A stretch of 64,000 bases of DNA, from NCBI RefSeq assembly GCF_000315365.1, contig NZ_CAOS01000008.1, positions 124,001-188,000 of the forward strand. Direction: 5' to 3'. Below the pieces are notes generated by a model. It had not been told where the DNA came from. It saw nothing but the letters and a program-made list of their open reading frames with translations, and made no database searches. Made by a program: the position numbers and the translations under genes. The stretch comes from Desulforamulus hydrothermalis Lam5 = DSM 18033. GTDB lineage: Bacteria; Bacillota; Desulfotomaculia; Desulfotomaculales; Desulfotomaculaceae. This document shows, piece by piece, positions 1 to 64,000 of the stretch (its first letter is position 1; each line of letters opens with the position of its first letter).

Positions 1-208
1 TTATTTTATGATACACACAGTAAAAATTGCACTTGCGGCAGGCCCCGATCTTTTGCGCCATGGTTCCCTGCAGCTCGCCCCGGCAAAGGGTTCTGGGAAC
101 CTTCCAGCATTCCGTGCCCCTTTTTTCTGTAAAAGCAGGGCACCGGTTTTTTCTGTCTTCCGGGCATTTCATAATTTCCCAGCAAACAATGTTATCCTTC
201 CTGGCCAT
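1..208 (-). CDS. small cysteine-rich 'two-CW'-like protein (C-terminus off the left edge)
   Basis: An open frame on the minus strand starts at an ATG (208-206) behind a strong GGGGGGAT ribosome site and runs off the left edge after 69 codons without a stop. It has nine cysteines, with Cys-Trp pairs at residues 9-10 (CWEIMKC) and 34-35 (CWKV), a CPAF at 23-26, and a closing CRKCNFYC at 57-64. The paired CW motifs resemble the small two-CW domain found alone or attached to chemoreceptors in Clostridia and Deltaproteobacteria. The cysteines probably bind metal or an Fe-S centre, but the function is unknown. The plus-strand frames over the same DNA have no cysteine pattern or ribosome site and look like shadows. 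Confidence 0.7.
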   Translation of the reverse strand, partial: MARKDNIVCWEIMKCPEDRKNRCPAFTEKRGTECWKVPRTLCRGELQGTMAQKIGACRKCNFYCVYHKI

Positions 209-319
209 AGGAATCCCCCCTGAAGATTACATCAACTCTGCCGGGCTGATTCGGCAAACTACCCAAATTAAGCCGTTGCTGCCTAAAAAAAGCCACTTAT
301 TGATAAATATTGCAATATT

Positions 320-353
320 AATACATATATTGTACTAATAATACATATTTTGT
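320..353. promoter_or_regulatory. direct repeat, possible regulator site
   Basis: Two 14-base copies, AATACATATATTGT (320-333) and AATACATATTTTGT (340-353), differ at one base. They start exactly 20 bp apart, about two helical turns, which suits a protein bound on one DNA face. The regulator is unknown. Confidence 0.4.
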
Positions 354-469
354 CACAATTGTCAATTAGCTGACTAAATTTATGCTTTAAAAAACGAAAA
401 AATCAGTTATTCAAATTTTTTAGCCATATACCCGTTAAATTTAACTGACGCTTCGTAATAAAAAACATA

Positions 470-519
470 ACAGACAAACCCATTATTGGCCGGCGCCCCA
501 ATTAATGGTTTGTTTCTGT
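470..519 (+). promoter_or_regulatory. long imperfect inverted repeat just upstream of the SLH gene
   Basis: The arms are about 20 bases (left arm starts ACAGACAAACCC, right arm ends GGTTTGTTTCTGT) around a GC-rich loop, CCGGCGCC. The repeat ends 25 bases before the ATG and just ahead of the AAAGGAG ribosome site. It has no U-tract, so it is not a standard terminator. A 5'-UTR stabilising hairpin or an operator are both possible. Confidence 0.5.
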
Positions 520-544
520 ACATTAAAAAGAAAGGAGATCGACC

Positions 545-1693
545 ATGAAAAAGCTGAACAAACTGCTGATTACTTTATTTTCCTTTGCCGTTCTTACTAA
601 TTGGTTAGCCGGCGGGGCCTGGGCCGGTCCCAAGGTTAAAGAAAACCACCTGCCGCCCGGACTGGCCAAAAAACAAACATTACAGCAGCCTATACCCCTG
701 GCCTATGGCTTTGTCGATACGCAAAAACACTGGGCCAGGCAAGAAATTGCCAAAATACAGTCCCAGGGAATTATGAAAGGTTACGCCGATAATATGTTTA
801 AACCGCAACAACCGGTTACTAAAAATGAAGCCCTGGCCGTGATTATGCGGGTGGTGGATCACCAGGGCACCTCTGTCGATCAGAACGGTCTCTTGCCAAA
901 AGTTTTTCCGGATTGGATGGGCACAGCACCATTGCAGGCATATGATGCCGGCATTATCGCAGACTGGGAACTCTTAGCCTGGCATGGCAACAAGCCAGCC
1001 AGCCGGCTGGAAGTAGCCATGTGGCTATGCCGTGCTGCCGGCGAAAAAAGTGTGGCGGTGCAGGATTTGCTTGCCTTTGCCAAAGACATCAATCAGTTGA
1101 GCAAGGAGGAATTGGTTTATCTGGCAGCCATGTATAACCGGGGGATTATCAGGGGTACACCGGAAGGTTATCTTAATCCCTTAAAACCTATCTCCCGTGG
1201 CGAATTTGCCGTAATGATCTGCCGCTTTACGGACTCTGTTAACTTAACCGACAGCAACCCGGCAACCCCCCCTGCAAAAACCTGGATCGCAACCTTAAAC
1301 CCTGCCCCCAACCAAAAGGTTACGGTGGATACAAACCGGTTTACCGTTAAATTCAACCAACCCATGGTCTTTGCAGAGGACCGGGATATAACGGATTTAA
1401 CCGGGACCATCAAGATTTTTCAATACCTGAATAACAAATGGGTTGAGGCCGACCTATCTTATACCGTTGTCTTAAATGAGCGTGGCGATGAACTGACCGT
1501 TATACTGGATCACAACAGCGTCCTGGCTGCCCAGGCCAAATACTGCGTTACCCTGCCCGGCGGTATTCTCCAGGAGGCAAACGGCACCGCCATTTTCCCG
1601 GGCATCGGCAAAGGACAGTGGTCTTTTGTCACTGAACAAACAACTTCCGCTGACGAGGCTGCCAAAGCAACTGTTGATATTTCTCTCCGGTAA
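545..1693 (+). CDS. S-layer homology protein with C-terminal Ig-like domain
   Basis: This 382-residue exported protein has a signal peptide (about residues 1-27, ending AWA) and three SLH modules (about 56-100, 118-165 and 175-228, the first reading FVDTQKHWA). SLH modules bind pyruvylated secondary wall polymer, so the protein should sit non-covalently on the cell surface. The C-terminal part (about 245-370) resembles bacterial Ig-like (Big_5) domains. A good AAAGGAG site lies 8 bases before the ATG. It appears monocistronic and ends at a hairpin shared with the convergent NlpC/P60 gene. A structural or adhesive role is inferred; no enzyme domain is visible. Confidence 0.85.
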   Translation: MKKLNKLLITLFSFAVLTNWLAGGAWAGPKVKENHLPPGLAKKQTLQQPIPLAYGFVDTQKHWARQEIAKIQSQGIMKGYADNMFKPQQPVTKNEALAVIMRVVDHQGTSVDQNGLLPKVFPDWMGTAPLQAYDAGIIADWELLAWHGNKPASRLEVAMWLCRAAGEKSVAVQDLLAFAKDINQLSKEELVYLAAMYNRGIIRGTPEGYLNPLKPISRGEFAVMICRFTDSVNLTDSNPATPPAKTWIATLNPAPNQKVTVDTNRFTVKFNQPMVFAEDRDITDLTGTIKIFQYLNNKWVEADLSYTVVLNERGDELTVILDHNSVLAAQAKYCVTLPGGILQEANGTAIFPGIGKGQWSFVTEQTTSADEAAKATVDISLR

Positions 1694-1699
1694 GAATTT

Positions 1700-1727
1700 A
1701 GGGGCTGATCCGGTAGGATCAGCCCCT
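1700..1727. terminator. hairpin between convergent genes
   Basis: A perfect 12-bp stem (AGGGGCTGATCC / GGATCAGCCCCT) with a GGTA loop lies between the SLH gene and the oppositely oriented NlpC/P60 gene. There is no clear U-tract on either strand, so it may act as a bidirectional 3'-end hairpin. Confidence 0.6.
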
Positions 1728-1754
1728 CAGACTATTGCCTTATAGCCTTTTGTC

Positions 1755-2420
1755 TTAGAAAATTCTGCTGGCACCCCGGTACCGGGCACTCCAATAACTG
1801 TCAAGGAGAGAGTCTATTTTAATACCCCGGGAACTGGAAGCATGAATAAATTCGTTATTGCCCAGGTAAATACCCGAATGATTGATGCCCTGGCCGCCGG
1901 TATGAAAGAAAACCAAGTCGCCGGGCCGCAGTTCATCCTTTGCAATGGCTGTGCCTGCCTGATACTGCCCGGCAGCAGTATGCACCAGATCAATGCCAAA
2001 GTTTTTAAACACATACCGCACATAACCGGAGCAATCAAAACCTGCCGGGCTTTCGCCGCCGGCACGATACCTGACACCAATATACTGTTTGGCAAAATCC
2101 AGCACAGCCAGCGCCCTGTCGGCCATACCCCGGGATACGTTGGCGGCATTCGCTGTTACCGGTCTGGCAGCCTGGCCCGACGGTTGGTCAGGCAAGTTTA
2201 ATACTTGACCGATTTGTAAAGCATCACCGGTTAAATTGTTTAATTTTTTAATGTTGTCCACCGTAGTGCCGTTACTCTGTGCAATGGCCCACAGGGTATC
2301 GCCCTGCTTCACCGTCACCTGAGCGCCCTCGGCAGTTCCGCTCCAAACAGCGGCGGTCAGACCAACCGCTGCCGCCAGGACTGCCAGTCTTTTGCTAAAA
2401 GACAACTTCACCTTCCCCAC
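1755..2420 (-). CDS. LysM-NlpC/P60 peptidoglycan endopeptidase
   Basis: A 221-residue secreted wall hydrolase. It has a signal peptide (about 1-33), one LysM peptidoglycan-binding module (about 34-78) and a C-terminal NlpC/P60 cysteine-peptidase domain (about 105-221). The catalytic Cys is in DCSGYV (Cys130) and the His in NHSGIYLG (His181), with a further His193 in FIHA. Such enzymes cut D-Glu/diaminopimelate bonds in stem peptides during wall remodelling. The gene stands alone and its leader is a c-di-AMP riboswitch, matching the known link between c-di-AMP and wall lytic enzymes. Confidence 0.9.
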   Translation of the reverse strand: MGKVKLSFSKRLAVLAAAVGLTAAVWSGTAEGAQVTVKQGDTLWAIAQSNGTTVDNIKKLNNLTGDALQIGQVLNLPDQPSGQAARPVTANAANVSRGMADRALAVLDFAKQYIGVRYRAGGESPAGFDCSGYVRYVFKNFGIDLVHTAAGQYQAGTAIAKDELRPGDLVFFHTGGQGINHSGIYLGNNEFIHASSSRGIKIDSLLDSYWSARYRGASRIF

Positions 2421-2425
2421 TTTCT

Positions 2426-2531
2426 ACGCCTACGGAGTTAGCTGACGGGTTCGGACTGAAAGTTAGCCCGCTGCCTGACGGTAGTTCACCCCAAAAGATC
2501 GGTTCCCCCGTTTTCACAAGAAATTAGGCGT
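2426..2531 (-). promoter_or_regulatory. c-di-AMP (ydaO/yuaA) riboswitch
   Basis: Read on the minus strand, the leader has the ydaO/yuaA signature blocks in order: ACGGGGGAACC, GGGGTGAA, CCGAACCCGTCAGCTAAC and GTAGGCG, closed by a CGCCT/AGGCG outer stem. It lies a few bases before the NlpC/P60 gene. In this family c-di-AMP binding normally turns expression off. Confidence 0.92.
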
Positions 2532-2703
2532 TTTTATTTAACTGGTAATTTAGTCTATTACCAATTTCGCCGAAAGTTTCCATTTTCCTGCTTTTTAAAT
2601 CTTTTAATGCTAAAGCTGCGGATAATTTTCATAATTCACCTTAATTTTGGCAATAATTTTGGTGTTATTGCTTTAATTAAGTTATGTTAGAAGGAGAAGC
2701 CTC

Positions 2704-3405
2704 ATGACCCTACCCCAGGTCACCTGGCATTGTGCCAAGGCAGTTTTGGCCCTGACCTCACCTTTGCATGTAATTGTGCAAAGGCGCCGCTTGAAAAATA
2801 CCCATCATTTTTGCAACCGGCAGGCCGGTCAAATTCTAAGGCAAGATGGGCTGCGCAGCGAAGCCTTGTTATTCGCTTCTTATTTAGACATCTTAAACCA
2901 TGGTTCTTCCTGGAGTGACATGGGTTTTAGAAATATCAGCCACTATTACAATTGTCGAGAGGACAGCGGTTTGTGGCATGGGCCGGCTGCCCCTGCCGAA
3001 TGTCACTATTATTTTAACCTGGCACTTAAACATTGGCGCCGGGGCAGCCGGGAAAAAGCTTTCTTTTACCTGGGTGCTGCCACTCACATCCTGCAAGACC
3101 TGTGTGTACCCCACCATGCCGGCGGTTTGGTCTTCAGCGGTCACAAGTATTTTGAAGATTGGGCCAGGAATCATTATGAGGATTTTGCCGTTAATCAGGG
3201 GGGTCTTTACAACCTGGGGGATTGTGCCAGCCGGTGGGTGAAACAAAACGCCCTGGTGGCGGCATCTTACCTGCCGGAAGTAGGGCAGGACCACAGCCCG
3301 GCCGTGGCTCAAGTATGCGGCATTATGTTAACAAGAGCCCAGCAAACCACAGCCGGTTTCTGGCACTTTTTTCTGCAAAAAATAAAGGAGTCATCTCCCC
3401 GGTAA
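2704..3405 (+). CDS. zinc-dependent phospholipase C-like protein
   Basis: A 233-residue protein resembling the S1/P1 nuclease-zinc phospholipase C fold. Likely metal ligands include THHF (34-37), ATHILQD (His128, Asp132), VPHHAGG (137-138) and SGHKYFE (His147, Glu151), the usual spacing for the trinuclear zinc site. Members cleave phospholipid head groups. The N-terminus has a moderately hydrophobic stretch (10-26) but no textbook signal peptide, so export is uncertain. GAAGGAG precedes the ATG. It stands alone, next to a frameshifted transporter on the other strand. Confidence 0.75.
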   Translation: MTLPQVTWHCAKAVLALTSPLHVIVQRRRLKNTHHFCNRQAGQILRQDGLRSEALLFASYLDILNHGSSWSDMGFRNISHYYNCREDSGLWHGPAAPAECHYYFNLALKHWRRGSREKAFFYLGAATHILQDLCVPHHAGGLVFSGHKYFEDWARNHYEDFAVNQGGLYNLGDCASRWVKQNALVAASYLPEVGQDHSPAVAQVCGIMLTRAQQTTAGFWHFFLQKIKESSPR

Positions 3406-3427
3406 CAGCCGGCGAGACGGCTCCTTT
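3384..3427 (+). terminator. hairpin overlapping the 3' end of the PLC-like gene
   Basis: AAAGGAG pairs with CTCCTTT around an inner GC-rich hairpin. It overlaps the stop codon and has only a short T stretch, so this is a weak terminator call. Confidence 0.4.
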
Positions 3428-3433
3428 AATAAA

Positions 3434-4806
3434 CTAAATTAATCCCAAACCGTTTAATAATACAATAATTATGGCAACAGGTGCCACGTACTTGACAGCC
3501 AGCAAATAACAGCGGGCTGCCCCTTTATTGTTTAAACTGCCGCCGTTGGAAAGTTCATCCGTTACTTCCCAGCGGCCCAGCCACCAGCCGGCAAAGACAG
3601 CCAGGGCTACACCGGTTAAAGGCATTAAAAGATTATCTGTGGCAAAAGCAAACAAGTCAAACATGGTCAGCCCAAAGAGTTTAAAGTCAGCCAGCAAGCT
3701 GTTTGAAAGAGTGGCAGTACTGCCTGCCAACGCCATGGCCAGGGCGGTGGCCAGGGTGGCTGCCGCTCTGGACCAGCCCCTTTCTTCGGTCAGGTAGGCC
3801 ACCGGTACATTAAACAAGGAAATCATTGCGCCGGTAGCGGCAATGGAAGCCAGCACAAAGAAAACAGCAAGAAAAATATTTCCCCAGGGCATGGCATTAA
3901 ACACCATCGGGATGGTGATAAACAGCAGGGAAGGCCCTTTATCGGGGCTGAAGCCAAAAGCAAACACCGCCGGAAAAACAGCCATGCCTGCCAGCAGGGA
4001 AACCAGGGTGTCTGCCAGCACCACCTTAACGCCGGTACCCAGAAGGCTTTCCTCACGCCCGATATAACTGCCGTAGGTGGTCATGGCGCCCATGCCGACG
4101 GACAGTTTAAAAAAGGCCAGGCCCATGGCTGTTAATACTGTGGCGCCGGTTATTTTAGAAAAATCAGGCCGGAACAAAAAGGCCAAACCTGCCTCGGCGC
4201 CGGGCAATGTAAGGGCCCTGACAACGCATACGATTAATAGGCCGAAAAGAATCGGCAGCAGGGTTTTGGTCATGCGTTCAATGCCGTTCTGTACACCGGC
4301 CAGGATAACGGTGCCGGTAACCAGCAGCACAATCCACTGCCAGATGAGGGGTGCCCAAAGACCGCTGATAAAATCGCTGAAAATTTGCTCCGATACTTTG
4401 GCATCGCCGGTTAATAAACTGCCGCTTAATGCCTTAAAAATATAGGCGTATACCCAGCCGGCCACCGAGGTGTAGTAGCACTAAGAAAGGCCACCAGCAC
4501 GCCGGATATGCCGGTAAGAAACCAGGGAGTAGCGGGCGCCAGCTTTTTAAAAGCCCCTACCGCAGCCGCATTGGAGCGACGTCCGATAATAAATTCAGAA
4601 ATCATTACCGGCAAACCAATCAAGCCAACACATAAAAGATAAATAAGAATAAAGGCCGCACCGCCGTTTTCACCGGTAATATAAGGAAATTTCCAAATGT
4701 TGCCCAGTCCTACGGCAGAACCCAGGGTGGCAGCAATTACACCTAAAGTGCTGCCAAAACCTTCCCGGGCAGAAAGTTGAGATTTCATTAAGTCTGTCTG
4801 TGCCAT
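3434..4806 (-). pseudogene. sodium:neurotransmitter symporter (SNF) family transporter, frameshifted
   Basis: Two overlapping frames together make one transporter of the neurotransmitter:sodium symporter family (LeuT fold), which imports amino acids with Na+. The N-terminal part starts at an ATG at 4806 behind AAGGAAGG and carries the family hallmark GSAVGLGNIWKFPY with the Na+-binding helix 1. The C-terminal part resumes as VAGWVYAYIFKAL and runs to 3434 with about nine more membrane helices. The break is near 4470-4485, where one base seems to be missing: continuity would restore a typical YYTSVAGW motif. It is either a recent inactivating mutation or an assembly error; no other decay is visible. 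Confidence 0.85.
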
Positions 4807-5046
4807 TCTTAACCTTCCTTTGTCAGTATTACAAGCCAAATTAATTTCTTTCCTTTTGCCGCCCCCTTTCATTAAACTGCAACAGGTTTTATTTTAATAC
4901 AAAACAGCTTTTCTCACCACTGTCGAACAAAGTGTCAGATAATAAACTATTTTTTGATAATATTTTTGGCCGGGTGACAGCGAAACACTTTTTCAACCAT
5001 CACGTCTTACTCTATGTAACATACCACCTTACAAAGGAGCAGTGTT

Positions 5047-5865
5047 ATGCGAAAAGCGTTTTGGGGCTTGCCGGTTGCCCTTATCGTCCTTTGGCTGTTG
5101 AGCGGCTGCACAGACACACTGCACAAACAAAGGGCCGCCCCTCTGCAAGGCCCGGCCCAAACAGCTTTTACAATAAATAATAATACAGCCCTTATACAAT
5201 CTCTGGAAATTAATCTAACCGGCAAGCAAAGCAAAGACAAAGTATCATTGTATGCCGAACAGTCAACGGACGGACTGCCTTTGGCCTGGTACCTGGTGGT
5301 CAACGGCCTGGCAAAAGTAAAACTGACTGCGGAGGATCTTTATTCCTTTGCCGAAGTAAGGTTTGCGGATCTGGACGGGGATGGCCGGGCGGAAGCGCTG
5401 TTATTCCGGCAGTCCAGCGGCAGTGCCGGTGCCCGGGGATTAAATATTTATCAAACCGCCGGTCAGCATTGGCAAGAGCTGTTTTCGGTCAACCAGGATA
5501 CAGTAACAAATGACAAAAGGTACGCCGTAACATATATAGGCAATTACTGCGTGGCTTTTGAAGATAAAGAAACCGGTCTAACGGGCATTATCCGGCTTAA
5601 CGAAAGCCGCTACCGGGGCAGCGAACACATGTTGCCGGATATCACCGCCTGGATTGATCCCATTATTGATTACAGCCTGGCAGATTACAATCAAGACGGC
5701 ATTAAAGAAATAGTAACCATCCAGCGGGTCATCGGCATCGCCCATGCGGATACCATCGGTCTGCTAAAGACCACTTATCAATTAAAAGGGAACAGGTATC
5801 AGGCAGTGACCCTGACCCTTTGCGATAGCAATGACACCCCCCTGGCGGAAGTTAAATTAATTTAA
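5047..5865 (+). CDS. lipoprotein with FG-GAP/VCBS-like repeats
   Basis: A 272-residue protein with a lipoprotein signal peptide whose lipobox is LLSGC (Cys about 20), so it should be anchored to the outer face of the membrane. Two Asp-rich calcium-loop-like segments, FADLDGDGRAEALLF (about 107-121) and LADYNQDGIKEIVTI (about 217-231), are typical of FG-GAP/VCBS-type repeats. No enzyme domain is recognised. AAAGGAG precedes the ATG. Its stop overlaps by a few bases the stop of the convergent metallopeptidase gene. Confidence 0.75.
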   Translation: MRKAFWGLPVALIVLWLLSGCTDTLHKQRAAPLQGPAQTAFTINNNTALIQSLEINLTGKQSKDKVSLYAEQSTDGLPLAWYLVVNGLAKVKLTAEDLYSFAEVRFADLDGDGRAEALLFRQSSGSAGARGLNIYQTAGQHWQELFSVNQDTVTNDKRYAVTYIGNYCVAFEDKETGLTGIIRLNESRYRGSEHMLPDITAWIDPIIDYSLADYNQDGIKEIVTIQRVIGIAHADTIGLLKTTYQLKGNRYQAVTLTLCDSNDTPLAEVKLI

Positions 5866-6587
5866 AGGGTTAGTTCCGCCCCGTGTTCTTTCAACCACTG
5901 CCGGTGCACCCGGTAGTCCGGACAAATGCTCTCCACCAGGGCCCAAAATTTTTTGGAGTGATTCATTTCCACCAGGTGAGCTAATTCATGAACCACAATA
6001 TAATCTATCACCGGCAGCGGAGCCATCACCAACCGGTAATTAAAGTTCAGGTTGCCTCGGTTGGAACAACTGCCCCAGCGGGTTTTTTGATCTTTAATGA
6101 AAACCTGGTTGTAAGTAATGTTCATTTTTTTAACGGCAAGCTCCACCCGTTCCATAATAATTGTCCTGGCCTGCTGCCGCAGCCAATTTTCCAGCACCTG
6201 TGTCAGCCGGTCTTGCAAGTTTTGCGGCAGCATGACAATAATTTTATCATCCACCGCCTCCACCGCCGGCGGCCCTTCTTGAAATACGGTAACCAACCGG
6301 TAATATCGGCCCAGCAGGCGTACCTCCTGCCTTTCGGCCAGCTGGTTGGCCTTCATATGTCCGGCCCTTTGGCTCATAAGGGCTAATTTTTGCAATATCC
6401 ATGTTTGCCGGCTTTTTAATAAGAACGGCAGATCGGCCAGGGGATACTTGGCCGGCACCACAACCTCCAATCCTTCTGCCGGTCGTATTTTGAGATATAC
6501 CTTGCCGGCCCGGCTGCTTCTTTTCAGCCGGTAAGGTACCAGGTGTTGTCCCAATTGTATCGCATCTTGCGGGGGCTGTTTTTTCAT
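5862..6587 (-). CDS. YgjP-like (DUF45, SprT-like) zinc metallopeptidase
   Basis: A 241-residue cytoplasmic protein of the YgjP/DUF45 family. The HELAH zinc motif lies near residue 200, followed by MNHSKKFW, which supplies the third ligand region; the upstream KTRWGSCS motif is also typical. Family members are predicted zinc peptidases with poorly known substrates. GGAGGGGAGC precedes the ATG. It is convergent with the lipoprotein gene and separated from the upstream Na/Pi transporter by a strong terminator, so it is probably transcribed alone. Confidence 0.85.
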   Translation of the reverse strand: MKKQPPQDAIQLGQHLVPYRLKRSSRAGKVYLKIRPAEGLEVVVPAKYPLADLPFLLKSRQTWILQKLALMSQRAGHMKANQLAERQEVRLLGRYYRLVTVFQEGPPAVEAVDDKIIVMLPQNLQDRLTQVLENWLRQQARTIIMERVELAVKKMNITYNQVFIKDQKTRWGSCSNRGNLNFNYRLVMAPLPVIDYIVVHELAHLVEMNHSKKFWALVESICPDYRVHRQWLKEHGAELTL

Positions 6588-6669
6588 GGCCGCTCCCCTC
6601 CCGTAAACAGTCTTGAATTAAATTTCGGCAAACACCTCTTATTTCCTTTTTATTCCATACGGTTTGCAT

Positions 6670-6700
6670 AAAAAAGCGCCGCTTCCTGAGAAGCGGCGCC
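6670..6700 (-). terminator. intrinsic terminator of the Na/Pi transporter gene
   Basis: On the minus strand a GC-rich 9-10-bp stem (GGCGCCGCTT / AAGCGGCGC) is followed by TTTTTT. It lies about 80 bases past the transporter stop. Confidence 0.85.
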
Positions 6701-6778
6701 GGCGTGCCGCCGAACACTCATCGGTGGTTTATGATTCACTTGACCTTTGGCAACGCCGGCTCCGGTTGCGTTAAATCT

Positions 6779-8506
6779 TCAGTTGGTTTTGCCGGCGCTG
6801 GGCTGTTTACCGTTGCCGTTGCCGTTGCCGTTGACTTGCCACATCTCGGAAGGGGGCGTAAGGATCAGCGCTTCATCATGCCAGGTGCAGGATACTTCGT
6901 CGGTCAGGGCCATGGCAATGTTTTTCATATGCTCGCTCATGCGCAGGTAGGCATTAACAACATCCATATGGATAAAGCTGGTATTTTCTGTTTCCTGGGA
7001 ACCCCTTTGCATGCGGGCAATGTGGCTCATGCGCAACCGGAACTCCAGATCAACAATATCCTCCTGCAGGTTTTTCGCCTTTTCGGCCAGCATACAACTG
7101 TTAGTGGCAAAGGCGGTATTAACAATATAAAGCAGCTCTAAAATTTTATTGTGCATGGTAATTATATCTTTATGTCCCTCGGCGGAAAAATCCAAATTGT
7201 TGACATACTTGCTCTCTGCTTTATACATCAGGTTTTTTTCGATAATATCGCCGATATATTCATATTCCCGCACAATATGCACCAGGCCCATGGTTTTGTT
7301 AAATTCATCCTTGGTCAGCGGCTGTCTTAACAGGTGGGTTAAATATTTGTTGGTTGCTGTCGCCAGGCTGTCAATGTGATTTTCCTTCTGGTGCATTTTT
7401 TCTGCCAAATCAGGATCATATGATTTCAGCAGCGGGTAAATATGTTTGGTCATGTCGGATACATGGTCAGAAATATGCATGATCTCCTTGGTGGCCATGC
7501 CAATGGCTACTTCCGGCGAGTTAAACAAACTTTCATCCAGGTATTTGGGCGCCACATCGGTATCCGGCTGTTTCTTTTCCGGCACAATAATTTCCAACAG
7601 CCGGGCAAACTGAGAAATAAAAGGAGCAAACAGCACTGCAAGGGCAATGTTAAAGAAGGTATGCACGTTGGCCACCTGAAAACCGGCATTAGATGTTAAG
7701 CTGCTCATTACCTTGGCCAGCACGCTCACAAAGGGCAGGAATAATAACACCCCGGCCACTTTAAAGAGCAAATGGGCTGTGGCCACCCGTTGGGATTCCC
7801 GCGAGGATCCCAGGCTGGATAACACGGCTGTGAAGGCGGTGCCGACATTGGCACCAAACAACAGGTAAACAGCGGATTCCAGCGTAATCATGTGCTGCAT
7901 GGCCAACAGCATGATGATACCGATGGTGGCAGCGCTGCTGTGCACCAAAAAGGTAAAAACGGCCGCAACCACCATGGCCAGCAGAGGGCTGTCGCTCATC
8001 TGCAGCAGCAATTTGCCAAACATCGGGTCATCCCGCAGGGGGTGCATGGTATCTGACATTATTTTAAGACCCAGGAACAATAAACCAAAGCCTATTAATA
8101 CCTGGCCAATGCGCTTATATTTATGTCTTTTGGCAAAAAATATGATGGTAGCCCCAACCCCAACGATAGGTAAAGAAATTTCTGTCACCTTTAAAGCAAT
8201 TAACTGGGCGGTTATGGTGGTGCCGATATCCGCTCCTAAAATTACCGCTAACGTTTGTCTTAAGCTGATAATGGAAGCACTGGTCAGACTTACCAATATC
8301 ACCGTGGTAGCGGTACTGCTTTGAAACATGACGGTTACCAGGGTGCCCAGGCCCATAGCAACCAGGCGGTTTTTGGTCAGCTGGGTGAGGGCTTCCCGCA
8401 ACCTTTTTCCGGCAATTTTTTGCAGTCCGTCGCTCAGTACATACATACCATATAACAACAGGCCCATGCCGCCAATCATACTCAATACAACTGCTTGCCA
8501 GTGCAT
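6779..8506 (-). CDS. Na/Pi cotransporter family protein with PhoU-like domain
   Basis: A 575-residue membrane protein with two Na/Pi-cotransporter repeats, each holding a QSS-type motif (MFQSSTATTV in the first, LVHSSAATIG in the second), followed by a cytoplasmic PhoU-like helical domain in the last 200 residues. The family imports phosphate with sodium, though some members act in efflux. I chose the ATG at 8506 (MHWQAVV) because it begins the first membrane helix and has AAAGGCGG upstream; an in-frame ATG at 8563 has no ribosome site. The C-terminus ends in a short NGNGNGNG run encoded by a four-fold hexamer repeat. Pho-box-like repeats lie upstream. Confidence 0.88.
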   Translation of the reverse strand: MHWQAVVLSMIGGMGLLLYGMYVLSDGLQKIAGKRLREALTQLTKNRLVAMGLGTLVTVMFQSSTATTVILVSLTSASIISLRQTLAVILGADIGTTITAQLIALKVTEISLPIVGVGATIIFFAKRHKYKRIGQVLIGFGLLFLGLKIMSDTMHPLRDDPMFGKLLLQMSDSPLLAMVVAAVFTFLVHSSAATIGIIMLLAMQHMITLESAVYLLFGANVGTAFTAVLSSLGSSRESQRVATAHLLFKVAGVLLFLPFVSVLAKVMSSLTSNAGFQVANVHTFFNIALAVLFAPFISQFARLLEIIVPEKKQPDTDVAPKYLDESLFNSPEVAIGMATKEIMHISDHVSDMTKHIYPLLKSYDPDLAEKMHQKENHIDSLATATNKYLTHLLRQPLTKDEFNKTMGLVHIVREYEYIGDIIEKNLMYKAESKYVNNLDFSAEGHKDIITMHNKILELLYIVNTAFATNSCMLAEKAKNLQEDIVDLEFRLRMSHIARMQRGSQETENTSFIHMDVVNAYLRMSEHMKNIAMALTDEVSCTWHDEALILTPPSEMWQVNGNGNGNGKQPSAGKTN

Positions 8507-8609
8507 TTGCCTCGCCGCCTTTCTGCAGAAACTCAGAAACTTAATAAAATTTTCACAAAGCATTAGAAAAAAATTATAGCTTTGCGCTACCGGTATTTTT
8601 TCTGCTTTC

Positions 8610-8626
8610 TTAACATAAACTTAATA
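8610..8626. promoter_or_regulatory. possible Pho-box repeats upstream of the Na/Pi transporter
   Basis: TTAACA (8610-8615) and TTAATA (8621-8626) are spaced 11 bp apart, as in Firmicute PhoP boxes, with a weaker TTGTAA about 11 bp further on. They sit near the expected -35 region of the minus-strand promoter. Assignment rests on pattern and on the phosphate-related gene. Confidence 0.4.
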
Positions 8627-8796
8627 CTTGTATTGTAATTCATTAGTTATTTAGTGTCAAACAGTGGACATTTGATTGTCGAAAATAAACATTTGGCGGC
8701 GGTCTTTTTTGTCTAAACGGCCTGCCCAACTTGTGTAATGTTAAATTTTCAGCCATATTTACATGGCCTCATGTTTATGCCGCCGGAAACATACAA

Positions 8797-8832
8797 AACC
8801 CTGCCCACCTGAATATTTCAGGGTGCAGGGTT
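8797..8832 (-). terminator. terminator downstream of tRNA-Arg
   Basis: On the minus strand AACCCTGC...GCAGGGTT encloses an inner CCTGAA/TTCAGG stem, followed by TTTTG, starting about 18 bases past the tRNA 3' end. Confidence 0.75.
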
Positions 8833-8849
8833 GTGGCAAAGGGTTTAAC

Positions 8850-8924
<75 letters not shown>

Positions 8925-9107
8925 TTGTTGCTTTACGCTATTATATTATAGCAGTATTTTAGATTTTTGCAAGGGTTATCTGAGCAGGTTCCTTGAGCGA
9001 ACTTTTATATAATAGCACTGATCAGCCAAAAAATCAAGGCGACCGTCGCAAATTTCTCTGCCAATTGCTGCCCGGCTGCATTAATTAACTGAAATAAGTA
9101 TGGCCGG

Positions 9108-9146
9108 TACACCGGCCCGCTGAAAAAGCACCGGTGTATTTTTTTT
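9108..9146 (+). terminator. hairpin with U-tract on the plus strand
   Basis: TACACCGG pairs with CCGGTGTA, followed by eight T's on the plus strand. The T-run overlaps the stop codon of the minus-strand ldh gene. It may serve ldh as a bidirectional hairpin, but the U-tract points to an unseen plus-strand transcript. Confidence 0.6.
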
Positions 9147-10089
9147 ACTGAAATCCTGCTTGCCGGACAGCCTGCTTTAGCACCTGGGCCGAATTGCGCA
9201 AGCCTTCTTCTTCTTCCACCGATAAAGGAACAGTCAATACTTTATCCCGGCCATTGCCGTTAACTATGCAGGGAAGACTCAGGCACACATCATTGATCCC
9301 ATAAAGGCCGTTGATCAACCCAGATACAGTCAGGATAGAATTTTCATCCCGCAAAATTGCCTCACAAATTCTCTTAATTGACAGGGCAATGGCATAGTAG
9401 GTGGCACCCTTGCGCTGAATAATTTCATAAGCCGCCGTCCTTACCCGTCGGGCAATTTCCTGCCTGTCTACCGGTGCCAGACCCAATAACGGGGTAAACT
9501 GTGACAAACCCATCCCGGCAATGCTGGCCGTACTCCACAATGCTACCTCTGAATCACCGTGTTCCCCGATAATATAAGCATGAATATTGCGCGGGTCCAC
9601 CCCGCAATAGGATGATAATTCGTCCTTAAAGCGAGAGGTATCCAACACCGTACCCGAACCAAACACCCGGTTGGCAGGCAGCCCGGTAATTTTCAAGGCC
9701 ACATATGTTAAAACGTCCACCGGGTTGGATACCATTAAATAAACGGCATCCGGGCAATGCTTTACCAGCCTGGGCATACTGTCTTTTAAAATAGCCACAT
9801 TCTTGTGCAATAAATCCAGCCTGGTTTCGCCGGGCTTTTGGTTAGCCCCGGCGGTAAATATAACGATTTGGGAATCTTTGACATCTTCGTATGTACCGGC
9901 ATAGATGTTAAGCGGCTTGATAAAGGCGGCCGCATCTCCCAAATCCATGGCTTCGCCTTCTGCCTTCTTGTGGTCAATATCTACCAGCACCAGGTCACTG
10001 GCCAAGCCGCCGGCCATAATGGCAAAGGCGGTAGAAGCACCTACCATGCCTGTACCGACAATTGTGATTTTTACCCCTGACCTCTGCAC
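9145..10089 (-). CDS. ldh: L-lactate dehydrogenase
   Basis: A 314-residue NAD-dependent L-lactate dehydrogenase that interconverts pyruvate and lactate. It has the Rossmann motif GTGMVG near residue 12 and the substrate loop [10 protein letters not shown], whose Gln marks lactate rather than malate specificity (malate dehydrogenases have Arg here). DTSRF and the catalytic-His motif GEHGDSE are also present. Length is typical. The start is a GTG at 10089 behind GGGGGAT. It stands alone, divergent from a riboswitch-controlled wall hydrolase; an 8-bp inverted repeat (TTTCCAAT / ATTGGAAA) lies in the shared promoter region. Confidence 0.93.
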
Positions 10090-10226
10090 TAAAATTTATC
10101 CCCCTTCATTTTATAAATCAAGCTTAGTATTTCCGTCGTGTTCGATACTATAACTAACATTTTTCCAATTTTTATAGGTGGACGAATTATTGGAAACCCT
10201 GTACAATATTGCATAAGTTTAAAAAA

Positions 10227-10361
10227 GGCCGAATCTCCGGCAGAACCGGAGTACGGGGGACTATCCTTCCCGGGGTGAATCAGCTCTCTTAAAGCAAGGC
10301 AAGCGGACAGAGAGCGGTAGGGTACCCTTCAACCCGAACCCGTCAACTAACCTCGAAGGCC
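10227..10361 (+). promoter_or_regulatory. c-di-AMP (ydaO/yuaA) riboswitch
   Basis: The leader shows the ydaO/yuaA blocks in order: ACGGGGGAC, CGGGGTGAAT, AGGGTACCCTTCAACC, CCGAACCCGTCAACTAAC and CTCGAAGGC, closed by a GGCC/GGCC outer pairing. It ends about 20 bases before the LysM-SleB gene. Confidence 0.95.
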
Positions 10362-10380
10362 AAAAGGAGGGTAATACTAT

Positions 10381-11211
10381 ATGAATATGTCTGTCAGGTT
10401 GCGGCAGACCGTTGTCTTGTTGTGTTTTCTAGGGGTGCTGCTGTGGGCCACAGCTTCTTGGGCGTACAATTACACAGTGGCAGCGGGCGATTCACTTTAT
10501 TTAATCAGTCAAAAAACCGGTATTCCTGTCAGTAAGATTAGAGCAGCCAATAATCTTACCGGCGATCTGATTTTCCCGGGGCAGGTATTAAGCCTGCCGG
10601 AAGTTAAACCTGCTGTGGCAGCTTTGCCGCCGGCCAAGTCGCCGTCAACTGCCTATACCGTAAAACCTGGCGACAGCCTGTATTTGATTGCCCAAAAATA
10701 TAATACCCGGGTCGAAGCATTAATGCTTGCCAACAGTCTCAGCGGCACCTTAATTTACCCCGGCCAGCAGCTGATTCTGCCCGTTACGGCTTCCCGCAGC
10801 GCTGCCACCATGGCTGTTGAAGTGAGCCGCAGTGCCAAGCGGCCGGTTATTCCTTACACCGATGAAGATTTGGATTTGCTGGCACGTTTGGTGCAAGCGG
10901 AGGCAGGCGGCGAACCCCTGGAAGCCCAAATCGGGGTAGCTGCGGTGGTAATTAACCGGGTGCAAAGTGATCTTTTTCCGGATACCATTCAGGAAGTTAT
11001 TTACGCCCCCAACCAGTTTGCACCTGTCCGCAACGGTTGGATTAACCGCCCGGCCGGCCAATCAGCCATTCAGGCAGCCACAGCCGCTTTGTATGGCAAC
11101 GACCCCACCGGCGGAGCTTTATACTTCTTTGATCACTCTACACGCAACTCATTCCTGCGTTCCCTGCCGGTTTCCGCCACCTACGGCCAAATGATTTATG
11201 CCAAGCGTTAA
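10381..11211 (+). CDS. double-LysM cell wall hydrolase (SleB/CwlJ-type)
   Basis: A 276-residue exported protein: signal peptide (1-28), LysM modules at about 30-73 and 91-134, and a C-terminal Hydrolase_2 domain (about 158-275) as in the spore cortex-lytic enzymes SleB and CwlJ. The probable catalytic Glu is in VQAEAGGEP (Glu174), followed by AAVVINRV and the FAPVRNG segment. It should bind and cut peptidoglycan outside the membrane; whether it acts in spores or in growing cells cannot be told. AAGGAGGG precedes the ATG. A c-di-AMP riboswitch leads it and a strong terminator follows. Confidence 0.9.
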   Translation: MNMSVRLRQTVVLLCFLGVLLWATASWAYNYTVAAGDSLYLISQKTGIPVSKIRAANNLTGDLIFPGQVLSLPEVKPAVAALPPAKSPSTAYTVKPGDSLYLIAQKYNTRVEALMLANSLSGTLIYPGQQLILPVTASRSAATMAVEVSRSAKRPVIPYTDEDLDLLARLVQAEAGGEPLEAQIGVAAVVINRVQSDLFPDTIQEVIYAPNQFAPVRNGWINRPAGQSAIQAATAALYGNDPTGGALYFFDHSTRNSFLRSLPVSATYGQMIYAKR

Positions 11212-11231
11212 CAGGGGATGACAGCCAACTA

Positions 11232-11277
11232 ACAGCAACCCCGTACCACTTTATGGGTGGTACGGGGTTGCTGTTTT
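11232..11277 (+). terminator. intrinsic terminator of the LysM-SleB gene
   Basis: A long stem, AACAGCAACCCCGTACCAC with its near-perfect complement, is followed by GCTGTTTT. Confidence 0.88.
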
Positions 11278-11319
11278 GGCAATTTAATCTACCGGCTAAG
11301 GCCGGATGACAGTAAGGGG

Positions 11320-12048
11320 TTATAAAAACTTAACCGGTGTCGGCTGCACACTTTCCGGGCCTAACTGCAAATCCACCGCCAGGGGCAGGTGGTCGGAAGC
11401 GTTGGCCTGCATAGGGAAACTTGCCAACACCTGCCACGCCGGCGATATAAACACATAATCTATTCTTTCAGTGGGTTGGCCGGCCGGGTAGGTAGCCGCA
11501 TCTTCCCCGCTGTCCGCAGCTGCATCCCGCAGCACAGAAGTTATCAGGCGGTACACCGGCGAGTCCGGCCGGTCGTTAAAATCTCCCACCAAAATTACCG
11601 GCCGGTTTGTGCGTGTGACAATACGCAGTATTTCCTCGGCCTGCTGTAATCTTTCTTGCTGGTTAAGCCCCAAATGGGTGCAAAAAAAACTTACCGTACC
11701 GGCGGGCAGGGCAATTTCCGTTTCTAACAAGCCCCTTTGTTCCCCCTGGCTGGGCAGCAAATATTGTCGGTAGCTGACAATTGGCCAGCCGCATAACACG
11801 GCATTGCCATACTGGGCTGCCCCCCAGGTCAAATTGGGGGCAAAGACCCAGCTTTTTCTTAGCCAACGCCCTAAAATTTTAGCCTGGTGCTGAAAAAAAC
11901 TGCGCGGCATGTGCTTATCAACTTCCTGCAGCCCTATTAGCTGAGCTTTGCCGGCACCAAGCACCTGGGCCACCCGGTTTAAATCAACCCTGTGATCCAG
12001 TCCCCGGGCATGACGAATATTGTAACTGACCACCCGGATTGTTAGCAA
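11320..12048 (-). CDS. endonuclease/exonuclease/phosphatase family protein
   Basis: A 242-residue protein of the metal-dependent EEP superfamily (DNase I, sphingomyelinase, inositol phosphatase). Hallmarks are SYNIRHARG near the N-terminus, LQEVD, GDFNDRPDS, ERIDYVFIS and the terminal SDHLP. No signal peptide or membrane segment is seen, so it is probably cytoplasmic. Substrate cannot be deduced. It starts with TTG at 12048 behind GAGGGAAAGG. It appears monocistronic and is convergent with the LysM-SleB gene. Confidence 0.82.
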   Translation of the reverse strand: MLTIRVVSYNIRHARGLDHRVDLNRVAQVLGAGKAQLIGLQEVDKHMPRSFFQHQAKILGRWLRKSWVFAPNLTWGAAQYGNAVLCGWPIVSYRQYLLPSQGEQRGLLETEIALPAGTVSFFCTHLGLNQQERLQQAEEILRIVTRTNRPVILVGDFNDRPDSPVYRLITSVLRDAAADSGEDAATYPAGQPTERIDYVFISPAWQVLASFPMQANASDHLPLAVDLQLGPESVQPTPVKFL

Positions 12049-12164
12049 AGCCTTTCCCTCACTTCAGCCACCTGCCGGCCGCGGCACTTTGCCTATGTTT
12101 TGCCTGACCAGCCAGGTTTGCTTGCTGATTTTATGATTATGCTATGCTGCCGGCGGCCTTGCTG

Positions 12165-12485
12165 CTACCTTTCCGTTGCCTGCGCATCGCCTCCGGCGTG
12201 CCGGTTGAACTGCTGGGCCCAATCATTATAGGCAGCAAGAAGTTCCATCACCTCTTGGCAAACCGCTTTTTCCGGCGCCAGCAAACGGGTAGCAAACCCC
12301 AGGCCGGATACAAAGCCGGCCAGCATACCTCTGTGAAAATCCGGTCCATGCCGGTGCTCGGCTGCTTCCTGCCTGGTTTGTCTGGCACAATCCTGCAACT
12401 CATTTATTTTTCGCTGCAGTGCAGCCAGCAAATACCTTTCTCTGTCCTCTTGCGGCATTGCCAGTAATTCCTGCCGGCTCAACAC
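12165..12485 (-). CDS. hypothetical protein, helical
   Basis: A 106-residue protein of unknown function. I start it at the GTG at 12485 because AAGGGAG lies 9 bases upstream; the frame is open further up, but only across an intergenic stretch. It begins with a charged helical region (residues 1-45, rich in Gln, Arg and Glu), then a short Gly/Leu-rich segment, GMLAGFVSGLGFATRLL, that might be an amphipathic or weak membrane helix. No family is recognised. It follows the terminator of the two tandem 45-residue genes. Confidence 0.6.
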   Translation of the reverse strand: MLSRQELLAMPQEDRERYLLAALQRKINELQDCARQTRQEAAEHRHGPDFHRGMLAGFVSGLGFATRLLAPEKAVCQEVMELLAAYNDWAQQFNRHAGGDAQATER

Positions 12486-12540
12486 ATTAACACACTCCCT
12501 TGGATGTAGTTTTTTACATCCATTATAACAGAACTTAAAA

Positions 12541-12570
12541 ATAAAAAATTTGGGATGGTATCCCAAATTT
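12541..12570 (-). terminator. terminator after the tandem small genes
   Basis: A 10-bp perfect stem (AAATTTGGGA / TCCCAAATTT), read on the minus strand, is followed by TTTTTTATTTTT. It lies 55 bases past the stop of the 45-residue gene at 12625. Confidence 0.8.
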
Positions 12571-12624
12571 CAGCTGATAAAGGCCACCCTGCAAGGTATT
12601 TTCGCCCCGTCCCCGGCAGCCCCT

Positions 12625-12762
12625 TCATACATTTTTAATTTTGCGCAAAGCGGCATACATTTTATAGGCGCAACCCGGTTTTAGCTTCTTTTCCCCATCG
12701 CCAATGCGAATAAGCTGAACCTTGCCGTTGACAATTTTAATCTTGCCAATCAGTTTAGACAT
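12625..12762 (-). CDS. 45-residue basic protein, paralogue 2 of a tandem pair
   Basis: A small frame starting at ATG 12762 with GGGAGGG upstream and stopping at 12625. It begins MSKLIGKIKIVNGKVQLI and has a C-terminal AYKMYAALRKIK block. It matches its neighbour (12810-12947) at about 37 of 45 positions, and many third-codon bases differ, which argues that the protein sequence is conserved by selection. It is lysine-rich and probably cytoplasmic. No family is recognised. The pair seems to form one operon ending at the terminator at 12541-12570. Confidence 0.8.
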   Translation of the reverse strand: MSKLIGKIKIVNGKVQLIRIGDGEKKLKPGCAYKMYAALRKIKNV

Positions 12763-12809
12763 ATGCATCCCTCCCGGTTTAGTGAAAAAGACAACTATCT
12801 CAAAGTCGG

Positions 12810-12947
12810 TTATGCCCCTTTGATTTGACGCAGTGCTGCATACATCTTGTATGCACTGCCCGGTTGAAGTTTCTTTTCCCCCTCGCCAAGCCGGATTAAT
12901 TGTACTTTGCCGTTCACAATTTTAATTTTGCCGATCAGTTTTGCCAT
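12810..12947 (-). CDS. 45-residue basic protein, paralogue 1 of a tandem pair
   Basis: It starts at ATG 12947 behind a near-perfect CAGGAGGTGG ribosome site and stops at 12810, 47 bases before the second copy starts. It begins MAKLIGKIKIVNGKVQLI, followed by a GEGEKKL turn and AYKMYAALRQIK. Cys31 of the second copy is Ser here, so cysteine chemistry is not a shared requirement. Function is unknown. The short beta-rich N-terminus and helical C-terminus would suit a small nucleic-acid- or protein-binding module, but that is only a guess. Confidence 0.82.
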   Translation of the reverse strand: MAKLIGKIKIVNGKVQLIRLGEGEKKLQPGSAYKMYAALRQIKGA

Positions 12948-13150
12948 AGCTGCCACCTCCTGATCTTTTGCTTGGGAAAATTATAGCAATCTCCATTTTT
13001 CGGAGCAATAGTTCTGGTCCTAATCAAAATTGTAAAATAAGTCATGTAATTCTAATACAAAATTGTTTTATTTTTATTATTTTTCTTTACTTGTACTAAC
13101 CGTTAAGTGCAATTAATAAACTTTAACAAACAGGACAAGGAGGTGCAGCC

Positions 13151-13462
13151 ATGAAAACAGACCGGCAAATCTTACAATGCCTGTTGCATGGTTTTTCCTG
13201 GTCTAAACTAAAGAAGACGGTTTTTCTCGAAAAAAAGAGTGGCTATGAATTATCTCTGGAGCAGCAAATTGAACAAGCCAAACAAGCTTGGCTGATTGCC
13301 CTGGAGCAAATGCAGTGGGCAGATAAAGACTTGTTGGAGGCGGCCATCTTAAAAACCACCGCCTGTGAAAAGCGCTATATTGCCTTGCTGCAAAAGGCCC
13401 GGGATATGAATTATGTTGCCTGGGACCCCCGGCAAATAACCCCGGCGGCAACCAACCGATGA
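13151..13462 (+). CDS. DUF2508 (YaaL-like) protein
   Basis: A 103-residue cytoplasmic protein that resembles the DUF2508/YaaL family of Firmicutes: LEQQIEQAKQAWLIALEQM (about 36-54) followed by TTACEKRYIALLQKARDMN (about 69-87), two helices likely to form a hairpin. YaaL genes usually lie between recR and bofA, whereas this one sits alone beside lipA. CAAGGAGGTG precedes the ATG. The function of the family is not established. Confidence 0.6.
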   Translation: MKTDRQILQCLLHGFSWSKLKKTVFLEKKSGYELSLEQQIEQAKQAWLIALEQMQWADKDLLEAAILKTTACEKRYIALLQKARDMNYVAWDPRQITPAATNR

Positions 13463-13513
13463 TAGCTGCGCCGGGGCTCGGAAGCTCAAGGAATTATGTT
13501 TACTGTTCAAGAT

Positions 13514-14362
13514 TTATTTTATCAGTTGATCCGCCTGGTAAGAGCTGCGCACATAGGGCCCGGCCGCCACTTGCTGAAAGCCCATGCTTTGCCCCATGCG
13601 GCGGTAATATGCATAGGTCTCGGGAGTTACATACTCCTGTACAGCCAGGTGCCGGTGGCTTGGTCTAAGGTACTGCCCAATAGTTAACAGGTCACAAGCC
13701 ACCTTTCTTAAATCTTCCATTACACCCAGCACTTCCTCTCTGGTTTCCCCCAACCCCACCATCAGGCCGGATTTCGTTAAAATGCCGGGGTCTTGTTCTT
13801 TTACCAGCTGCAAAAGCTGCAAGGAACGCTGATAGTGGGCCTGGGGACGCACTGTCGGGTACAGCCGGGGTACGGTTTCCACATTGTGATTATAAACCTC
13901 CGGTGCGGCCTCTGCCACCTGCCGGATGGCCGCCCGGTTACCCCCGAAATCCGGGGTTAAAACTTCCACGGTTGCCCCGGGCAAGCGCTGCCGGATAGCC
14001 TGCATGGTGCGGACAAACTGGTTGGCGCCGCCGTCCGGCAGGTCGTCCCGGGTTACCGAAGTGATTACCACGTGTTTTAGCCCCAGCCGGCAGGCCGCTT
14101 CAGCCACCCGTGCCGGTTCTGCTTCATCCACCGCTGCCGGGGTTCCCTTGGTTACGGCACAAAAGCGGCAGCCCCGGGTACAGGTATCGCCGAGGATCAT
14201 AAAAGTGGCTGTCCGGCGGGAAAAACACTCGGATAAATTGGGGCAGCGGGCTCCCTGGCAAACCGTATGCACAGATAAGTCTTTTAGCAACTCCCTGGTG
14301 CGGGGCAAATCTGCGGTGTAGATTACTTTCCGCCGCATCCAGTCAGGAAATTGACCTGCCAT
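13514..14362 (-). CDS. lipA: lipoyl synthase
   Basis: A 282-residue radical-SAM enzyme that inserts two sulfurs into octanoyl-protein to make the lipoyl cofactor. It has the LipA auxiliary cluster motif [12 protein letters not shown] and the radical-SAM motif CTRGCRFC, and ends in the RSSY segment that supplies the conserved terminal Ser. I start it at ATG 14362 because AAGGGAGGG lies just upstream; an earlier in-frame ATG at 14398 lies inside the preceding gene. It follows lpdA with a 13-base gap, so the two are an operon. No octanoyl transferase or lipoate ligase is in the window. Confidence 0.95.
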
Positions 14363-14375
14363 GGCAATCCCTCCC

Positions 14376-15755
14376 TTAAATGTGAATAGCCCGGCCATGC
14401 ACCGCTTCCGCAGCTTCTAAAAAAGATTCTGCCAGGGTAGGATGGGCATGGATGACCCGGCTGATTTGCCCTACGGTAGCCCCCAGTTCCATGGCCAGGG
14501 CCGCTTCGGCAATTAAATCAGTGGCATGGGGCCCTATGATATGTACTCCCAGCACCTTGTCTGTGGCCGGATCGGCCAGTATTTTCACAAAGCCGTCGGT
14601 TTCGCCCATGGCGGCTGCTTTGCCGGAGGCCATAAAGGGAAACTTGCCCACCTTAGGCTTGATACCCTTTTCTTCACACTGCTGAACGGTCAGCCCCACG
14701 CCGGCCACTTCCGGGGCAGTAAATATACAGTTAGGCACCAGGTCATACTTCATGGCCCGCGGCTGTCCCAGGATGTTGTCCACCGCCACCAGAGCCTGGG
14801 CAGACGCCAGGTGAGCCAACTGGGCTTTGCCCGTAATGTCACCGACGGCGTAAATGCCCGGCACCTCGGTAGCAAGGTATTCGTTCACCGGCACCTCGCC
14901 CCGCTGCCCCAGCCGGACACCGGCTTCTTCCAACCCCAGGCCTTCCGTATTCATTACCCGCCCTACCGAAATAAGAATTTTATCTGCCTGAAGCGTTTCC
15001 CCGCCTTCCAACAAGGCGGTTACAAGATTGCCCGACTTTTCCACCCCGGTAATCTTTACCCCGGTTTTTATGTTGATGCCCCGGCGTTTCAGCAGGGTTT
15101 GCAACAGGCGTGCCACATCCCGGTCAGCCATGGGCAGGATACCGGGCATGGCCTCGGCAATGGTAACCTGGCTGCCCATTTCGGCAAAAATGCAGGCAAA
15201 CTCGCAGCCCACCACTCCGCCGCCAATTATTAACAAGCTGGGCGGCACTGTTTGCCAGGCCAGGGCTTCATTGGATGTCACTACCCGGTGGCCGTCGTAG
15301 CCTAAAGTTTCTAAAATTGCCGGCCGGGTGCCGGTGGCTAAAATAATATTTTCTGCCACCAGTTCCATGGTTCCCCCCTCCGGCAAATAAACCGCCACTT
15401 TGCCGGGGCCGGCCAGTTTGGCGGTGCCTCGCAGGCAGTCGACCTTATTTTTTTTTAATAAGTATTGCACGCCGGCCACCAGTTTTTTGACCACCGCATC
15501 CTTGCGCTCCACCAGCTTGGCGTAATTAACGGTTACCTCACCCAGCCGGATACCGAACTCCGCTGCCCGGCGGATTTTATGCAGGGTTGCCGCTCCCTCG
15601 ACCAGTGCTTTGGTGGGAATGCAGCCCCGGTTAAGGCAGGTGCCGCCCACCTCATCCTGTTCCACCAGGGCCACTTTGGCGCCCATTTGAGCAGCCCGGA
15701 TGGCCGCCACATAACCACCCGGCCCGCCGCCAATAACTACCACCCGGTAAGTCAA
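14376..15755 (-). CDS. lpdA: dihydrolipoyl dehydrogenase
   Basis: A 459-residue FAD flavoprotein, the E3 component that reoxidises dihydrolipoamide with NAD+. It has the FAD-binding [10 protein letters not shown] at the N-terminus, the redox disulfide [11 protein letters not shown], the NAD-binding GGGVVGCE and the C-terminal catalytic HAHPTLAE. The start is TTG at 15755 behind AAAGGAGGT. It is the first gene of an operon with lipA. No E1, E2, GcvP, GcvT or GcvH gene is nearby, so the complex it serves is encoded elsewhere. A terminator-flanked repeat element separates it from gltD. Confidence 0.95.
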
Positions 15756-15890
15756 AAAATTACCTCCTTTTTGAAAATTTAAGCTCTGCATTACCAGTAA
15801 AACTTAATATAACTTTGCTTTTGTACTTCGACTTGCCGGACCGAAAACCTGCTGCCGCCCACCACAAAAACGCCCCCTTAAAGGGGGGCA

Positions 15891-16157
15891 TCAAACTGTC
15901 GGCAAAGGATGTAAAGCAAAGTAAGGCGGTTTTATGATCCCCTGTCGGCGACTTGTCGAAGCACCGGTCACAGCACTTGATGAGCGAAAGGAGCCCTTGG
16001 GGTGGCGCCCACAGGACGTGGGCGCCAGCCGAACCGGGCCAGGATGGCCCGTTTGAGGCGACCCCAGGGGCCACCGGAGCGAATCATAGTGCTGTCGGTG
16101 CGTAGACCGGAGCCAAAGGGGATCATAAACCACCGGTAATGTTTGTGGACACTCTGA
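15891..16157 (-). repeat. fold-back repeat element, copy 1 (flanked by duplicated terminator hairpins)
   Basis: A 267-bp copy of a dispersed repeat found four times in the window; its reference orientation is minus here. Its best-preserved terminal repeat reads TCAGAGTGTCCACAAAC. Inside the ends are complementary blocks, GGTGGTTTATGATCCCC and GGGGATCATAAAACC, so the whole element can fold back. It lies downstream of gltD between two similar hairpins: CGCCCCCTTTTTAAGGGGGCG (16158-16179, read minus) directly after gltD and GCCCCCCTTTAAGGGGGCG plus TTTTT (15890-15867). Open frames inside are not conserved between copies, so it is treated as non-coding. Confidence 0.88.
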
Positions 16158-16187
16158 CGCCCCCTTAAAAAGGGGGCGTGCATAATG

Positions 16188-17672
16188 CTATGGCAAGTTA
16201 GTATAACCCATTAAGTAACGGTCGCACTCGCGGGCTGCCCCGCGTCCTTCGTTAATAGCCCAGATCACCAGGCTTTGGCCCCGGCGCATATCCCCGGCGG
16301 CAAACACCCCCGGCAAGTTGGTGGCAAACTTGCCATAGGCCGCCTTGATGTTGCCGGCTCGGTCACGTTCCAGTCCCAGTTGGTCCGGCAGAGTATCTTC
16401 CGGGCCGCTAAAGCCCATGGCTAAAAGTACCAGCCGGGCCGGCCAGACTTTTTCGGTACCGGCAATTTCCCTGGGGGCAAAGCGCCCTTGATCGTCTTTT
16501 ATCCATTCAATGTTGACGGTGTGCACTTCTTTAACCTGCCCCTGCGCATCGCCCACCAACCGCTTGGTCATGACACAATACCGGCGCGGGTCGGCGCCGT
16601 ACAGGGCTGCTGCCTCCTGCTGGCCGTAATCCACTTTGTGCACCCTGGGATACTGGGGCCAGGGGTTGTGGGGTGCCCTCTGCAAGGGCAGTTGAGGCAT
16701 AATTTCCAGTTGGACAACACTGCGGCAACCGTGGCGAATGGCGGTGCCCACACAGTCTGTACCGGTATCGCCGCCCCCAATAATTACCACATCTTTGCCG
16801 GCGGCGGAAATAAAGCGGCCGTCCCGGTGGTTAGCATCCAGCAGGCTTTTGGTATTGGCGCTGAGGAATTCCACCGCAAAGTGAACCCCTTTTAGGTTGC
16901 GTCCTTCTACCGCCAGGTCACGGGGTTTGGTTGCTCCGCCGCAAAGCACCACTGCATCAAATTCCTGCCGCAGCTGATCAGCAGATACGTCTTTGCCCAC
17001 TTCGGTATCGGTAATGAAAGTAATACCTTCCGCCGCCAGTAAATCAACCCTTCTCTGCACAATCTTTTTGTCCAATTTCATATTGGGTATGCCGTACATT
17101 AAAAGCCCGCCAATACGGTCTGCCCGTTCAAACACCGTTACCCAGTGGCCGGCTTTGTTAAGCTGGGCGGCACAAGCCAGACCGGCGGGGCCGGAACCCA
17201 CCACCGCCACCTTTTTGCCGGTGCGCCGGGCAGGTGGCTGGGGTACCAGCCAGCCTTCAGCAAAGGCTTTATCGATAATGGCACATTCAATGCTTTTTAT
17301 GGTTACCGGTGCGCCAACCAGACCGGCGGTGCAGGCCCCCTCGCAGAGGGCCGGACACACGCGGCCGGTAAACTCCGGAAAATTGTTTGTTTTAAGCAGG
17401 CGCTTAAGGGCTTCCTGCCACAGCCCCCGGTAAACCAGGTCATTCCACTCCGAAGGAACATTATGGTTGGGGCAGCCGGATGCCATGCCGTTAATTACCA
17501 TGCCGCTGTGACAAAAGGGCGTACCACAATCCATACAGCGGGCTGCCTGCTCCATAATTTTTTCTTCCGGTAAGCGGCGATAAAATTCCTGCCAATCCTT
17601 GACCCGCTCCAGGGGGTCCCGATTGGCGGCCATTTCCCGTTGGTATTCCATAAACCCGGTAGGTTTACCCAT
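16188..17672 (-). CDS. gltD: glutamate synthase small subunit (NADPH-type)
   Basis: A 494-residue FAD protein that passes electrons from NAD(P)H through Fe-S clusters to the large subunit. The N-terminal cysteine clusters read CMDCGTPFC and [12 protein letters not shown]. The FAD motif [10 protein letters not shown] and the NAD(P) motif GGGDTGTD follow, and [13 protein letters not shown] lies near the end. I start it at ATG 17672 (MGKPTGF), the usual family start, behind GGGAAAGGAT. It lies 28 bases after gltB, clearly cotranscribed. A terminator-flanked repeat element follows. Confidence 0.95.
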
Positions 17673-17700
17673 ATCCTTTCCCCCCAACCAATCTTCCCGG

Positions 17701-20700
17701 TTAGTTGCCGCTGATCCGGGATTTATCTTTTTTATTTTCCTCAAAGGCCGCCAAAACAGCCTGTTCCCCGCTCAAGCCGGCTTCGTAGGCTCGTTTAAGG
17801 GCTTCTGTCATGCGCTTATAGTCCTTGGGAATTACCCGCACAAACTTGGGCTGCAGCAATGCCCAATTCTCCAACACCCTTTGGGCAACCGTACTGCGGG
17901 TATAGTTAAAGTGGCGCCTGATTAATTCCTGCACTTCTTTAATTTCCGCAGCATCAGACAGTTCTTCCAGCAGCACCATTTCCCGGTTGCAGCGGCCGGG
18001 GAAAGTACCGTCTTCATCCAGCACATAGGCAATTCCGCCTGACATGCCGGCTGCAAAGTTTCTGCCGGTGGAACCAAGCACTACCACCCGGCCGCCGGTC
18101 ATATATTCACAGCCATGATCGCCGACACCTTCCACCACTGCCCGGACACCGCTGTTTCTGACGCAGAACCGTTCGCCCGCCACACCCCTGATATAAGCTT
18201 CGCCGCCGGTAGCCCCGTAGAAAGCCACATTGCCAATAATGATGTTTTCTTCCGGCCTAAAAGTGGCGCCGGCAGGCGGCAGAACGATAATTTTGCCGCC
18301 GGAAAGGCCTTTGCCCAGGTAGTCGTTGGCATCCCCTTCCAGTGTCATGGTTATGCCTTTGGGAACAAATGCCCCAAAGCTTTGTCCGGCACTGCCGGTA
18401 AAGGTCAGCTGAATGGTATCTTCAGGCAAGCCGGCTGCCCCGTAACGCCTGGTAACCTCACTGCCCAGCATGGTACCAACCACCCGGTTGGTATTGCGTA
18501 TGGGCAGGCTGGCCTGCACAGGGCGGCCGTGTTCCAGGGCGGGCTGGCAAACGGGCAAAAGTTGCTGCCAATCGAGAGATTTCTCCAGCCGGTGATCCTG
18601 GGCTATGCGGCAGTATCTGCCAACGCTTTCCGGCACCGCCGGCCGGTAAAGCAGCGGGGAAAGATCCAGCCCCTTTCTTTTCCAGTGGTTAATAGCTTCG
18701 CTCACTTCCAGAACGTCTGTCCGGCCCACCATTTCATTGACTGTACGGAATCCCAGTTGAGCCATAATCTCCCGCATTTCCTGGGCAATAAAACGCATTA
18801 AGTTAATCACATGTTCCGGCTTGCCGCTGAAGTTTTTGCGCAGCTCAGGGTTTTGGGTAGCAATACCCACCGGGCAGGTATCCAGGTTGCAAACCCGCAT
18901 CATAACACAGCCCATGGCCACCAGGGGAGCGGTGGCAAAACCGTATTCCTCGGCACCCAGCAGGGTAGCAATGACCACATCCCGCCCGGTCATCAGCTTG
19001 CCGTCGGTTTCCACCACAATCCTGTCACGCAGTTTATTCAGCACCAAGGTTTGATGGGTTTCGGCCAGGCCTAACTCCCAGGGCAGCCCGGCATGCCTGA
19101 TACTGGTACGGGGCGAAGCACCGGTACCCCCATCGTAACCGCTGATCAGCACCACATCCGCCCGTCCTTTGGCCACCCCTGCGGCAATGGTTCCTACCCC
19201 CACTTCAGATACCAGTTTAACGTTGATGCGGGCCCTGGGGTTGGCGTTTTTCAAATCGTGAATTAATTGGGCCAGGTCTTCTATGGAGTAAATGTCGTGA
19301 TGGGGCGGTGGCGATATTAAGCCCACACCGGCAGTGGTGCCCCGCACTTCAGCCACCCAGGGATATACTTTGCCGCCGGGCAGTTGGCCCCCTTCGCCGG
19401 GTTTTGCCCCTTGGGCCATCTTAATTTGAATCTCGTCCGCATTAACCAGGTAGTTGCAGGTGACGCCAAATCTGCCCGAGGCCACCTGTTTTATGGCGCT
19501 GCGCCGGGAGTCACCGTTGGCATCCGGTATAAAGCGGGCCGGATCCTCTCCGCCTTCGCCGGTATTGCTCTTGCCGCCGATACGGTTCATGGCAACAGCC
19601 AAACATTCGTGGGCCTCTTTGCTGATGGATCCAAAGGACATGGCACCGGTTTTAAAACGGCGGCAGATATCCTCCACCGACTCCACTTCCTCAATGGGAA
19701 CCGGCGGCCGGTTGGATTTAAAGGCAAACAGCCCTCTGATGGTGCAATTCTTCTGCACTTCCTGATCAAGCAGGCTCGCATATTGCTTATACAGGCTGTA
19801 ATCACCGTTGCGGCAGGCCTGCTGCAAATAATAGATCACCCGGGGATTATACATGTGCTCTTCCCCGTCATGCCGCCACTGGTGGGCGGAACCTGAATCC
19901 AGGGTGTTGTCAGTTCCTGCATACGCCCTTTGGTGGCGCAGCTCCACCTCCCGGGCGATGCCGGCCAGGTCAAGGCCGCCAATGCGGGAGGAGGTCCAGG
20001 TAAAGTATTGGTCAATAACTGACCGGTGAATACCCACTGCCTCAAAGATTTGGGCCCCGCAATAACTTTGGATGGTAGAAATGCCCATCTTGGACATGAC
20101 CTTAACGACACCCTTGGTGGCCGCCTTAATGTAATTTTTGACTGCATCCCGGTACTCCACGTCCCGCAGATACCCCTGGTCAATCATTTGCTGCAGGGTG
20201 GCAAAGGCCAGATACGGGTTAATGGCATTGGCGCCGTAACCCAGCAGGACGGCAAAATGGTGTACTTCCCGGGGCTCCCCGGACTCCAGCAGCAGGCTTA
20301 CCCGGGTGCGGCTGCCTTGGCGGATCAAATGGTGGTGCAGGCCGCTTACAGCCAGCAGGGCCGGTATGGCCGCCTGTTCTCCGGTTACGCCGCGGTCGGA
20401 CAGGATCAGCAGGTTGGCGCCGTCGGCCACGGCCCGGTCGGCTGCCTGAAACAGGTTATCCAACCCTTTGGCCAGCCCCGCAGCACCTTCGGCAATATTA
20501 AAGAGTATGGGCAAAGTAACCGTTTGAAACCCTGCCCGCCGGAGGCAGCGCAGTTTGGCCAGGTCCTGGTTGCTTAAAATTGGTGTTTTGATTCTAATTC
20601 TGCGGCAGCTGTCAGGCTCCGGTTGGATCAGGTTCTTCTCCGAGCCCAGGGTGGTTTCGGTGGCGGTTATAATTTCCTCCCGGATAGCATCAATGGGCGG

Positions 20701-22290
20701 GTTGGTAACCTGAGCAAACAACTGTTTAAAGTAGTTATACAGCAACTGCGGTTTTTCTGACAGCACCGCCAGCGATGCGTCATGGCCCATGGCCCCCACC
20801 GGGTCTACGCCGTTTTTGGCCATTGGCTCCAGTATTTTCACCAGGTCCTCATGGGTGTAGCCAAAGACCTGCTGCAGCTGATTAATGTTTTCGCAGGCGG
20901 GCTGCCGGTCAGCGGGCGCTGCCGGCAGGTCTTCCAGGCTGACCATGTATTCATTGATCCATTGGCGGTAAGGATAGGCAGAGGCAATTTGCTTTTTTAG
21001 CTCCTCATCCGAGACAATCCGTCCTTCCCCGGTATCTACCAGCAGCATGCGCCCAGGCCGCAGGCGGTCTTTATAAGCCACTTTCTCCGGCGGGATATCC
21101 AGCACGCCTACTTCGGAAGCCAAAACAATCATGTCATCCTTAGTTACATAATAACGGGAAGGCCGCAAGCCGTTACGGTCCAATACCGCACCGATAATAC
21201 TGCCGTCGGTAAAGGCAATGGCCGCCGGTCCGTCCCAGGGTTCCATCAGGCAGCTGTGATACTCATAAAAGGCCTTCTTTTCGTCACTCATGCTTTCATG
21301 GTGGGACCATGGCTCGGGAATCATCATCATGGCTGCGTGGGGCAAGGAGCGTCCCGCCAGATAAAGGAACTCCAGCGTGTTGTCAAACATCAAGGAGTCG
21401 CTGCCCTCCTGGTCAATTACCGGCAAAATTTTGGCCAGATCCTCACCAAACACATCAGACCGGCACATGGCCTGGCGGGCGTGCATCCAGTTGACATTGC
21501 CGCGCAAGGTATTAATCTCACCGTTGTGAATTAAATAGCGGTAAGGGTGGGCCCGTTCCCAACTGGGGAAAGTATTGGTGGAAAAACGGGAATGTACCAG
21601 CGCCAGGGCAATTTTGATTTGCGGGTCCTGCAAATCAAGGTAGAATTTGTTTAATTGGTCCGGCGTCAGCATGCCCTTGTAAACAACGGTACGGGAGGAC
21701 AGGCTGGCAAAATAAAAGGTTTCTCCTTCATTTAATAACGACCGGCGCGCTTCTTTACGGGCGCGCTTGCGGATTACATACAGTTTCCTTTCAAAAGCCA
21801 AGTTATCGGTTAACTGTGCATGAGCCGCCAAAAATACCTGCCAAATGGCAGGCTGAGCCATTTTGGCTGTTTCGCCAAGCATGGCATTGTTTACGGGAAC
21901 TTCGCGCCAGCCCAGCAGGGTTTGGCCTTCCTCCTGCACTATCCGCTCCAAAAGACGCCGGCAGGCAGCCCGGCGGTTTGGGTCGGTGGGCAAGAAAAGC
22001 ATACCCACGGCGTACTGTCCGGCGGCCGGCAATTGTATATTTAACTTGGCGCACTCTTTGACAAAGAACTCATGGGGTAGCTGCATCAGGATACCGGCCC
22101 CGTCACCTGTATCAGGCTCCGCCCCCTGGCCACCGCGGTGGTCAAGATTCACCAGCAGGTTCAGGGCCTGCTGTAAAATTTCGTTAGACTTTTTCCCCTT
22201 AATATTGGCTACAAAGCCAATACCGCAGGCATCGTGTTCAAATTGCGGGTCGTATAAACCCTGTTGGCGGGGAAATCCGGCACTAGTCAT
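17701..22290 (-). CDS. gltB: glutamate synthase large subunit
   Basis: A 1529-residue enzyme that makes two glutamates from glutamine and 2-oxoglutarate. It carries a class-II amidotransferase domain whose catalytic Cys22 (DACGIGF) is exposed after removal of a short propeptide. A central domain, the FMN-binding synthase domain with [13 protein letters not shown], and the 3Fe-4S motif CNLDTCPVG follow, and a GXGXG beta-helix domain closes the protein. The start at 22290 follows AAAGGGCAGG. It leads the gltBD operon and follows glnA1 after 149 bases, with a 14-bp palindrome in between. Confidence 0.97.
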
Positions 22291-22333
22291 GTTAAAACAC
22301 CTGCCCTTTCCAAAAACTGCACAATATTAATTT

Positions 22334-22347
22334 ACAGAATATTCTGT
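22334..22347. promoter_or_regulatory. perfect 14-bp palindrome upstream of gltB
   Basis: ACAGAATATTCTGT is fully symmetrical and lies 44 bases before the gltB start, in an AT-rich stretch suited to a promoter. It does not match the TnrA/GlnR consensus. Operator function is inferred. Confidence 0.45.
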
Positions 22348-22439
22348 ATATATTTAGGGATAAGGAGGCCCGGGCTAAGGCAAACCCTCTGTGAGCGGCG
22401 CTAGCCGGGCCAAACCTTACTTTTTCTAATAAAAATGTA

Positions 22440-23774
22440 TTAGAATTTGGTGAGATATTCTTCCAACTCCCAGGGGCTTACCTGCATCCGGTAGCGATCC
22501 CACTCAATGGTTTTGGCTTCCATATATCTTTCAAAAATATGCGGCCCCAGTGCTTCTTTAATTACTTCATCGGCAGCCAGGGCTTTTAAAGCCTCCGCCA
22601 GGTTCTCCGGCAGGTTGCCAATACCCAGGGCCTGGCGCTCTGCCAGGGTCATTTCATAAATGTTCCTGTCACAGGGCGGCGGCGGTACCATCTTCTTCTT
22701 AATACCGTCCAGACCGGCCTTTAAGCAAACGGCCAGCGCCAAATAGGGGTTGCAGGAAGGATCCGGGCTGCGCAATTCAATGCGGGTGGACATCCCCCGT
22801 TTAGCCGGAATACGAATTAGCGGGCTGCGGTTGCGGGATGACCAGGCCACATAGACCGGCGCTTCGTAACCGGAAACCAGACGCTTGTATGAGTTGACAG
22901 TGGGGTTGGTAATGGCCGAAATGGCCTGGATATGGTTCATCAGCCCGGCAATATATTGCATGCTTACTTCACTCATGCCAATGGGAGCATTGGGATCATA
23001 AAAGGCATTCTGGCCATCCATGGTAATCAGGGACTGGTTTAAGTGCATGCCGGAACCGGCCATGCCAAAAACCGGCTTGGGCATAAAGGTGGCATGCAAA
23101 CCGTGGCGCTGGGCAATGGTGCGCACAGCCAGCTTGAAGGTAACAATTTTATCCGCAACATCCAGGGCATCGGAATATTTAAAGTCGATTTCGTGCTGAC
23201 CCGGTGCCACTTCATGGTGGGAAGCCTCTATTTCAAACCCCATCTGTTCCAGGGTTAAGACCATATCCCGGCGGGCGTCTTCCCCCAGGTCGATGGGTGT
23301 CATATCAAAGTAACCGGCCCGGTCATGGGTTTTGGTGGTAGGACGCCCGTCGGCATCCACATGGAATAAGAAAAACTCCGCCTCAGGCCCTACATTCATG
23401 GTGTACCCCATTTCGGCCGCTTCAGCAATGGCCCGGCGCAGGGCATAACGGGGGTCACCGATAAAAGGGGTGCCGTCCGGATTATAAATATCACAAATCA
23501 GGCGGGCCACTGCACCCTCCCGCGGTTTCCAGGGAAATACCACAAAGGTGTTGGGATCCGGCCGCAGGTACATATCCGATTCTTCAATGCGCACAAAACC
23601 CTCAATGGAGGAGCCGTCAAACATCATTTCTCCTTCCAGGGCTTTATCAAGCTGCTCAACGGTGATGGCGACGTTTTTTAATACCCCGAAAATGTCGGTA
23701 AACTGCAAGCGGATAAACTTTACATGTAGGTCCTTACACAATTGCCTAACATCGTCGTTAGTCAGTTTAGCCAC
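22440..23774 (-). CDS. glnA: glutamine synthetase, type I-alpha
   Basis: A 444-residue GSI enzyme that condenses glutamate and ammonium with ATP. All active-site motifs are intact: MFDGSS (ammonium site), [25 protein letters not shown] (metal His), GYEAP (flap Glu) and RIELRSPD (metal Glu). There is no adenylylation tyrosine loop, as expected for the alpha subtype of Firmicutes, which is regulated by feedback inhibition. It starts at GTG 23774 behind AGAAAGGTG. An ANTAR-type leader with terminator precedes it, and gltBD follows. It is very similar to glnA2 next door. Confidence 0.96.
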
Positions 23775-23825
23775 AATAACACACCTTTCTGCTAAAATTT
23801 ACAAGAAGTATTATATCACATAAAC

Positions 23826-23906
23826 AAAAAAACCTACACGCAGGGCATGAAAAAACTTACCCGCTGCAGGCCTCGTTGCCTAATAACCAAGCACACCGTT
23901 GTGCTT
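23826..23906 (-). promoter_or_regulatory. ANTAR-type dual-hairpin leader and terminator, glnA1
   Basis: On the minus strand P1 is AAGCAC-AACGGT-GTGCTT (23906-23889) and P2 is AGGC-AACGAG-GCCT (23881-23868). Both have six-base loops with A at position 1 and G at position 4. The 3' arm of P2 is the start of the terminator stem CCTGCAG...CTGC...AGG, which ends in TTTTTTT (to 23826). P2 and the terminator are therefore mutually exclusive, the known ANTAR antitermination layout. Confidence 0.88.
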
Positions 23907-24020
23907 TATGCAATTGTAATATCAGTATAGCAAATTTTCAACAGAAATCCATACCCTGCCCTCAAGAATTATGTATACTTTTTCAAACAAAAAAGGTAAA
24001 CCTTACCCAGGCGGGTAAGG

Positions 24021-24285
24021 TCAGACGAAGACAAAGGTTGTAAAACAAAGTGAGGTGGTTTTATGGTCCCCTGTCGGCGACCTGTCGAAGCACCGGTCAC
24101 AGCACCTGATGAGCGAAAGGAGCCATTGGGGGCGCCCACAGGATGTGGGCGCCCAGGCGAACCGGGCCAGAAGGGCCCGTTTGAGGCGACCCCAAGGGCC
24201 ACCGTAGCGAATCATAGTGCTGTCGGTGCGTAGACCGGAGCCAAAGGGGATCATAAACCACCGTTAATATTTTCCGGCGGCAAAT
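24021..24285 (-). repeat. fold-back repeat element, copy 2 (one flank decayed)
   Basis: About 265 bp, minus orientation, with the same fold-back blocks and body as copy 1. It lies between glnA2 (stop at 24294) and the glnA1 leader. The distal flank is an intact terminator, ACCTTACCC...GGGTAAGGT plus TTTTTT (24021-23989, read minus). The proximal end near glnA2 is degraded: only a GTAAGAT-like remnant of the expected second hairpin is left, and the TCAGAGTGT terminus is lost. Confidence 0.82.
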
Positions 24286-24293
24286 CTTACTAC

Positions 24294-25628
24294 CTAGTAC
24301 ATGGTCAGGTACTTCTTAATTTCCCATTCGTGAACAGTGGTTCGGAAATCATCCCACTCTTCCATTTTGCCTTCCACAAAGCGGTTTAAGATGTGATCCC
24401 CCAGCACGGATGAGATAACCGGGTTGGCCTGCAGTTCCTTGACGGCCTCGTGCAAGCTGGCCGGCAGACTCACAATGCCCTCCGCCGCCCGCTGGGCCGC
24501 ATCCATATGGTAAATATTGCTTTCGGTAGGAGCCGGAGGGGTAATTTTATTTTTTATACCGTCTAATCCTGCCTTTAAAGCAGCCGCAATGGCCAGGTAG
24601 GGGTTGCAGGCCGGGTCAGGGTTGCGCAGCTCCACCCGGGTGGACATGCCCCGTTTGGCCGGGATACGGATTAAGCTGCTGCGGTTGGCCAATGACCAGG
24701 CCACATAGCAGGGCGCCTCGTAGCCGGGTACCAGCCGCTTGTAGGAGTTTACGCTGGAATTGGTAAGAGCAGCAAAAGCCCGGGCATGCTTAATTAAACC
24801 ACCGATATAGTATTTTGCGGTTTCACTCAGTTGATCCGGTGTGTCGGGATCATAAAAAGCATTCTGGCCATCCAGGGTAAACAATGATTGGTTCATATGC
24901 ATGCCGGAGCCGTTGATGCCGAAGATCGGCTTAGGCATAAAGGTGGCATGCAAACCATGCCGCTGGGCAATGGTACGCACCACAAACTTAAAGGTCATAA
25001 TTTTATCCGCCACATCCAAGGCATCTGAATATTTAAAATCTATCTCGTGCTGGCCGGGTGCTACTTCGTGGTGTGAAGCCTCAATTTCAAAACCCATTTC
25101 TTCTAATGTCAATACCATAAAGCGCCGGGCATTTTCGCCCATGTCAACGGGAGTCATGTCAAAATAACCGGCCTGGTCATGGGTTTGCGTGGTGGGGCGG
25201 CCTTCCTTGTCTACATGAAACAGGAAAAACTCACACTCGGGTCCCACATTCATGGTGTAGCCCATTTCCTTTGCCTCGGCCAGCACTTTTTTCAGGGCAT
25301 AACGGGGGCAGCCTTCAAAGGGGGTGCCGTTAGGGTTGTAGATATCGCAAATCAACCGGGCCACCGCTCCTTCCCGGGGCCGCCAGGGAAATACCACAAA
25401 GGTATTTGGGTCCGGCCGGAGATACATATCCGATTCCTCGATGCGGGTAAAACCGTGAATAGAGGATCCGTCAAACATCAGCTCGCCGTCCAGGGCCTTT
25501 TCCAGTTGTTCAACGGTAATTGCCACGTTTTTTAATACTCCGAAAATATCTGTAAACTGCAAGCGGATAAATTTAACTCCCATCTCCCGGGCCTTTTCCA
25601 GTACTTCTTTTTTGGTAAAAGCGTCCAT
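24294..25628 (-). CDS. glnA: glutamine synthetase, type I-alpha (second copy)
   Basis: A 444-residue GSI enzyme with the full catalytic set: [43 protein letters not shown] and RVELRNPD. It is closely related to glnA1 and reads like a duplicate rather than a divergent isozyme. I start it at ATG 25628 (MDAFTKKEV) behind AAAGGTGGAG. It has its own ANTAR-type leader and follows the gene for an ANTAR regulator, so it may be made both from its own promoter and by read-through. Confidence 0.95.
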
Positions 25629-25655
25629 GTTTCTCCACCTTTCTTGGTTTTTAAT

Positions 25656-25737
25656 AAAAAATAAAACGCCCCATGATGAAGGGACAGTGCTTATCCCTCC
25701 ACCAACAGGCGCCATTGCCGCGGACATCATTGTACCG
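25656..25737 (-). promoter_or_regulatory. ANTAR-type dual-hairpin leader and terminator, glnA2
   Basis: P1 is CGGTAC-AATGAT-GTCCG (25737-25721, one bulged T) and P2 is GGC-AATGGC-GCC (25719-25708). Both loops have A1 and G4. The 3' arm of P2 begins the terminator: CGCC...GAGGGA...TCCCTTC...GGCG, then TTTTATTTTTT. The P2 core is identical to that of the asnB leader. Confidence 0.85.
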
Positions 25738-25769
25738 ATTTAGTTTTTCAATTGTCTGGTTGATTAGGT

Positions 25770-26357
25770 TTATTTAATGCTGTGCGCTAAAATAATCGCT
25801 TCCGCCACAGCCCGCATGGAAATGCGCTTGTTCATACTCTGCCTTTGCATGCGTTTATATGCTTCTTCTTCGCTTAGTTTCATGGTTTGCATCAGAATAC
25901 CCTTGGCTTTTTCCACCAGTTTTCGGGTTTCCAGGGTGTCCCGCAGGTCTTTGAGCTGTTTTTCCAGTTTAACAATTTCCTGATAATTAGCTAATGCTAA
26001 TTCCACTGCCGGCCATAAGGCATGTTCCTCCACAGGTTTTTGGAGTATGCTGAATACCCGGGCCTCCCGCGCTTTCTCGATGGTATCCTGCCGCAAGTAA
26101 TCGGTAGTTAAAATTACCGGCCCCAACTGATCTTCATACATAATACGGGCTACCTCCAGGCCGCTGATACCCTGCAAACAATCCTGAATGATTAACAAAT
26201 CCGGGTGTCGGTTGCGCACCAATTGCAGCGCACCGGGACCGTCAGAAGCATCTCCCACAACAAGGCAGCCCAGTTTTCCTAGCAAGGTTTTGATATGCTT
26301 GCACCACGCCTCATCTGCATCTACGATGACAATTCGTGGATTCGCCACCGGGATCAC
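25770..26357 (-). CDS. ANTAR-domain response regulator, atypical receiver
   Basis: A 195-residue protein with an N-terminal receiver-like domain (about 7-120), a coiled-coil linker and a C-terminal ANTAR RNA-binding domain (about 135-192; RKLVEKAKGILM, AYKRMQRQSM, RAVAEAII). ANTAR proteins bind paired hexaloop hairpins and stop terminators forming. The phosphoacceptor position holds Gln58 (LLIIQD, with Asp one residue later), while the acidic pocket (VDADE) and Lys107 remain, so ordinary phosphorylation is doubtful. Its own leader is an ANTAR-type site, implying autoregulation. No sensor kinase is adjacent. Confidence 0.92.
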   Translation of the reverse strand: MIPVANPRIVIVDADEAWCKHIKTLLGKLGCLVVGDASDGPGALQLVRNRHPDLLIIQDCLQGISGLEVARIMYEDQLGPVILTTDYLRQDTIEKAREARVFSILQKPVEEHALWPAVELALANYQEIVKLEKQLKDLRDTLETRKLVEKAKGILMQTMKLSEEEAYKRMQRQSMNKRISMRAVAEAIILAHSIK

Positions 26358-26368
26358 CTCTCAAACGC

Positions 26369-26434
26369 AAAAAGCCCAGACAGGTACACCACCTGTCCGG
26401 GCAACATTGCCATGATAAGATACATCATTGTATC
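26369..26434 (-). promoter_or_regulatory. ANTAR-type dual-hairpin leader and terminator, autoregulatory
   Basis: P1 is GATAC-AATGAT-GTATC (26434-26419) and P2 is GGC-AATGTT-GCC (26411-26400). Both loops have A1 and G4. The 3' arm of P2 starts the strong terminator GCCCGGACAGGT...ACCTGTCTGGGC plus TTTTT. It ends 12 bases before the ANTAR gene. Confidence 0.9.
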
Positions 26435-26524
26435 CCTTGTATTCAACTATAGCTGTATTATAGAGTACCTTTGATAATCAGTCAATAGTCTTTAGTCAAG
26501 TATACACAATCCGGCCGGGAAGGG

Positions 26525-28102
26525 TTAGCCAAGAATTTGCTCCACTTCGTCGGCATCAGCTTCCATAACGTATTTAATGCCGCTGATCTGAGCTGCTTCC
26601 GGGGTTAAAGCCACCAGGTCATCCCGGGTAATGTATTCCAGGCTGAACTTGCGGGCGCCGCACATAAATTGGCGCAGGCCCTGGGCCAGGCGCTCAAAGT
26701 AGGTGTAAACGCCAATGGCGCCTACCGGCAGGTCGGCAAAGCGATCGCCCAGTTTTTCCTTCAAGGCGGATGCGTTAATGAAGATTTGCTCCAGGTTTTC
26801 GCCGTACTTCTTATACTCATTGGGAACCTTGCCGCTCTTCAGCATTTCACCGATATTCTTGCCCACCATGGCAGCGGTAAGAGCGGAACGTGCCATGCCA
26901 ATAGCCTTCACATAGGGGGCACTCATGGCAAAGCCTTTGAACATATGGTCTTCCAGAGTGAAGCCGCCGGCAATGGCGATGGGCGGTACATATTCGCCCT
27001 TGGCAGCCAGTTTATCGCAGTATTGGGTCAGCAGCGACTGGATGTATACCGTGGGTACGCCCCATTCATTCATCATGCGCCAGGGGCTCATGCCGGTACC
27101 GCCGCCGGCGCCGTCCACTGTCAGCAGGTCAATCTTAGCCAGCGAAGCAAACTTAACGGCCCGGGCCAGGTCTGCCGGACGGTAAGCACCGGTTTTTAAG
27201 AAAATATACTTGGCCCCGGCTGCCCGCAGTTCTTCTACCCGCTTCAAGAAACCTTCTTCAGTAACCATACCGATACGGGAGTGCCGTTCAAACTCTTTAA
27301 AGGCACCGGCTTGATAGGCTTCTTGCACTTTGGGGTCTTCCGGGTTGGGCAACACGATATAGCCGCGGCCCTTTAACTGCAGTGCCCGTTCCAGTGTGTT
27401 CAGTTTTACTTCGCCGCCGATGTCTTTGGCGCCCTGGCCCCATTTAATTTCTACCGCTTCAACGCCCAGTTTTTCAATGGCATATTCCTGCACGCCCAGG
27501 TTGGTATCTTCCACGTTGGCCTGCACAGCAATAAATCCTGCCCCTTGATACCATTCCTGGAAGTCTTTGACACGTTTGGCCAGGTTGGGGGAATGAACGA
27601 CACGTCCGTTTTTAATTTCTACATTGGGGTCCATGGCGCAGACGTTTTCGCCGATGGCAATACCGGCACCGGAAATGGCACAGCCGGCTGCCAGGTGGTC
27701 CCAGTTATCTGCAGCCACGTTGGTGGAACCCATAGCTGCCACTACAATGGGGGTGGACAGCTTGAGGTCTTTGTTGGCACCCAGGTAGGTATCCAGGTTT
27801 ACTGCCGGGAAAATAGCCTTATCGGGGTCCGCTTCGATACCATGGGCTCCTACTGCGGTACCCATAATATTAAAGTGTGAATAATCAATGGGATAGTCCT
27901 TTTGGGAAGCGGATGTAATCTTGCCAAAGGGCTGGGGATAAAGAACCTCTTTGCCCCGGACGGCTGATTTGCCTATTTCGCAAAAGCCCGGGCAGCCGTC
28001 CAAACAGGTGGTGCACATGCCGCTGAAAGGACAGTAGCTTTCGGGTGTGCGCAGTTTGGTGAGAGTAGCGGTACTGGCGTTGGTGCCTTTACTGTAAGTC
28101 AT
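26525..28102 (-). CDS. FMN-dependent glutamate synthase-family protein
   Basis: A 525-residue protein related to the FMN-binding synthase domain of glutamate synthase, as in the stand-alone archaeal-type proteins. The N-terminus has a cysteine cluster, CPFSGMCTTC followed by CPGFC (about residues 24-41), likely an Fe-S site. The TIM-barrel part contains VDGAGGGTGMSPW and AIAGGF, typical of the FMN site. It has no glutaminase domain, so it would need ammonia or a partner. It follows glnA3 after 59 bases, which suggests a shared transcript and a joint role in nitrogen transfer; the true substrate is unknown. Confidence 0.82.
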   Translation of the reverse strand: MTYSKGTNASTATLTKLRTPESYCPFSGMCTTCLDGCPGFCEIGKSAVRGKEVLYPQPFGKITSASQKDYPIDYSHFNIMGTAVGAHGIEADPDKAIFPAVNLDTYLGANKDLKLSTPIVVAAMGSTNVAADNWDHLAAGCAISGAGIAIGENVCAMDPNVEIKNGRVVHSPNLAKRVKDFQEWYQGAGFIAVQANVEDTNLGVQEYAIEKLGVEAVEIKWGQGAKDIGGEVKLNTLERALQLKGRGYIVLPNPEDPKVQEAYQAGAFKEFERHSRIGMVTEEGFLKRVEELRAAGAKYIFLKTGAYRPADLARAVKFASLAKIDLLTVDGAGGGTGMSPWRMMNEWGVPTVYIQSLLTQYCDKLAAKGEYVPPIAIAGGFTLEDHMFKGFAMSAPYVKAIGMARSALTAAMVGKNIGEMLKSGKVPNEYKKYGENLEQIFINASALKEKLGDRFADLPVGAIGVYTYFERLAQGLRQFMCGARKFSLEYITRDDLVALTPEAAQISGIKYVMEADADEVEQILG

Positions 28103-28161
28103 TACTAATACCTCCTGAACATGTTTTTATTTTTTAAGAAGGCTATACCTTCAATTTTTGC

Positions 28162-29460
28162 TTAGTAATTGGTAAGGTAGCGGGCCAATTCCCAGGGGTG
28201 AACATCATAGTGAAACTCATCCCACTCCTGGCGTTTTATTTCCATGTAGCGCTCATAGATATGATCACCCAACACCTGCCGGGCAAACCGATCCTGGCTG
28301 AGGGCTTCCAGGGCCTCGCCCAGGTTTCTCGGCACCCGGTCTAAGGTAACATCCTCATCCAGCGAAACCGGCAGCGGGAGCTTTTCTTCAATCCCCTTGA
28401 GGGCCGCCTGCATAATTAAGGACAGGGTTAAATAAGGGTTGCAAGTAGCATCCGGACTGCGCAGGATGAGGCGGGTATCCTGGCCCCGCCGGGCGGGTAC
28501 CCGCATCATGGAATTTCTGTTGCCTTCGGACCATCCTTTTAACACCCGGTCTAATTCAGAATTGCCCAGCCGTTTATACGAATTTACCAGCGGATTGGCT
28601 ACTGCCGTAATGGCCGAAGCATGATCGGTAATACCGGCGATAAAGCCACCCGCCAGCGAACTCAGGCCGTACGGGCCGGCCGGGTCATCCAGGACATTGG
28701 CATCCTGGCGCCACAAGCAAAGATTTAAGGCCATGCCGGAACCACTGTGTTTGGCCAGCGGTTTGGGCATAAAGGAAGCATGCAAACCATGGCGCTGGGC
28801 AATGGTGCGCACCACAAATTTAAAGGTGGCAATTTTATCAGCCATACTCAAGGGGCTTTCTTCCCGCAGCACAATCTCATGCTGGCCGGGGGCATTTTCG
28901 TGATGACTGGCAACTATTTGAAAGCCCATTTCCTCCAGTGTCAGTACCATATCACGGCGGGCGTTTTCCCCCAAATCTATGGGTGTTAAATCACAAATGC
29001 CGCCGCTGTCATGGGGTTGCGGCAAGGGACGGCCCTGCTGGTCGGTGTGAAACAGAAAAAATTCTATCTCGGCTCCCACAGTAAGGTCTAACTCTGTTTT
29101 GGCAAACACCTGCAGGGATTCTCTCAGTTTGCTTCTGACACAACCAGGATAAGGCCTGCCCGCCGCATCAACCACATCACAAATCAGGCGGGCCACCGCT
29201 CCTTCCCGGGGACGCCAGGGGAATACCTGAAAGGTTACGGGATCCGGCTTTAAAAATACATCCCTTTGTCGGGAACCGTATTGCCCCTCCAGCACAGCGC
29301 TGTCAAAGCCTACCTTTGATTGCAAGGCTCTTGCCAATTCTTCAACCGTAACGGCAATATTTTTAAAAGACCCCTGGATATCAGTAAACTGCAGACGCAC
29401 AAACTTGACATGATATTCCTGGGCTTTTTCCATCACTTCCTGGGCGGTAACAGGCTGCAT
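28162..29460 (-). CDS. glutamine synthetase-like protein lacking key active-site residues
   Basis: A 432-residue GSI homologue, full length but divergent. It keeps the Glu pairs of AEIEFFLF (Glu131, Glu133) and HHENAPGQHEI (Glu188, Glu195). It has Ala244 where GSI has the metal His (GSGMA), Ile332 where RIELR has the metal Glu, SELD (301-304) in place of the YEAP flap with its proton-abstracting Glu, and FDSA instead of FDGS. It is therefore unlikely to be an ordinary glutamine synthetase. It may be a regulatory pseudoenzyme or a ligase for another substrate. It lies upstream of the FMN-synthase gene with a terminator-controlled leader. Confidence 0.85.
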   Translation of the reverse strand: MQPVTAQEVMEKAQEYHVKFVRLQFTDIQGSFKNIAVTVEELARALQSKVGFDSAVLEGQYGSRQRDVFLKPDPVTFQVFPWRPREGAVARLICDVVDAAGRPYPGCVRSKLRESLQVFAKTELDLTVGAEIEFFLFHTDQQGRPLPQPHDSGGICDLTPIDLGENARRDMVLTLEEMGFQIVASHHENAPGQHEIVLREESPLSMADKIATFKFVVRTIAQRHGLHASFMPKPLAKHSGSGMALNLCLWRQDANVLDDPAGPYGLSSLAGGFIAGITDHASAITAVANPLVNSYKRLGNSELDRVLKGWSEGNRNSMMRVPARRGQDTRLILRSPDATCNPYLTLSLIMQAALKGIEEKLPLPVSLDEDVTLDRVPRNLGEALEALSQDRFARQVLGDHIYERYMEIKRQEWDEFHYDVHPWELARYLTNY

Positions 29461-29523
29461 GTTTCCCCTCCTCAGCGTTAATTAACGGCAAAGTCAAACG
29501 GAGAAGCGTTCCGGCTTAAAAAC

Positions 29524-29583
29524 AAAAAATCCCAACCGGAACTCAGGTCATCGCCTGCGTTCCGGTTGGGACCCCTTTGCCCC
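29524..29583 (-). promoter_or_regulatory. terminator leader with one ANTAR-type hairpin, glnA3
   Basis: The strong terminator CCCAACCGGAAC...GTTCCGGTTGGG plus TTTTTT (29570-29524) is preceded by an overlapping hairpin GGGGC-AAAGGG-GTCCC (29583-29568) whose loop has A1 and G4. No convincing second hairpin is seen further upstream, so this is a partial match. Confidence 0.65.
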
Positions 29584-29673
29584 TGAAATTATTTACTTGA
29601 CATTAATATACTTGTTGATAAATAATTCGTCAATTAAATGGCGGTAGATATATTGTATACATCCCACCAACAA

Positions 29674-30255
29674 TTATGCTTCACCGGATAAAGACAAAAT
29701 AACTTTTCTGGCTATTTTGGCCAGCGAAGTGCTGTGATCCATACTTAATTTCTGCAAGTAGCGATGTGCCGCCTGTTCACTGATATTCTTTTTTTCTGCC
29801 AGCAGCCTTTTAGCCTGATCTACCAGTTTCTTTTCCTCCAGCATTTTCTTGAGCCGGCGGTTTTCCTGTTCAATTTTAACCAGCCGTTTAAATGTGGCCA
29901 GGGCCATTTCCAGCGTTGGTATGAGGTTGGCTTCATCGATGGGCTTAGTTAAATAGCCCAGCACCGAGGAAAATTTAGCTTCTTCGATCAGTTCCCGGTG
30001 ACAGTGGTGGGTTAATAATACCACCGGCGCCAGGTGGTGTTCTTCAATCACCCTGGCCACTTCCAGCCCCTTGCAACCCGGCAGCTTCCCCTCCATAATA
30101 ATGATGTCGGGCTGGCTCTGAAAGGCTGCCTGCAGGGTGCTGCGGCCATCCTCGGTTTCGGCCGCCACCAGGTAACCGTGCTGCTGCAGTAAATCTTTTA
30201 GTTTTTTTCTAAACTCCGGATCCGGGTCTGCCAGCAGGACGCGCCTTCCAAACAA
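29674..30255 (-). CDS. ANTAR-domain regulator with Glu at the phosphorylation site
   Basis: A 193-residue receiver-ANTAR protein. I start it at TTG 30255 because GGAGG lies 8 bases upstream and the length then matches its relatives; the frame is open to 30363 without a better site. The phosphoacceptor position is Glu55 (IIIMEGKLPG), a natural mimic of phospho-Asp, with the acidic pocket ADPDP and Lys (TKP) kept. The ANTAR part (about 130-190) is the most diverged of the three in the window (AKRLLA in place of AKGILM), so its RNA preference may differ. It lies 213 bases upstream of glnA3 and is divergent from asnB. Confidence 0.88.
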   Translation of the reverse strand: MFGRRVLLADPDPEFRKKLKDLLQQHGYLVAAETEDGRSTLQAAFQSQPDIIIMEGKLPGCKGLEVARVIEEHHLAPVVLLTHHCHRELIEEAKFSSVLGYLTKPIDEANLIPTLEMALATFKRLVKIEQENRRLKKMLEEKKLVDQAKRLLAEKKNISEQAAHRYLQKLSMDHSTSLAKIARKVILSLSGEA

Positions 30256-30419
30256 ATCTGATACCTCCAAAACCCTTTGAATACTTATTGTAAAACTATC
30301 CAAAGGGAAAGTCCAGTTCAGTAAGTTTTTTCTAACTTTTCGTACAAATAAAAGGTGTGCCAAAAATTACCGCGTACATTTGGCCAACCGGCTGCGTAGG
30401 ATGGAGTATAACAGCAAAA

Positions 30420-30495
30420 TGTCACTGAGAAGTGACACCAGGGCAATGGCGCCACTTGGTTAAAGAGTTGTCTTTAACGGGTGGCGTTTATTTTT
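30420..30495 (+). promoter_or_regulatory. ANTAR-type dual-hairpin leader and terminator, asnB
   Basis: P1 is TGTCAC-TGAGAA-GTGACA (30420-30437); its loop has G4 but T instead of A at position 1. P2 is GGC-AATGGC-GCC (30442-30453), with A1 and G4. The 3' arm of P2 begins the terminator GCCACTTGGTTAAAGA...TCTTTAACGGGTGGC plus TTTATTTTT. The gene starts 33 bases later. Confidence 0.8.
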
Positions 30496-30528
30496 ATGCC
30501 CAAAAACATTGTAAGGAGTTGACAGCAC

Positions 30529-32373
30529 ATGTGCGGTATAGCAGGATGGGCCGGTTCGCCAATTCAACTGCCCCGTGACCGGGCCATTTTAGAAACCATG
30601 ACCGCCGCTTTAGCCAAGCGGGGGCCGGATGCCGAAGGCTATTGGTATGCCCAGCGGGTCGCCCTGGGCCACCGGCGCCTGGCCGTGGTTGACCCGGCCG
30701 GCGGCGCCCAGCCCATGGTACGAACGAGGGGCGATAACACCTTTGTCATTGTCTATAACGGCGAGCTGTATAATACTCCGGAGCTGCGCCGGCAGTTAAT
30801 CTACCGCGGTTACACCTTTAGCGGGCATTCGGATACCGAGGTGTTGCTGGCCTCTTACATGGAGTGGGGACCGGCCTGTGTGGAAAAATTTAACGGTATT
30901 TTTGCTTTTGCCATTTGGCAGGAAGCAGAACAATGCCTGTTCCTGGCCCGGGATCGCCTGGGCGTTAAGCCGTTGTTTTATGCCCGGCGGGGCGACAGCT
31001 TAATCTTTGGCAGTGAGTTAAAGGCTTTGCTGGCCCATCCACTGGTAAAACCCGAGCTGGCTGCCGACGGCCTGGCCGAAATATTTGCCCTGGGCCCTGC
31101 CCGTACACCCGGCCATGGAGTTTTTAAAAACGTCTGCGAACTGCGGCCCGGCCACTATCTGATCTACCAGGACAATCAGATACGCATCGGGCGTTATTGG
31201 AGCCTGGTCAGCCAGCCCCACCCTGATGACCTGTTTACCACCGTTAGTAAAGTACGCTGGCTGCTGGAGGATGCCATCACCCGTCAACTGGTGGCTGACG
31301 TGCCGGTATGCACCCTGTTGTCCGGCGGGTTGGATTCCAGCGCCCTGTCGGCCTTTGCTGCCGCCGCTTATAAAAAGCAAGGCAGCGGCCCCCTGCACAC
31401 TTATTCAGTGGATTATGTTGATAACCGGCGCTACTTTAAGGCCAACCTTTTTCAGCCGGATGACGACGCCCCCTGGATTAAACGCATGTCTGATTATATA
31501 GGTTCGCAACATCATTATGTGCTGCTCCAAACGCCCCAGCTGGTGGAATCGCTGAAACCTGCCATGCTGGCCAGGGATCTGCCGGGTATGGCGGATGTGG
31601 ACGCTTCCCTGTACCTGTTTTGCCGGGCCATAAAAAAGGAGGCCACGGTGGCCCTGTCCGGTGAGTGTGCCGACGAAATATTCGGCGGTTACCCCTGGTT
31701 TCACCGGGAAGCTGATTTGCTGGCCAATACTTTTCCCTGGTCCCAGTCCGTTGAGCGGCGAATTAGTTTGCTCTCCCCCGAGCTGGTACAGTACATTAAA
31801 CCGGCCGCATATATTAACGCCCGCTACCGGGAAACCCTGGCCGAAGTTCCCAAACTGCCGGGCGAAGATAAGATGGAGGCCCGGCGGCGGGAAATGTTTT
31901 ACTTGAACATGGTTTGGTTTATGCAAACCCTGTTGGATCGCAAAGACCGCATGAGTATGGCCTCCGGTCTGGAAGTACGGGTACCCTTTTGTGACCACCG
32001 CCTGGTAGAATACGTTTGGAACATACCCTGGTCAATAAAAAATTTCCACGGCCGGGAAAAAGGTCTTTTGCGCCTGGCCCTGGCAGACCTGCTGCCGGAG
32101 GATGTGCTGGAACGCCGCAAGAGTCCTTATCCGAAAACCCATCACCCGGCTTACCTGGCATCAGTTCGCAGCCTGCTGCAGGATATTTTAAACCAGCCCT
32201 CCTCACCTTTGCTGCAGCTGATTAATGTAGATGCCGTCCGCTCCCTGGTACAGGAGGAAAATGACAATTTCAGCCGGCCCTGGTTCGGCCAGCTGATGAC
32301 CGGCCCGCAGCTGATAGCCTACCTGTACCAGATCAATACCTGGCTGGCAACTTACCGGGTGCAAATATGTTAG
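30529..32373 (+). CDS. asnB: asparagine synthetase (glutamine-hydrolysing)
   Basis: A 614-residue enzyme that makes asparagine from aspartate, ATP and glutamine. Cys2 in MCGIAGW is the glutaminase nucleophile, and YNGELYN and SGHSDTEVL belong to the same domain. The synthetase domain follows, with the PP-loop SGGLDSSAL and the downstream SGECADEIFGGYPW. Length and motifs are typical of the AsnB type. TAAGGAG lies upstream of the ATG. It is divergent from the ANTAR/glnA3 cluster, and its leader carries the same control elements as the glnA genes, so it seems part of the same nitrogen regulon. Confidence 0.95.
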   Translation: MCGIAGWAGSPIQLPRDRAILETMTAALAKRGPDAEGYWYAQRVALGHRRLAVVDPAGGAQPMVRTRGDNTFVIVYNGELYNTPELRRQLIYRGYTFSGHSDTEVLLASYMEWGPACVEKFNGIFAFAIWQEAEQCLFLARDRLGVKPLFYARRGDSLIFGSELKALLAHPLVKPELAADGLAEIFALGPARTPGHGVFKNVCELRPGHYLIYQDNQIRIGRYWSLVSQPHPDDLFTTVSKVRWLLEDAITRQLVADVPVCTLLSGGLDSSALSAFAAAAYKKQGSGPLHTYSVDYVDNRRYFKANLFQPDDDAPWIKRMSDYIGSQHHYVLLQTPQLVESLKPAMLARDLPGMADVDASLYLFCRAIKKEATVALSGECADEIFGGYPWFHREADLLANTFPWSQSVERRISLLSPELVQYIKPAAYINARYRETLAEVPKLPGEDKMEARRREMFYLNMVWFMQTLLDRKDRMSMASGLEVRVPFCDHRLVEYVWNIPWSIKNFHGREKGLLRLALADLLPEDVLERRKSPYPKTHHPAYLASVRSLLQDILNQPSSPLLQLINVDAVRSLVQEENDNFSRPWFGQLMTGPQLIAYLYQINTWLATYRVQIC

Positions 32374-32444
32374 CTCTTAAAGTATTATGTATTTTTTACC
32401 TTTTTCTTTTTCTCCCTGACATTACTTATGTTATTATTATTTTT

Positions 32445-32514
32445 GATACAAGGATGTATTGCAAAATATTGGCACCGGCGCCTGACTCTCAAGGAGGCAG
32501 GCGTTTATTTTTTT
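32445..32514 (+). promoter_or_regulatory. ANTAR-type dual-hairpin leader and terminator, chemoreceptor-like gene
   Basis: P1 is GATAC-AAGGAT-GTATT (32445-32460) and P2 is GGC-ACCGGC-GCC (32471-32482). Both loops have A1 and G4. The 3' arm of P2 overlaps the start of the terminator CGCCTG...CAGGCG plus TTTATTTTTTT. The gene's ribosome site follows within 10 bases, so this is a true leader and not the asnB terminator. Confidence 0.85.
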
Positions 32515-32531
32515 AAGGGAGGAAGATTACA

Positions 32532-33923
32532 GTGGCTGTTTATGAATTTTTAGGTGGTTTTATCCTGGCAGCGGCGGGTGGTGCAATGGCTTTTGGCTGG
32601 CTGCAGAAACGTTATGCGGCGCTAATTCTCAAAATCGAACAGGAATGTTCTCACTGGCAAAAAATTAAACTGCCTGCCGTTTGCCAATTTGCTAATTTGG
32701 ATGTAAAAGGTTTGGCTAACTTAAAGCAGGCAATTTGTGGCTTAACAGAAAAAACCCGTCATCTGGCCCAGGAGATTCAGTTAACATCGCAACAAGTCCG
32801 AGCCGCTGCTGATCAATTGGCTGTTTCGGTTAGCTCAACCGCTGATATTGCTTCAGCTTTTAAACAAATTCAAGATACTGCAGTCACTGTGCAGGCTACC
32901 GGTGAAATTTTAGAAAAAGATTTTATGGCCAGTGAAAAAGCTTTGCAAGAGAACATACAAGCGGTTCGGGCAGTAAACGATGCCATTGCAGAAATTGCCA
33001 ACAATAACCAACAACTGCATTATCACATTAGCACACTAAAGGAATCAGTGGAACAAGTAGAAATAATTTCCCAAAACATCGGCGCCATATCCGGTCAAAC
33101 TAAACTGCTGGCTTTAAACGCTGCTATTGAAGCTGCCCGGGCCGGTGAACACGGGCGGGGATTTGGCGTGGTGGCAGCCGAGATTGGCAAGTTGTCCGAC
33201 CTGACAGCCGGTGCCGTTAAACAAACGGCCGATGTATTGGAACTTATCCGCCAGGATGTGGCCAATGTGGTGGCCAGCATCAACCATAGTTTGGATACTT
33301 CAACATCTGCCACCGATAAGTTGAGCAATATACAACAAGTATTTAGCCAAAGTTTTAATTTCATTTATAAAGTCAACCACACCGCCCGGGAAGCACTGTG
33401 CGATATTAACAGCAGCCTGCAGCAAGTGGCATCAGTCCTAGAATTAAGGGAAAAAGATTTGACTATGGTGGTTCATACCGGCAAACTGATGTCCGATTTA
33501 GCCAATCAATTAGAAAAAACTGCTGCCGGACATCAATTGAACTACGAGATCCGGCAGGCAACAATTTCCCGTATTAATAAAATTAAAAGCCTGCTTGCCG
33601 AAACAGCCGCCCGGACGGATATTATTGCCTTGGATCCTCTCCGGCATCAAAACTTGCTGTGGCAGATTAAAAAGGATAACCCAGACATTGAAGCCATTTG
33701 GTCCAATGATCAAACAGGGATTTTCATCTTCTCGGAACCGGCCGCCGGCCTTGCCAATGCAAAAGTCCGGCAGTGGTGGCAAAAAGCCATGCAAGGTAAT
33801 GTGTTTGTTTCGCCGGTTTATATTTCAGCCATTACCCGGCAACCGTGTTTGACAGTATCCGTACCCATCCTGTCCGGGCAGCAAATCATTGGCGTTTTGG
33901 GGGCGGACGTCAGCTTGTTGTGA
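32532..33923 (+). CDS. methyl-accepting chemotaxis-type protein with C-terminal Cache-like domain
   Basis: A 463-residue protein starting at GTG 32532 behind GGGAGGAAG. It has one N-terminal hydrophobic segment (about 4-24), a helical region, the chemoreceptor signalling hairpin tip ([17 protein letters not shown], about residues 190-210), and a C-terminal domain (about 350-463) resembling a Cache/PAS sensor half ([20 protein letters not shown]). With a single membrane anchor the sensor would be cytoplasmic and placed after the signalling domain, the reverse of a classic MCP. No HAMP is seen. Its ANTAR leader ties expression to nitrogen status. Its stop abuts the stop of the convergent znuA-like gene. 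Confidence 0.82.
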
Positions 33924-34883
33924 TTATTGAACCGCCAGGGCAATTTTTAAATTTTGCAGGTTTTCCCGCATCACCGCAAGGTAATCCTTACCTTTGGCCA
34001 TATCCTGCTCAGATAAGCTTTCCAGAGGATCCAATACCAGCGTCTGCCCCCCCAGCTCGGCTGCTATGGCCTGGGATACTTTGGGACTGACCATGGTTTC
34101 AAAAAAGATATGCTTGATATTTTTCTCACGGGCCAGTTTTACCACGGCCGCCATATCGGCGGGACTGGGCTCGCTTTCAGCTGTAAGCCCTCTCACCGGC
34201 ACCTGGGTCAGGTTATATCGTTTAGCCAGATAACCAAAGGCATCGTGGGAGGTAATAAATTCTTTAATTTGGGCACCGGCCAGTTCTCTTTGAAATTCCT
34301 GGTGCAGCTGCTCCAGTTCTTTTTTATAGGCCTGGGCGTTGGCCTCATAAATGTCCTTATTTTTTTCATCTGCTTTCACCAGGCCGGCCAGTATGTTATC
34401 CACCATAGTTTTAGCATGCAGGGGATCAAGCCAAACATGCGGGTCCAGTTGGTCATGCTCGTGCGGATGGTTTGCTTGGCTCTGCCGGTGGGGCTCTTGG
34501 GCCGCTTGGATGCCTTTGCTTAGATCGATATGCCGGCCGGCATAAATTACAGCAACCTTGTTCTGATCAATCACGCTTAGCACTTTGTCCGCCCAGGGTT
34601 CTACCCCGGTGCCGCTCAGTATTAAAACATCCGCTTGGGAAATTTCTGCTACATCCTGGGGGCTGGGTTCCCAGTCATGGGGTTCTGCCCCGGCAGGCAC
34701 AATATTTTTAACCATCAGCCGGTCACCGCCAATTTGCCTGGCAAAGTCGTAAAGCGGGTAAATGGCGGTGTATACTTTTAGTTTTCCCTGGTTGCCGGCA
34801 GTGGGCCGGGCTGTCAGGCCACAACCGCCCAGCAGCAAAGCAGTAAAACAAACCAGCGTGGCAAATAAAACAAATCTTTTCAT
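33924..34883 (-). CDS. znuA: zinc ABC transporter substrate-binding lipoprotein
   Basis: A 319-residue cluster A-I metal-binding protein of the ZnuA/AdcA type. The lipobox is LLLGGC, so it is anchored outside the membrane. Likely ligands are the His in EPHDWEPS, the His of LDPHVWLDP, the His of TSHDAFGY and a late Asp (VLDPLES). A His-rich loop (PHEHD) typical of zinc binders precedes the second ligand. It starts at ATG 34883 behind GGGAGGGG. The permease and ATPase genes are not adjacent, so it is an orphan component here. Manganese specificity is possible but less likely given the His loop. Confidence 0.88.
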   Translation of the reverse strand: MKRFVLFATLVCFTALLLGGCGLTARPTAGNQGKLKVYTAIYPLYDFARQIGGDRLMVKNIVPAGAEPHDWEPSPQDVAEISQADVLILSGTGVEPWADKVLSVIDQNKVAVIYAGRHIDLSKGIQAAQEPHRQSQANHPHEHDQLDPHVWLDPLHAKTMVDNILAGLVKADEKNKDIYEANAQAYKKELEQLHQEFQRELAGAQIKEFITSHDAFGYLAKRYNLTQVPVRGLTAESEPSPADMAAVVKLAREKNIKHIFFETMVSPKVSQAIAAELGGQTLVLDPLESLSEQDMAKGKDYLAVMRENLQNLKIALAVQ

Positions 34884-35108
34884 TCTTTCCCCTCCCAATC
34901 AATCATATCGTTTTAAAATTTACAGCAACTAAATAGTAATTTTTCTTATTTAATATTTATTATGGTAAGCCTTGTAATTATATGTCAAGTTAATAAAAAA
35001 TAAACACACAGGCATATATATTCAAGTTTACAAACCTTAGCACATTTTATTGCAATATTTTCCAGTCATACTTTCCCTTTTGCTTAATTATTAATTTAGT
35101 ATCCGTCA
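34884..35108. other. AT-rich intergenic region
   Basis: This is the shared upstream region of the znuA-like and PRK06851-type genes. It is strongly AT-rich, with no reading frame, and I found no clear Zur-type palindrome. Confidence 0.5.
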
Positions 35109-35187
35109 GGAATCACAAAGAGGTGACTCCGCCGTTAAGCGCCACTGTGGTTTGAGAGCAACCAGGCCTGCTGCGTGGTGCTTTTTT
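35109..35187 (+). promoter_or_regulatory. terminator leader with ANTAR-like first hairpin, PRK06851-type gene
   Basis: P1 is GGAaTCAC-AAAGAG-GTGAcTCC (35109-35130), an excellent hexaloop hairpin with A1 and G4 and one mismatch. A possible P2, CGC-CGTTAA-GCG (35130-35141), overlaps the terminator but its loop does not fit the consensus. The terminator GCGCCAC...GTGGTGC plus TTTTTT ends 38 bases before the gene. Regulation by ANTAR proteins is plausible but less certain than for amtB or glnA1. Confidence 0.6.
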
Positions 35188-35225
35188 ATGGCATGCCGGC
35201 CAAATTTTTACAAGGAGGTAAATTT

Positions 35226-36362
35226 ATGAGCCAAGGAAAACTGAAGAAAGTTTTTCCCGGGGGAAATACCTGCCGCGGCTTCTACTCTTATTACGACTAT
35301 ATTATTAAACCGGATGCCACTCGCATCCTGGTTATTAAGGGTGGACCCGGCGTGGGCAAATCTACCCTGATGCGCTACATTGGCGAAAAGATGCTTGAAC
35401 TGGGCTACGATGTGGAATTTCACTGCTGTTCTTCCGACAACGGTTCACTGGACGGGGTCTGCATACCGGCCATCGGTGTCGCCTTGCTGGACGGTACGGC
35501 CCCGCATGTTGTAGACCCCAAAAACCCGGGTGCCGTGGATGAAATAATTCACCTTGGTGATTTTTGGGATGAAAGCAAGCTGTTGGAAAATAAACAAGCG
35601 GTGTTAAAAAGCAATGCCCGGGTGGCCCGTTTATTCAAAATTGCTTACAGCCAATTGGCCGAAGCTAAAGTTATTAAAGACGAGCTGGACAGTTATTATA
35701 CTGAAGCCATTAACATGGCCGGCGTGCATGGAATCATCCACAGTATTGCGGAAGATATCCTGGAAGATGTGATGGAGGACGGACAGCTGCAATTTACCAG
35801 GGTGCCTCAGGATAGGCATTTGTTTGCTACCGCCCTGACACCCCAGGGTCAGGCACACTTTTTAGAAACCGTACTGGACGGAGTTAAAAAACTTTACTTT
35901 ATTACCGGCGAGGCCGGCACAATTGGTTCCCAAGTGGTGGGCACCATAGCTAAAGCCATGCATATGCACGGTCTGGACACCGAGGTATATCACTGCGCCT
36001 TTGAACCCGCAGCTGTTGATTTGGTAATTATGCCTGCTTTAAAAATAGCCGTGCTGAAAGACGTGCCGGGTATTACCTTTAAAATTCAGGATATCCCCGG
36101 TTTAAAGAAGGTTAAAATTAAGGATCTTAACCAATACCTGGACCGGTCGATACTTTCCCTTTACGATAAAGAAATTAAGTGTGCCGGTGAGCGTTTAAAT
36201 GCCGCCATCGGCCGAGCCATCAGCTATATTGCTGCGGCAAAGGCCGAACACGATGTAATGGAGCAGTATTACATTCCGGCTATGGATTTTGCAGCTATTA
36301 ATGCCAAGCGGGATGAGTTGTTGGCAAGAATCCTTAAATATGCTGAAACTATAAACGGTTAA
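35226..36362 (+). CDS. PRK06851-type P-loop ATPase
   Basis: A 378-residue protein with a Walker A motif, KGGPGVGKSTLM, about 35 residues in and a second, degenerate NTPase-like half (YFITGEAGTIGSQVVGTI, about residues 225-242). This double arrangement matches the uncharacterised PRK06851 family of Clostridia. No membrane segment is seen. I start it at ATG 35226 behind CAAGGAGG; the frame is open to 35175, but that would place the start inside the terminator. Function is not known. The ANTAR-like leader hints at nitrogen-linked expression. Confidence 0.75.
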   Translation: MSQGKLKKVFPGGNTCRGFYSYYDYIIKPDATRILVIKGGPGVGKSTLMRYIGEKMLELGYDVEFHCCSSDNGSLDGVCIPAIGVALLDGTAPHVVDPKNPGAVDEIIHLGDFWDESKLLENKQAVLKSNARVARLFKIAYSQLAEAKVIKDELDSYYTEAINMAGVHGIIHSIAEDILEDVMEDGQLQFTRVPQDRHLFATALTPQGQAHFLETVLDGVKKLYFITGEAGTIGSQVVGTIAKAMHMHGLDTEVYHCAFEPAAVDLVIMPALKIAVLKDVPGITFKIQDIPGLKKVKIKDLNQYLDRSILSLYDKEIKCAGERLNAAIGRAISYIAAAKAEHDVMEQYYIPAMDFAAINAKRDELLARILKYAETING

Positions 36363-36364
36363 CC

Positions 36365-36396
36365 GCAGCCTTGCCTCGGGTGAGGCTGTTTTTTAT
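36365..36396 (+). terminator. intrinsic terminator of the PRK06851-type gene
   Basis: A 10-bp stem, CAGCCTTGCC / GGTGAGGCTG with two G-U pairs, is followed by TTTTTT just after the stop codon. Confidence 0.85.
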
Positions 36397-36608
36397 TACA
36401 TATCGGTTCAAAAATTCAGTTTTGCCGGTAATATCTGATAATTCAAAAAATATATATCAGTGTTTTGTAACTATTTAAAAAACTTCAAAAAAAATATAAT
36501 TATAAAGAGGATTTGACTAGCCGATGTCGAATGATGTCATCCTAAACCTAAATTAAACAAAATTTGCTTACCGACCTTGAAAACTACAGCCTTTATGGAG
36601 GTTACAAT

Positions 36609-37103
36609 ATGCTACAGGTAAATAATTTTCAAGAAGTTGTCAATATCCGCAAGGCTTGCCAACAAGAAGACGTTTCAGCTTGCCGGAACACCGCTTGCCC
36701 GTTGCAAGCCAAGGGTTCCCTGGGTCTGACTGTCTGCCAGTTGGTCACTTCCCATCTTAACAGCAACCCGTCTGCTGTAGATATCGTTTGCCATTGCCCG
36801 GTGGAAGACGATCCGTTGGGCATTAAGGATTTCTTTGAGCATTGCGAAAAGGGTTATATCCGCCCTACCGCACGACAACTGGAATTTATGCAGCAACAGC
36901 AGGAAAAATGCCGGCAGTGTCCTGCCAATACCCGCTACACCATGCATCATCCCAAGCTAAATATTGAAATATCACCCCATCTCTGCACTACACTTAAGTC
37001 TACCGCACAAACCATCAGAAACGCTGCCAGGGGTAATGCTTGCTGCCTGATTAGCCCCCGCTTGCCGAAAAGATTGCCCCGGGCCATCTCGCTTGGCAAA
37101 TAA
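36609..37103 (+). CDS. cysteine-rich hypothetical protein
   Basis: A 164-residue protein of unknown function with eleven cysteines, several in CxxxxCP, CHCP and CxxCP settings (CRNTACP, VCHCPVED, CRQCPANT), followed by a His-containing stretch (YTMHHPK). This could bind a metal or an Fe-S cluster. No signal peptide or membrane segment is visible. I start it at ATG 36609 behind TGGAGG; an upstream in-frame ATG at 36564 has no ribosome site. It stands alone between two terminators. Confidence 0.6.
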   Translation: MLQVNNFQEVVNIRKACQQEDVSACRNTACPLQAKGSLGLTVCQLVTSHLNSNPSAVDIVCHCPVEDDPLGIKDFFEHCEKGYIRPTARQLEFMQQQQEKCRQCPANTRYTMHHPKLNIEISPHLCTTLKSTAQTIRNAARGNACCLISPRLPKRLPRAISLGK

Positions 37104-37115
37104 GGTTAAATTGTA

Positions 37116-37163
37116 AAACCCGAGTGCCGGTTGGTTCTCACCAACCCCTCGGGTTTTATTTTT
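37116..37163 (+). terminator. intrinsic terminator of the cysteine-rich gene
   Basis: AAACCCGAG...CTCGGGTTT with an inner GGTTGGT/ACCAACC stem is followed by TATTTTT, 13 bases past the stop codon. Confidence 0.88.
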
Positions 37164-37241
37164 GAATAAATTTATAACCATGTCAGTAACAGTTTATTTT
37201 TTGAAGTATACTAATCGCAAACAGAATCAAGGGGGTAAAAA

Positions 37242-39317
37242 ATGTCTAAAATTGCAACCCGCAGTACCAATCTTTTAATTAATGAAAAATCACCCTACCT
37301 GCTGCAACACGCCCATAATCCCGTCAATTGGTTTCCCTGGGGTGAGGAAGCCTTCGCCAAGGCTAAGGCAGAAGATAAGCCAATTTTTCTGTCTATCGGC
37401 TACAGCACCTGTCACTGGTGCCACGTTATGGAGCGGGAAAGCTTTGAGTCGGCGGATGTGGCTGAGGTGTTAAACAAGTACTTTGTATCAATTAAGGTAG
37501 ACCGGGAAGAACGCCCGGATGTTGACCAAATATATATGAGTGTCTGCCAGGCCCTGACCGGTTCGGGCGGCTGGCCGTTAACCGTCATCATGACGCCGCA
37601 GCAAAAGCCCTTTTTTGCCGGTACATATTTTCCAAAAGAAACAAATTACGGCCGTCCCGGTTTAATAGAAATCCTTACGCGCATTGCCTGGCTGTGGGAA
37701 CATGAACGCCCTTCATTACTGGCCATGGGCGAACAATTAACTGCCCACTTGCATCAGGAAGCGGCTGTATCCCCCGGTCAACTGCCGGCAGATATTTTGG
37801 ATCAAGCCTACCGGCTGCTGGCAAGAAATTATGATGCTTCCTACGGGGGGTTTGGCACTGCTCCCAAGTTTCCTACCCCGCATAACCTGATGTTTTTGCT
37901 CAGGTATTATTATAAAACTAAGCAGCCCCAAGCCTTAACCATGGTAGAGGAAACCCTGGACGCCATGCACCGGGGCGGCATTTATGACCATATCGGATTT
38001 GGTTTTGCCCGCTACTCGGTGGATCACAAGTGGCTGGTGCCCCATTTTGAAAAAATGCTGTACGACAACGCCCTGCTGGCCCTGGCTTTCTTAGAAACAT
38101 ATCAGGTTACCGGTAATATGCGCTTTGGCCGCATAGCCAAGGAAATCTTCGCCTATGTCTTGCGTGACATGACCTCCCCGGAGGGCGGCTTTTACTCGGC
38201 TGAGGATGCCGACTCGGAAGGCACGGAAGGCAAGTTTTATCTCTGGCAGCCTCAGGAAGTGGTGGATATTCTGGGTCAGCCGGACGGGGAAATTTTTTGC
38301 CGTTATTATAATATAACTGCCCAGGGAAATTTTGAGGGCAGCAATATACCTAACCTGATCGGCCAGGACCCCCGGCGGTTTGCCGCCGAACTGGGCATTG
38401 AACTGGCTGACCTGGTCAAGGGCATGGAAAAATGCCGTTCCCTGTTGTTTAAAGCGCGGTCTAAAAGGGTGCATCCCTTTAAAGATGATAAAATTCTTAC
38501 CGCTTGGAACGGCTTAATGATTGCCGCACTGTCCCGGGGTGCCAGGGTATTCCACAGCGAGGTCTACCGGACAGCCGCCGTCAAAGCGGTTAACTTTATT
38601 AATCAGCGATTACGTCGTCCGGACGGCCGTTTACTGGCCCGGTTTCGTGACGGTGAAGCTGCCTTCCCTGCCTATCTGGACGATTATGCCTTTCTGGCCT
38701 GGGGTTTGCTGGAGCTGTATGAAGCAACCTTCGATACAGATTATCTGGCTGAGGCTGTCCGGCTAACCGAAGATATGATTGAATTGTTTCTGGATCAACA
38801 GCATGGAGGTTTTTTCTTCTACGGCAAGGACAGTGAACAATTAATCAGCCGGCCCAAGGAAATATACGACGGCGCCCTTCCCTCCGGTAATTCGGTGGCT
38901 GCCGTTAACCTGATTCGGCTGGCTCGTTTGACCGGTAATGACCGCTTTGCGGAACTGGCCCACCGGCAGCTAACCGGCTTTGCCCAACAAGTGGAGCAAT
39001 ACCCGGCCGGTTACTCTTTCTTTATGATAGCGGCTTACTTGTTGCAGGAACCGCCCCTGGAAATTGTGCTGACCGGTGAAGCTGCGGACGATTCTTTGCG
39101 CCGCATGATTCAGACAGTGCAGCGTGCATTTTTACCCCACGGGGTGATTATGGCCCGCTATGAAGGAGCCGATACCGAAGAACCGGCCAGGCTGCTGCCG
39201 CTGACCAGGGATAAATTGCCGGTGAACGGCCAAGCAACCGTGTATTTCTGTGAAAATTTCACCTGCCGGAAACCTATTACCGAGTTAAGCCAATTGCAGG
39301 CGGCCCTGGCACGGTAA
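37242..39317 (+). CDS. thioredoxin-domain protein, YyaL/DUF255 family
   Basis: A 691-residue protein of the YyaL/SPATA20 family. The N-terminal thioredoxin-like domain (about 1-160) contains the redox motif STCHWCHVM, with the typical opening [14 protein letters not shown]. The rest is an alpha/alpha six-barrel related to N-acylglucosamine epimerases and glycosidases ([22 protein letters not shown]). The true activity of the family is unknown. It is cytoplasmic by sequence. AAGGGGGT precedes the ATG. It lies 62 bases before the DUF815 ATPase gene, with no terminator between them. Confidence 0.9.
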
Positions 39318-39379
39318 GGCAGGGATAAAGGACATCGGGAGAGAACTATTGCTTTAATTACGTTATCGGAGGGAACAAC

Positions 39380-40726
39380 ATGCACCAGCAGCTAACCTAT
39401 CTGGATCAGGCCTTGAGCAGCCTGGTCCTGTGGCGAGGTATTACCGGCGACCCTGCCGTACAATGTTTTCAAAACATAGTACAGGCTGCCTCCCGGCAAT
39501 CTCCAACACCGGCCGGCAGCCTGCTGCCGGAATACTCCCGATTGGCCGGTCTTCTGACGGAATCCTCCGTCGACCGGCACCTGCCACCGGCCGGCAATCC
39601 GTGGCAAAACCACCTGCTTAATTTAATTCTGTTTGAGGATCACCGGCTGGCCCGGCAGGCAGCAGCCGGCCAGGACATAGCCCCCCTGCTGCAGGACGCC
39701 TTTCGGCATGACCTCAGTCAACTGCAGGCGGTTTGCCGGCAGGGTCTGGCTGACCTGGAGAAAATCTTTCATAACTGCCCCGGCCTGTTTCCTTTATCGG
39801 GCTACAATTGCCATTTTTCCGGTCAAGGAAGTCACCCGGCCTGGGGCCGGTTTTTAGAGCTAAAACAAAAATTACTTTCCTCTCCGCACTGGCCGGATCT
39901 GTTTTCTGACTTTTTAAGTTTTTATCAACAGGTCGGTTTTGGCCGGTTTGCCCGTTACTGGGCCTTCCGTTGGGAAGCAACTGCCGCCGGTTACCGGCTG
40001 GTGGGAATTGAGGAGCCTGATGCCATACGCTTGCATCAGTTGGTTGGTTACGAACTACAGCGAAAACAGGTGCTGGATAACACAGAACGCTTACTGGCAG
40101 GACAACCCGCTCATAATCTGCTGTTATACGGCGACAGGGGTACCGGCAAGTCGTCCACCGTTAAAGCTCTGCTGCACCGGTACGGTCACCGTGGGTTACG
40201 GTTAATCCAGGTGCCCCGTCATAGCCTGGGAGGTTTGCAGCAGCTGACAGCCAATTTAAGAAAAACCCCTCTCAAGTTTATTATTTTTATTGATGACCTG
40301 TCTTTTGAGGAAACCGAAACAGAGTATAAAGAATTTAAAACTCAATTAGAGGGCAGCTTGGAACAACCGCCCTCTCACATTTGTATTTATGTAACCTCCA
40401 ACCAGCGAAATCTTATCAAGGAGTATTTTGGCGAACGAACAACCCGGGTGGCAGACAGCGGCGAAGTTCATCCCGGCGATACTATGCAGGAAAAACTTTC
40501 ACTGGTGGACCGCTTTGGCCTAAAGATTACCTTTATGGCGCCGGATAAAGAAGAATATTTAAAAATTGTACGGCACCTGGCAGCCCAGGAAGGCATCCGG
40601 TTGGCGCCGGAGGTTTTAGAACGAATGGCCCTGCAGTGGACTCTCTGGCACAGCGAACGTTCCGGCCGCACCGCCCGCCAGTTCGTCGACCACATAAAGG
40701 ACCGGGAAGACCTTAATATCTTTTAA
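39380..40726 (+). CDS. DUF815 family P-loop ATPase
   Basis: A 448-residue AAA-type ATPase of the DUF815 family. The Walker A motif YGDRGTGKSSTV lies near residue 255 and Walker B is FIIFIDDLSFEE. The family-typical YVTSNQRNLI and LVDRFGLKITF follow. The N-terminal 200 residues are poorly conserved and helical. The family is widespread, but its role is not established. A GGAGGG ribosome site precedes the ATG. It is probably cotranscribed with the YyaL gene and ends at a bidirectional terminator. Confidence 0.88.
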   Translation: MHQQLTYLDQALSSLVLWRGITGDPAVQCFQNIVQAASRQSPTPAGSLLPEYSRLAGLLTESSVDRHLPPAGNPWQNHLLNLILFEDHRLARQAAAGQDIAPLLQDAFRHDLSQLQAVCRQGLADLEKIFHNCPGLFPLSGYNCHFSGQGSHPAWGRFLELKQKLLSSPHWPDLFSDFLSFYQQVGFGRFARYWAFRWEATAAGYRLVGIEEPDAIRLHQLVGYELQRKQVLDNTERLLAGQPAHNLLLYGDRGTGKSSTVKALLHRYGHRGLRLIQVPRHSLGGLQQLTANLRKTPLKFIIFIDDLSFEETETEYKEFKTQLEGSLEQPPSHICIYVTSNQRNLIKEYFGERTTRVADSGEVHPGDTMQEKLSLVDRFGLKITFMAPDKEEYLKIVRHLAAQEGIRLAPEVLERMALQWTLWHSERSGRTARQFVDHIKDREDLNIF

Positions 40727-40731
40727 TTACC

Positions 40732-40787
40732 ACATTAAAAGCAACCCGTATCAGCCGAAAAGGCGATCCGGATTGCTTTTTAATGTG
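40732..40787. terminator. bidirectional terminator
   Basis: A long stem, CACATTAAAAGCAA pairing with TTGCTTTTTAATGTG, lies between the convergent DUF815 and XRE-type genes, with A/T runs on both sides. Confidence 0.85.
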
Positions 40788-40843
40788 CCGCAAAACAGAT
40801 AATAAATACTCTCTGATTCATTTGCCCAGCCGGCTGGTGAAAA

Positions 40844-41233
40844 TTACAATTCCGGGTGTTTTTCCTGTTCCAGCATAACCTGAATCATAGCGTCCAGTTC
40901 CTCATCCGTGATTGGGCCGGCAGCCTGCTTTTTGCTTAGCCGCAGGAAGGGGGCCAGTTCTCCGTTCATCAGCCTTTGCCGGTCAAATATGTTGAGCCTG
41001 GCCAGAATGCGCTTAGGTCCCACCACATCATCCCCAAGGAAATAATACACATTAATGCCGGTGGCCAGGGCAATGGCCTGGACAATCGCCAACTGCGAGG
41101 CTTTTTTGGGGTTAAACTGCTTCAAGCCCTCAATATCGGACACTTCCAGCATGGTTCGGCGGGCCAGTTCCTCCAGGCTGATTTTTCTTAACTCCAGCAT
41201 TTCCTGCACTTTGGGAAATATGTTTTTAGCCAA
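40844..41233 (-). CDS. XRE-type helix-turn-helix protein
   Basis: A 129-residue protein with an N-terminal helix-turn-helix region (about 10-70; ISLEELARRTMLEVSDIEGL, then ASQLAIVQAIALATGINVYYFLG) like the Cro/CI family, and an acidic helical tail. It is probably a DNA-binding regulator; its target is unknown. I start it at TTG 41233 because AGGAGG lies 9 bases upstream, inside the longer open frame that begins at 41254. It is convergent with DUF815 and follows the PAS/HD-GYP gene by 32 bases, so the two may be cotranscribed. Confidence 0.75.
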   Translation of the reverse strand: MAKNIFPKVQEMLELRKISLEELARRTMLEVSDIEGLKQFNPKKASQLAIVQAIALATGINVYYFLGDDVVGPKRILARLNIFDRQRLMNGELAPFLRLSKKQAAGPITDEELDAMIQVMLEQEKHPEL

Positions 41234-41265
41234 AAGTTTTACCTCCTGTGGCAATTAAATAAAAA

Positions 41266-42288
41266 TCAACCAAGACTTTTCCCCCAGCCGGTGCCTATGA
41301 CCAGTTTAATAAAATTATCGACAATAACAGGGTCAAACTGGCTGCCGGCACAACGTCTTAGTTCCGCCAGTGCCTGCTCAATGCTGAACCGCCGGCGGTA
41401 ACTGCGGTCCGAAGTCATGGCCTCAAAGGCATCAGCCACCGAAATAATGCGGCTGATTAAGGGGATTTCTTCCCCCCTTAGGCCATCCGGGTAGCCGTTT
41501 CCGTCGTAACGCTCGTGATGAGCCCGGACAATGGCCACCAGGTCGGAAAAACTGTCAACTTTTTTTAGTATATTGGCACCCAGCACGCTGTGCTGTTTTA
41601 TCACTTGGTACTCAGCTTCCGTCAAACGGCCCGGCTTGTTTAAAATGTGCTCCGGAATGCCGATTTTACCCACATCATGTACCAGGGCAGCTATGTAAAC
41701 CAGCTGGCTTATATCCGGCAGCCCCATGGCGGTGGCAATCATCTGGGCATACTCCGCTACCCTTTCGGAATGCCCCCGGGTATAATTATCCCGGGTGCCG
41801 ATGGCCTCGGTAAAGGCCAGCACCGTCTGCAACTGCTGGGTATGGAGTACCTCCTTTAAATTTTCATTAGTCCGCTCCAGGTAACGGGCTTCGGTTAAAT
41901 TCTTGTCATAAGCATAAGCAGCGGCGGCATAGCCTTGGGCATCCCGCAGCAGACCTGTGGTGGTACGGCAAACAAAGTCACTTTTTAACAGAGGTGATTT
42001 AATCTTGGTTTCGATATTTTTAAACTCCCGGCCGGTTTCCAAGGTTTCCACCAGGGGGCTCAGGTAATTGCCTTGATAATCAAACTTCTTGCCGCCATAA
42101 ACAGCTTGCACCAGGGAGCGGCCGATCATTTGCGCCGGCCGAACCCCCAACAACCTGCTTGCTGCTGTATTCATGGCAACGATCATGCCCTGTTGGTCAA
42201 TCACAGTAATCAAATCGTCAGACAGGTCCATAATGATTTGGGTAAATTGTGCCAGTTCCGGGATGTTGACAGTGTAGTTTTGCCGCAC
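41266..42288 (-). CDS. PAS and HD-GYP domain protein (predicted c-di-GMP phosphodiesterase)
   Basis: A 340-residue protein with an N-terminal PAS domain (about 10-135) and a C-terminal HD-GYP domain (about 150-335). The catalytic HD is in ALVHDVGKIGIPEHIL and the GYP loop reads HERYDGNGYPDGL. HD-GYP enzymes hydrolyse c-di-GMP. No membrane segment is seen, so the PAS domain senses a cytoplasmic signal. The start is a GTG at 42288 behind GCAGGAGG. It lies downstream of an MCP gene from which a repeat element with terminators separates it. Confidence 0.88.
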   Translation of the reverse strand: MRQNYTVNIPELAQFTQIIMDLSDDLITVIDQQGMIVAMNTAASRLLGVRPAQMIGRSLVQAVYGGKKFDYQGNYLSPLVETLETGREFKNIETKIKSPLLKSDFVCRTTTGLLRDAQGYAAAAYAYDKNLTEARYLERTNENLKEVLHTQQLQTVLAFTEAIGTRDNYTRGHSERVAEYAQMIATAMGLPDISQLVYIAALVHDVGKIGIPEHILNKPGRLTEAEYQVIKQHSVLGANILKKVDSFSDLVAIVRAHHERYDGNGYPDGLRGEEIPLISRIISVADAFEAMTSDRSYRRRFSIEQALAELRRCAGSQFDPVIVDNFIKLVIGTGWGKSLG

Positions 42289-42426
42289 CTGCTTGTCCTC
42301 CTGCCCGGCCGGTATCTTGCTTCACCGGGGTTGTACCTAAATTGTAGCTTTTCTTTTTATTTCGTTCAATATTAATTAATACATAAAAACGTTACCATAT
42401 TAAAAAAGCTGCACCAATAGTGCAGC

Positions 42427-42692
42427 TCAGACTGTAGACAAACATCACCGGTGGTTTATGATCCCCTTTGGCTCCGGTCTACGCACCGACAGCACTATGA
42501 TTCGCTCCGTTCGCCCTTGGGGTCGCCTCAAACGGGCCCTCCTGGCCCGGTTCGGCCGGCGCCCACGTCCTGTGGGCGCCACCCCAATGGCTCCTTTGCT
42601 CATCAAGTGCTGTTACCGGTGCTTCGACAAGTCGCCGGCAGGGGATCATAATACCACCTCACTTTGTTTTACAACCTTTGTCAACACTCTGA
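42427..42692 (+). repeat. fold-back repeat element, copy 3 (flanked by duplicated terminator hairpins)
   Basis: A 266-bp copy in plus orientation between the MCP gene (stop at 42723) and the HD-GYP gene. The ends are TCAGACTGTAGACAAAC and TTTGTCAACACTCTGA, near-perfect inverted repeats. It is flanked by GCTGCACCAATAGTGCAGC (42408-42426) and GCTGCACCAAGAGTGCAGC (42693-42711), which differ at one base in the loop. Read with the genes (minus), the order is MCP stop, hairpin, element, hairpin, TTTTTT. Confidence 0.9.
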
Positions 42693-42722
42693 GCTGCACC
42701 AAGAGTGCAGCTTTCCTTCTTG

Positions 42723-44285
42723 CTATACCTTAAAATTGGCAACCAGTTGCTGGAACTCGTCGCCCATTTTAGCTAAATCCTGGGCAGTGGAAGCAATTTG
42801 CTGTACGTTGGCACTGACCTGCTGGGTGGCAGCCGCCAGGTTCTGGCTGTTCTGGCTGTTTTGTTCCGCCCCCCGGGCAATTTCTTCAATAATGGTGACA
42901 GTTTCCTGCACATGCTCCAGGATTTTTTTGAGGGCTTGGCCGGCCGCGTCAACCACCTGGGTACCCTGGTGCACCTCCTGCACGCCCAAACTCATGTCTT
43001 TAACTGCCTGTTCGGTTTCCAGCTGGATTTGTTTGATAATCTGGCTAATTTCTTTGGCCGCCTGGGAAGACTGTTCTGCCAGCTTCCGTACTTCTTCCGC
43101 CACCACGGCAAAGCCCCGGCCCTGTTCGCCCGCCCTGGCTGCCTCAATGGCTGCGTTCAAGGCCAGCAAATTGGTCTGGTCAGCAATGCCGGTAATAACA
43201 TCGGTAATTTTGCCGATATCCCGGGATCTTTCGCCCAACCGGGCCACCTGCCGGGAACTTTGATCCACCCTTGAGACGATGGCATTCATTTTTTCCACCG
43301 CCTGGCCAACCGCCTGGTCGCCCTGTTCCGCCACCAGTTGTACCTGACGGGTAACTTCCACTGCATTGCCGGCGCCGGCTGCTTCCTGCTGGGCCGCTGC
43401 CGCCAGCTCAGTGGTGGAGCCGGTAATTTCCTCCACCGAAGCGCTTACCTGCTGGGTGGCTGCGGATAGTTCCTGGCTGTGGGCTGCCAGGCCGGTGCTT
43501 TTATCCACCACTTGTTTTGCCATTTGATGCAGGTTTTCAACCATCCGGTTAAAGGCCCGGGCCAGCTGAGCCAGTTCGTCCTCCCCGATTACCTCAACCC
43601 TCTGGGTCAGGTCGCCGCCGGCCACCACCGTTGTTTCCTGCACCAAGCGATTGATTGGCCGGGTAATGGCCCGGGAAAACAGAAAGCTGAATAACAGGCC
43701 CAGCAACACGGCTACCACGCCAAAAGAAACGGCAGCCTTTTTGGCTTCCAGGCTGGCCTGCAGGGAATTATTTTCGGCCAGCTTGCTTTCCTGTTTCTTA
43801 TAATCTACATAAGCGTTAACCGCATCTTTTAATTGGTTTGCCAGGGGGTTAAACTGCTCTGTTTTAACCCGTAACGCCTCGGTAGTCTGGCCCTGCTCCA
43901 CCAGCGGGACAATTTGGTTTTGAAAAACTTGTTCCATTTGTTTATTTAACTCATGTACTTTGGTAATCCTGTCCAGGTTTACCTTTTGCCGGGTAATCTT
44001 AATTAAATCTTCTTCGTGCTGCAGCGCTTCTTTGATTTTTTGCTCCACCTTAGCTTTGTCGTCCGGTGAACCGGTGATCAGGTATTCTTTAATAAGAGAG
44101 GATTGCTCCTCCACATAGTAGGAGATGGCAATACCTTCCATGGTGCGAATGTTGTGTTTTTGCAAACCGTCAATTTCCGTTACAATTTGCTGTACCTGGT
44201 AGGTCATAACACCGGCCAGGAGAGCTGCCATGGCTAAAATTACACAATAACCCAGGACAATCCGTGTGGTCAGTTTAAGCCGCAT
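42723..44285 (-). CDS. methyl-accepting chemotaxis protein
   Basis: A 520-residue classic transmembrane chemoreceptor. It has two membrane helices (about 8-30 and 181-201) enclosing a four-helix-bundle sensor, a HAMP domain, and the signalling domain with the tip motif [20 protein letters not shown]. It would signal through CheA/CheW, which are not in the window. I start it at ATG 44285 (MRLKLTTR) behind AAAGGGGGAG. A TTGCAA/TATACT promoter with 18-base spacing is visible about 50 bases upstream (minus strand). Ligand unknown. Confidence 0.92.
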
Positions 44286-44424
44286 TTTTCTCCCCCTTTC
44301 CCAACTTTCACAAAGGCAAGCTATGACAAAAGTATACACCGGGTTAGAAAATTTTTGCAACTGTTTTGGCAAATAATCATTAAGGTTTCATTTATGCCAT
44401 CAAACCGTGCGGCAATACGGAATG

Positions 44425-45153
44425 TCATTGCTCTTTGATTAATACCGGTGAAAAATTAAGGTAATCCGCACTGACCAGGTGAAATTTAATACCCCATGCT
44501 TCATCCGGCAGCCGGTAGTTTCTGGCCCGGTCATGCAAGTGGCCGTACACCACCCGGCTGACGTTGAACCGGCAAAAAAGATCAATAAAACCGGATCGTT
44601 CATGGTTTTCGTTGGTAGGCATAAAATGCATCAACACAATAATTTCACCGGGCCTGCCCTGGATGCTGCGCAGCGAATTTTCCAGCCGGATTAATTCTCT
44701 TTTATAGATTTTTTCATCCTGCTGGGTAAATTGGTGGCTGTTGGGACAAGTCCAACCCCGGGTGCCGCAGATGGCGGTATCCCCAACCAGGGCATGGTCG
44801 TTTTGAATCAGTTTTACATTTCCCGGTACAAAGGCACGGGTTTTGGCAATGCCCTGCCACCAGTAATCATGGTTGCCCGGCACCGCATAGATGGTGCCCG
44901 GCAATAACCCCAGGTAATCTACGTCGTGCCTGGCTTCTTCCAGCCGGGTGGCCCAGGAAATATCGCCGGGCAGCAGCACCACGTCATCCGGCTGCACTAA
45001 AGCCTGCCAATTATCATATATCTTTTGGTAATGCCTGTACCACTCGGGATTAAAAATATCCATCGGCTTATGCAGTTCTGATTGTTCCCAGTTAGCCGGA
45101 TCGGCCGGTTTGGTAAAGGAAAGGTGCAGGTCACTGATACCGAAAAATCTCAC
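44425..45153 (-). CDS. metallophosphoesterase
   Basis: A protein of about 242 residues of the calcineurin-like phosphoesterase superfamily. Metal motifs are FGISDLHLS, LLPGDISW, VPGNHDYWW, LMHFMP and VYGHLHD, all in order. It resembles the Firmicute serine/threonine-type cytoplasmic phosphoesterases, with an unusual insertion, CPNSHQFTQQDEKI. Substrate unknown. GTG 45153 has AAGGAAG 9 bases upstream, so I prefer it to the ATG at 45177, which lacks a site. It appears to be a single gene. Confidence 0.85.
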   Translation of the reverse strand: MRFFGISDLHLSFTKPADPANWEQSELHKPMDIFNPEWYRHYQKIYDNWQALVQPDDVVLLPGDISWATRLEEARHDVDYLGLLPGTIYAVPGNHDYWWQGIAKTRAFVPGNVKLIQNDHALVGDTAICGTRGWTCPNSHQFTQQDEKIYKRELIRLENSLRSIQGRPGEIIVLMHFMPTNENHERSGFIDLFCRFNVSRVVYGHLHDRARNYRLPDEAWGIKFHLVSADYLNFSPVLIKEQ

Positions 45154-45264
45154 ATTAAACAACTTCCTTTCCGACATATGAAGCTGGCAGTGGTTTATTG
45201 CTATGCACCAATATTTGGTATCTAGGGTTATCTTATCCCGCCGCTTAAAGGGTTGTCAACCTTG

Positions 45265-46140
45265 TTAAAAGGGAATTTGAAATTTATCCATAAACCAATC
45301 ATCCTGGTATTGCCGGCGCCGGAAATATTGTTGCCGCTGCTGTAAAGCATCACTGGCAAAAAGTACTTCCGACACCAACGAGCCGATATTTTTTAAATAA
45401 GCAAACATATCAATAACTTTAGCCACCCGCCGGGGCTGGAAATGACTTAAAGCCAACCGCAGGGCATTGTAAGCATAATCTTGCATGGTGATTTGATAGG
45501 GCAGGCTTTCCCGAAAATAATGTTTAATCACAACGCCCGGATCCACCAGTACCCGGTAGCCAAACAACCATAATTTTAATGAAAATTCTGCATCCTCAAA
45601 GCCGTAAATACGAAATCCCCGCTCAAACCCCCCGACATCCTGAAAAACCTGCCGCTTCACAGCCACACATCCCCCGGGAGCAAAGGGCACCTCGGCCACC
45701 CCGGCGGGGCAAGGCAACCAGCGGGCTTCCAATTTTTCATTCCAGGTTAATCCATAGCCAATGGCATAAACATTGTTCAGGTTGGCAATGCCCGGCGCCA
45801 CTGCCCCCACACCTTCCTCCGCCAGGTCTTCCGCCAGTAAATCCAGCCAATCTTCCTCTACCGTAATATGGGCATCACAAAAAACCAGCAGCCGGCCTGC
45901 CGCATGCCGGGCTCCAAGATTCCTGGCATTGGCCGCCCCCACGCCGGGGGTGTTAATAAGCCTTACCCTGGCATCCCGCCGCCGGCCCTGCAAAAAGGTG
46001 CAGCAACCGTCGGTAGAGCCGTCATTAACCACCGTAATATCATAAGAAAGCCGGACCGGTGTATCCAGTATGGAGGTGATGGTTTGTTTAATTAAACTCC
46101 CTTCATTTTTACAAGGAATAACGATAGAAACTTGCGGCAT
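45265..46140 (-). CDS. family 2 glycosyltransferase
   Basis: A 291-residue GT-A-type glycosyltransferase. It opens with SIVIPCKNEGSLI, has VNDGSTDG for nucleotide-sugar binding, VFCDAHI in the DXD position, and FEDAEFSLKLWLFGY near the acceptor site, as in polypeptide-GalNAc-transferase-like bacterial enzymes. No membrane helix is seen, so it acts on the cytoplasmic face. It may decorate a surface polymer or protein; no polysaccharide cluster is nearby to narrow this down. AAGGAGAAACGCC precedes the ATG. Confidence 0.88.
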   Translation of the reverse strand: MPQVSIVIPCKNEGSLIKQTITSILDTPVRLSYDITVVNDGSTDGCCTFLQGRRRDARVRLINTPGVGAANARNLGARHAAGRLLVFCDAHITVEEDWLDLLAEDLAEEGVGAVAPGIANLNNVYAIGYGLTWNEKLEARWLPCPAGVAEVPFAPGGCVAVKRQVFQDVGGFERGFRIYGFEDAEFSLKLWLFGYRVLVDPGVVIKHYFRESLPYQITMQDYAYNALRLALSHFQPRRVAKVIDMFAYLKNIGSLVSEVLFASDALQQRQQYFRRRQYQDDWFMDKFQIPF

Positions 46141-46204
46141 GGCGTTTCTCCTTCCTGTGTGACCTTTTTATATCTTATGAAGGCGCCGGCCGGATATTGT
46201 CCGC

Positions 46205-46239
46205 AAAAAAGCGCCTGCCCCAAGGCAAGCGCTTTTTTG
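46205..46239 (-). terminator. intrinsic terminator of the YcdB/SLH gene
   Basis: The stem AAAAAAGCGC(T)TGCC / GGCA(G)GCGCTTTTTT with a TTGG loop ends a few bases past the stop codon of the minus-strand gene; U-runs occur on both strands. Confidence 0.88.
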
Positions 46240-46243
46240 CAGA

Positions 46244-48445
46244 TTACTTTTGCACCTTTAACATACGCACCAGTGACATGGCCGCCAGACCACGGGTAAC
46301 TTTTTCATGGGGCCGGTAATACCCCTGGTTAACACTCTGCAGCCCCAGGCCCAAACTGAGGGCGGCATATCCCTGCATTTCCCGGGGCACCTGGTTGGCA
46401 TCTTTGGTATTTAAAGTGTATAAGCCGGGCAGCTTGGCCACGCCGTCATAATCCAGGGTGTTAATCATCAATCTGGCCCATTCCAGGCGGGTCAACTCCC
46501 GGTCTAACTCCCCGGTCTCAGCCGCCGTTATGATACCCAGGCTGAGGGCGGCATTAACCACCTGTTGCTGTTGTTTTTCCTGTTCGCTGCCGTTTAGCGG
46601 TTGGTAAGGCGGCTCTATATACCAGCCCCGGCCGGCCACCAGCATCTCCAGGGCAGCCAGTTTGGTAAGATTGTGCTGGGGATAAAACTTGCCGTCTATA
46701 CTCTTTACAATGTTGGCTTTCGCCAGTTGTTTGATGTCATTTTCCGCCGGATGCCCGGCAATGTCAGTAAAGTTGTAATTTGGTTTGGGCGGTATGGGTT
46801 GGCCCTGCCAGTTAAGATACTTGCCTGTCTGGGCATCTATCATATAGGAAGGCCTGTCATTTAAGCGATAAACCAGGTTCACCGGCGGATCGCTTTGGTC
46901 CCGGAAGATTCTGGCATACTCCAAAGCCAATCCGTCATCTGCCAGGAAAATGTTGACTGCTTTAGGTTTTTCCAGTATCACGGACGGTTGGGGAAATTGC
47001 AAGGGCCACCAGACCATGCGGAAACTTGTGACCTCCCCGGTGTAAGCATTAACTTCCACCTCAAACCCGTTGTTAGCAAAAGGAATGTTGTTAACCAGCC
47101 GGACATAGGCAAACCGGTAAATCCCCGGCATTCCTTTGATGCCATAGGCATCACTCCAGCTTTGCTCCAGTTTGCTTTCAGCCAGACGACGGGACTGTAT
47201 TTTTTTAATAAAATCCTCGGCTGTTTTTTGAGCCTGCTCTCTGGTCAACCCCGGTTGGCGACCGGCTGCCGCCTCGTCATTTTGTTGCCACTTGTTAAAA
47301 CTGACCAGCTCACCGGTGACAGCGTCAACAGCTATGCTGATGCTTTGATATGACGCAGCCGTCTGACTGCTCCAGTGAAAATGCCATTGTTTTTGGTCAG
47401 GATATTGGTAATCATAACTCAAACGTTTTTCACATTGTTTTATGTCAAAGGGCAGATTAATAACCTTTTTTACCTGGGCCAAGGCCTTGTCAGCGCTGAG
47501 CAAGTTTTTCAGTTTAGCCACTTCGGCCTGCTCCGCCGGCGTTAACTCTTGTTTGGCATTTTGCGCGGCAGCCATGTCGCCACCCATGCCGCCTCGTTCA
47601 TAATAGTTGCCCGGGTTTTCCAGCACTTTGCCGGTTAAGGCATCAATCAGCAAACCCTGCCCCTTGTTTACCCGGTAGACCAATTTAACCGGCGTTCCTG
47701 CCGGGCCTGGCGGGCGAAAATAAGCCAGCTCCACATTTTCTTCCAACACCTTGGCAGCTTGGTCAGAAGAAATTTTCCTTGCGGCATCAGGAAACGTCAG
47801 CTTGTTGTCCCAGTTCAAGTTAATGCCCAACAGCTCGCCGGTGTCACCGTTGATCCGTACATAAATATTGTGTTCCGGGAAAGGTATGCCCTTTGCCACC
47901 CTGACAAAGTTGTAGCTGTACTCCACCGGCCCACGCTCGCCGTACCCGTAATAGGGCTGATCCTGGTTGGGCAGCAGGCGGATTTGACCAACATAATCGG
48001 GCATAAGTTGCTCTACCCACTGCCGGGCCCGCCGGGCACCCTCTTCCCAGGAATACTGCGGCAGCCCGCTGTAGCGCCGGCCCGGCGGTATTTCCTGCCA
48101 GCGATCCATGCCGATAATTTCCCCGGTTATGGCATCCAGTCGCACAGAAATGTTGCCCCGGGGTTCGGTTTCCCGCTGCCAGTTGAGGTGCCATTCCGCC
48201 CTGCCGTTATAAGTGCTAAAACCGCTTTGAAAGTTTTCAAATTGATTGTCAATGGCAAATACCTCTTTCGCCCTGGCAATGGCTTTGTCCAGGGGAAACT
48301 TGGCCAGGGACGGATCACCTTCAAGCTCGCCGGGTGGTTTCGGCATCACCTTTATTTGCGCCTCATCCGCCCAGACCGGCTGGTTAAACAGCAATCCGGT
48401 TGCTAAACAACCGACCAGCAAAGTGCCGGTAATTTTTTTATTCAC
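46244..48445 (-). CDS. YcdB/YcdC-repeat (PepSY-like) surface protein with SLH domains
   Basis: A 733-residue exported protein with a signal peptide (1-26, ending VWA). It has two long YcdB/YcdC-type repeats (about 50-290 and 320-560), each with PepSY-like units ending in VRLDAITGEIIGMDRW or VAVDAVTGELVSFNKW patterns, and C-terminal SLH-type modules (about 570-730; FTDIAGHPAENDIKQLAKANIV). The SLH part would anchor it to the wall. PepSY-like units are thought to inhibit or chaperone peptidases, so a wall- or protease-regulating role is possible but unproven. It stands alone with its own terminator. Confidence 0.85.
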   Translation of the reverse strand: MNKKITGTLLVGCLATGLLFNQPVWADEAQIKVMPKPPGELEGDPSLAKFPLDKAIARAKEVFAIDNQFENFQSGFSTYNGRAEWHLNWQRETEPRGNISVRLDAITGEIIGMDRWQEIPPGRRYSGLPQYSWEEGARRARQWVEQLMPDYVGQIRLLPNQDQPYYGYGERGPVEYSYNFVRVAKGIPFPEHNIYVRINGDTGELLGINLNWDNKLTFPDAARKISSDQAAKVLEENVELAYFRPPGPAGTPVKLVYRVNKGQGLLIDALTGKVLENPGNYYERGGMGGDMAAAQNAKQELTPAEQAEVAKLKNLLSADKALAQVKKVINLPFDIKQCEKRLSYDYQYPDQKQWHFHWSSQTAASYQSISIAVDAVTGELVSFNKWQQNDEAAAGRQPGLTREQAQKTAEDFIKKIQSRRLAESKLEQSWSDAYGIKGMPGIYRFAYVRLVNNIPFANNGFEVEVNAYTGEVTSFRMVWWPLQFPQPSVILEKPKAVNIFLADDGLALEYARIFRDQSDPPVNLVYRLNDRPSYMIDAQTGKYLNWQGQPIPPKPNYNFTDIAGHPAENDIKQLAKANIVKSIDGKFYPQHNLTKLAALEMLVAGRGWYIEPPYQPLNGSEQEKQQQQVVNAALSLGIITAAETGELDRELTRLEWARLMINTLDYDGVAKLPGLYTLNTKDANQVPREMQGYAALSLGLGLQSVNQGYYRPHEKVTRGLAAMSLVRMLKVQK

Positions 48446-48550
48446 AGAAGTTCACTCCCCAGTCTTATTTTACCAATATAGACGTATTAACCTGCACTTT
48501 GTTACAGCCTGTTGCACAAACACCGGGTCATATAACTGTTATTGGGAAAC

Positions 48551-48580
48551 AAAAAATCTCCCCTGCATATGGGGGAGATT
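48551..48580 (-). terminator. intrinsic terminator of the P-II gene
   Basis: AATCTCCCCC...GGGGAGATT is followed by TTTTTG on the minus strand, a few bases past the P-II stop codon. Confidence 0.88.
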
Positions 48581-48588
48581 CAGTGCCG

Positions 48589-48927
48589 CTAGATTGCCGC
48601 CTCACCCTGTTCCCCGGTTCTGATGCGAATAACGTTACTGACCGGGTAGACAAAGATTTTGCCGTCACCAATTTCACCGCTGCGGGCAGTCTCGGCAATA
48701 GCCTTCACACAGGCATCTGCCCACCGATCATCGATAATAATCTCCACTTTTACTTTGGGCAGCAGATTGATGCTGTACTCCGCTCCCCGATACACTTCGG
48801 TGCGCCCCTTTTGGTGGCCGCAGCCCATAACCTGGCAAACCGTCATGCCATGAATGCCCAGCTTGTTTAAGGCCTCTTTAACTTCTTCCAGTTTGCCCGG
48901 CCGGATAATGGCTTCGATTTTGGTCAT
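48589..48927 (-). CDS. glnK: P-II nitrogen regulatory protein (GlnK-type)
   Basis: A 112-residue trimeric signal protein that senses ATP/ADP and 2-oxoglutarate. It begins KIEAIIRPGKLEEVK, has the T-loop with Tyr51 (RGAEYSINLLPK), and the nucleotide-binding GDGKIFVYPV and RIRTGE. Because it lies 15 bases after amtB, its main job is probably to plug the AmtB channel when nitrogen is ample. Tyr51 allows uridylylation in other bacteria, but no GlnD gene is in the window. It is the last gene of the amtB operon and so falls under the ANTAR-type leader. Confidence 0.95.
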   Translation of the reverse strand: MTKIEAIIRPGKLEEVKEALNKLGIHGMTVCQVMGCGHQKGRTEVYRGAEYSINLLPKVKVEIIIDDRWADACVKAIAETARSGEIGDGKIFVYPVSNVIRIRTGEQGEAAI

Positions 48928-48942
48928 TGGACAACCTCCTTG

Positions 48943-50316
48943 TTAAACCGTTTTAATCGCAGAACTGCTGACCCCAGGGGCAGCTTTTATATCTCTGGTC
49001 AGGGATCCCCCGAAGGTATCCGCATAAGCGTAAGCATTTTCACCATGCACACTGACATCAAGACCTATTGCTTCATCATCGGCGGAAACCCGTAAATCGG
49101 TGAACAAGCCGATTAGTTTAAGAATAAGGAAGGTGGCCAGGCCGGCAAACACTACGGTGGCTCCTACCCCGATTAATTGTGTCACCAGTTGAGCGGCATG
49201 GCCGTAAAACAAGCCGTCTGCCCCCGCCTGGTTAACCGTCTTGCTGGCAAACAGGCCGGTGGCAACAGCCCCCCAGGTTCCGCCTACCCCGTGAATGCCA
49301 AAGGCATCCAGGGCATCGTCATAACCCAGCTTGCTTTTGACAACCGCCACCGCAAAGTAACACAGCGGGCCAACCACCAGGCCAATCAGAATAGCAGGCA
49401 ACGGAGCCACAAAACCGGCGGCCGGGGTAATGGCCACCAAACCTGCCACAGCGCCGGAAACACATCCCAGCAGGGTTGGCTTGCCATGATGGGCCCATTC
49501 TGCCAGCACCCAGGAAACCCCGCCGGCAGCAGCAGCCAGGTGGGTCACCGCAAAGGCACTGGCCGCCAGGCCGTTGGCCGCCAGGGCACTGCCGGCATTA
49601 AAACCAAACCAACCAAACCAGAGCAGTGCCGCCCCCAGCACGGTCATGGGCAGATTGTGCGGCACCATGGGTTCGCTGCCATAGCCGCGCCGCTGACCGA
49701 TGACCAGCGCCGCCACCAAACCGGCCACGCCGGAACTGATGTGTACTACCGTACCTCCGGCAAAATCCAGCGCTCCCAGCTGCATCAGCCAGCCGCCGCC
49801 CCATACCCAGTGACACAGGGGAGAGTAGACAAGGGAGGCCCACAATACAATAAAGGCAAGGAAAGCCGGAAAACGCATGCGTTCAGCCACTGACCCGGTT
49901 ATAATGGCAACCGTGATAAGAGCAAACATTAATTGAAAAGCCATAAAGATAAAGTGCGGAATGGTGCCGCTGGGCTCCTGCCCAACTCCCTGCAGTCCCA
50001 GGTAATCCAGGCCCCCGATAACCCGGCCGACATCCGGACCAAAGGCTAAGGTATAGCCGTACAAAGCCCAAATAATGCTGACCACGCAAATTACGATAAA
50101 GCTGAGCATGATGGTGCTGAGTACATTTTTCTTTCTTACCATGCCGCCGTAAAACAGCGCCAGGCCAGGGGTCATAATCATTACCAGCGCAGCGCAAATA
50201 ATGATAAAAGTAGTGTCACCGGTATCAACAACCGGCTTACCGGCGGCCCAGGCGGTGCCCGGTATAGACAGCCAGGCTAAGAGCGGCAGGAGAACTGTTT
50301 TTATCCTGTTTAGCAT
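48943..50316 (-). CDS. amtB: ammonium transporter
   Basis: A 457-residue Amt/Rh channel with eleven membrane helices after a cleavable N-terminal signal (ending AWA). Signature motifs are MTPGLALFYGGMV, the conserved Trp/Phe gate regions, GGTVVHISSGVAG with the first pore His, and AFGIHGVGGTWGA with the second. The cytoplasmic tail (about 415-457) is available for P-II binding. It forms an operon with glnK. The leader carries ANTAR hairpins and a terminator, plus a second long hairpin close to the start codon. Confidence 0.96.
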   Translation of the reverse strand: MLNRIKTVLLPLLAWLSIPGTAWAAGKPVVDTGDTTFIIICAALVMIMTPGLALFYGGMVRKKNVLSTIMLSFIVICVVSIIWALYGYTLAFGPDVGRVIGGLDYLGLQGVGQEPSGTIPHFIFMAFQLMFALITVAIITGSVAERMRFPAFLAFIVLWASLVYSPLCHWVWGGGWLMQLGALDFAGGTVVHISSGVAGLVAALVIGQRRGYGSEPMVPHNLPMTVLGAALLWFGWFGFNAGSALAANGLAASAFAVTHLAAAAGGVSWVLAEWAHHGKPTLLGCVSGAVAGLVAITPAAGFVAPLPAILIGLVVGPLCYFAVAVVKSKLGYDDALDAFGIHGVGGTWGAVATGLFASKTVNQAGADGLFYGHAAQLVTQLIGVGATVVFAGLATFLILKLIGLFTDLRVSADDEAIGLDVSVHGENAYAYADTFGGSLTRDIKAAPGVSSSAIKTV

Positions 50317-50394
50317 GTGTTAAACCCCCCGTTATAATTTTAGTGAGAAGCCTTACTGTGGGTACCCTGTTGCAGCAAGGCCTCCGGTAACAGT

Positions 50395-50440
50395 AAAGGC
50401 GCCTGTTTGGAGGGAAAATATCCCTTAAACAAGCGCCTTT
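50395..50440 (-). other. second long hairpin in the amtB leader
   Basis: A 46-base stem-loop (AAAGGCGC...GCGCCTTT with inner TGTTT/AAACA and GGGA/TCCC stems) lies between the ANTAR-controlled terminator and the amtB start. Only TTTACTG follows, so it is at best a weak terminator. RNA stabilisation or a second control point are possible. Confidence 0.6.
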
Positions 50441-50451
50441 GCCATCAAACC

Positions 50452-50526
50452 AAAACAATAAGGCTCAACAACCTAAAGCGGTTATTGAGCCTTCCTTGGC
50501 TTGTATGGGGTACATCTTTGTTCCCC
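50452..50526 (-). promoter_or_regulatory. ANTAR-type dual-hairpin leader and terminator, amtB
   Basis: P1 is GGGGaAC-AAAGAT-GTaCCCC (50526-50507) and P2 is AGCC-AAGGAA-GGCT (50501-50488). Both loops have A1 and G4. GGCT of P2 is the first part of the terminator arm GGCTCAATAACC, which pairs with GGTTGTTGAGCC and is followed by TTATTGTTTT. P2 and the terminator therefore exclude each other. This is the cleanest example in the window. Confidence 0.92.
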
Positions 50527-50606
50527 TGCTGTTAATGTTATTATATTCTCCCGGCCGGCCTTTGACAACAATTTCAGTGTGGGAATTCTGTATACTTTAC
50601 CTGCAG

Positions 50607-51182
50607 TTACAGTTCGTAACCGGTAATAATAGCCTCGGCTACCGCTTTCATGGTGGTTCTTTTTTTCATGGCGGTTTGCTGGATTACTTTAAAGGCCTGT
50701 TCTTCACTAAAACCCTTTTGCTTCATAAGTATGCCTTTGGCCCGTTCCACAATTTTGCGGGCCTGCAGGGTGGCTTGCAGTTTATGCAGCTGCTGCTGCA
50801 ACTGAGTATATTTTTGATGGGTGGCCACCGCCGCCTCCACTGCCGCATATAACTGATCTTCCAAATAAGGACGCATCAAAAAGGCCGCCGCTACCTCCCG
50901 GGCCCGTTCCACCAGCCCTTTATTTCCCTGGGATACCATCAGTACCGCCGGCGCCAGATTTTCTTCCGTTAATATCTTGGCCACCTGCATACCGTCCAAT
51001 ACCGGCAGCCGGTCGTCCAGCAGCACTGCATCGGGTGCCGTGGCACGGGCCACTTTCAGGGCATCCATACCGCCGGCAGCTTCCCCCACCACCCGGTAGC
51101 CCAGGCGGGGCAGCATGTAGCGCAGCTGTTCCAATTCTTTTTTGTTTCCGCTGGCAATGATAATCCGCTTCTGCATAATCAC
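50607..51182 (-). CDS. ANTAR-domain regulator, receiver lacking the acidic pocket
   Basis: A 191-residue receiver-ANTAR protein. It keeps an Asp at the phosphorylation position (Asp56, VLLDDRLP), but the Mg-binding acidic pair is replaced by Ser-Gly-Asn (IIASGNKK, residues 10-13) and the signalling Lys by Arg (FLMRP), so it probably does not take part in normal phosphotransfer. The ANTAR domain is canonical (RKIVERAKGILM, QQTAMKKR, KAVAEAII) and closest to that of the regulator at 25770. Its start overlaps the alr stop by four bases, so it is translated with alr. It is the gene just upstream of amtB. Confidence 0.92.
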   Translation of the reverse strand: MIMQKRIIIASGNKKELEQLRYMLPRLGYRVVGEAAGGMDALKVARATAPDAVLLDDRLPVLDGMQVAKILTEENLAPAVLMVSQGNKGLVERAREVAAAFLMRPYLEDQLYAAVEAAVATHQKYTQLQQQLHKLQATLQARKIVERAKGILMKQKGFSEEQAFKVIQQTAMKKRTTMKAVAEAIITGYEL

Positions 51183-52312
51183 TCTCCCGGCAGTCCTGTA
51201 TAAACCCGCGGTACCCTGCCGCCTACCTGGCAGACAACCTCATAGTTTATAGTACCCAGCCAGGCAGCCACTTCTTCTACCGGCAATTGGTTTTCCCCGT
51301 CCTGCCCGAAAATAATTACCGGATCGTTAACCTGTACCCCCGGGATATGCCCCACATCTACCATGCACTGATCCATACAGACCCGGCCCACCACAGGTGC
51401 CCGTCGTCCCCTTATCGACACTTGGCCCCGGGAGGAAAGCAGGCGGGGGTAACCGTCCGCATATCCGAGGGGCAGGGAAGCAACTACAGTGGGTGCCGTT
51501 ACCGTATAAGTGCAACCGTAGCTGATCTTGGTACCCGGCGCCACCCTTTTAACATGGGCCACCCTGGCTTTTAAGGTCATGGCCGGCTGCAAATTGACTG
51601 CCGCTTTATTTACCTGTTCAGACGGATATAAACCGTACATCATAATACCGGGACGCACCATGTCCAGGTAAGCTGCCGGGCAATCAATAACAGCGGCACT
51701 GTTGGCGCAATGCCGCAGCGGGAAAGAAATGCCCTGGCGGGCCAGATCCTTTAACAGGGTCAAAAAACGCTCCAGTTGCCAACTTGTATAGCTTTTATCA
51801 GTTTCGTCCGCCGCAGCAAAGTGGGTATAAATACCTTCCACCTTAAGCCCCGGCAGCCGGCAGACTTTTTCTATGGCCGCTGCTCCCTCGGCATCCGCCG
51901 GAAAACCCAGCCGCCCCATACCGGTATCCACCTTCAGGTGCACGGCAACCGAACAACCGGCAGCTGCCGCTGCCCTGGCTGCTTGTTCGGCCAGATCCAG
52001 CCGGTAAACGGTTAAGGTAAGATTATTGGTTAAGGCATCCGCCAACCGGTCCGGGCAAACATAACCAAAAATTAATATCGGTGCATCAAGGCCGGCCCGG
52101 CGCAGCTCCAGGGCTTCCGACAAACGAGCCACCGCCAACCGCGTGGCCCCGGCGGCCAGGGCCGCTTTGGCCACCGGCACGGCGCCGTGACCGTAGGCAT
52201 TGGCCTTAACCACCGCCATAATCTCCCGGTGCGGCCCCACCAGTTTTCTGACTTCCCGGATGTTATGGCCAATGGCCTGCAGATTTATTTCTGCCCAAAT
52301 TGGTTCATTCAT
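51179..52312 (-). CDS. alr: alanine racemase
   Basis: A 377-residue PLP enzyme that makes D-alanine for peptidoglycan. The PLP lysine is in AVVKANAYGHG (Lys about 36), and the partner catalytic Tyr is in KISYGCTYT (Tyr about 260), with RVCMDQCMVDV following. I start it at ATG 52312 (MNEPIWAEI) behind GCAGGTG. It is translationally coupled to the ANTAR gene downstream. A short repeat element and hairpins separate it from ald upstream. Having ald and alr side by side suggests joint handling of L- and D-alanine. Confidence 0.95.
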   Translation of the reverse strand: MNEPIWAEINLQAIGHNIREVRKLVGPHREIMAVVKANAYGHGAVPVAKAALAAGATRLAVARLSEALELRRAGLDAPILIFGYVCPDRLADALTNNLTLTVYRLDLAEQAARAAAAAGCSVAVHLKVDTGMGRLGFPADAEGAAAIEKVCRLPGLKVEGIYTHFAAADETDKSYTSWQLERFLTLLKDLARQGISFPLRHCANSAAVIDCPAAYLDMVRPGIMMYGLYPSEQVNKAAVNLQPAMTLKARVAHVKRVAPGTKISYGCTYTVTAPTVVASLPLGYADGYPRLLSSRGQVSIRGRRAPVVGRVCMDQCMVDVGHIPGVQVNDPVIIFGQDGENQLPVEEVAAWLGTINYEVVCQVGGRVPRVYTGLPGE

Positions 52313-52397
52313 TTTGTTCACCTGCCAGCAAGCAACAATATCCACATTGTCCCTATTGTAGCACAAACTAAAAAAAAATGCTTGGCTGTGCCAAGCA

Positions 52398-52509
52398 TCA
52401 GAGTGTCACAAACATTACCGGTGGTTTATGATCCCCTGTGGCTCCGGTCTAAGCGCCGACAGGGGATCATAAACTTCCTCACTTTGTTTTACAGCCTTTG
52501 TTTACAGTC
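52398..52509 (+). repeat. fold-back repeat element, copy 4 (internal deletion)
   Basis: A 112-bp derivative in plus orientation that keeps both ends (TCAGAGTGTCACAAACATT and CACTTTGTTTTACAGCCTT) but lacks about 155 bp of the centre, joining CCGGTCTAAGC directly to GCCGACAGGGGATCAT. It lies downstream of ald. Flanking hairpins are ATGCTTGG...CCAAGCAT (52378-52398) and AATGCCTGG...CCAGGCATT (52511-52534). They differ by a compensatory base-pair change. The T-tract (nine T's, read minus) is only at the alr side. Confidence 0.87.
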
Positions 52510-52543
52510 AAATGCCTGGCGATTGCCAGGCATTTGCGGGTTT

Positions 52544-53668
52544 TTATAAACTGCCGATTACTTTCTCCAGAGGAGTATACTCTAAATTCAGGGCTTCTGC
52601 TACCGCCTTAAAAGTGCATCGGCCGTCCACCACATTGACTCCTTTGGCCAACGCACAGTTCTCCCGGACAGCCTTCAACCAGCCCTTGTTGGCCAGCTGC
52701 AGGGCGTAGGGCAAGGTTACATTGGTCAGGGCAAAGGTGGAAGTGCGGGCTACGGCACCGGGCATGTTAGCCACCGAATAGTGAATTACCCCGTATTTTT
52801 CGTAGGTTGGTTCGCTGTGGGTGGTTACCCGGTCAATGGTTTCAATGGAACCGCCCTGGTCAATGGCCACATCAACGATAACCGAGCCGGGCTTCATATT
52901 TTTAACCATTTCTTCAGTTACCAGCCGGGGGGCTTTGGCCCCGGGAATTAACACTGCCCCCACCAGCAGGTCGGCTTTTTTAACAGCCTCAGCAATATTG
53001 TAGCTGTTTGACATTACGGTATGGATGCGGCCGCCGAACAGGTCGTCCAGGTAGCGCAGGCGATCCACGTTAACATCCAGAATGGTGACGCTGGCTCCCA
53101 AACCCATGGCCATTTTGGCTGCGTTGGTGCCAACAATACCACCGCCGACAATGACAACTTCGGCTGCCGGCACACCGGGAACACCGCCCAGCAGGACACC
53201 GGCGCCGCCGTAGGTTTTTTCTAAATAGCGGGCACCGATTTGGATAGCCATACGGCCTGCCACTTCTGACATAGGAGTCAGCAAGGGGAGGGATCCGTTG
53301 TCCAATTGAATGGTTTCATAAGCTATGCCGACAACTTTTTTCTGCAGCAAGGCCCGCGTCAGTGCCGGCTCGGGTGCCAGGTGCAAGTAAGTAAAAAGTA
53401 CCTGGCCTTCTTTAAATAAATCATACTCGGGCGGCAGGGGTTCCTTGACTTTCATTATCATGTCGGCCCTGTCAAATACCTCTTTGGCGGTATCCACAAG
53501 CTGCGCCCCGGCTGCCAGATAGTCCTCATCTGAAATACCGCTGCCCAGACCGGCCCGCTGTTCAATAATCACCTGATGACCGTTACTCACCATGGCATGT
53601 ACGCCGGCAGGGGTAATGGCCACACGGTTTTCATTATTTTTAATTTCTTTTGGTACTCCGATAATCAC
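52544..53668 (-). CDS. ald: alanine dehydrogenase
   Basis: A 374-residue NAD-dependent enzyme that interconverts L-alanine and pyruvate plus ammonium. It begins [16 protein letters not shown], has the substrate residues in [11 protein letters not shown] and TYLHLAPEP, and the nucleotide-binding [10 protein letters not shown]. Length is typical. The start is GTG 53668 behind AAGGAGG; the longer open frame to 53725 lacks a site. Two symmetrical inverted repeats lie in its upstream region. It can either assimilate ammonium or release it from alanine, which fits the nearby amtB and ANTAR genes. Confidence 0.95.
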
Positions 53669-53781
53669 AGAGGTCGCCTCCTTAGAAGATGAGTTGCCTA
53701 ATATTAATTGCAAGATCAATGCCAAAAAAATATACCGCTGTTTTACCCGAAAACCAAGCCGTTAAAACCGTTTGTTTATTT

Positions 53782-53867
53782 ATATGGAAAGTATTATTTC
53801 CATATCTGCTTTTTTCTCAACAAAATTGGCAAGTAATATTTCCAAATGTGGAAATATTACTTGCCAA
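53782..53867. promoter_or_regulatory. two inverted repeats upstream of ald
   Basis: The first is ATATGGAAA-gtatta-TTTCCATAT (53782-53805). The second has perfect 19-base arms, TTGGCAAGTAATATTTCCA and its complement, around AATG (53826-53867). Both contain TGGAAA/TTTCCA. They lie 114-199 bases before the ald start. An operator pair is likely; the second could also be a hairpin in an upstream transcript. Confidence 0.55.
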
Positions 53868-53973
53868 AAAGTTAATTATAAGTTTACCTGGTTGCAACAG
53901 AAAATTAATATGTTGGTTGTATTATTAAAGTGGTTTTTCCGGCCAACAAAACTTCATATTCTCCTTATCAACA

Positions 53974-54002
53974 CCTGCCACCGACCGGGCAGGGTTTTTT
54001 TT
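53974..54002 (+). terminator. orphan plus-strand terminator
   Basis: CCTGCC...GGGCAGG is followed by TTTTTTTT. No plus-strand gene lies upstream, which suggests an unannotated short transcript. Confidence 0.65.
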
Positions 54003-54129
54003 AAGGCCAACCGTTTTAATAAATCCCGTATACACCGCAACGAGCAGGCAGCCCGGTAAGATCGGCCGCTCCGGCCGGCAGCGATGCCGGCAGTTTGTTG
54101 GGTGATGCCCAAATCAGGTATCACCCTGG

Positions 54130-55713
<1,584 letters not shown>

Positions 55714-55781
55714 TCACCTTTTCTAACATAGATTTATTAAGCAACTGCCGCCGCCCAGCGGGCCAGCGGACCAATAACAGT

Positions 55782-56234
55782 TTAGCCGGGGTAATCTCCT
55801 TCTGTTTCCAGGATGTGCGCTAACTTTTCATAAATGCGGATTAATTGTTCTAATTCCCCCCGTTCCAGATAGCTAAAATACCGGATCAGAACGGCTAACC
55901 GTTTTTCCTGCGCTTTGGCAAATGCTTCCTGGCCTTGGTCCGTGATGCGCACTATCACTAAACGCCTGTCTTGTTTATCTCTTTCCCTTTGGATAAAACC
56001 ACTCTTTTCCATACGATCTAAAATAGCAGTTATGGCGCTGGGTTGGACACCCATCATAGCTGCTATTTCTGTTACCGTGCAGGCTTTGTTTTTAAGAAAA
56101 CCTAAAACCATGAATTGGGGTTGAGTTAACCCTTCTGCCGCACAGGATAAGCGGGGCCCCAGTTTTCTCATGGTTTGGTTCAAGGCAGCTTCCAGGCGTT
56201 TAACAGCGTTATTTAAGTATTCGTTGTCAGCCAT
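55782..56234 (-). CDS. MarR-family transcriptional regulator
   Basis: A 150-residue winged-helix dimer. Its DNA-binding part runs about 35-105 (TVTEIAAMMGVQPSAITAILDRMEKSGFIQRERDKQDRR), with the DKQDRR wing characteristic of MarR. It most likely represses itself and the MFS exporter downstream until a ligand binds. The ribosome site GGGGGAT precedes the ATG. A palindrome 33 bases upstream is the likely operator. Confidence 0.92.
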   Translation of the reverse strand: MADNEYLNNAVKRLEAALNQTMRKLGPRLSCAAEGLTQPQFMVLGFLKNKACTVTEIAAMMGVQPSAITAILDRMEKSGFIQRERDKQDRRLVIVRITDQGQEAFAKAQEKRLAVLIRYFSYLERGELEQLIRIYEKLAHILETEGDYPG

Positions 56235-56266
56235 TGAGTTATCCCCCTGGTTATTTCATTCATTAA

Positions 56267-56287
56267 ATATTTAACATGTTTAAATAT
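56267..56287. promoter_or_regulatory. palindrome, likely MarR operator
   Basis: ATATTTAA-CATGT-TTAAATAT is an AT-rich dyad 33 bases before the MarR start. Position and symmetry suit autoregulation. Confidence 0.55.
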
Positions 56288-56348
56288 AAGGTATAAAAAT
56301 TAACTTGTCAAATGGGTTTTTTTGCTGATGACGCAAGTAAAATAACAA

Positions 56349-56377
56349 GCCACCTGCCGCTTTTCCGGTCAGGTGGC
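56349..56377 (-). terminator. intrinsic terminator after nnr
   Basis: GCCACCTG...CAGGTGGC is followed on the minus strand by TTGTTATTTT, just past the end of the nnr gene. Confidence 0.8.
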
Positions 56378-56400
56378 GTATTTTTATGTTAACGTTATGG

Positions 56401-57963
56401 CTATTTCATCTCTTTAGTGAGGACCGATTGCATGGCGGCCGGCAAAAATTCCAGTATATCGCCCGCCAGGGTGCCGGGTTGGCCTAAACGGCGGGCAGCC
56501 AGATCTCCGGCCAACCCGTGCAGGTAAACACCGGCGGCGGCAGCCTGTTCCGGGGTAAAACCCTGGGCCAGCAGTCCCCCGATGAGGCCGGCCAGGACAT
56601 CCCCGCTGCCGGCGGTGGCCATGCCCGGGTTGCCGGTGGGGTTAATATAAAGCTCCCCCGCCGGGGTGCCGATGACCGTGCGGGCCCCTTTTAAAACTGT
56701 CACCACTCGCCACTTTTGCGCCGCCTCCTTGGCCAGTTGAAGACGGTTTTGCTGCACCTCGGCGGCCGCAACACCCCATAACCGCCCCATTTCACCGGGG
56801 TGCGGCGTAATGACAGCCGGCACGTTGAGCCCGTTCAGCAACCGGTCGGCACCGGCCAGGGCATTGAGGGCATCCGCATCAATAACCACCGGTACGGTCA
56901 GCTGTGGCAAAAGCTCCCTGATTAATTCAACTGTTGCCGGCTGACAGCTCAGTCCCGGACCGACAACCAATACGTCCGCCGCTGCACAGGCCTCCAGAGC
57001 AGGTTGTAAAGCAGCCAGGTCCAGGCTGCCGGCCGCGGTTTCCGGCAAACCCCTGGTCATAACTTCTTCCAGGGCAGCGGCGGCCACCAGCTGTACACTC
57101 TCCGGCAAAGCCAGGGTTACCAGGCCGGCACCGGCCCGGAGAGCAGCCCTGGCCGCCAGCCGGGCTGCACCGGTCATACCCCGGCTGCCGGCCAAAACCA
57201 ATACTCGCCCACAGCTGCCCTTGTGTGCATCACCCGGCCTGGGTTTAAACCAGCCGCCTACCATCTCTCCGGTTAACAGCTGCCGGGGTATCTCCTTGCT
57301 TTCCAGCAGGGTCTTGGGCAGCGAAATGTCCGCCACATGCAACCGGCCGGCATAACCGGCACCTGGTTCCACCACCAAGCCGATCTTGGGAATACCAAAG
57401 GTGACCGTATGAGTCGCCCGGATACAAGGGCCGTTGGCACGCCCGGTATCCGCCTCCAGCCCGGAAGGAATATCTACCGCCACCACCGGCAAGGAGCTAT
57501 TGTTAATTAATTCAATAACCCGGCCGGTCTTTTCATTGACACTGCCCCGGAAGCCGGTGCCGTACAGGGCATCAACCACAAGGTCAGTATTTAAGAGGGC
57601 CAGTTTGAGAATATTAATGCCGTTAACCTGGTTGACCTGGTAAATGGGTTGTCCCATTTTTTGCCAGATAGTAAGGTTAACCCGGGCATCACCCTGCAAC
57701 TCTTCCGGATCAGCCAGCAGCAGTACTTTAACCTGACCGCCCCGGTTATGGAGATGCCTGGCTGCCACCAGGCCGTCACCCCCGTTATTGCCTTTGCCCA
57801 CCAGAATGCTAAAAACTTTTCCTTTTATATCCGAAAGTATTTGCTGAATTACCTCGACCACTCGCAAACCGGCATTTTCCATCAGGACAATACCCGGTAT
57901 GCCGTACTGTTGCATGGCCTGCCGGTCAATTTTGTTCATTTCTTCCGCAGTTGCAATACGCAT
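56401..57963 (-). CDS. nnr: bifunctional NAD(P)HX epimerase / ADP-dependent dehydratase
   Basis: A 520-residue fusion enzyme that repairs hydrated NAD(P)H. The N-terminal YjeF_N epimerase domain (about 1-215) has GKGNNGGDGLVAARHL. The C-terminal ribokinase-like dehydratase domain (about 230-515) has VVIDADALNAL, TPHPGEMGRL and NPTGNPGMATAGSGDVLAG with the catalytic Asp. The fusion is the normal bacterial form. It follows acpS with a gap of 5 bases, the standard acpS-nnr pairing of Firmicutes; alr, often third in that operon, lies elsewhere in this window. Confidence 0.95.
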   Translation of the reverse strand: MRIATAEEMNKIDRQAMQQYGIPGIVLMENAGLRVVEVIQQILSDIKGKVFSILVGKGNNGGDGLVAARHLHNRGGQVKVLLLADPEELQGDARVNLTIWQKMGQPIYQVNQVNGINILKLALLNTDLVVDALYGTGFRGSVNEKTGRVIELINNSSLPVVAVDIPSGLEADTGRANGPCIRATHTVTFGIPKIGLVVEPGAGYAGRLHVADISLPKTLLESKEIPRQLLTGEMVGGWFKPRPGDAHKGSCGRVLVLAGSRGMTGAARLAARAALRAGAGLVTLALPESVQLVAAAALEEVMTRGLPETAAGSLDLAALQPALEACAAADVLVVGPGLSCQPATVELIRELLPQLTVPVVIDADALNALAGADRLLNGLNVPAVITPHPGEMGRLWGVAAAEVQQNRLQLAKEAAQKWRVVTVLKGARTVIGTPAGELYINPTGNPGMATAGSGDVLAGLIGGLLAQGFTPEQAAAAGVYLHGLAGDLAARRLGQPGTLAGDILEFLPAAMQSVLTKEMK

Positions 57964-57968
57964 GGTTG

Positions 57969-58340
57969 CTACCCTTCCTTCCCTACAGCTATGGCAAAGG
58001 CCACTGCCCTGCCACGGTCATGGGAAATACTTACCAGCACTTTGTCAATCCCCATTTTTTCGGCCAGTTGCCGGGCCGGCCCCATCAGTTTTACTTCGGG
58101 CTTACCCAGGTAATTGGGCAGAATTTCAATATTTGTCCACCTTAATTCCCGCAGACCGGTGCCCAGGGCCTTTAACACCGCTTCCTTGGCCGCAAAACGA
58201 CCGGCCAAACAATGCACCCTGCCCTTGCAGTGTTCCTGCTCGGCCGGGGTAAACACCCGGTCGAGAAACTGTTGGCCGGAACGGCTGACGGCCAGTTCTA
58301 TTCTTTCGATTTCAATAATGTCTGTGCCAATCCCCTTCAT
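57969..58340 (-). CDS. acpS: holo-[acyl-carrier-protein] synthase
   Basis: A 123-residue enzyme that transfers phosphopantetheine from CoA to acyl carrier protein. It has the metal-binding [12 protein letters not shown] at the N-terminus and [15 protein letters not shown] near residue 50, plus the C-terminal [15 protein letters not shown]. Length is typical. An AGGTGGC ribosome site precedes the ATG. It is the first gene of an operon with nnr. Confidence 0.95.
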
Positions 58341-58385
58341 TTTGCCACCTCCGGGGAATTTTATTATATCTTAGTTTACACGAAA

Positions 58386-58408
58386 AATCTGCCCTTGACA
58401 GGCAGATT
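58386..58408 (-). terminator. intrinsic terminator of lytT
   Basis: AATCTGCC...GGCAGATT is followed by TTTTT on the minus strand, about 20 bases past the lytT stop. Confidence 0.82.
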
Positions 58409-58426
58409 TCCAAGGAAAGGCAAAAA

Positions 58427-59203
58427 TTAAAATCCAAGTATCTTGCGCAGCCGCTTGGCCTGGGCCCTGCTGACCGGTACCTCGCTGCGCTCTTTATCTT
58501 CCAGCACTAAATTATAAGTTCCGTTGAAAAAAGGGACAATTTCTTTTACTTTATCAAGATTTACAATGTAGCAGCGGTGGGTACGAAAAAACATGCCGCC
58601 GCCCAACCTTGCTTCCAGTTCCTTCAGGGTAAAGCGGGTAAACAGTTTATCGGAAAAAGTTTTAATATAAACGTAATCGCTTTCGGTAAAAGCATAAAAA
58701 ACGTCATTTATATCTACCAGAATGGTCTTCCCCTGTTTTTCCGCCGGTATGCGATTGATTTTTATTTCACCTGCGGCAGGTTGATTGGCGGCACCCACAG
58801 CCGATTGTGCCGGCACCGGCGCACAGGCTTCCCGCTCCTGCTGTGCTTTGATAACCCGGTCAATGGCCCGTTTTAGCCGTTTTTCGTCCACCGGTTTGAG
58901 AATATAATCCACCGCATTAACGTCAAAGGCTTCCAGGGCATGTTCATCATATGCCGTTATAAAAATAACAAAGGGCGGCCTGGGCAGCTCTTGAATTACC
59001 GCTCCCAGCTCAAGTCCGTTCATGCCCGGCAGATTAATATCCAAAAACAGCACTTGGTAGTCCAGGGCCTTAATCAATGTCAGCGCCTCGCTGGCAGTGG
59101 TGGCTTCCCCGACAATCTCAATGTTGTTAAAACGCCCCAACATGAAACGCAGTTCCTGCCGGGCCGGGTATTCATCATCCACAATCAATGCCTTTAAGAT
59201 CAT
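58427..59203 (-). CDS. lytT: LytTR-family response regulator
   Basis: A 258-residue two-component regulator. The receiver domain (1-120) is intact, with Asp8-Asp10, phosphoacceptor Asp55 (VLFLDINLPG) and a Lys in LKPVD. A linker leads to a LytTR DNA-binding domain (about 150-255; FYAFTESDYVYIKTF, FFRTHRCYIVNLDKV). I start it at ATG 59203 behind AAGGAGGTG. It lies 13 bases after the sensor gene. Being next to acs, it may respond to acetate or pyruvate rather than wall stress. Confidence 0.93.
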   Translation of the reverse strand: MILKALIVDDEYPARQELRFMLGRFNNIEIVGEATTASEALTLIKALDYQVLFLDINLPGMNGLELGAVIQELPRPPFVIFITAYDEHALEAFDVNAVDYILKPVDEKRLKRAIDRVIKAQQEREACAPVPAQSAVGAANQPAAGEIKINRIPAEKQGKTILVDINDVFYAFTESDYVYIKTFSDKLFTRFTLKELEARLGGGMFFRTHRCYIVNLDKVKEIVPFFNGTYNLVLEDKERSEVPVSRAQAKRLRKILGF

Positions 59204-59216
59204 GCCGCTCACCTCC

Positions 59217-60578
59217 TTAATCATCGTCATGCAGCATCAGGGGTACCCGCAGCCACACGGTGGTTCCGTATCCCGGTTCGCTTTCAATATGCAAACCGTG
59301 CTCCTCTCCGAACAACATTTTCAACCGCTCATTAACATTAGACAGCCCCACCCCGCTGCCGGAGCCAAACCCCGGCTCAAAAATTCTGGGCATAATTTCC
59401 GGCGCGATGCCAACCCCGTCATCCGTAATGGCAATTTCAATCTCATCGCCCCGCAGTTGAGCAGAAATCTGAACTATCCCCGGACCTTCTTTAGGAGTAA
59501 TGCCGTGCCGAACTGCGTTCTCCACCAGCGGCTGCACAGTTAATACCGGGATGCGGTAATGCAGCAGTGATTTATCTATATTCCGCAAAACACGTAATTT
59601 TTCCCGAAAACGTGCTTTTTCCAGCACCAAATAGGTATGAATATATTCCAGTTCTTCCTGCAAAGTAATAAATCTGCCGTGGCGCTTCAGGGAATGCCGG
59701 AAAAAGGAAGCTAACCTGATTAACAAACGGCGGGCGGTTTCCGGGTTGGTACGAGTGAACATACTGATGGTGTTGATAGTATTAAAAAGAAAATGGGGGT
59801 TAATTTGGGCCTGCAGGGCGTCCAATTCCGCTTTGGTGGCCAGCTGAGCCTGATGGTCCAGTTCGGCCAGTTCCATTTGTACCCCCAGCAGTTGGGCTAC
59901 CCCGACAGCCAGTTTTACCACGCTGCCCGGAATCTGCCCCTTATGGGTCTGGTACAGCTTCACCGTACCCATCACTTTGCCCCGGCAAATAAGTGGCGCG
60001 ATAACGGCAGACTCCAACGGACAATCACAATCTTTTACCGGACAGTTAAACTCACCCTTGTGCTGCACCACTTTAAGTTCTCCGGTGGCAATCACTTCCC
60101 GGGTGGCTTGGGTGACAATGGAGCCCCCCACCGGGTGGTTTTCGCAACCGGCGCCCAAAAAAGCCAGCACCCTTTCCCGGTCGGTAATGGCTACCGCTGC
60201 CACATCACTTATTTTTTGAATTATTTCTGCGGTTTTCTGGGCGGTTTCTTCGTTTAGCCCCCGGCGCAGGAAGGGCAGGGTTTCATTGGCAATCTGCAGG
60301 GTGGGAGCAAAGGATTTTTCATCCACTTTGACAGTTAATACCCGTTTTAAAGGACGAAAACCCAGTATGATAAAAGTGCCAAGAAAACTTAACAGGCAGC
60401 AGGCAGTAAAAGCAGGCCAAAGACCGGGGCGCCAGATAATCAATAAAATACCTACCACCCCCTGCCAGGCTGCCAAACGCATCAGGGTAATCGCTTCAGG
60501 GGTACGGAAACCAAATTTTTTATGAAGATATTGACTTAATAATCGCAATTTTTCCATATGTCTTACTTCTACGTTCAT
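59217..60578 (-). CDS. LytS-type sensor histidine kinase with GAF domain
   Basis: A 453-residue membrane kinase. It has two close membrane helices (about 30-73), a GAF-like sensor domain (about 95-245) with a cysteine group, CPVKDCDCPL, and a LytS-type kinase core with phosphorylation His in QINPHFLFNTINTIS and the ATP site NAVRHGI / GVGLSNVNERL. It lacks the 5TMR sensor region of classical LytS, so the signal is probably cytosolic or membrane-linked; the cysteines suggest redox or metal sensing. CAGGAGTG precedes the ATG. It is translated with lytT. Confidence 0.92.
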   Translation of the reverse strand: MNVEVRHMEKLRLLSQYLHKKFGFRTPEAITLMRLAAWQGVVGILLIIWRPGLWPAFTACCLLSFLGTFIILGFRPLKRVLTVKVDEKSFAPTLQIANETLPFLRRGLNEETAQKTAEIIQKISDVAAVAITDRERVLAFLGAGCENHPVGGSIVTQATREVIATGELKVVQHKGEFNCPVKDCDCPLESAVIAPLICRGKVMGTVKLYQTHKGQIPGSVVKLAVGVAQLLGVQMELAELDHQAQLATKAELDALQAQINPHFLFNTINTISMFTRTNPETARRLLIRLASFFRHSLKRHGRFITLQEELEYIHTYLVLEKARFREKLRVLRNIDKSLLHYRIPVLTVQPLVENAVRHGITPKEGPGIVQISAQLRGDEIEIAITDDGVGIAPEIMPRIFEPGFGSGSGVGLSNVNERLKMLFGEEHGLHIESEPGYGTTVWLRVPLMLHDDD

Positions 60579-60591
60579 TTTGTCACTCCTG

Positions 60592-60626
60592 CAAAAAAAT
60601 AGGGGGCAGGTAATGTATACCTGCCC
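60592..60626 (-). terminator. intrinsic terminator of acs
   Basis: GGGCAGGT...ACCTGCCC is followed by CCTATTTTTTT on the minus strand, between acs and the sensor-kinase gene. Some read-through into lytST is possible, because the gap is only 89 bases. Confidence 0.85.
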
Positions 60627-60667
60627 AGGGAGAGTAAACCGATAGGTTGTGACAGTTGGGTCAACAG

Positions 60668-62614
60668 TTATTCTTTTGGCGTTAACCTCTGCTGCATTAA
60701 CTGGTTAATTACAGCCGGGTCTGCCAGAGTAGAGGTATCCCCCAGCACTCTGCCTTCGGCAATATCCTTTAACAAACGCCGCATAATTTTACCGCTGCGG
60801 GTTTTGGGCAATTCCCAGGTGCAGATAATTTCTTCCGGCCGGGCTAAACCGCCGATTTTCTTGGCCACATGGTTCTTTAAATCCTTCTCCAGCTCCGGTG
60901 CCCAGGCAATGCCTTCCCGCAGAGTAACAAAGGCAGACACCGCTTGCCCTTTTAATTCGTGGGAACGGCCGATAACAGCCGCTTCAGCCACCGCCGGGTG
61001 TTCCACCAGGGCACTTTCCACTTCTGCTGTACCAATCCGGTGGCCGGACACGTTAATTACGTCATCCACCCGGCCCAGCACCCAGATATAGCCGTCTTTA
61101 TCCCGTCTGGCACCGTCACCGGTAAAATACATGCCTTCAAAACGACTCCAGTAGGTATCCACATAGCGCTGCGGGTCTTTATAGACAGTACGCAGCATGG
61201 AGGGCCAGGGCTTTTTAATCACCAAATAACCGCTTTCCCCGGCTTTCACCGGTTGGCCCAGTTCATCCACCACATCCACAAATACGCCGGGCAGCGACAT
61301 GGTGGCGGAACCCGGTTTAGTGGGTACCAGGCCGGGCAGCGGGGCAACCATGACACTGCCGGTCTCGGTTTGCCACCAGGTGTCTACGATGGGGCATTTT
61401 TCTCGGCCGATATGTTTGTGGTACCACAGCCAGGCTTCCGGATTAATGGGCTCACCCACCGAACCCAGCAGCCTGAGAGAAGATAAATCGCGACCGGCGG
61501 GGTAGCTTTCCCCCCACTTCATAAACAATCTAATGGCTGTAGGTGCAGTATAAAACAGGGTTATGCGGTATTTTTCAATGAGTTCCCAAAAACGATCCCG
61601 TTCGGGGTAATCCGGGGCTCCTTCAAACATGAACACTGTTGCCCCGTTGGCCAGCGGGCCGTAAACCAGATAACTGTGGCCGGTAATCCAACCGATATCC
61701 GCTGTGCACCAGTAAACATCATCTTCCTTGAGGTCAAAAATATTTCGGTGGGTTGAGGTAACACCGGTTAAATAGCCGCCGGTGGTATGAACAATGCCCT
61801 TGGGTTTGCCGGTGGTGCCGCTGGTATACAAAATGAACAAAATATCCTCCGCATCCATCATGGCCGGCTCACAAACCGCCGAGGCTTTTTTCATTAATTC
61901 GTGATACCAGAGATCACGGCTTGGTTCCATATATACTTCACTGCCGGTTCTTTGTACCACCACAACTTTTTCTACGCTGGCACATTGGGTTAACGCCGTA
62001 TCAACATTTTGCTTGAGAGGAATGGCTTTTCCCCGCCGCCAGCAAGCATCCGATGTAACAACCACTTTAGCTGCCGCATCTTTAATGCGATCCCGCAGTG
62101 CCTCCGCAGAAAAGCCGCCAAACACCAAGCTGTGGGGTGCCCCGATGCGGGCACAGGCCAGCATGGCAATCACCGCCTCAGGGATCATCGGCATATATAT
62201 GGTAACCACATCACCTTTACCAACGCCCAAATCTTTTAATACATTGGCAAACTTGCTTACTTCCCGGTGCAGGTCCTGGTAGGTTAAAACCACCTGGTCG
62301 CCGGGTTCCCCTTCAAATATAATGGCTGCTTTATTTCTACGCCAACTGTCCAAGTGACGATCCACACAGTTGACACAGGCATTTATCTTGCCGCCCACAA
62401 ACCACTGGGCAAAGGGATGCTGCCATTCCAGCACTTTATCCCAGGTTTTATACCAATGCAGTTTTTTGGCTTCCTCAGCCCAGTAACCTTCATAATCCAT
62501 ACCGGCCCAATCGTAGATGCGGGCATCCCGGACATTGGCCCGGGCGGAAAAAGAGATGTCAGGATAATAAACCTGCTCTTCCGGAGCAAACGCAATGTTT
62601 TTTTGGTTAAACAT
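60668..62614 (-). CDS. acs: acetyl-CoA synthetase (AMP-forming)
   Basis: A 648-residue enzyme that activates acetate to acetyl-CoA via acetyl-AMP. It has the phosphate-binding loop [18 protein letters not shown] for acetyl binding, [16 protein letters not shown], and the C-terminal [10 protein letters not shown] whose Lys is the usual regulatory acetylation site. Length is standard. I start it at ATG 62614 (MFNQKN) behind GGGAGGTAAGG. It would let the cell use or scavenge acetate. It lies upstream of a LytS/LytT system. Confidence 0.95.
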
Positions 62615-62842
62615 AACCTTACCTCCCAAGCCGTTGTTTTAATCTTATCTTACAGAACCGTTGCCCAGGAGGATATGTTTTTCCCGTTAGTGAGCAGATT
62701 ACACCATTTTTCTGATGATGCTTGCGCCGAACGGCAGCCGCCGCCGGTTTACCGGCCGCCCCGCCCGTCACCGGGCCGTTAACGCCCCAAATATACCGTT
62801 CAGGTCTTTGTTGTGACCGTTAGCCGTAAAGAGACAGGAATC

Positions 62843-62900
62843 TTAACGCCGTTTAACCGGCCTTTAACCCCGTATTAACTAAAATCTAACGCAATTATGC
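62843..62900 (+). promoter_or_regulatory. tandem TTAAC repeats, possible Pho-box promoter
   Basis: TTAACG (62843), TTAACC (62853), TTAACC (62864), TTAACT (62875) and a related CTAACG (62886) recur every 10-11 bp, followed by a TATGCT -10-like hexamer (62895-62900). This is the layout of a Firmicute PhoP box overlapping the -35 region, about 40 bases before the GGDEF-EAL gene. It is the main feature of the 327-base gap after acs. Confidence 0.55.
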
Positions 62901-62941
62901 TACATTGAAAGAACCAAGAAATACCAGGGGTGCCATAAGAC

Positions 62942-64000
62942 ATGTATCTTCACAAACTGGTTAACAAAGTCGCCACAACACTGGGCAGCTTGCTCAAAGG
63001 ACGGAGCTTGTTCTTTTACCTGCTGGAGGGCAGCTCTTTTATGGACAAATTAAAAAGCATGCTGGCCGGCAGTGCTTCCGTACTGCTTATTTATGTGGAT
63101 GTGGCTGATTTTCACCGGATTATGCAGCTTAACGGCGAAGCCACAGCCAAAAGGGTACTGCATATCCTGCGCCGTGTCCTGGAAAAAAGAACCGGTCAAT
63201 TTATTAATTGCTGCGGGGAAGTTATGGTGGAGAATTTGTGGGGAGATGATTTTTTAGTGCTCTGCCGCCAGGAAGAAATGCCGCCCCCGGCAATTTTGAG
63301 CAAAACATTAACAGCTCTGCGTATTGCTTTAGAACAATCAATTAAAAACGAAGTTATTAAAATTACCGGACATACCTTAAAGCTGCATGTCGGTTATTCC
63401 ATCATCCGGCGGGGTCTGAAAAATCCCGAGCAGGCCCTGTACAGTGCTTTAAAGGAAGCCCAAAAGGCCGCCAAAGGCACCTGGGAACAGCAGATGGTGC
63501 ACCTGTTGGGGGAGTTTCATGACCTGCTGCAAAACAAAAATTTGCGCATCGTTTATCAACCATTGTTTCTCTGCAAACCGGCCAATCCTGGCTGGGAAGC
63601 CCTTACCCGGGGCCGGAAACAGTTACTTTTTTTCACCGGCGGTGATTTTTAACTATGCCCAGGAAGCAGGCCTGCTGTTCCCTTTAGAAAAGGTTTGCCG
63701 GGAATTGGCCATAAAAAACTTTGACCCGACAGACAGCGGCCAAAAGCTTTTTTCTTAACATTCACCCGCATACCATTAACGATCCCCAGTTTGTCAAGGG
63801 CGAAACCATGCGAATCTTGAAAGAAAGTCATTTAAGTTCACACAACCTGGTATTTGAGATTACCGAACGACAGGGCATCCATGATTTCCACCGGTTTAAC
63901 AAAACCCTGGCCCATTACCGCAATCAAGGCTATAAGGTAGCGGTGGATGACGCCGGCGCCGGTTTTTCCAGCCTGCAGGCCATTGCGGAAGTTCGGCCCG
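62942..64000 (+). pseudogene. degenerate GGDEF-EAL protein, frameshifted and cut by the window end
   Basis: The first frame (62942-63652) holds a GGDEF-like domain whose active site is degenerate (WGDDF in place of GGDEF) and the start of an EAL domain (RIVYQPLF, GWEALTRG). The EAL then continues in a second frame (FFSPAVIFNYAQEAGLLFPLE, to 63758) and a third (LNIHP, VFEITERQG, VAVDDAGAGFSSLQ, to the window end). The second break falls in a T-run near 63750, where one T too many disrupts KLFLNIHP. The intact gene would be a c-di-GMP phosphodiesterase. Either it is decaying or the sequence has errors. The ribosome site is weak. Confidence 0.8.

Follow-up and report, generated by a model that had tools for sequence, protein, structure and literature searches.

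A glutamine synthetase-fold protein lacking catalytic residues, encoded beside an ANTAR gene in Desulforamulus hydrothermalis, as a candidate nitrogen sensor

Why should a bacterium that encodes two ordinary glutamine synthetases (GS) maintain a third, under selection, in which part of the active site is missing? This question is raised by glnA3 of Desulforamulus hydrothermalis Lam5 = DSM 18033, which lies on a 64,000-nucleotide stretch of contig NZ_CAOS01000008.1 (GCF_000315365.1, positions 124,001 to 188,000 of the forward strand); this whole stretch is referred to as the window. The 2.69-Mb genome contains exactly three GS genes, all in a single window cluster with the minus-strand order ANTAR1, glnA3, gltF, ANTAR2, glnA2, glnA1, gltB, gltD. 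It likewise encodes exactly three ANTAR proteins, all within the window. A preliminary description of this DNA, made from the letters alone, proposed that GlnA3 keeps the GS fold without GS chemistry, and its open reading frame was found as described, on the minus strand and 432 aa in length. The genes concerned are as follows.

17701–22290, minus strand: gltB, glutamate synthase large subunit, full length
22440–23774, minus strand: glnA1, ordinary type I GS (GSI) with complete catalytic residues
24294–25628, minus strand: glnA2, ordinary GSI with complete catalytic residues (the reading frame opens at 25730; likely start at 25628)
25770–26357, minus strand: ANTAR2, receiver-like domain (Gln at the phospho-Asp position) and ANTAR domain
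26525–28102, minus strand: gltF, FMN-type glutamate synthase-like protein without a glutaminase domain
28162–29460, minus strand: glnA3, GS-fold protein without the n2 His, the n2 Glu and the flap Glu
29674–30363, minus strand: ANTAR1, receiver-like domain (Glu at the phospho-Asp position) and ANTAR domain
48943–50316: amtB
50607–51182, minus strand: ANTAR3, the only other ANTAR protein encoded in the genome, adjoining amtB and P-II

The true start of ANTAR1 probably lies inside the called reading frame, its orthologues being about 193 aa long. The N-terminus of GltF is rich in Cys (CPFSGMCTTCLDGCPGFC), and no NCBIfam model scores above its cut-off for this protein. ANTAR3 has alanine racemase/alanine dehydrogenase genes on one side and amtB with P-II on the other (window 50488–53725), and its receiver retains the Asp with the other receiver residues degenerate. 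Two c-di-AMP riboswitches are also present in the window (2411–2540, minus strand; 10217–10376, plus strand).

Active-site residues of GlnA3

GlnA3 carries Ala244 as the counterpart of the metal ligand His244 of GlnA1 and GlnA2, Ile332 as the counterpart of the metal ligand Glu333 of GlnA1, and FDSA (residues 52–55) in the D50 loop where both paralogues have FDGS. These substitutions, already pointed out in the preliminary description, are real, and the same losses are seen repeatedly within a clade of 49 proteins. The flap of GlnA3 (NSYKRL-GNSELDR) aligns without indels from NSYKRL to the next WS, placing ELDR opposite YEAP, with Leu303 opposite the catalytic Glu and Glu302 opposite Tyr. The earlier pairing of SELD with YEAP was therefore one position out of register, but the loss of the catalytic Glu that it implied stands. 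The other metal glutamates (E131 and the n1 ligands E133, E188, and E195) are retained, as had been stated, together with the arginines that contact the substrates (glutamate and phosphates). In Salmonella/B. subtilis GS numbering, the n2 site consists of the lost His, the lost Glu, and E131 and holds the phosphates of ATP, and the flap Glu closes the active site. The single metal site reported as lost is n2, with n1 retained, and the combined loss of n2 and the flap Glu means that GlnA3 most likely performs no ligation of ammonium to glutamate.

Residues 5–432 of GlnA3 are collinear in phmmer alignments with the solved GS chains of the B. subtilis type and contain no displaced segments, which rules out the supply of the missing residues from another segment of the protein. 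A domain search returned the GS domains PF00120 (333 bits) and PF03951 (81 bits) and no periplasmic-binding-protein fold. Against the NCBIfam glutamate-ammonia ligase model TIGR00653, GlnA3 scores 377.4, below the cut-off of 429.15; some of its orthologues, e.g., that of locus L039, still pass this cut-off and are thus likely misannotated. The closest named relative, from Desulforamulus putei, is 90% identical. GlnA3 shares with the GSI-alpha enzymes of the B. subtilis GlnA type (TIGR00653) the fold, length, n1 site, substrate arginines, and catalytic Asp of the D50 loop, but differs from them in lacking the n2 His and Glu, the flap Glu, and Arg62 and in falling below their model cut-off. Taken as sequence evidence, these features strongly indicate that GS chemistry has been lost and that GlnA3 is a GSI-derived pseudoenzyme, most likely unable to ligate ammonium to glutamate.

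A conserved clade with graded losses

GlnA3 was sought in 60 relatives and, in a wider search, in 398 genomes of the phylum. Within the order (Desulfotomaculales), a GS gene directly follows ANTAR1 in 42 loci, with gltF nearly always next, and both the flap Glu and the n2 Glu are missing from all 42 of these proteins. Outside the order, the 398 genomes contain intermediates that have FDSSV and no flap Glu yet retain the n2 Glu. In a tree, all GlnA3-type proteins group together, to the exclusion of ordinary GS (SH-aLRT 100). In a second tree, from which the catalytic columns were dropped, sub-clade I (n = 11, n2 Glu kept), sub-clade II (n = 49, n2 Glu lost), and ordinary GS still separate, with supports of 82, 93, and 99; the GlnA3 of the window falls in sub-clade II.

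In sub-clade II, the n2 site is depleted (E333 in 0/49, H244 in 18/49, E131 in 39/49), and the flap Glu survives in a single protein of the 49. The n1 site is largely intact (E133 in 47/49, E188 in 48/49, E195 in 43/49), as are D53, R298, and R316 (49/49 each), R335 (48/49), and R321 (47/49). Arg62, which locks the inhibited state in feedback-inhibited GS, is Arg in only 4/49. Novel features of the sub-clade are Cys156 (48/49; Phe in GS), Ser54 replacing Gly, and Arg or Lys at position 64. Since the same losses run through a 49-protein clade spanning many genera, the substitutions in GlnA3 are not due to chance, and the proposal of a GS fold without GS chemistry can be extended, by the same sequence criteria, to the whole clade. 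Sub-clade I lacks the flap Glu, and most of its members retain the n2 ligands. Because a sister sub-clade has the metals but no flap Glu, the loss appears to have been stepwise: the D50 loop and flap likely changed first, followed by loss of the n2 Glu, with the change of H244 to Ala likely arising in the own family of the window protein.

The loss of ammonium handling would also be expected if GlnA3 were a ligase for another amine, i.e., a gamma-glutamylamide synthetase. Known enzymes of this kind differ from GS at the ammonium-handling residues. Such a function would be consistent with the n2 ligands of most sub-clade I proteins and with the acidic residue that lies one position before the lost flap Glu in 28/49 and 10/11 proteins of sub-clades II and I. 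However, the n2 Glu is absent from 49/49 proteins of sub-clade II, including GlnA3 of the window, and GlnA3 scores 264.7 against the gamma-glutamylputrescine synthetase model NF045547, whose cut-off is 650. An amine ligase is thus considered improbable.

One trait of GlnA3 would agree with a duplicate in decay, namely that it evolves faster than both of its paralogues: in the comparison with D. putei, dN/dS is 0.064 for GlnA3, 0.026 for GlnA1, 0.022 for GlnA2, and 0.10 for ANTAR1. These values nevertheless show that glnA3 is under purifying selection, which is looser than that on the true enzymes. The gene is also full length in many genera and keeps a conserved attenuator, and the sole copy with stops (L013) belongs to an assembly in which most neighbouring genes are broken. 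Decay, which the preliminary description had already discounted, is rejected on the strength of purifying selection and conservation and retains almost no plausibility. In L013 and L033 (Desulforamulus aquiferis Bs105), most genes of the same cluster are interrupted by frameshifts or stops, probably through assembly error.

Certain clade members, those of L015, L027–L029, and the second copy in L034 (13821–15001), have no ANTAR neighbour. A histidine kinase and a response regulator are encoded upstream of the clade member in L028 and L034, and a glutamate dehydrogenase gene adjoins the ANTAR-less member in L028 and L015.

ANTAR neighbours and RNA elements

Across the order, ANTAR1 lies directly upstream of the GlnA3-type gene on the same strand in the 42 loci. 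The ANTAR stop and the GS start share 4 nt in L102, L104, L109, and L113, and in L067 the order is ANTAR-GS-ANTAR. The phospho-Asp is present in 26/56 ANTAR1 and 13/36 ANTAR2 proteins, and in none of the 56 ANTAR1 proteins does it occur together with both the conserved Lys and the second acidic-pocket residue. Judged by these residues, the ANTAR1 and ANTAR2 receivers look poorly suited to phosphorylation, though a third to a half of them keep the Asp.

In three loci (L157:329-1462, L158:329-1462, and L159:3117-4250), a 377-aa GS-derived protein with weak GS similarity is encoded between ANTAR and GltF. It lacks the D50 loop, HHE/GQHE, GSGMH, the flap, and the n2 Glu segment altogether, yet its dN/dS of about 0.15 indicates purifying selection. 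It can be argued from the retention of a fully dead GS in this position that the slot between ANTAR and gltF does not need catalysis. In a mirror-tree analysis, the correlation between GlnA3 and ANTAR1 rates was gone once ANTAR2 and GlnA2 distances were controlled for.

Such mirror-tree distances bear on a different assignment, in which GlnA3 is a non-catalytic subunit mixed into the GlnA1/GlnA2 dodecamer, where it would tune or inhibit the enzyme. Since GSI active sites are formed between neighbouring subunits, a dead subunit would disable the sites that it shares. The full-length GS alignment and the presence of GlnA3, GlnA1, and GlnA2 in one cluster fit this arrangement, as does the correlation of GlnA3 with GlnA2 distances after controlling for GltF and GlnA1 (r 0.72). 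On the other hand, much of the contact sequence is missing from the reduced form in L157–L159, and the adjacency of the ANTAR gene, with its 4-nt overlap, is left unexplained. A mixed oligomer is therefore regarded as unlikely, though not far-fetched.

Two roles had been suggested for GlnA3 at the outset, as a partner of the ANTAR proteins or of the FMN-type synthase GltF. The first appears to fit best on gene adjacency, the 4-nt overlaps, the degenerate receivers, and the ANTAR-type hexaloop of the glnA3 leader described below. The second is the weaker, including in its broader form, in which GlnA3 would belong, as a structural or regulatory subunit, to whichever glutamate-forming enzyme is encoded next to it, GltF or, in some genomes, glutamate dehydrogenase. 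GltF follows GlnA3 in nearly all loci of the order, and in L104 and L028 the gene after that of the clade member encodes a glutamate dehydrogenase. However, relatives of GltF occur in 108/398 genomes of the phylum, some of which have no GlnA3-type gene alongside (none within about 1.5 kb in L142, L143, and L147), and two sister genomes have a gene other than gltF after the GS gene (glutamate dehydrogenase in the one that was scanned). GlnA3 and GltF rates are also uncorrelated (r 0.13, P 0.15). The evidence thus makes a subunit of this kind a rather poor candidate.

The association of ANTAR RNAs with glutamate synthase genes had been described for D. reducens, and D. acetoxidans was reported to have 13 of these RNAs (Ramesh et al., 2012, PMC3369931); the RNA side of the system is therefore known. 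A covariance model was built here from the dual-hexaloop motif before glnA1, with A1 and G4 in each loop, and its copies in related loci. Its three top matches genome-wide are the following.

23868–23906, minus strand: dual-hexaloop ANTAR RNA motif upstream of glnA1, best match genome-wide
26400–26435, minus strand: dual-hexaloop ANTAR RNA motif upstream of ANTAR2, with a terminator (26402–26374) after it
50488–50525, minus strand: dual-hexaloop ANTAR RNA motif before amtB

The 100% pairing of these motifs arises by construction, as pairing was used in their selection, while their covariation exceeds that of shuffles. The promoter-like sites and overlapping terminators found at these motifs fit antitermination. 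In related loci, the model matches before glnA1 (28), ANTAR2 (25), glnA2 (21), and gltB (9), with one weak match for GlnA3. Upstream of ANTAR1, GlnA3, and GltF, the model and a motif search gave nothing firm for a canonical dual hairpin. The window also holds two Rfam TwoAYGGAY RNAs (15954–16108, plus strand; 42476–42629, minus strand), whose AYGGAY loops have A1 and G4 like the ANTAR hexaloops.

The attenuated leader that had been attributed to glnA3 was found, with three elements.

29605–29633, minus strand: promoter-like site TTGACG-17-TATATT (a consensus match only)
29568–29583, minus strand: hexaloop hairpin GGGGC-AAAGGG-GTCCC of the ANTAR P2 type (loop A1 and G4)
29524–29572, minus strand: intrinsic terminator (29572–29530 and U tract)

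As the 5′ arm of the terminator includes the 3′ arm of the hairpin, the two structures are mutually exclusive. The hairpin occurs in 45/57 clade leaders searched, and its 3′ arm lies inside the terminator stem in 42 of these 45. The search pattern fixed several hairpin bases but left the outer pair free and allowed C at the fourth pair; under this pattern, the fourth pair is G-U in 45/45, and the outer pair covaries (G-C in 23, A-U in 17, and U-G in 2 of the 45). Both the hairpin and the terminator structures show covariation above shuffles. In the genome of the window, matches to the AA form of the pattern are confined to the glnA3 leader, and Rfam returned no credible family for this leader even at a permissive threshold.

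The ANTAR dual-hairpin RNAs of Ramesh et al. (2012, PMC3369931) precede glutamine/glutamate synthase genes and genes for ammonium transporters, as do the dual-hexaloop motifs found here, whereas the glnA3 leader has a single hexaloop hairpin in which one G-U pair never varies, and it lacks a canonical P1. The dual-hexaloop model gave no match to a P1 hexaloop upstream of the glnA3 P2, and within 34 nt 5′ of P2 none was seen in the clade leaders, that of L035 excepted. The predicted start of transcription leaves too little room upstream of P2 for a canonical first hairpin. Because its loop obeys the ANTAR rule, the glnA3 hexaloop is read as half of an ANTAR site; given that a canonical P1 is lacking, the leader may not be an ANTAR target, and a different binder is possible.

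GlnA3 as a candidate sensor

With the parts required for catalysis lost, yet the gene kept under strong selection beside that of an RNA-binding regulator of nitrogen genes, GlnA3 probably senses nitrogen status instead of acting as an enzyme. The best explanation at hand, given an even chance of being correct, is that this pseudoenzyme, by sensing glutamate or glutamine, controls the neighbouring ANTAR antiterminator. For its ligand, its contact with ANTAR, and the direction of control, we infer the following scheme. GlnA3 would bind glutamate, glutamine, or a nucleotide in the retained site and would contact the receiver-like domain of the adjacent ANTAR1 through the reshaped D50 loop and flap. 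ANTAR1, and perhaps ANTAR2 and ANTAR3, would then be held or released by GlnA3 according to nitrogen status. Once released, the ANTAR protein would bind the hexaloop hairpins before glnA1, glnA2, ANTAR2, gltB, and amtB and prevent termination. As the glnA3 leader sets one hairpin against a terminator, glnA3 itself would be placed in a feedback loop. Against this scheme speak the mirror-tree result for ANTAR1, the phospho-Asp retained by many of the receivers, the lack of a canonical P1 in the glnA3 leader, and the clade members that have no ANTAR gene next to them.

A GS fold without a GS role has a eukaryotic counterpart in lengsin, a vertebrate lens protein that differs from GlnA3 in being structural and of unrelated context. 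The sensors AmiC and NasS have the periplasmic-binding-protein fold, which is not GS-like, whereas the candidate sensor GlnA3 has the GS fold. In the AmiC-AmiR and NasS-NasT systems, an ANTAR protein is held by a partner that binds a small molecule (PMC3795266; PMC3369931). Common to these systems and to GlnA3-ANTAR1 is an ANTAR gene located beside that of the sensor, or candidate sensor in the case of GlnA3; the receivers of AmiR and NasT are not driven by a kinase, as may also hold for ANTAR1. A GS also serves as the nitrogen sensor for a regulator, the role proposed for GlnA3, in the feedback-inhibited GS of the GlnR/TnrA circuit (PMC9249791). GlnR docks on the flap and D50 loop of GS (PMC9249791), the very parts that are remodelled in GlnA3. 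However, the sensor of the GlnR/TnrA circuit is the active enzyme and its regulator binds DNA, while GlnA3 is a separate dead paralogue whose ANTAR neighbour binds RNA.

Nitrogen-related ANTAR regulons have been known in these bacteria since 2012, and a conserved dead GS beside an ANTAR gene provides a concrete candidate for their sensor. No report of the pseudo-GS or of its attenuator was found in the open-licence papers searched. In a wider formulation, advanced tentatively and with odds slightly against it, a pseudo-GS would serve ANTAR antiterminators as their dedicated ligand sensor throughout an order of anaerobic Firmicutes and also outside it. GS would have been turned stepwise into the partner of an RNA regulator, with changes first in the flap and D50 loop, then in the n2 site, and, in one lineage, with almost all of the catalytic core gone, and glnA3 would itself be under a new single-hexaloop attenuator. 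If true, bacteria would thereby offer an uncommon example of an enzyme converted to a regulator whose intermediate stages survive.

Independent divergent GS proteins, with an ANTAR gene directly after the GS gene, also occur in the Lachnospiraceae loci L078, L079, and L082. In L079, FGGAA replaces FDGSS and GEKA replaces NRSP, so that the catalytic Asp is lost as well. The Lachnospiraceae pair looks like a second origin of GS-ANTAR pairing.

Follow-up and report, generated by a model that had tools for sequence, protein, structure and literature searches.

A predicted ANTAR antitermination leader precedes a chemoreceptor-type gene with a cytosolic Cache domain in the nitrogen cluster of Desulforamulus hydrothermalis

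The stretch of Desulforamulus hydrothermalis DNA analyzed here (64,000 nt in its full length, hereafter the window) possesses a nitrogen-assimilation cluster comprising gltB, three glnA-type genes, an FMN glutamate-synthase-like gene, asnB, amtB and three ANTAR response regulators, the latter being the only ANTAR genes found in a search of the whole genome. Directly 3′ of asnB, on the same strand, lies an open reading frame for a chemoreceptor-type protein, hereafter the receptor (Table 1). The receptor is likely a chemoreceptor that is synthesized via ANTAR antitermination when nitrogen is short and reports an internal metabolite to CheA.

Table 1. Features of the receptor locus, and ANTAR-type leaders and ANTAR genes of the window
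Feature	Position	Strand	Basis
Candidate extended −10 promoter element TGTTATTAT	32429–32437	+	Sequence
P1 hairpin GATAC-AAGGAT-GTATT, hexaloop AAGGAT (A1, G4)	32445–32460	+	Covariation support
P2 hairpin GGC-ACCGGC-GCC, hexaloop ACCGGC (A1, G4), overlaps terminator	32471–32482	+	Covariation support
Intrinsic terminator, 12-bp stem (32477–32505) and T-run to 32514	32477–32514	+	
Shine-Dalgarno GGGAGG	32517–32522	+	Sequence
MCP-like protein, 463 aa: one TM anchor (~6–24), MCP rod (59–332), C-terminal Cache domain (~349–463)	32532–33923	+	
ANTAR-type leader of asnB (30529–32373)	30421–30454	+	R1 model and intergenic reading
ANTAR-type leader of glnA1 (22440–23774)	23868–23905	−	R1 model and intergenic reading
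ANTAR-type leader of glnA2	25707–25736	−	R1 model
ANTAR-type leader of ANTAR gene 1 (25770–26357)	26399–26434	−	R1 model and intergenic reading
ANTAR-type leader of amtB (48943–50316)	50488–50524	−	R1 model and intergenic reading
ANTAR response-regulator gene 1	25770–26357	−	
ANTAR response-regulator gene 2	29674–30363	−	
ANTAR response-regulator gene 3	50607–51182	−	

The receptor leader consists of a 6-bp P1 hairpin, a 9-nt linker and the P2 hairpin, whose stem has only 3 bp. The terminator stem takes its 5′ part from the P2 loop and 3′ arm, which makes P2 and the terminator mutually exclusive; with each folded alone, the terminator is the more stable (−13.7 kcal/mol versus −5.8 kcal/mol for the P1+P2 segment). 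The T-run ends 2 nt before the Shine-Dalgarno sequence, and the GTG start codon at 32532 follows the terminator by about 18 nt. This agrees with a preliminary description of the same DNA, which had claimed a pair of A1/G4 hexaloops and an overlapping terminator less than 20 bases from the GTG; the 18 nt also leave no room for a separate promoter downstream of the terminator. On the other side of the leader, the 3′ end of the candidate promoter element stops 7 nt short of P1, and transcription would be expected to start at the foot of this hairpin. The same position reads TGGTATTAT in close orthologues and TTGACA-18-TATAAT in others.

The architecture resembles the ANTAR dual-hexaloop leaders of EutV/eutP and of Desulfotomaculum in its two A1/G4 hairpins, the overlap of P2 with the terminator, the nearby ANTAR genes and the nitrogen targets. 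Among the targets of EutV, eutP has such an overlapping P2, and the protein reads the G4 of each hexaloop. Unlike these earlier leaders, the receptor leader has a chemoreceptor behind its terminator as the target.

A strict pattern scan of the window returned the receptor leader as the sole strong site, plus one weak match, while ten shuffled windows gave 4 matches in total. The scan overlooked the other nitrogen leaders, whose terminators have long loops or bulges; these were identified by reading the intergenic sequence and then confirmed with a covariance model, R1. The Rfam library places no family at the receptor leader at gathering thresholds, and a permissive scan produced chance matches only. 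R1 was trained on ten leaders of glnA, amtB, asnB and ANTAR genes, with no receptor leader included, and finds in the window the leaders of ANTAR gene 1, asnB, amtB, glnA1, glnA2 and the receptor, the last scoring 23.4 bits with a window-wide E of 0.0021. Across the 2.69-Mb genome it yields these same six sites and no others at E ≤ 1, all within the nitrogen cluster, the receptor leader being among the weaker of them (rank 5 of 6, genome-wide E = 0.086). Twelve other genomes contain 3 to 9 sites each, and in five of these genomes (G001, G004, G024, G028 and G036) the receptor leader is recovered at E ≤ 1. The earlier assignment of this leader to the same type of switch as those of amtB and glnA is thus upheld by a model that had never seen a receptor leader.

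Two of the glnA-type genes show further peculiarities. In the leader of the third glnA-like gene (29461–29673, minus strand), a strong terminator overlaps the one A1/G4 hairpin, GGGGC-AAAGGG-GTCCC, and no clear partner hairpin is seen in the intergenic sequence. For glnA2 (24294–25730, minus strand), the ORF caller puts the start at 25730; judging from the position of its ANTAR leader and from the alignment to glnA1, the true start is likely the ATG at 25628.

The receptor's Cache domain is present in 29 of the 113 genomes of the order. Orthologues were found by protein search within the order, and the family is also represented in Desulfotomaculales, Moorella, Paenibacillus, Cohnella, Alicyclobacillus and other taxa. 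Of 39 non-Bacilli loci, 9 have the full set of P1, P2 and terminator upstream, where shuffling predicts 0.0, and 19 have at least P2 with the terminator, where it predicts 1.6. An earlier, stricter count based on a double hairpin and a TTTT run (6/37) was blind to broken T-runs and was replaced by this terminator search. Several orthologues, such as L083 and L044, possess no leader, many others have only P2 and the terminator, and the combined hairpin and terminator search found the leader in 0 of 45 Bacilli upstream regions. Orthologues outside Bacilli thus keep the hairpins, and neither this comparison nor the look for a second promoter refuted the reading given in the preliminary description. 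In the receptor family we also noted the protein of Desulforamulus aquiferis (L089, the same locus as L010 and L045), which is split into two frames by either pseudogenization or a sequencing error.

Compensatory changes accompany this conservation. Across 13 orthologue leaders, P1 arms occur as ATAC/GTAT, TATC/GATA and CATC/GATG, and P2 arms as GGC/GCC, AGC/GCT and GAC/GTC, and the G4 is invariant in both loops. Paired cells make up 98.9% of the alignment and 18 cells carry double changes, although the 13 leaders were chosen by eye, a selection that favours paired cells. The covariation score is 0.63, compared with at most 0.24 when the partners are slid. Since MAFFT misaligned P2 when the linkers were included, the linkers were removed before pair counting.

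The protein itself combines an MCP signalling domain (PF00015, 83 bits, residues 150–300) with a partial Pfam Cache match at 344–462, and structure prediction yields a long antiparallel rod (59–203 and 205–332) with the Cache domain after it. The tip residues L193, N196, A197, I199, E200, G205, G208 and F211 are invariant in 50 family members. Hydropathy assigns a single N-terminal TM segment to this protein. Several relatives have two such segments, and most Paenibacillaceae proteins have none; because of this, and as no TM segment separates the anchor from the sensor, the Cache domain is placed in the cytosol. The chemoreceptor signalling domain named in the preliminary description is thus confirmed by the MCP domain and its intact tip, but the C-terminal cytosolic Cache domain sets the protein apart from an ordinary receptor.

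Predicted alone, the Cache domain reaches a pLDDT of 95.8. Its fold matches KinD, DctB, PctB with Gln, CtaA and PctA with Z scores of 14–17 and is equally near to carboxylate sensors (KinD, DctB, CitA) and amino-acid sensors, while the nearest solved relatives by sequence are the amino-acid chemoreceptors Tlp3, PctA and CtaA (6pxy) and the broad-ligand receptor McpA (7w0w). The complete dCache_1AA motif comprises Y121, R126, W128, Y129, Y144 and D173 in PctA numbering; contacts to the ligand carboxylate come from the first Tyr, the Arg and the Trp, those to the amino group from the second Tyr and the Asp. Arg413, Trp415, Tyr430 and Asp459 of the receptor correspond to amino-acid contacts of PctA and are invariant in 50 members, and the W416 position is aromatic; the equivalent of Y121 is missing, the position being Ala408. 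The domain therefore shares with dCache_1AA receptors (PctA, CtaA, Tlp3, Mlp24) the Cache fold, the R-x-W-aromatic element and two further ligand-motif residues, Tyr and Asp. In contrast to their two extracytoplasmic modules, it is a single C-terminal cytosolic module of 115 aa, and this, together with the absent motif residue, sets it outside dCache_1AA although its build is that of an amino-acid sensor. Its ligand is probably an amino acid or a related metabolite reporting internal nitrogen status.

Bacilli members of the family appear to use another regulator. A perfect GlnR/TnrA box (TGTNAN7TNACA) is located within 200 nt upstream in 11 of 47 Bacilli copies, with 0.1 expected from shuffling, and a box with at most one mismatch in 25 of 47, with 3.4 expected; no perfect box occurs upstream of the non-Bacilli copies. 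Measured against the other genes of the same Bacilli loci, the enrichment of perfect boxes is smaller (8/42 versus 15/237, P = 0.01), and that of one-mismatch boxes is 22/42 versus 39/237 (P = 2 × 10⁻⁶). As a positive control, amtB carries GlnR boxes in 18 of 23 cases; it also lies convergently within about 1.6 kb of the receptor gene in 25 of 46 Bacilli loci. The absence of the leader combined with the enrichment of GlnR/TnrA boxes points to conserved nitrogen control of the receptor family by a different regulator. We infer that one receptor family may have been placed under nitrogen control independently by two unrelated mechanisms.

In D. hydrothermalis, a promoter just 5′ of P1 would yield a short RNA normally ended at the terminator. 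At low nitrogen, an ANTAR regulator of the same cluster would bind the P1 and P2 hexaloops, and the formation of P2 would disrupt the terminator, so that antitermination in vivo would bring about transcription of the receptor together with glnA, asnB and amtB. Nitrogen shortage would thus be the inducing direction. The receptor would be membrane-anchored, with the conserved tip of its rod inserted into a CheA/CheW array and its C-terminal sensor inside the cell, and the metabolite signal of the Cache domain would bias swimming towards better nitrogen supply. The genome contains three CheW domains, one of them in a 702-aa frame consistent with CheA. We infer a link of the receptor to motility.

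The regulators themselves leave space for another role of the receptor. Judged by eye against the usual receiver motif, the phospho-Asp is replaced by Gln in ANTAR 1 and by Glu in ANTAR 2, and ANTAR 3 lacks the acidic pair, so the input of the regulon is probably other than simple phosphorylation. A non-kinase input being plausible, the hairpins and terminator could be ANTAR-controlled while the receptor, like AmiC or NasS, senses a metabolite and feeds back on the ANTAR proteins in a non-chemotactic loop. We regard this as unlikely, even though an ANTAR–glnA pair is located 3′ of the receptor gene in G036, since the residues contacting CheA and CheW at the tip are invariant and the Bacilli copies with GlnR boxes lack an ANTAR leader. 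CheW is found in 28 of 29 Cache-domain carriers of the order versus 94 of 113 genomes (P = 0.02, with relatedness ignored); ANTAR is found in 29 of 29 carriers versus 99 of 113 genomes (P = 0.01, likewise ignoring relatedness). A CheW domain was not found in one carrier, G042, nor in the MAG of L130, which is outside the order set. These two cases would fit the feedback loop, but we discount them as a sign of a non-chemotactic role because the receptor copies are on contigs of 3.9 and 8.4 kb that may be mis-binned.

A switch acting on translation, with the ribosome site masked or exposed through ANTAR binding or through the terminator stem, is suggested by the tight spacing between the T-run and the Shine-Dalgarno sequence, and Ramesh 2012 (PMC3369931) proposed translational control for an MCP gene. 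We find this quite improbable for the receptor, because P2 of its leader, like that of eutP and of many orthologues, overlaps a complete terminator that includes a T-run. Another reading, already disfavoured and in our view very improbable, takes the terminator as that of asnB, which ends at 32373 on the same strand, about 70 nt 5′ of P1; the hexaloop hairpins would then be fortuitous and the receptor merely downstream of a nitrogen cluster. However, orthologues with other upstream genes (L040, L086, L087 and L111) keep the leader, which is therefore not a by-product of the neighbourhood. The covariation of the hairpins in orthologues, the promoter-like element between asnB and P1, and the recovery of the site by an independently built model also speak against a terminator belonging to asnB.

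AerC of Azospirillum links chemotaxis and nitrogen metabolism, but the receptor differs from the AerC/Che system in protein family and in mode of control, and we know of no RNA leader for that system. In the same genus, CheA1 and CheA4 tie chemotaxis to nitrogen metabolism (PMC8561660). Nitrogen ANTAR regulons have been predicted in Desulfotomaculum, and a supplementary figure of the same work places a putative ANTAR element across an MCP gene start (Ramesh 2012, PMC3369931); the element there overlaps the ribosome site, and the case was not pursued further. In a survey of Bacilli from 2012, the putative GlnR targets include mcp genes of Geobacillus, Anoxybacillus, L. seeligeri and Paenibacillus JDR-2 (PMC3412718, Table 4). 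These mcp genes resemble the Bacilli members with GlnR boxes in being chemoreceptor-type genes under predicted nitrogen control; the main text of the survey describes neither the protein family nor the sensor. No mention of chemotaxis is made in a study of GlnR binding in P. polymyxa. A non-exhaustive literature search found no paper uniting the ANTAR–MCP and GlnR–mcp links in one receptor family or describing its sensor. The preliminary claim of an undescribed output accordingly needs narrowing: both links had been mentioned in passing (PMC3369931, PMC3412718), while the shared family was not found in this search. The shared receptor family, the regulator swap and the cytosolic Cache domain appear to be new.

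Beyond the antitermination of a single chemoreceptor gene, we tentatively hypothesize, without regarding it as the probable outcome, that an internal nitrogen metabolite (an amino acid, e.g., glutamine) is the signal which a receptor family found widely in Firmicutes reads with its cytosolic Cache domain to steer swimming, the family having been wired separately into ANTAR antitermination in Clostridia-type lineages and into GlnR/TnrA control in Bacilli. If true, a chemotaxis receptor would belong to the core regulon of nitrogen starvation throughout Firmicutes, joined to it by two unrelated mechanisms, which would strongly indicate that the function of the receptor is itself selected. To our knowledge, nearly all known Cache domains are outside the cell, and the receptor points to one used inside it. 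It would make it possible to test directly if bacteria navigate by their internal nitrogen status, and its gene could serve as a simple reporter for ANTAR nitrogen regulons.

The window contains other structured RNAs. Rfam matches to TwoAYGGAY (RF01731) at 15954 and 42476 were considered as nitrogen leaders because of their AYGGAY loops, and were rejected, as they sit in copies of a dispersed structured repeat (15841–16080, plus strand; 42504–42692, minus strand). At least 40 copies of this repeat, about 190 nt long with 89–95% identity, are present in the genome, and RF01731, which is listed as cis-regulatory, may be a dispersed, perhaps mobile, element here. A stretch related to the repeat seemingly lies 5′ of glnA1 (23775–24293). 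Two c-di-AMP riboswitches are located at 2411–2540 (minus strand) and 10217–10376 (plus strand), the second just 5′ of a LysM/cell-wall hydrolase gene.
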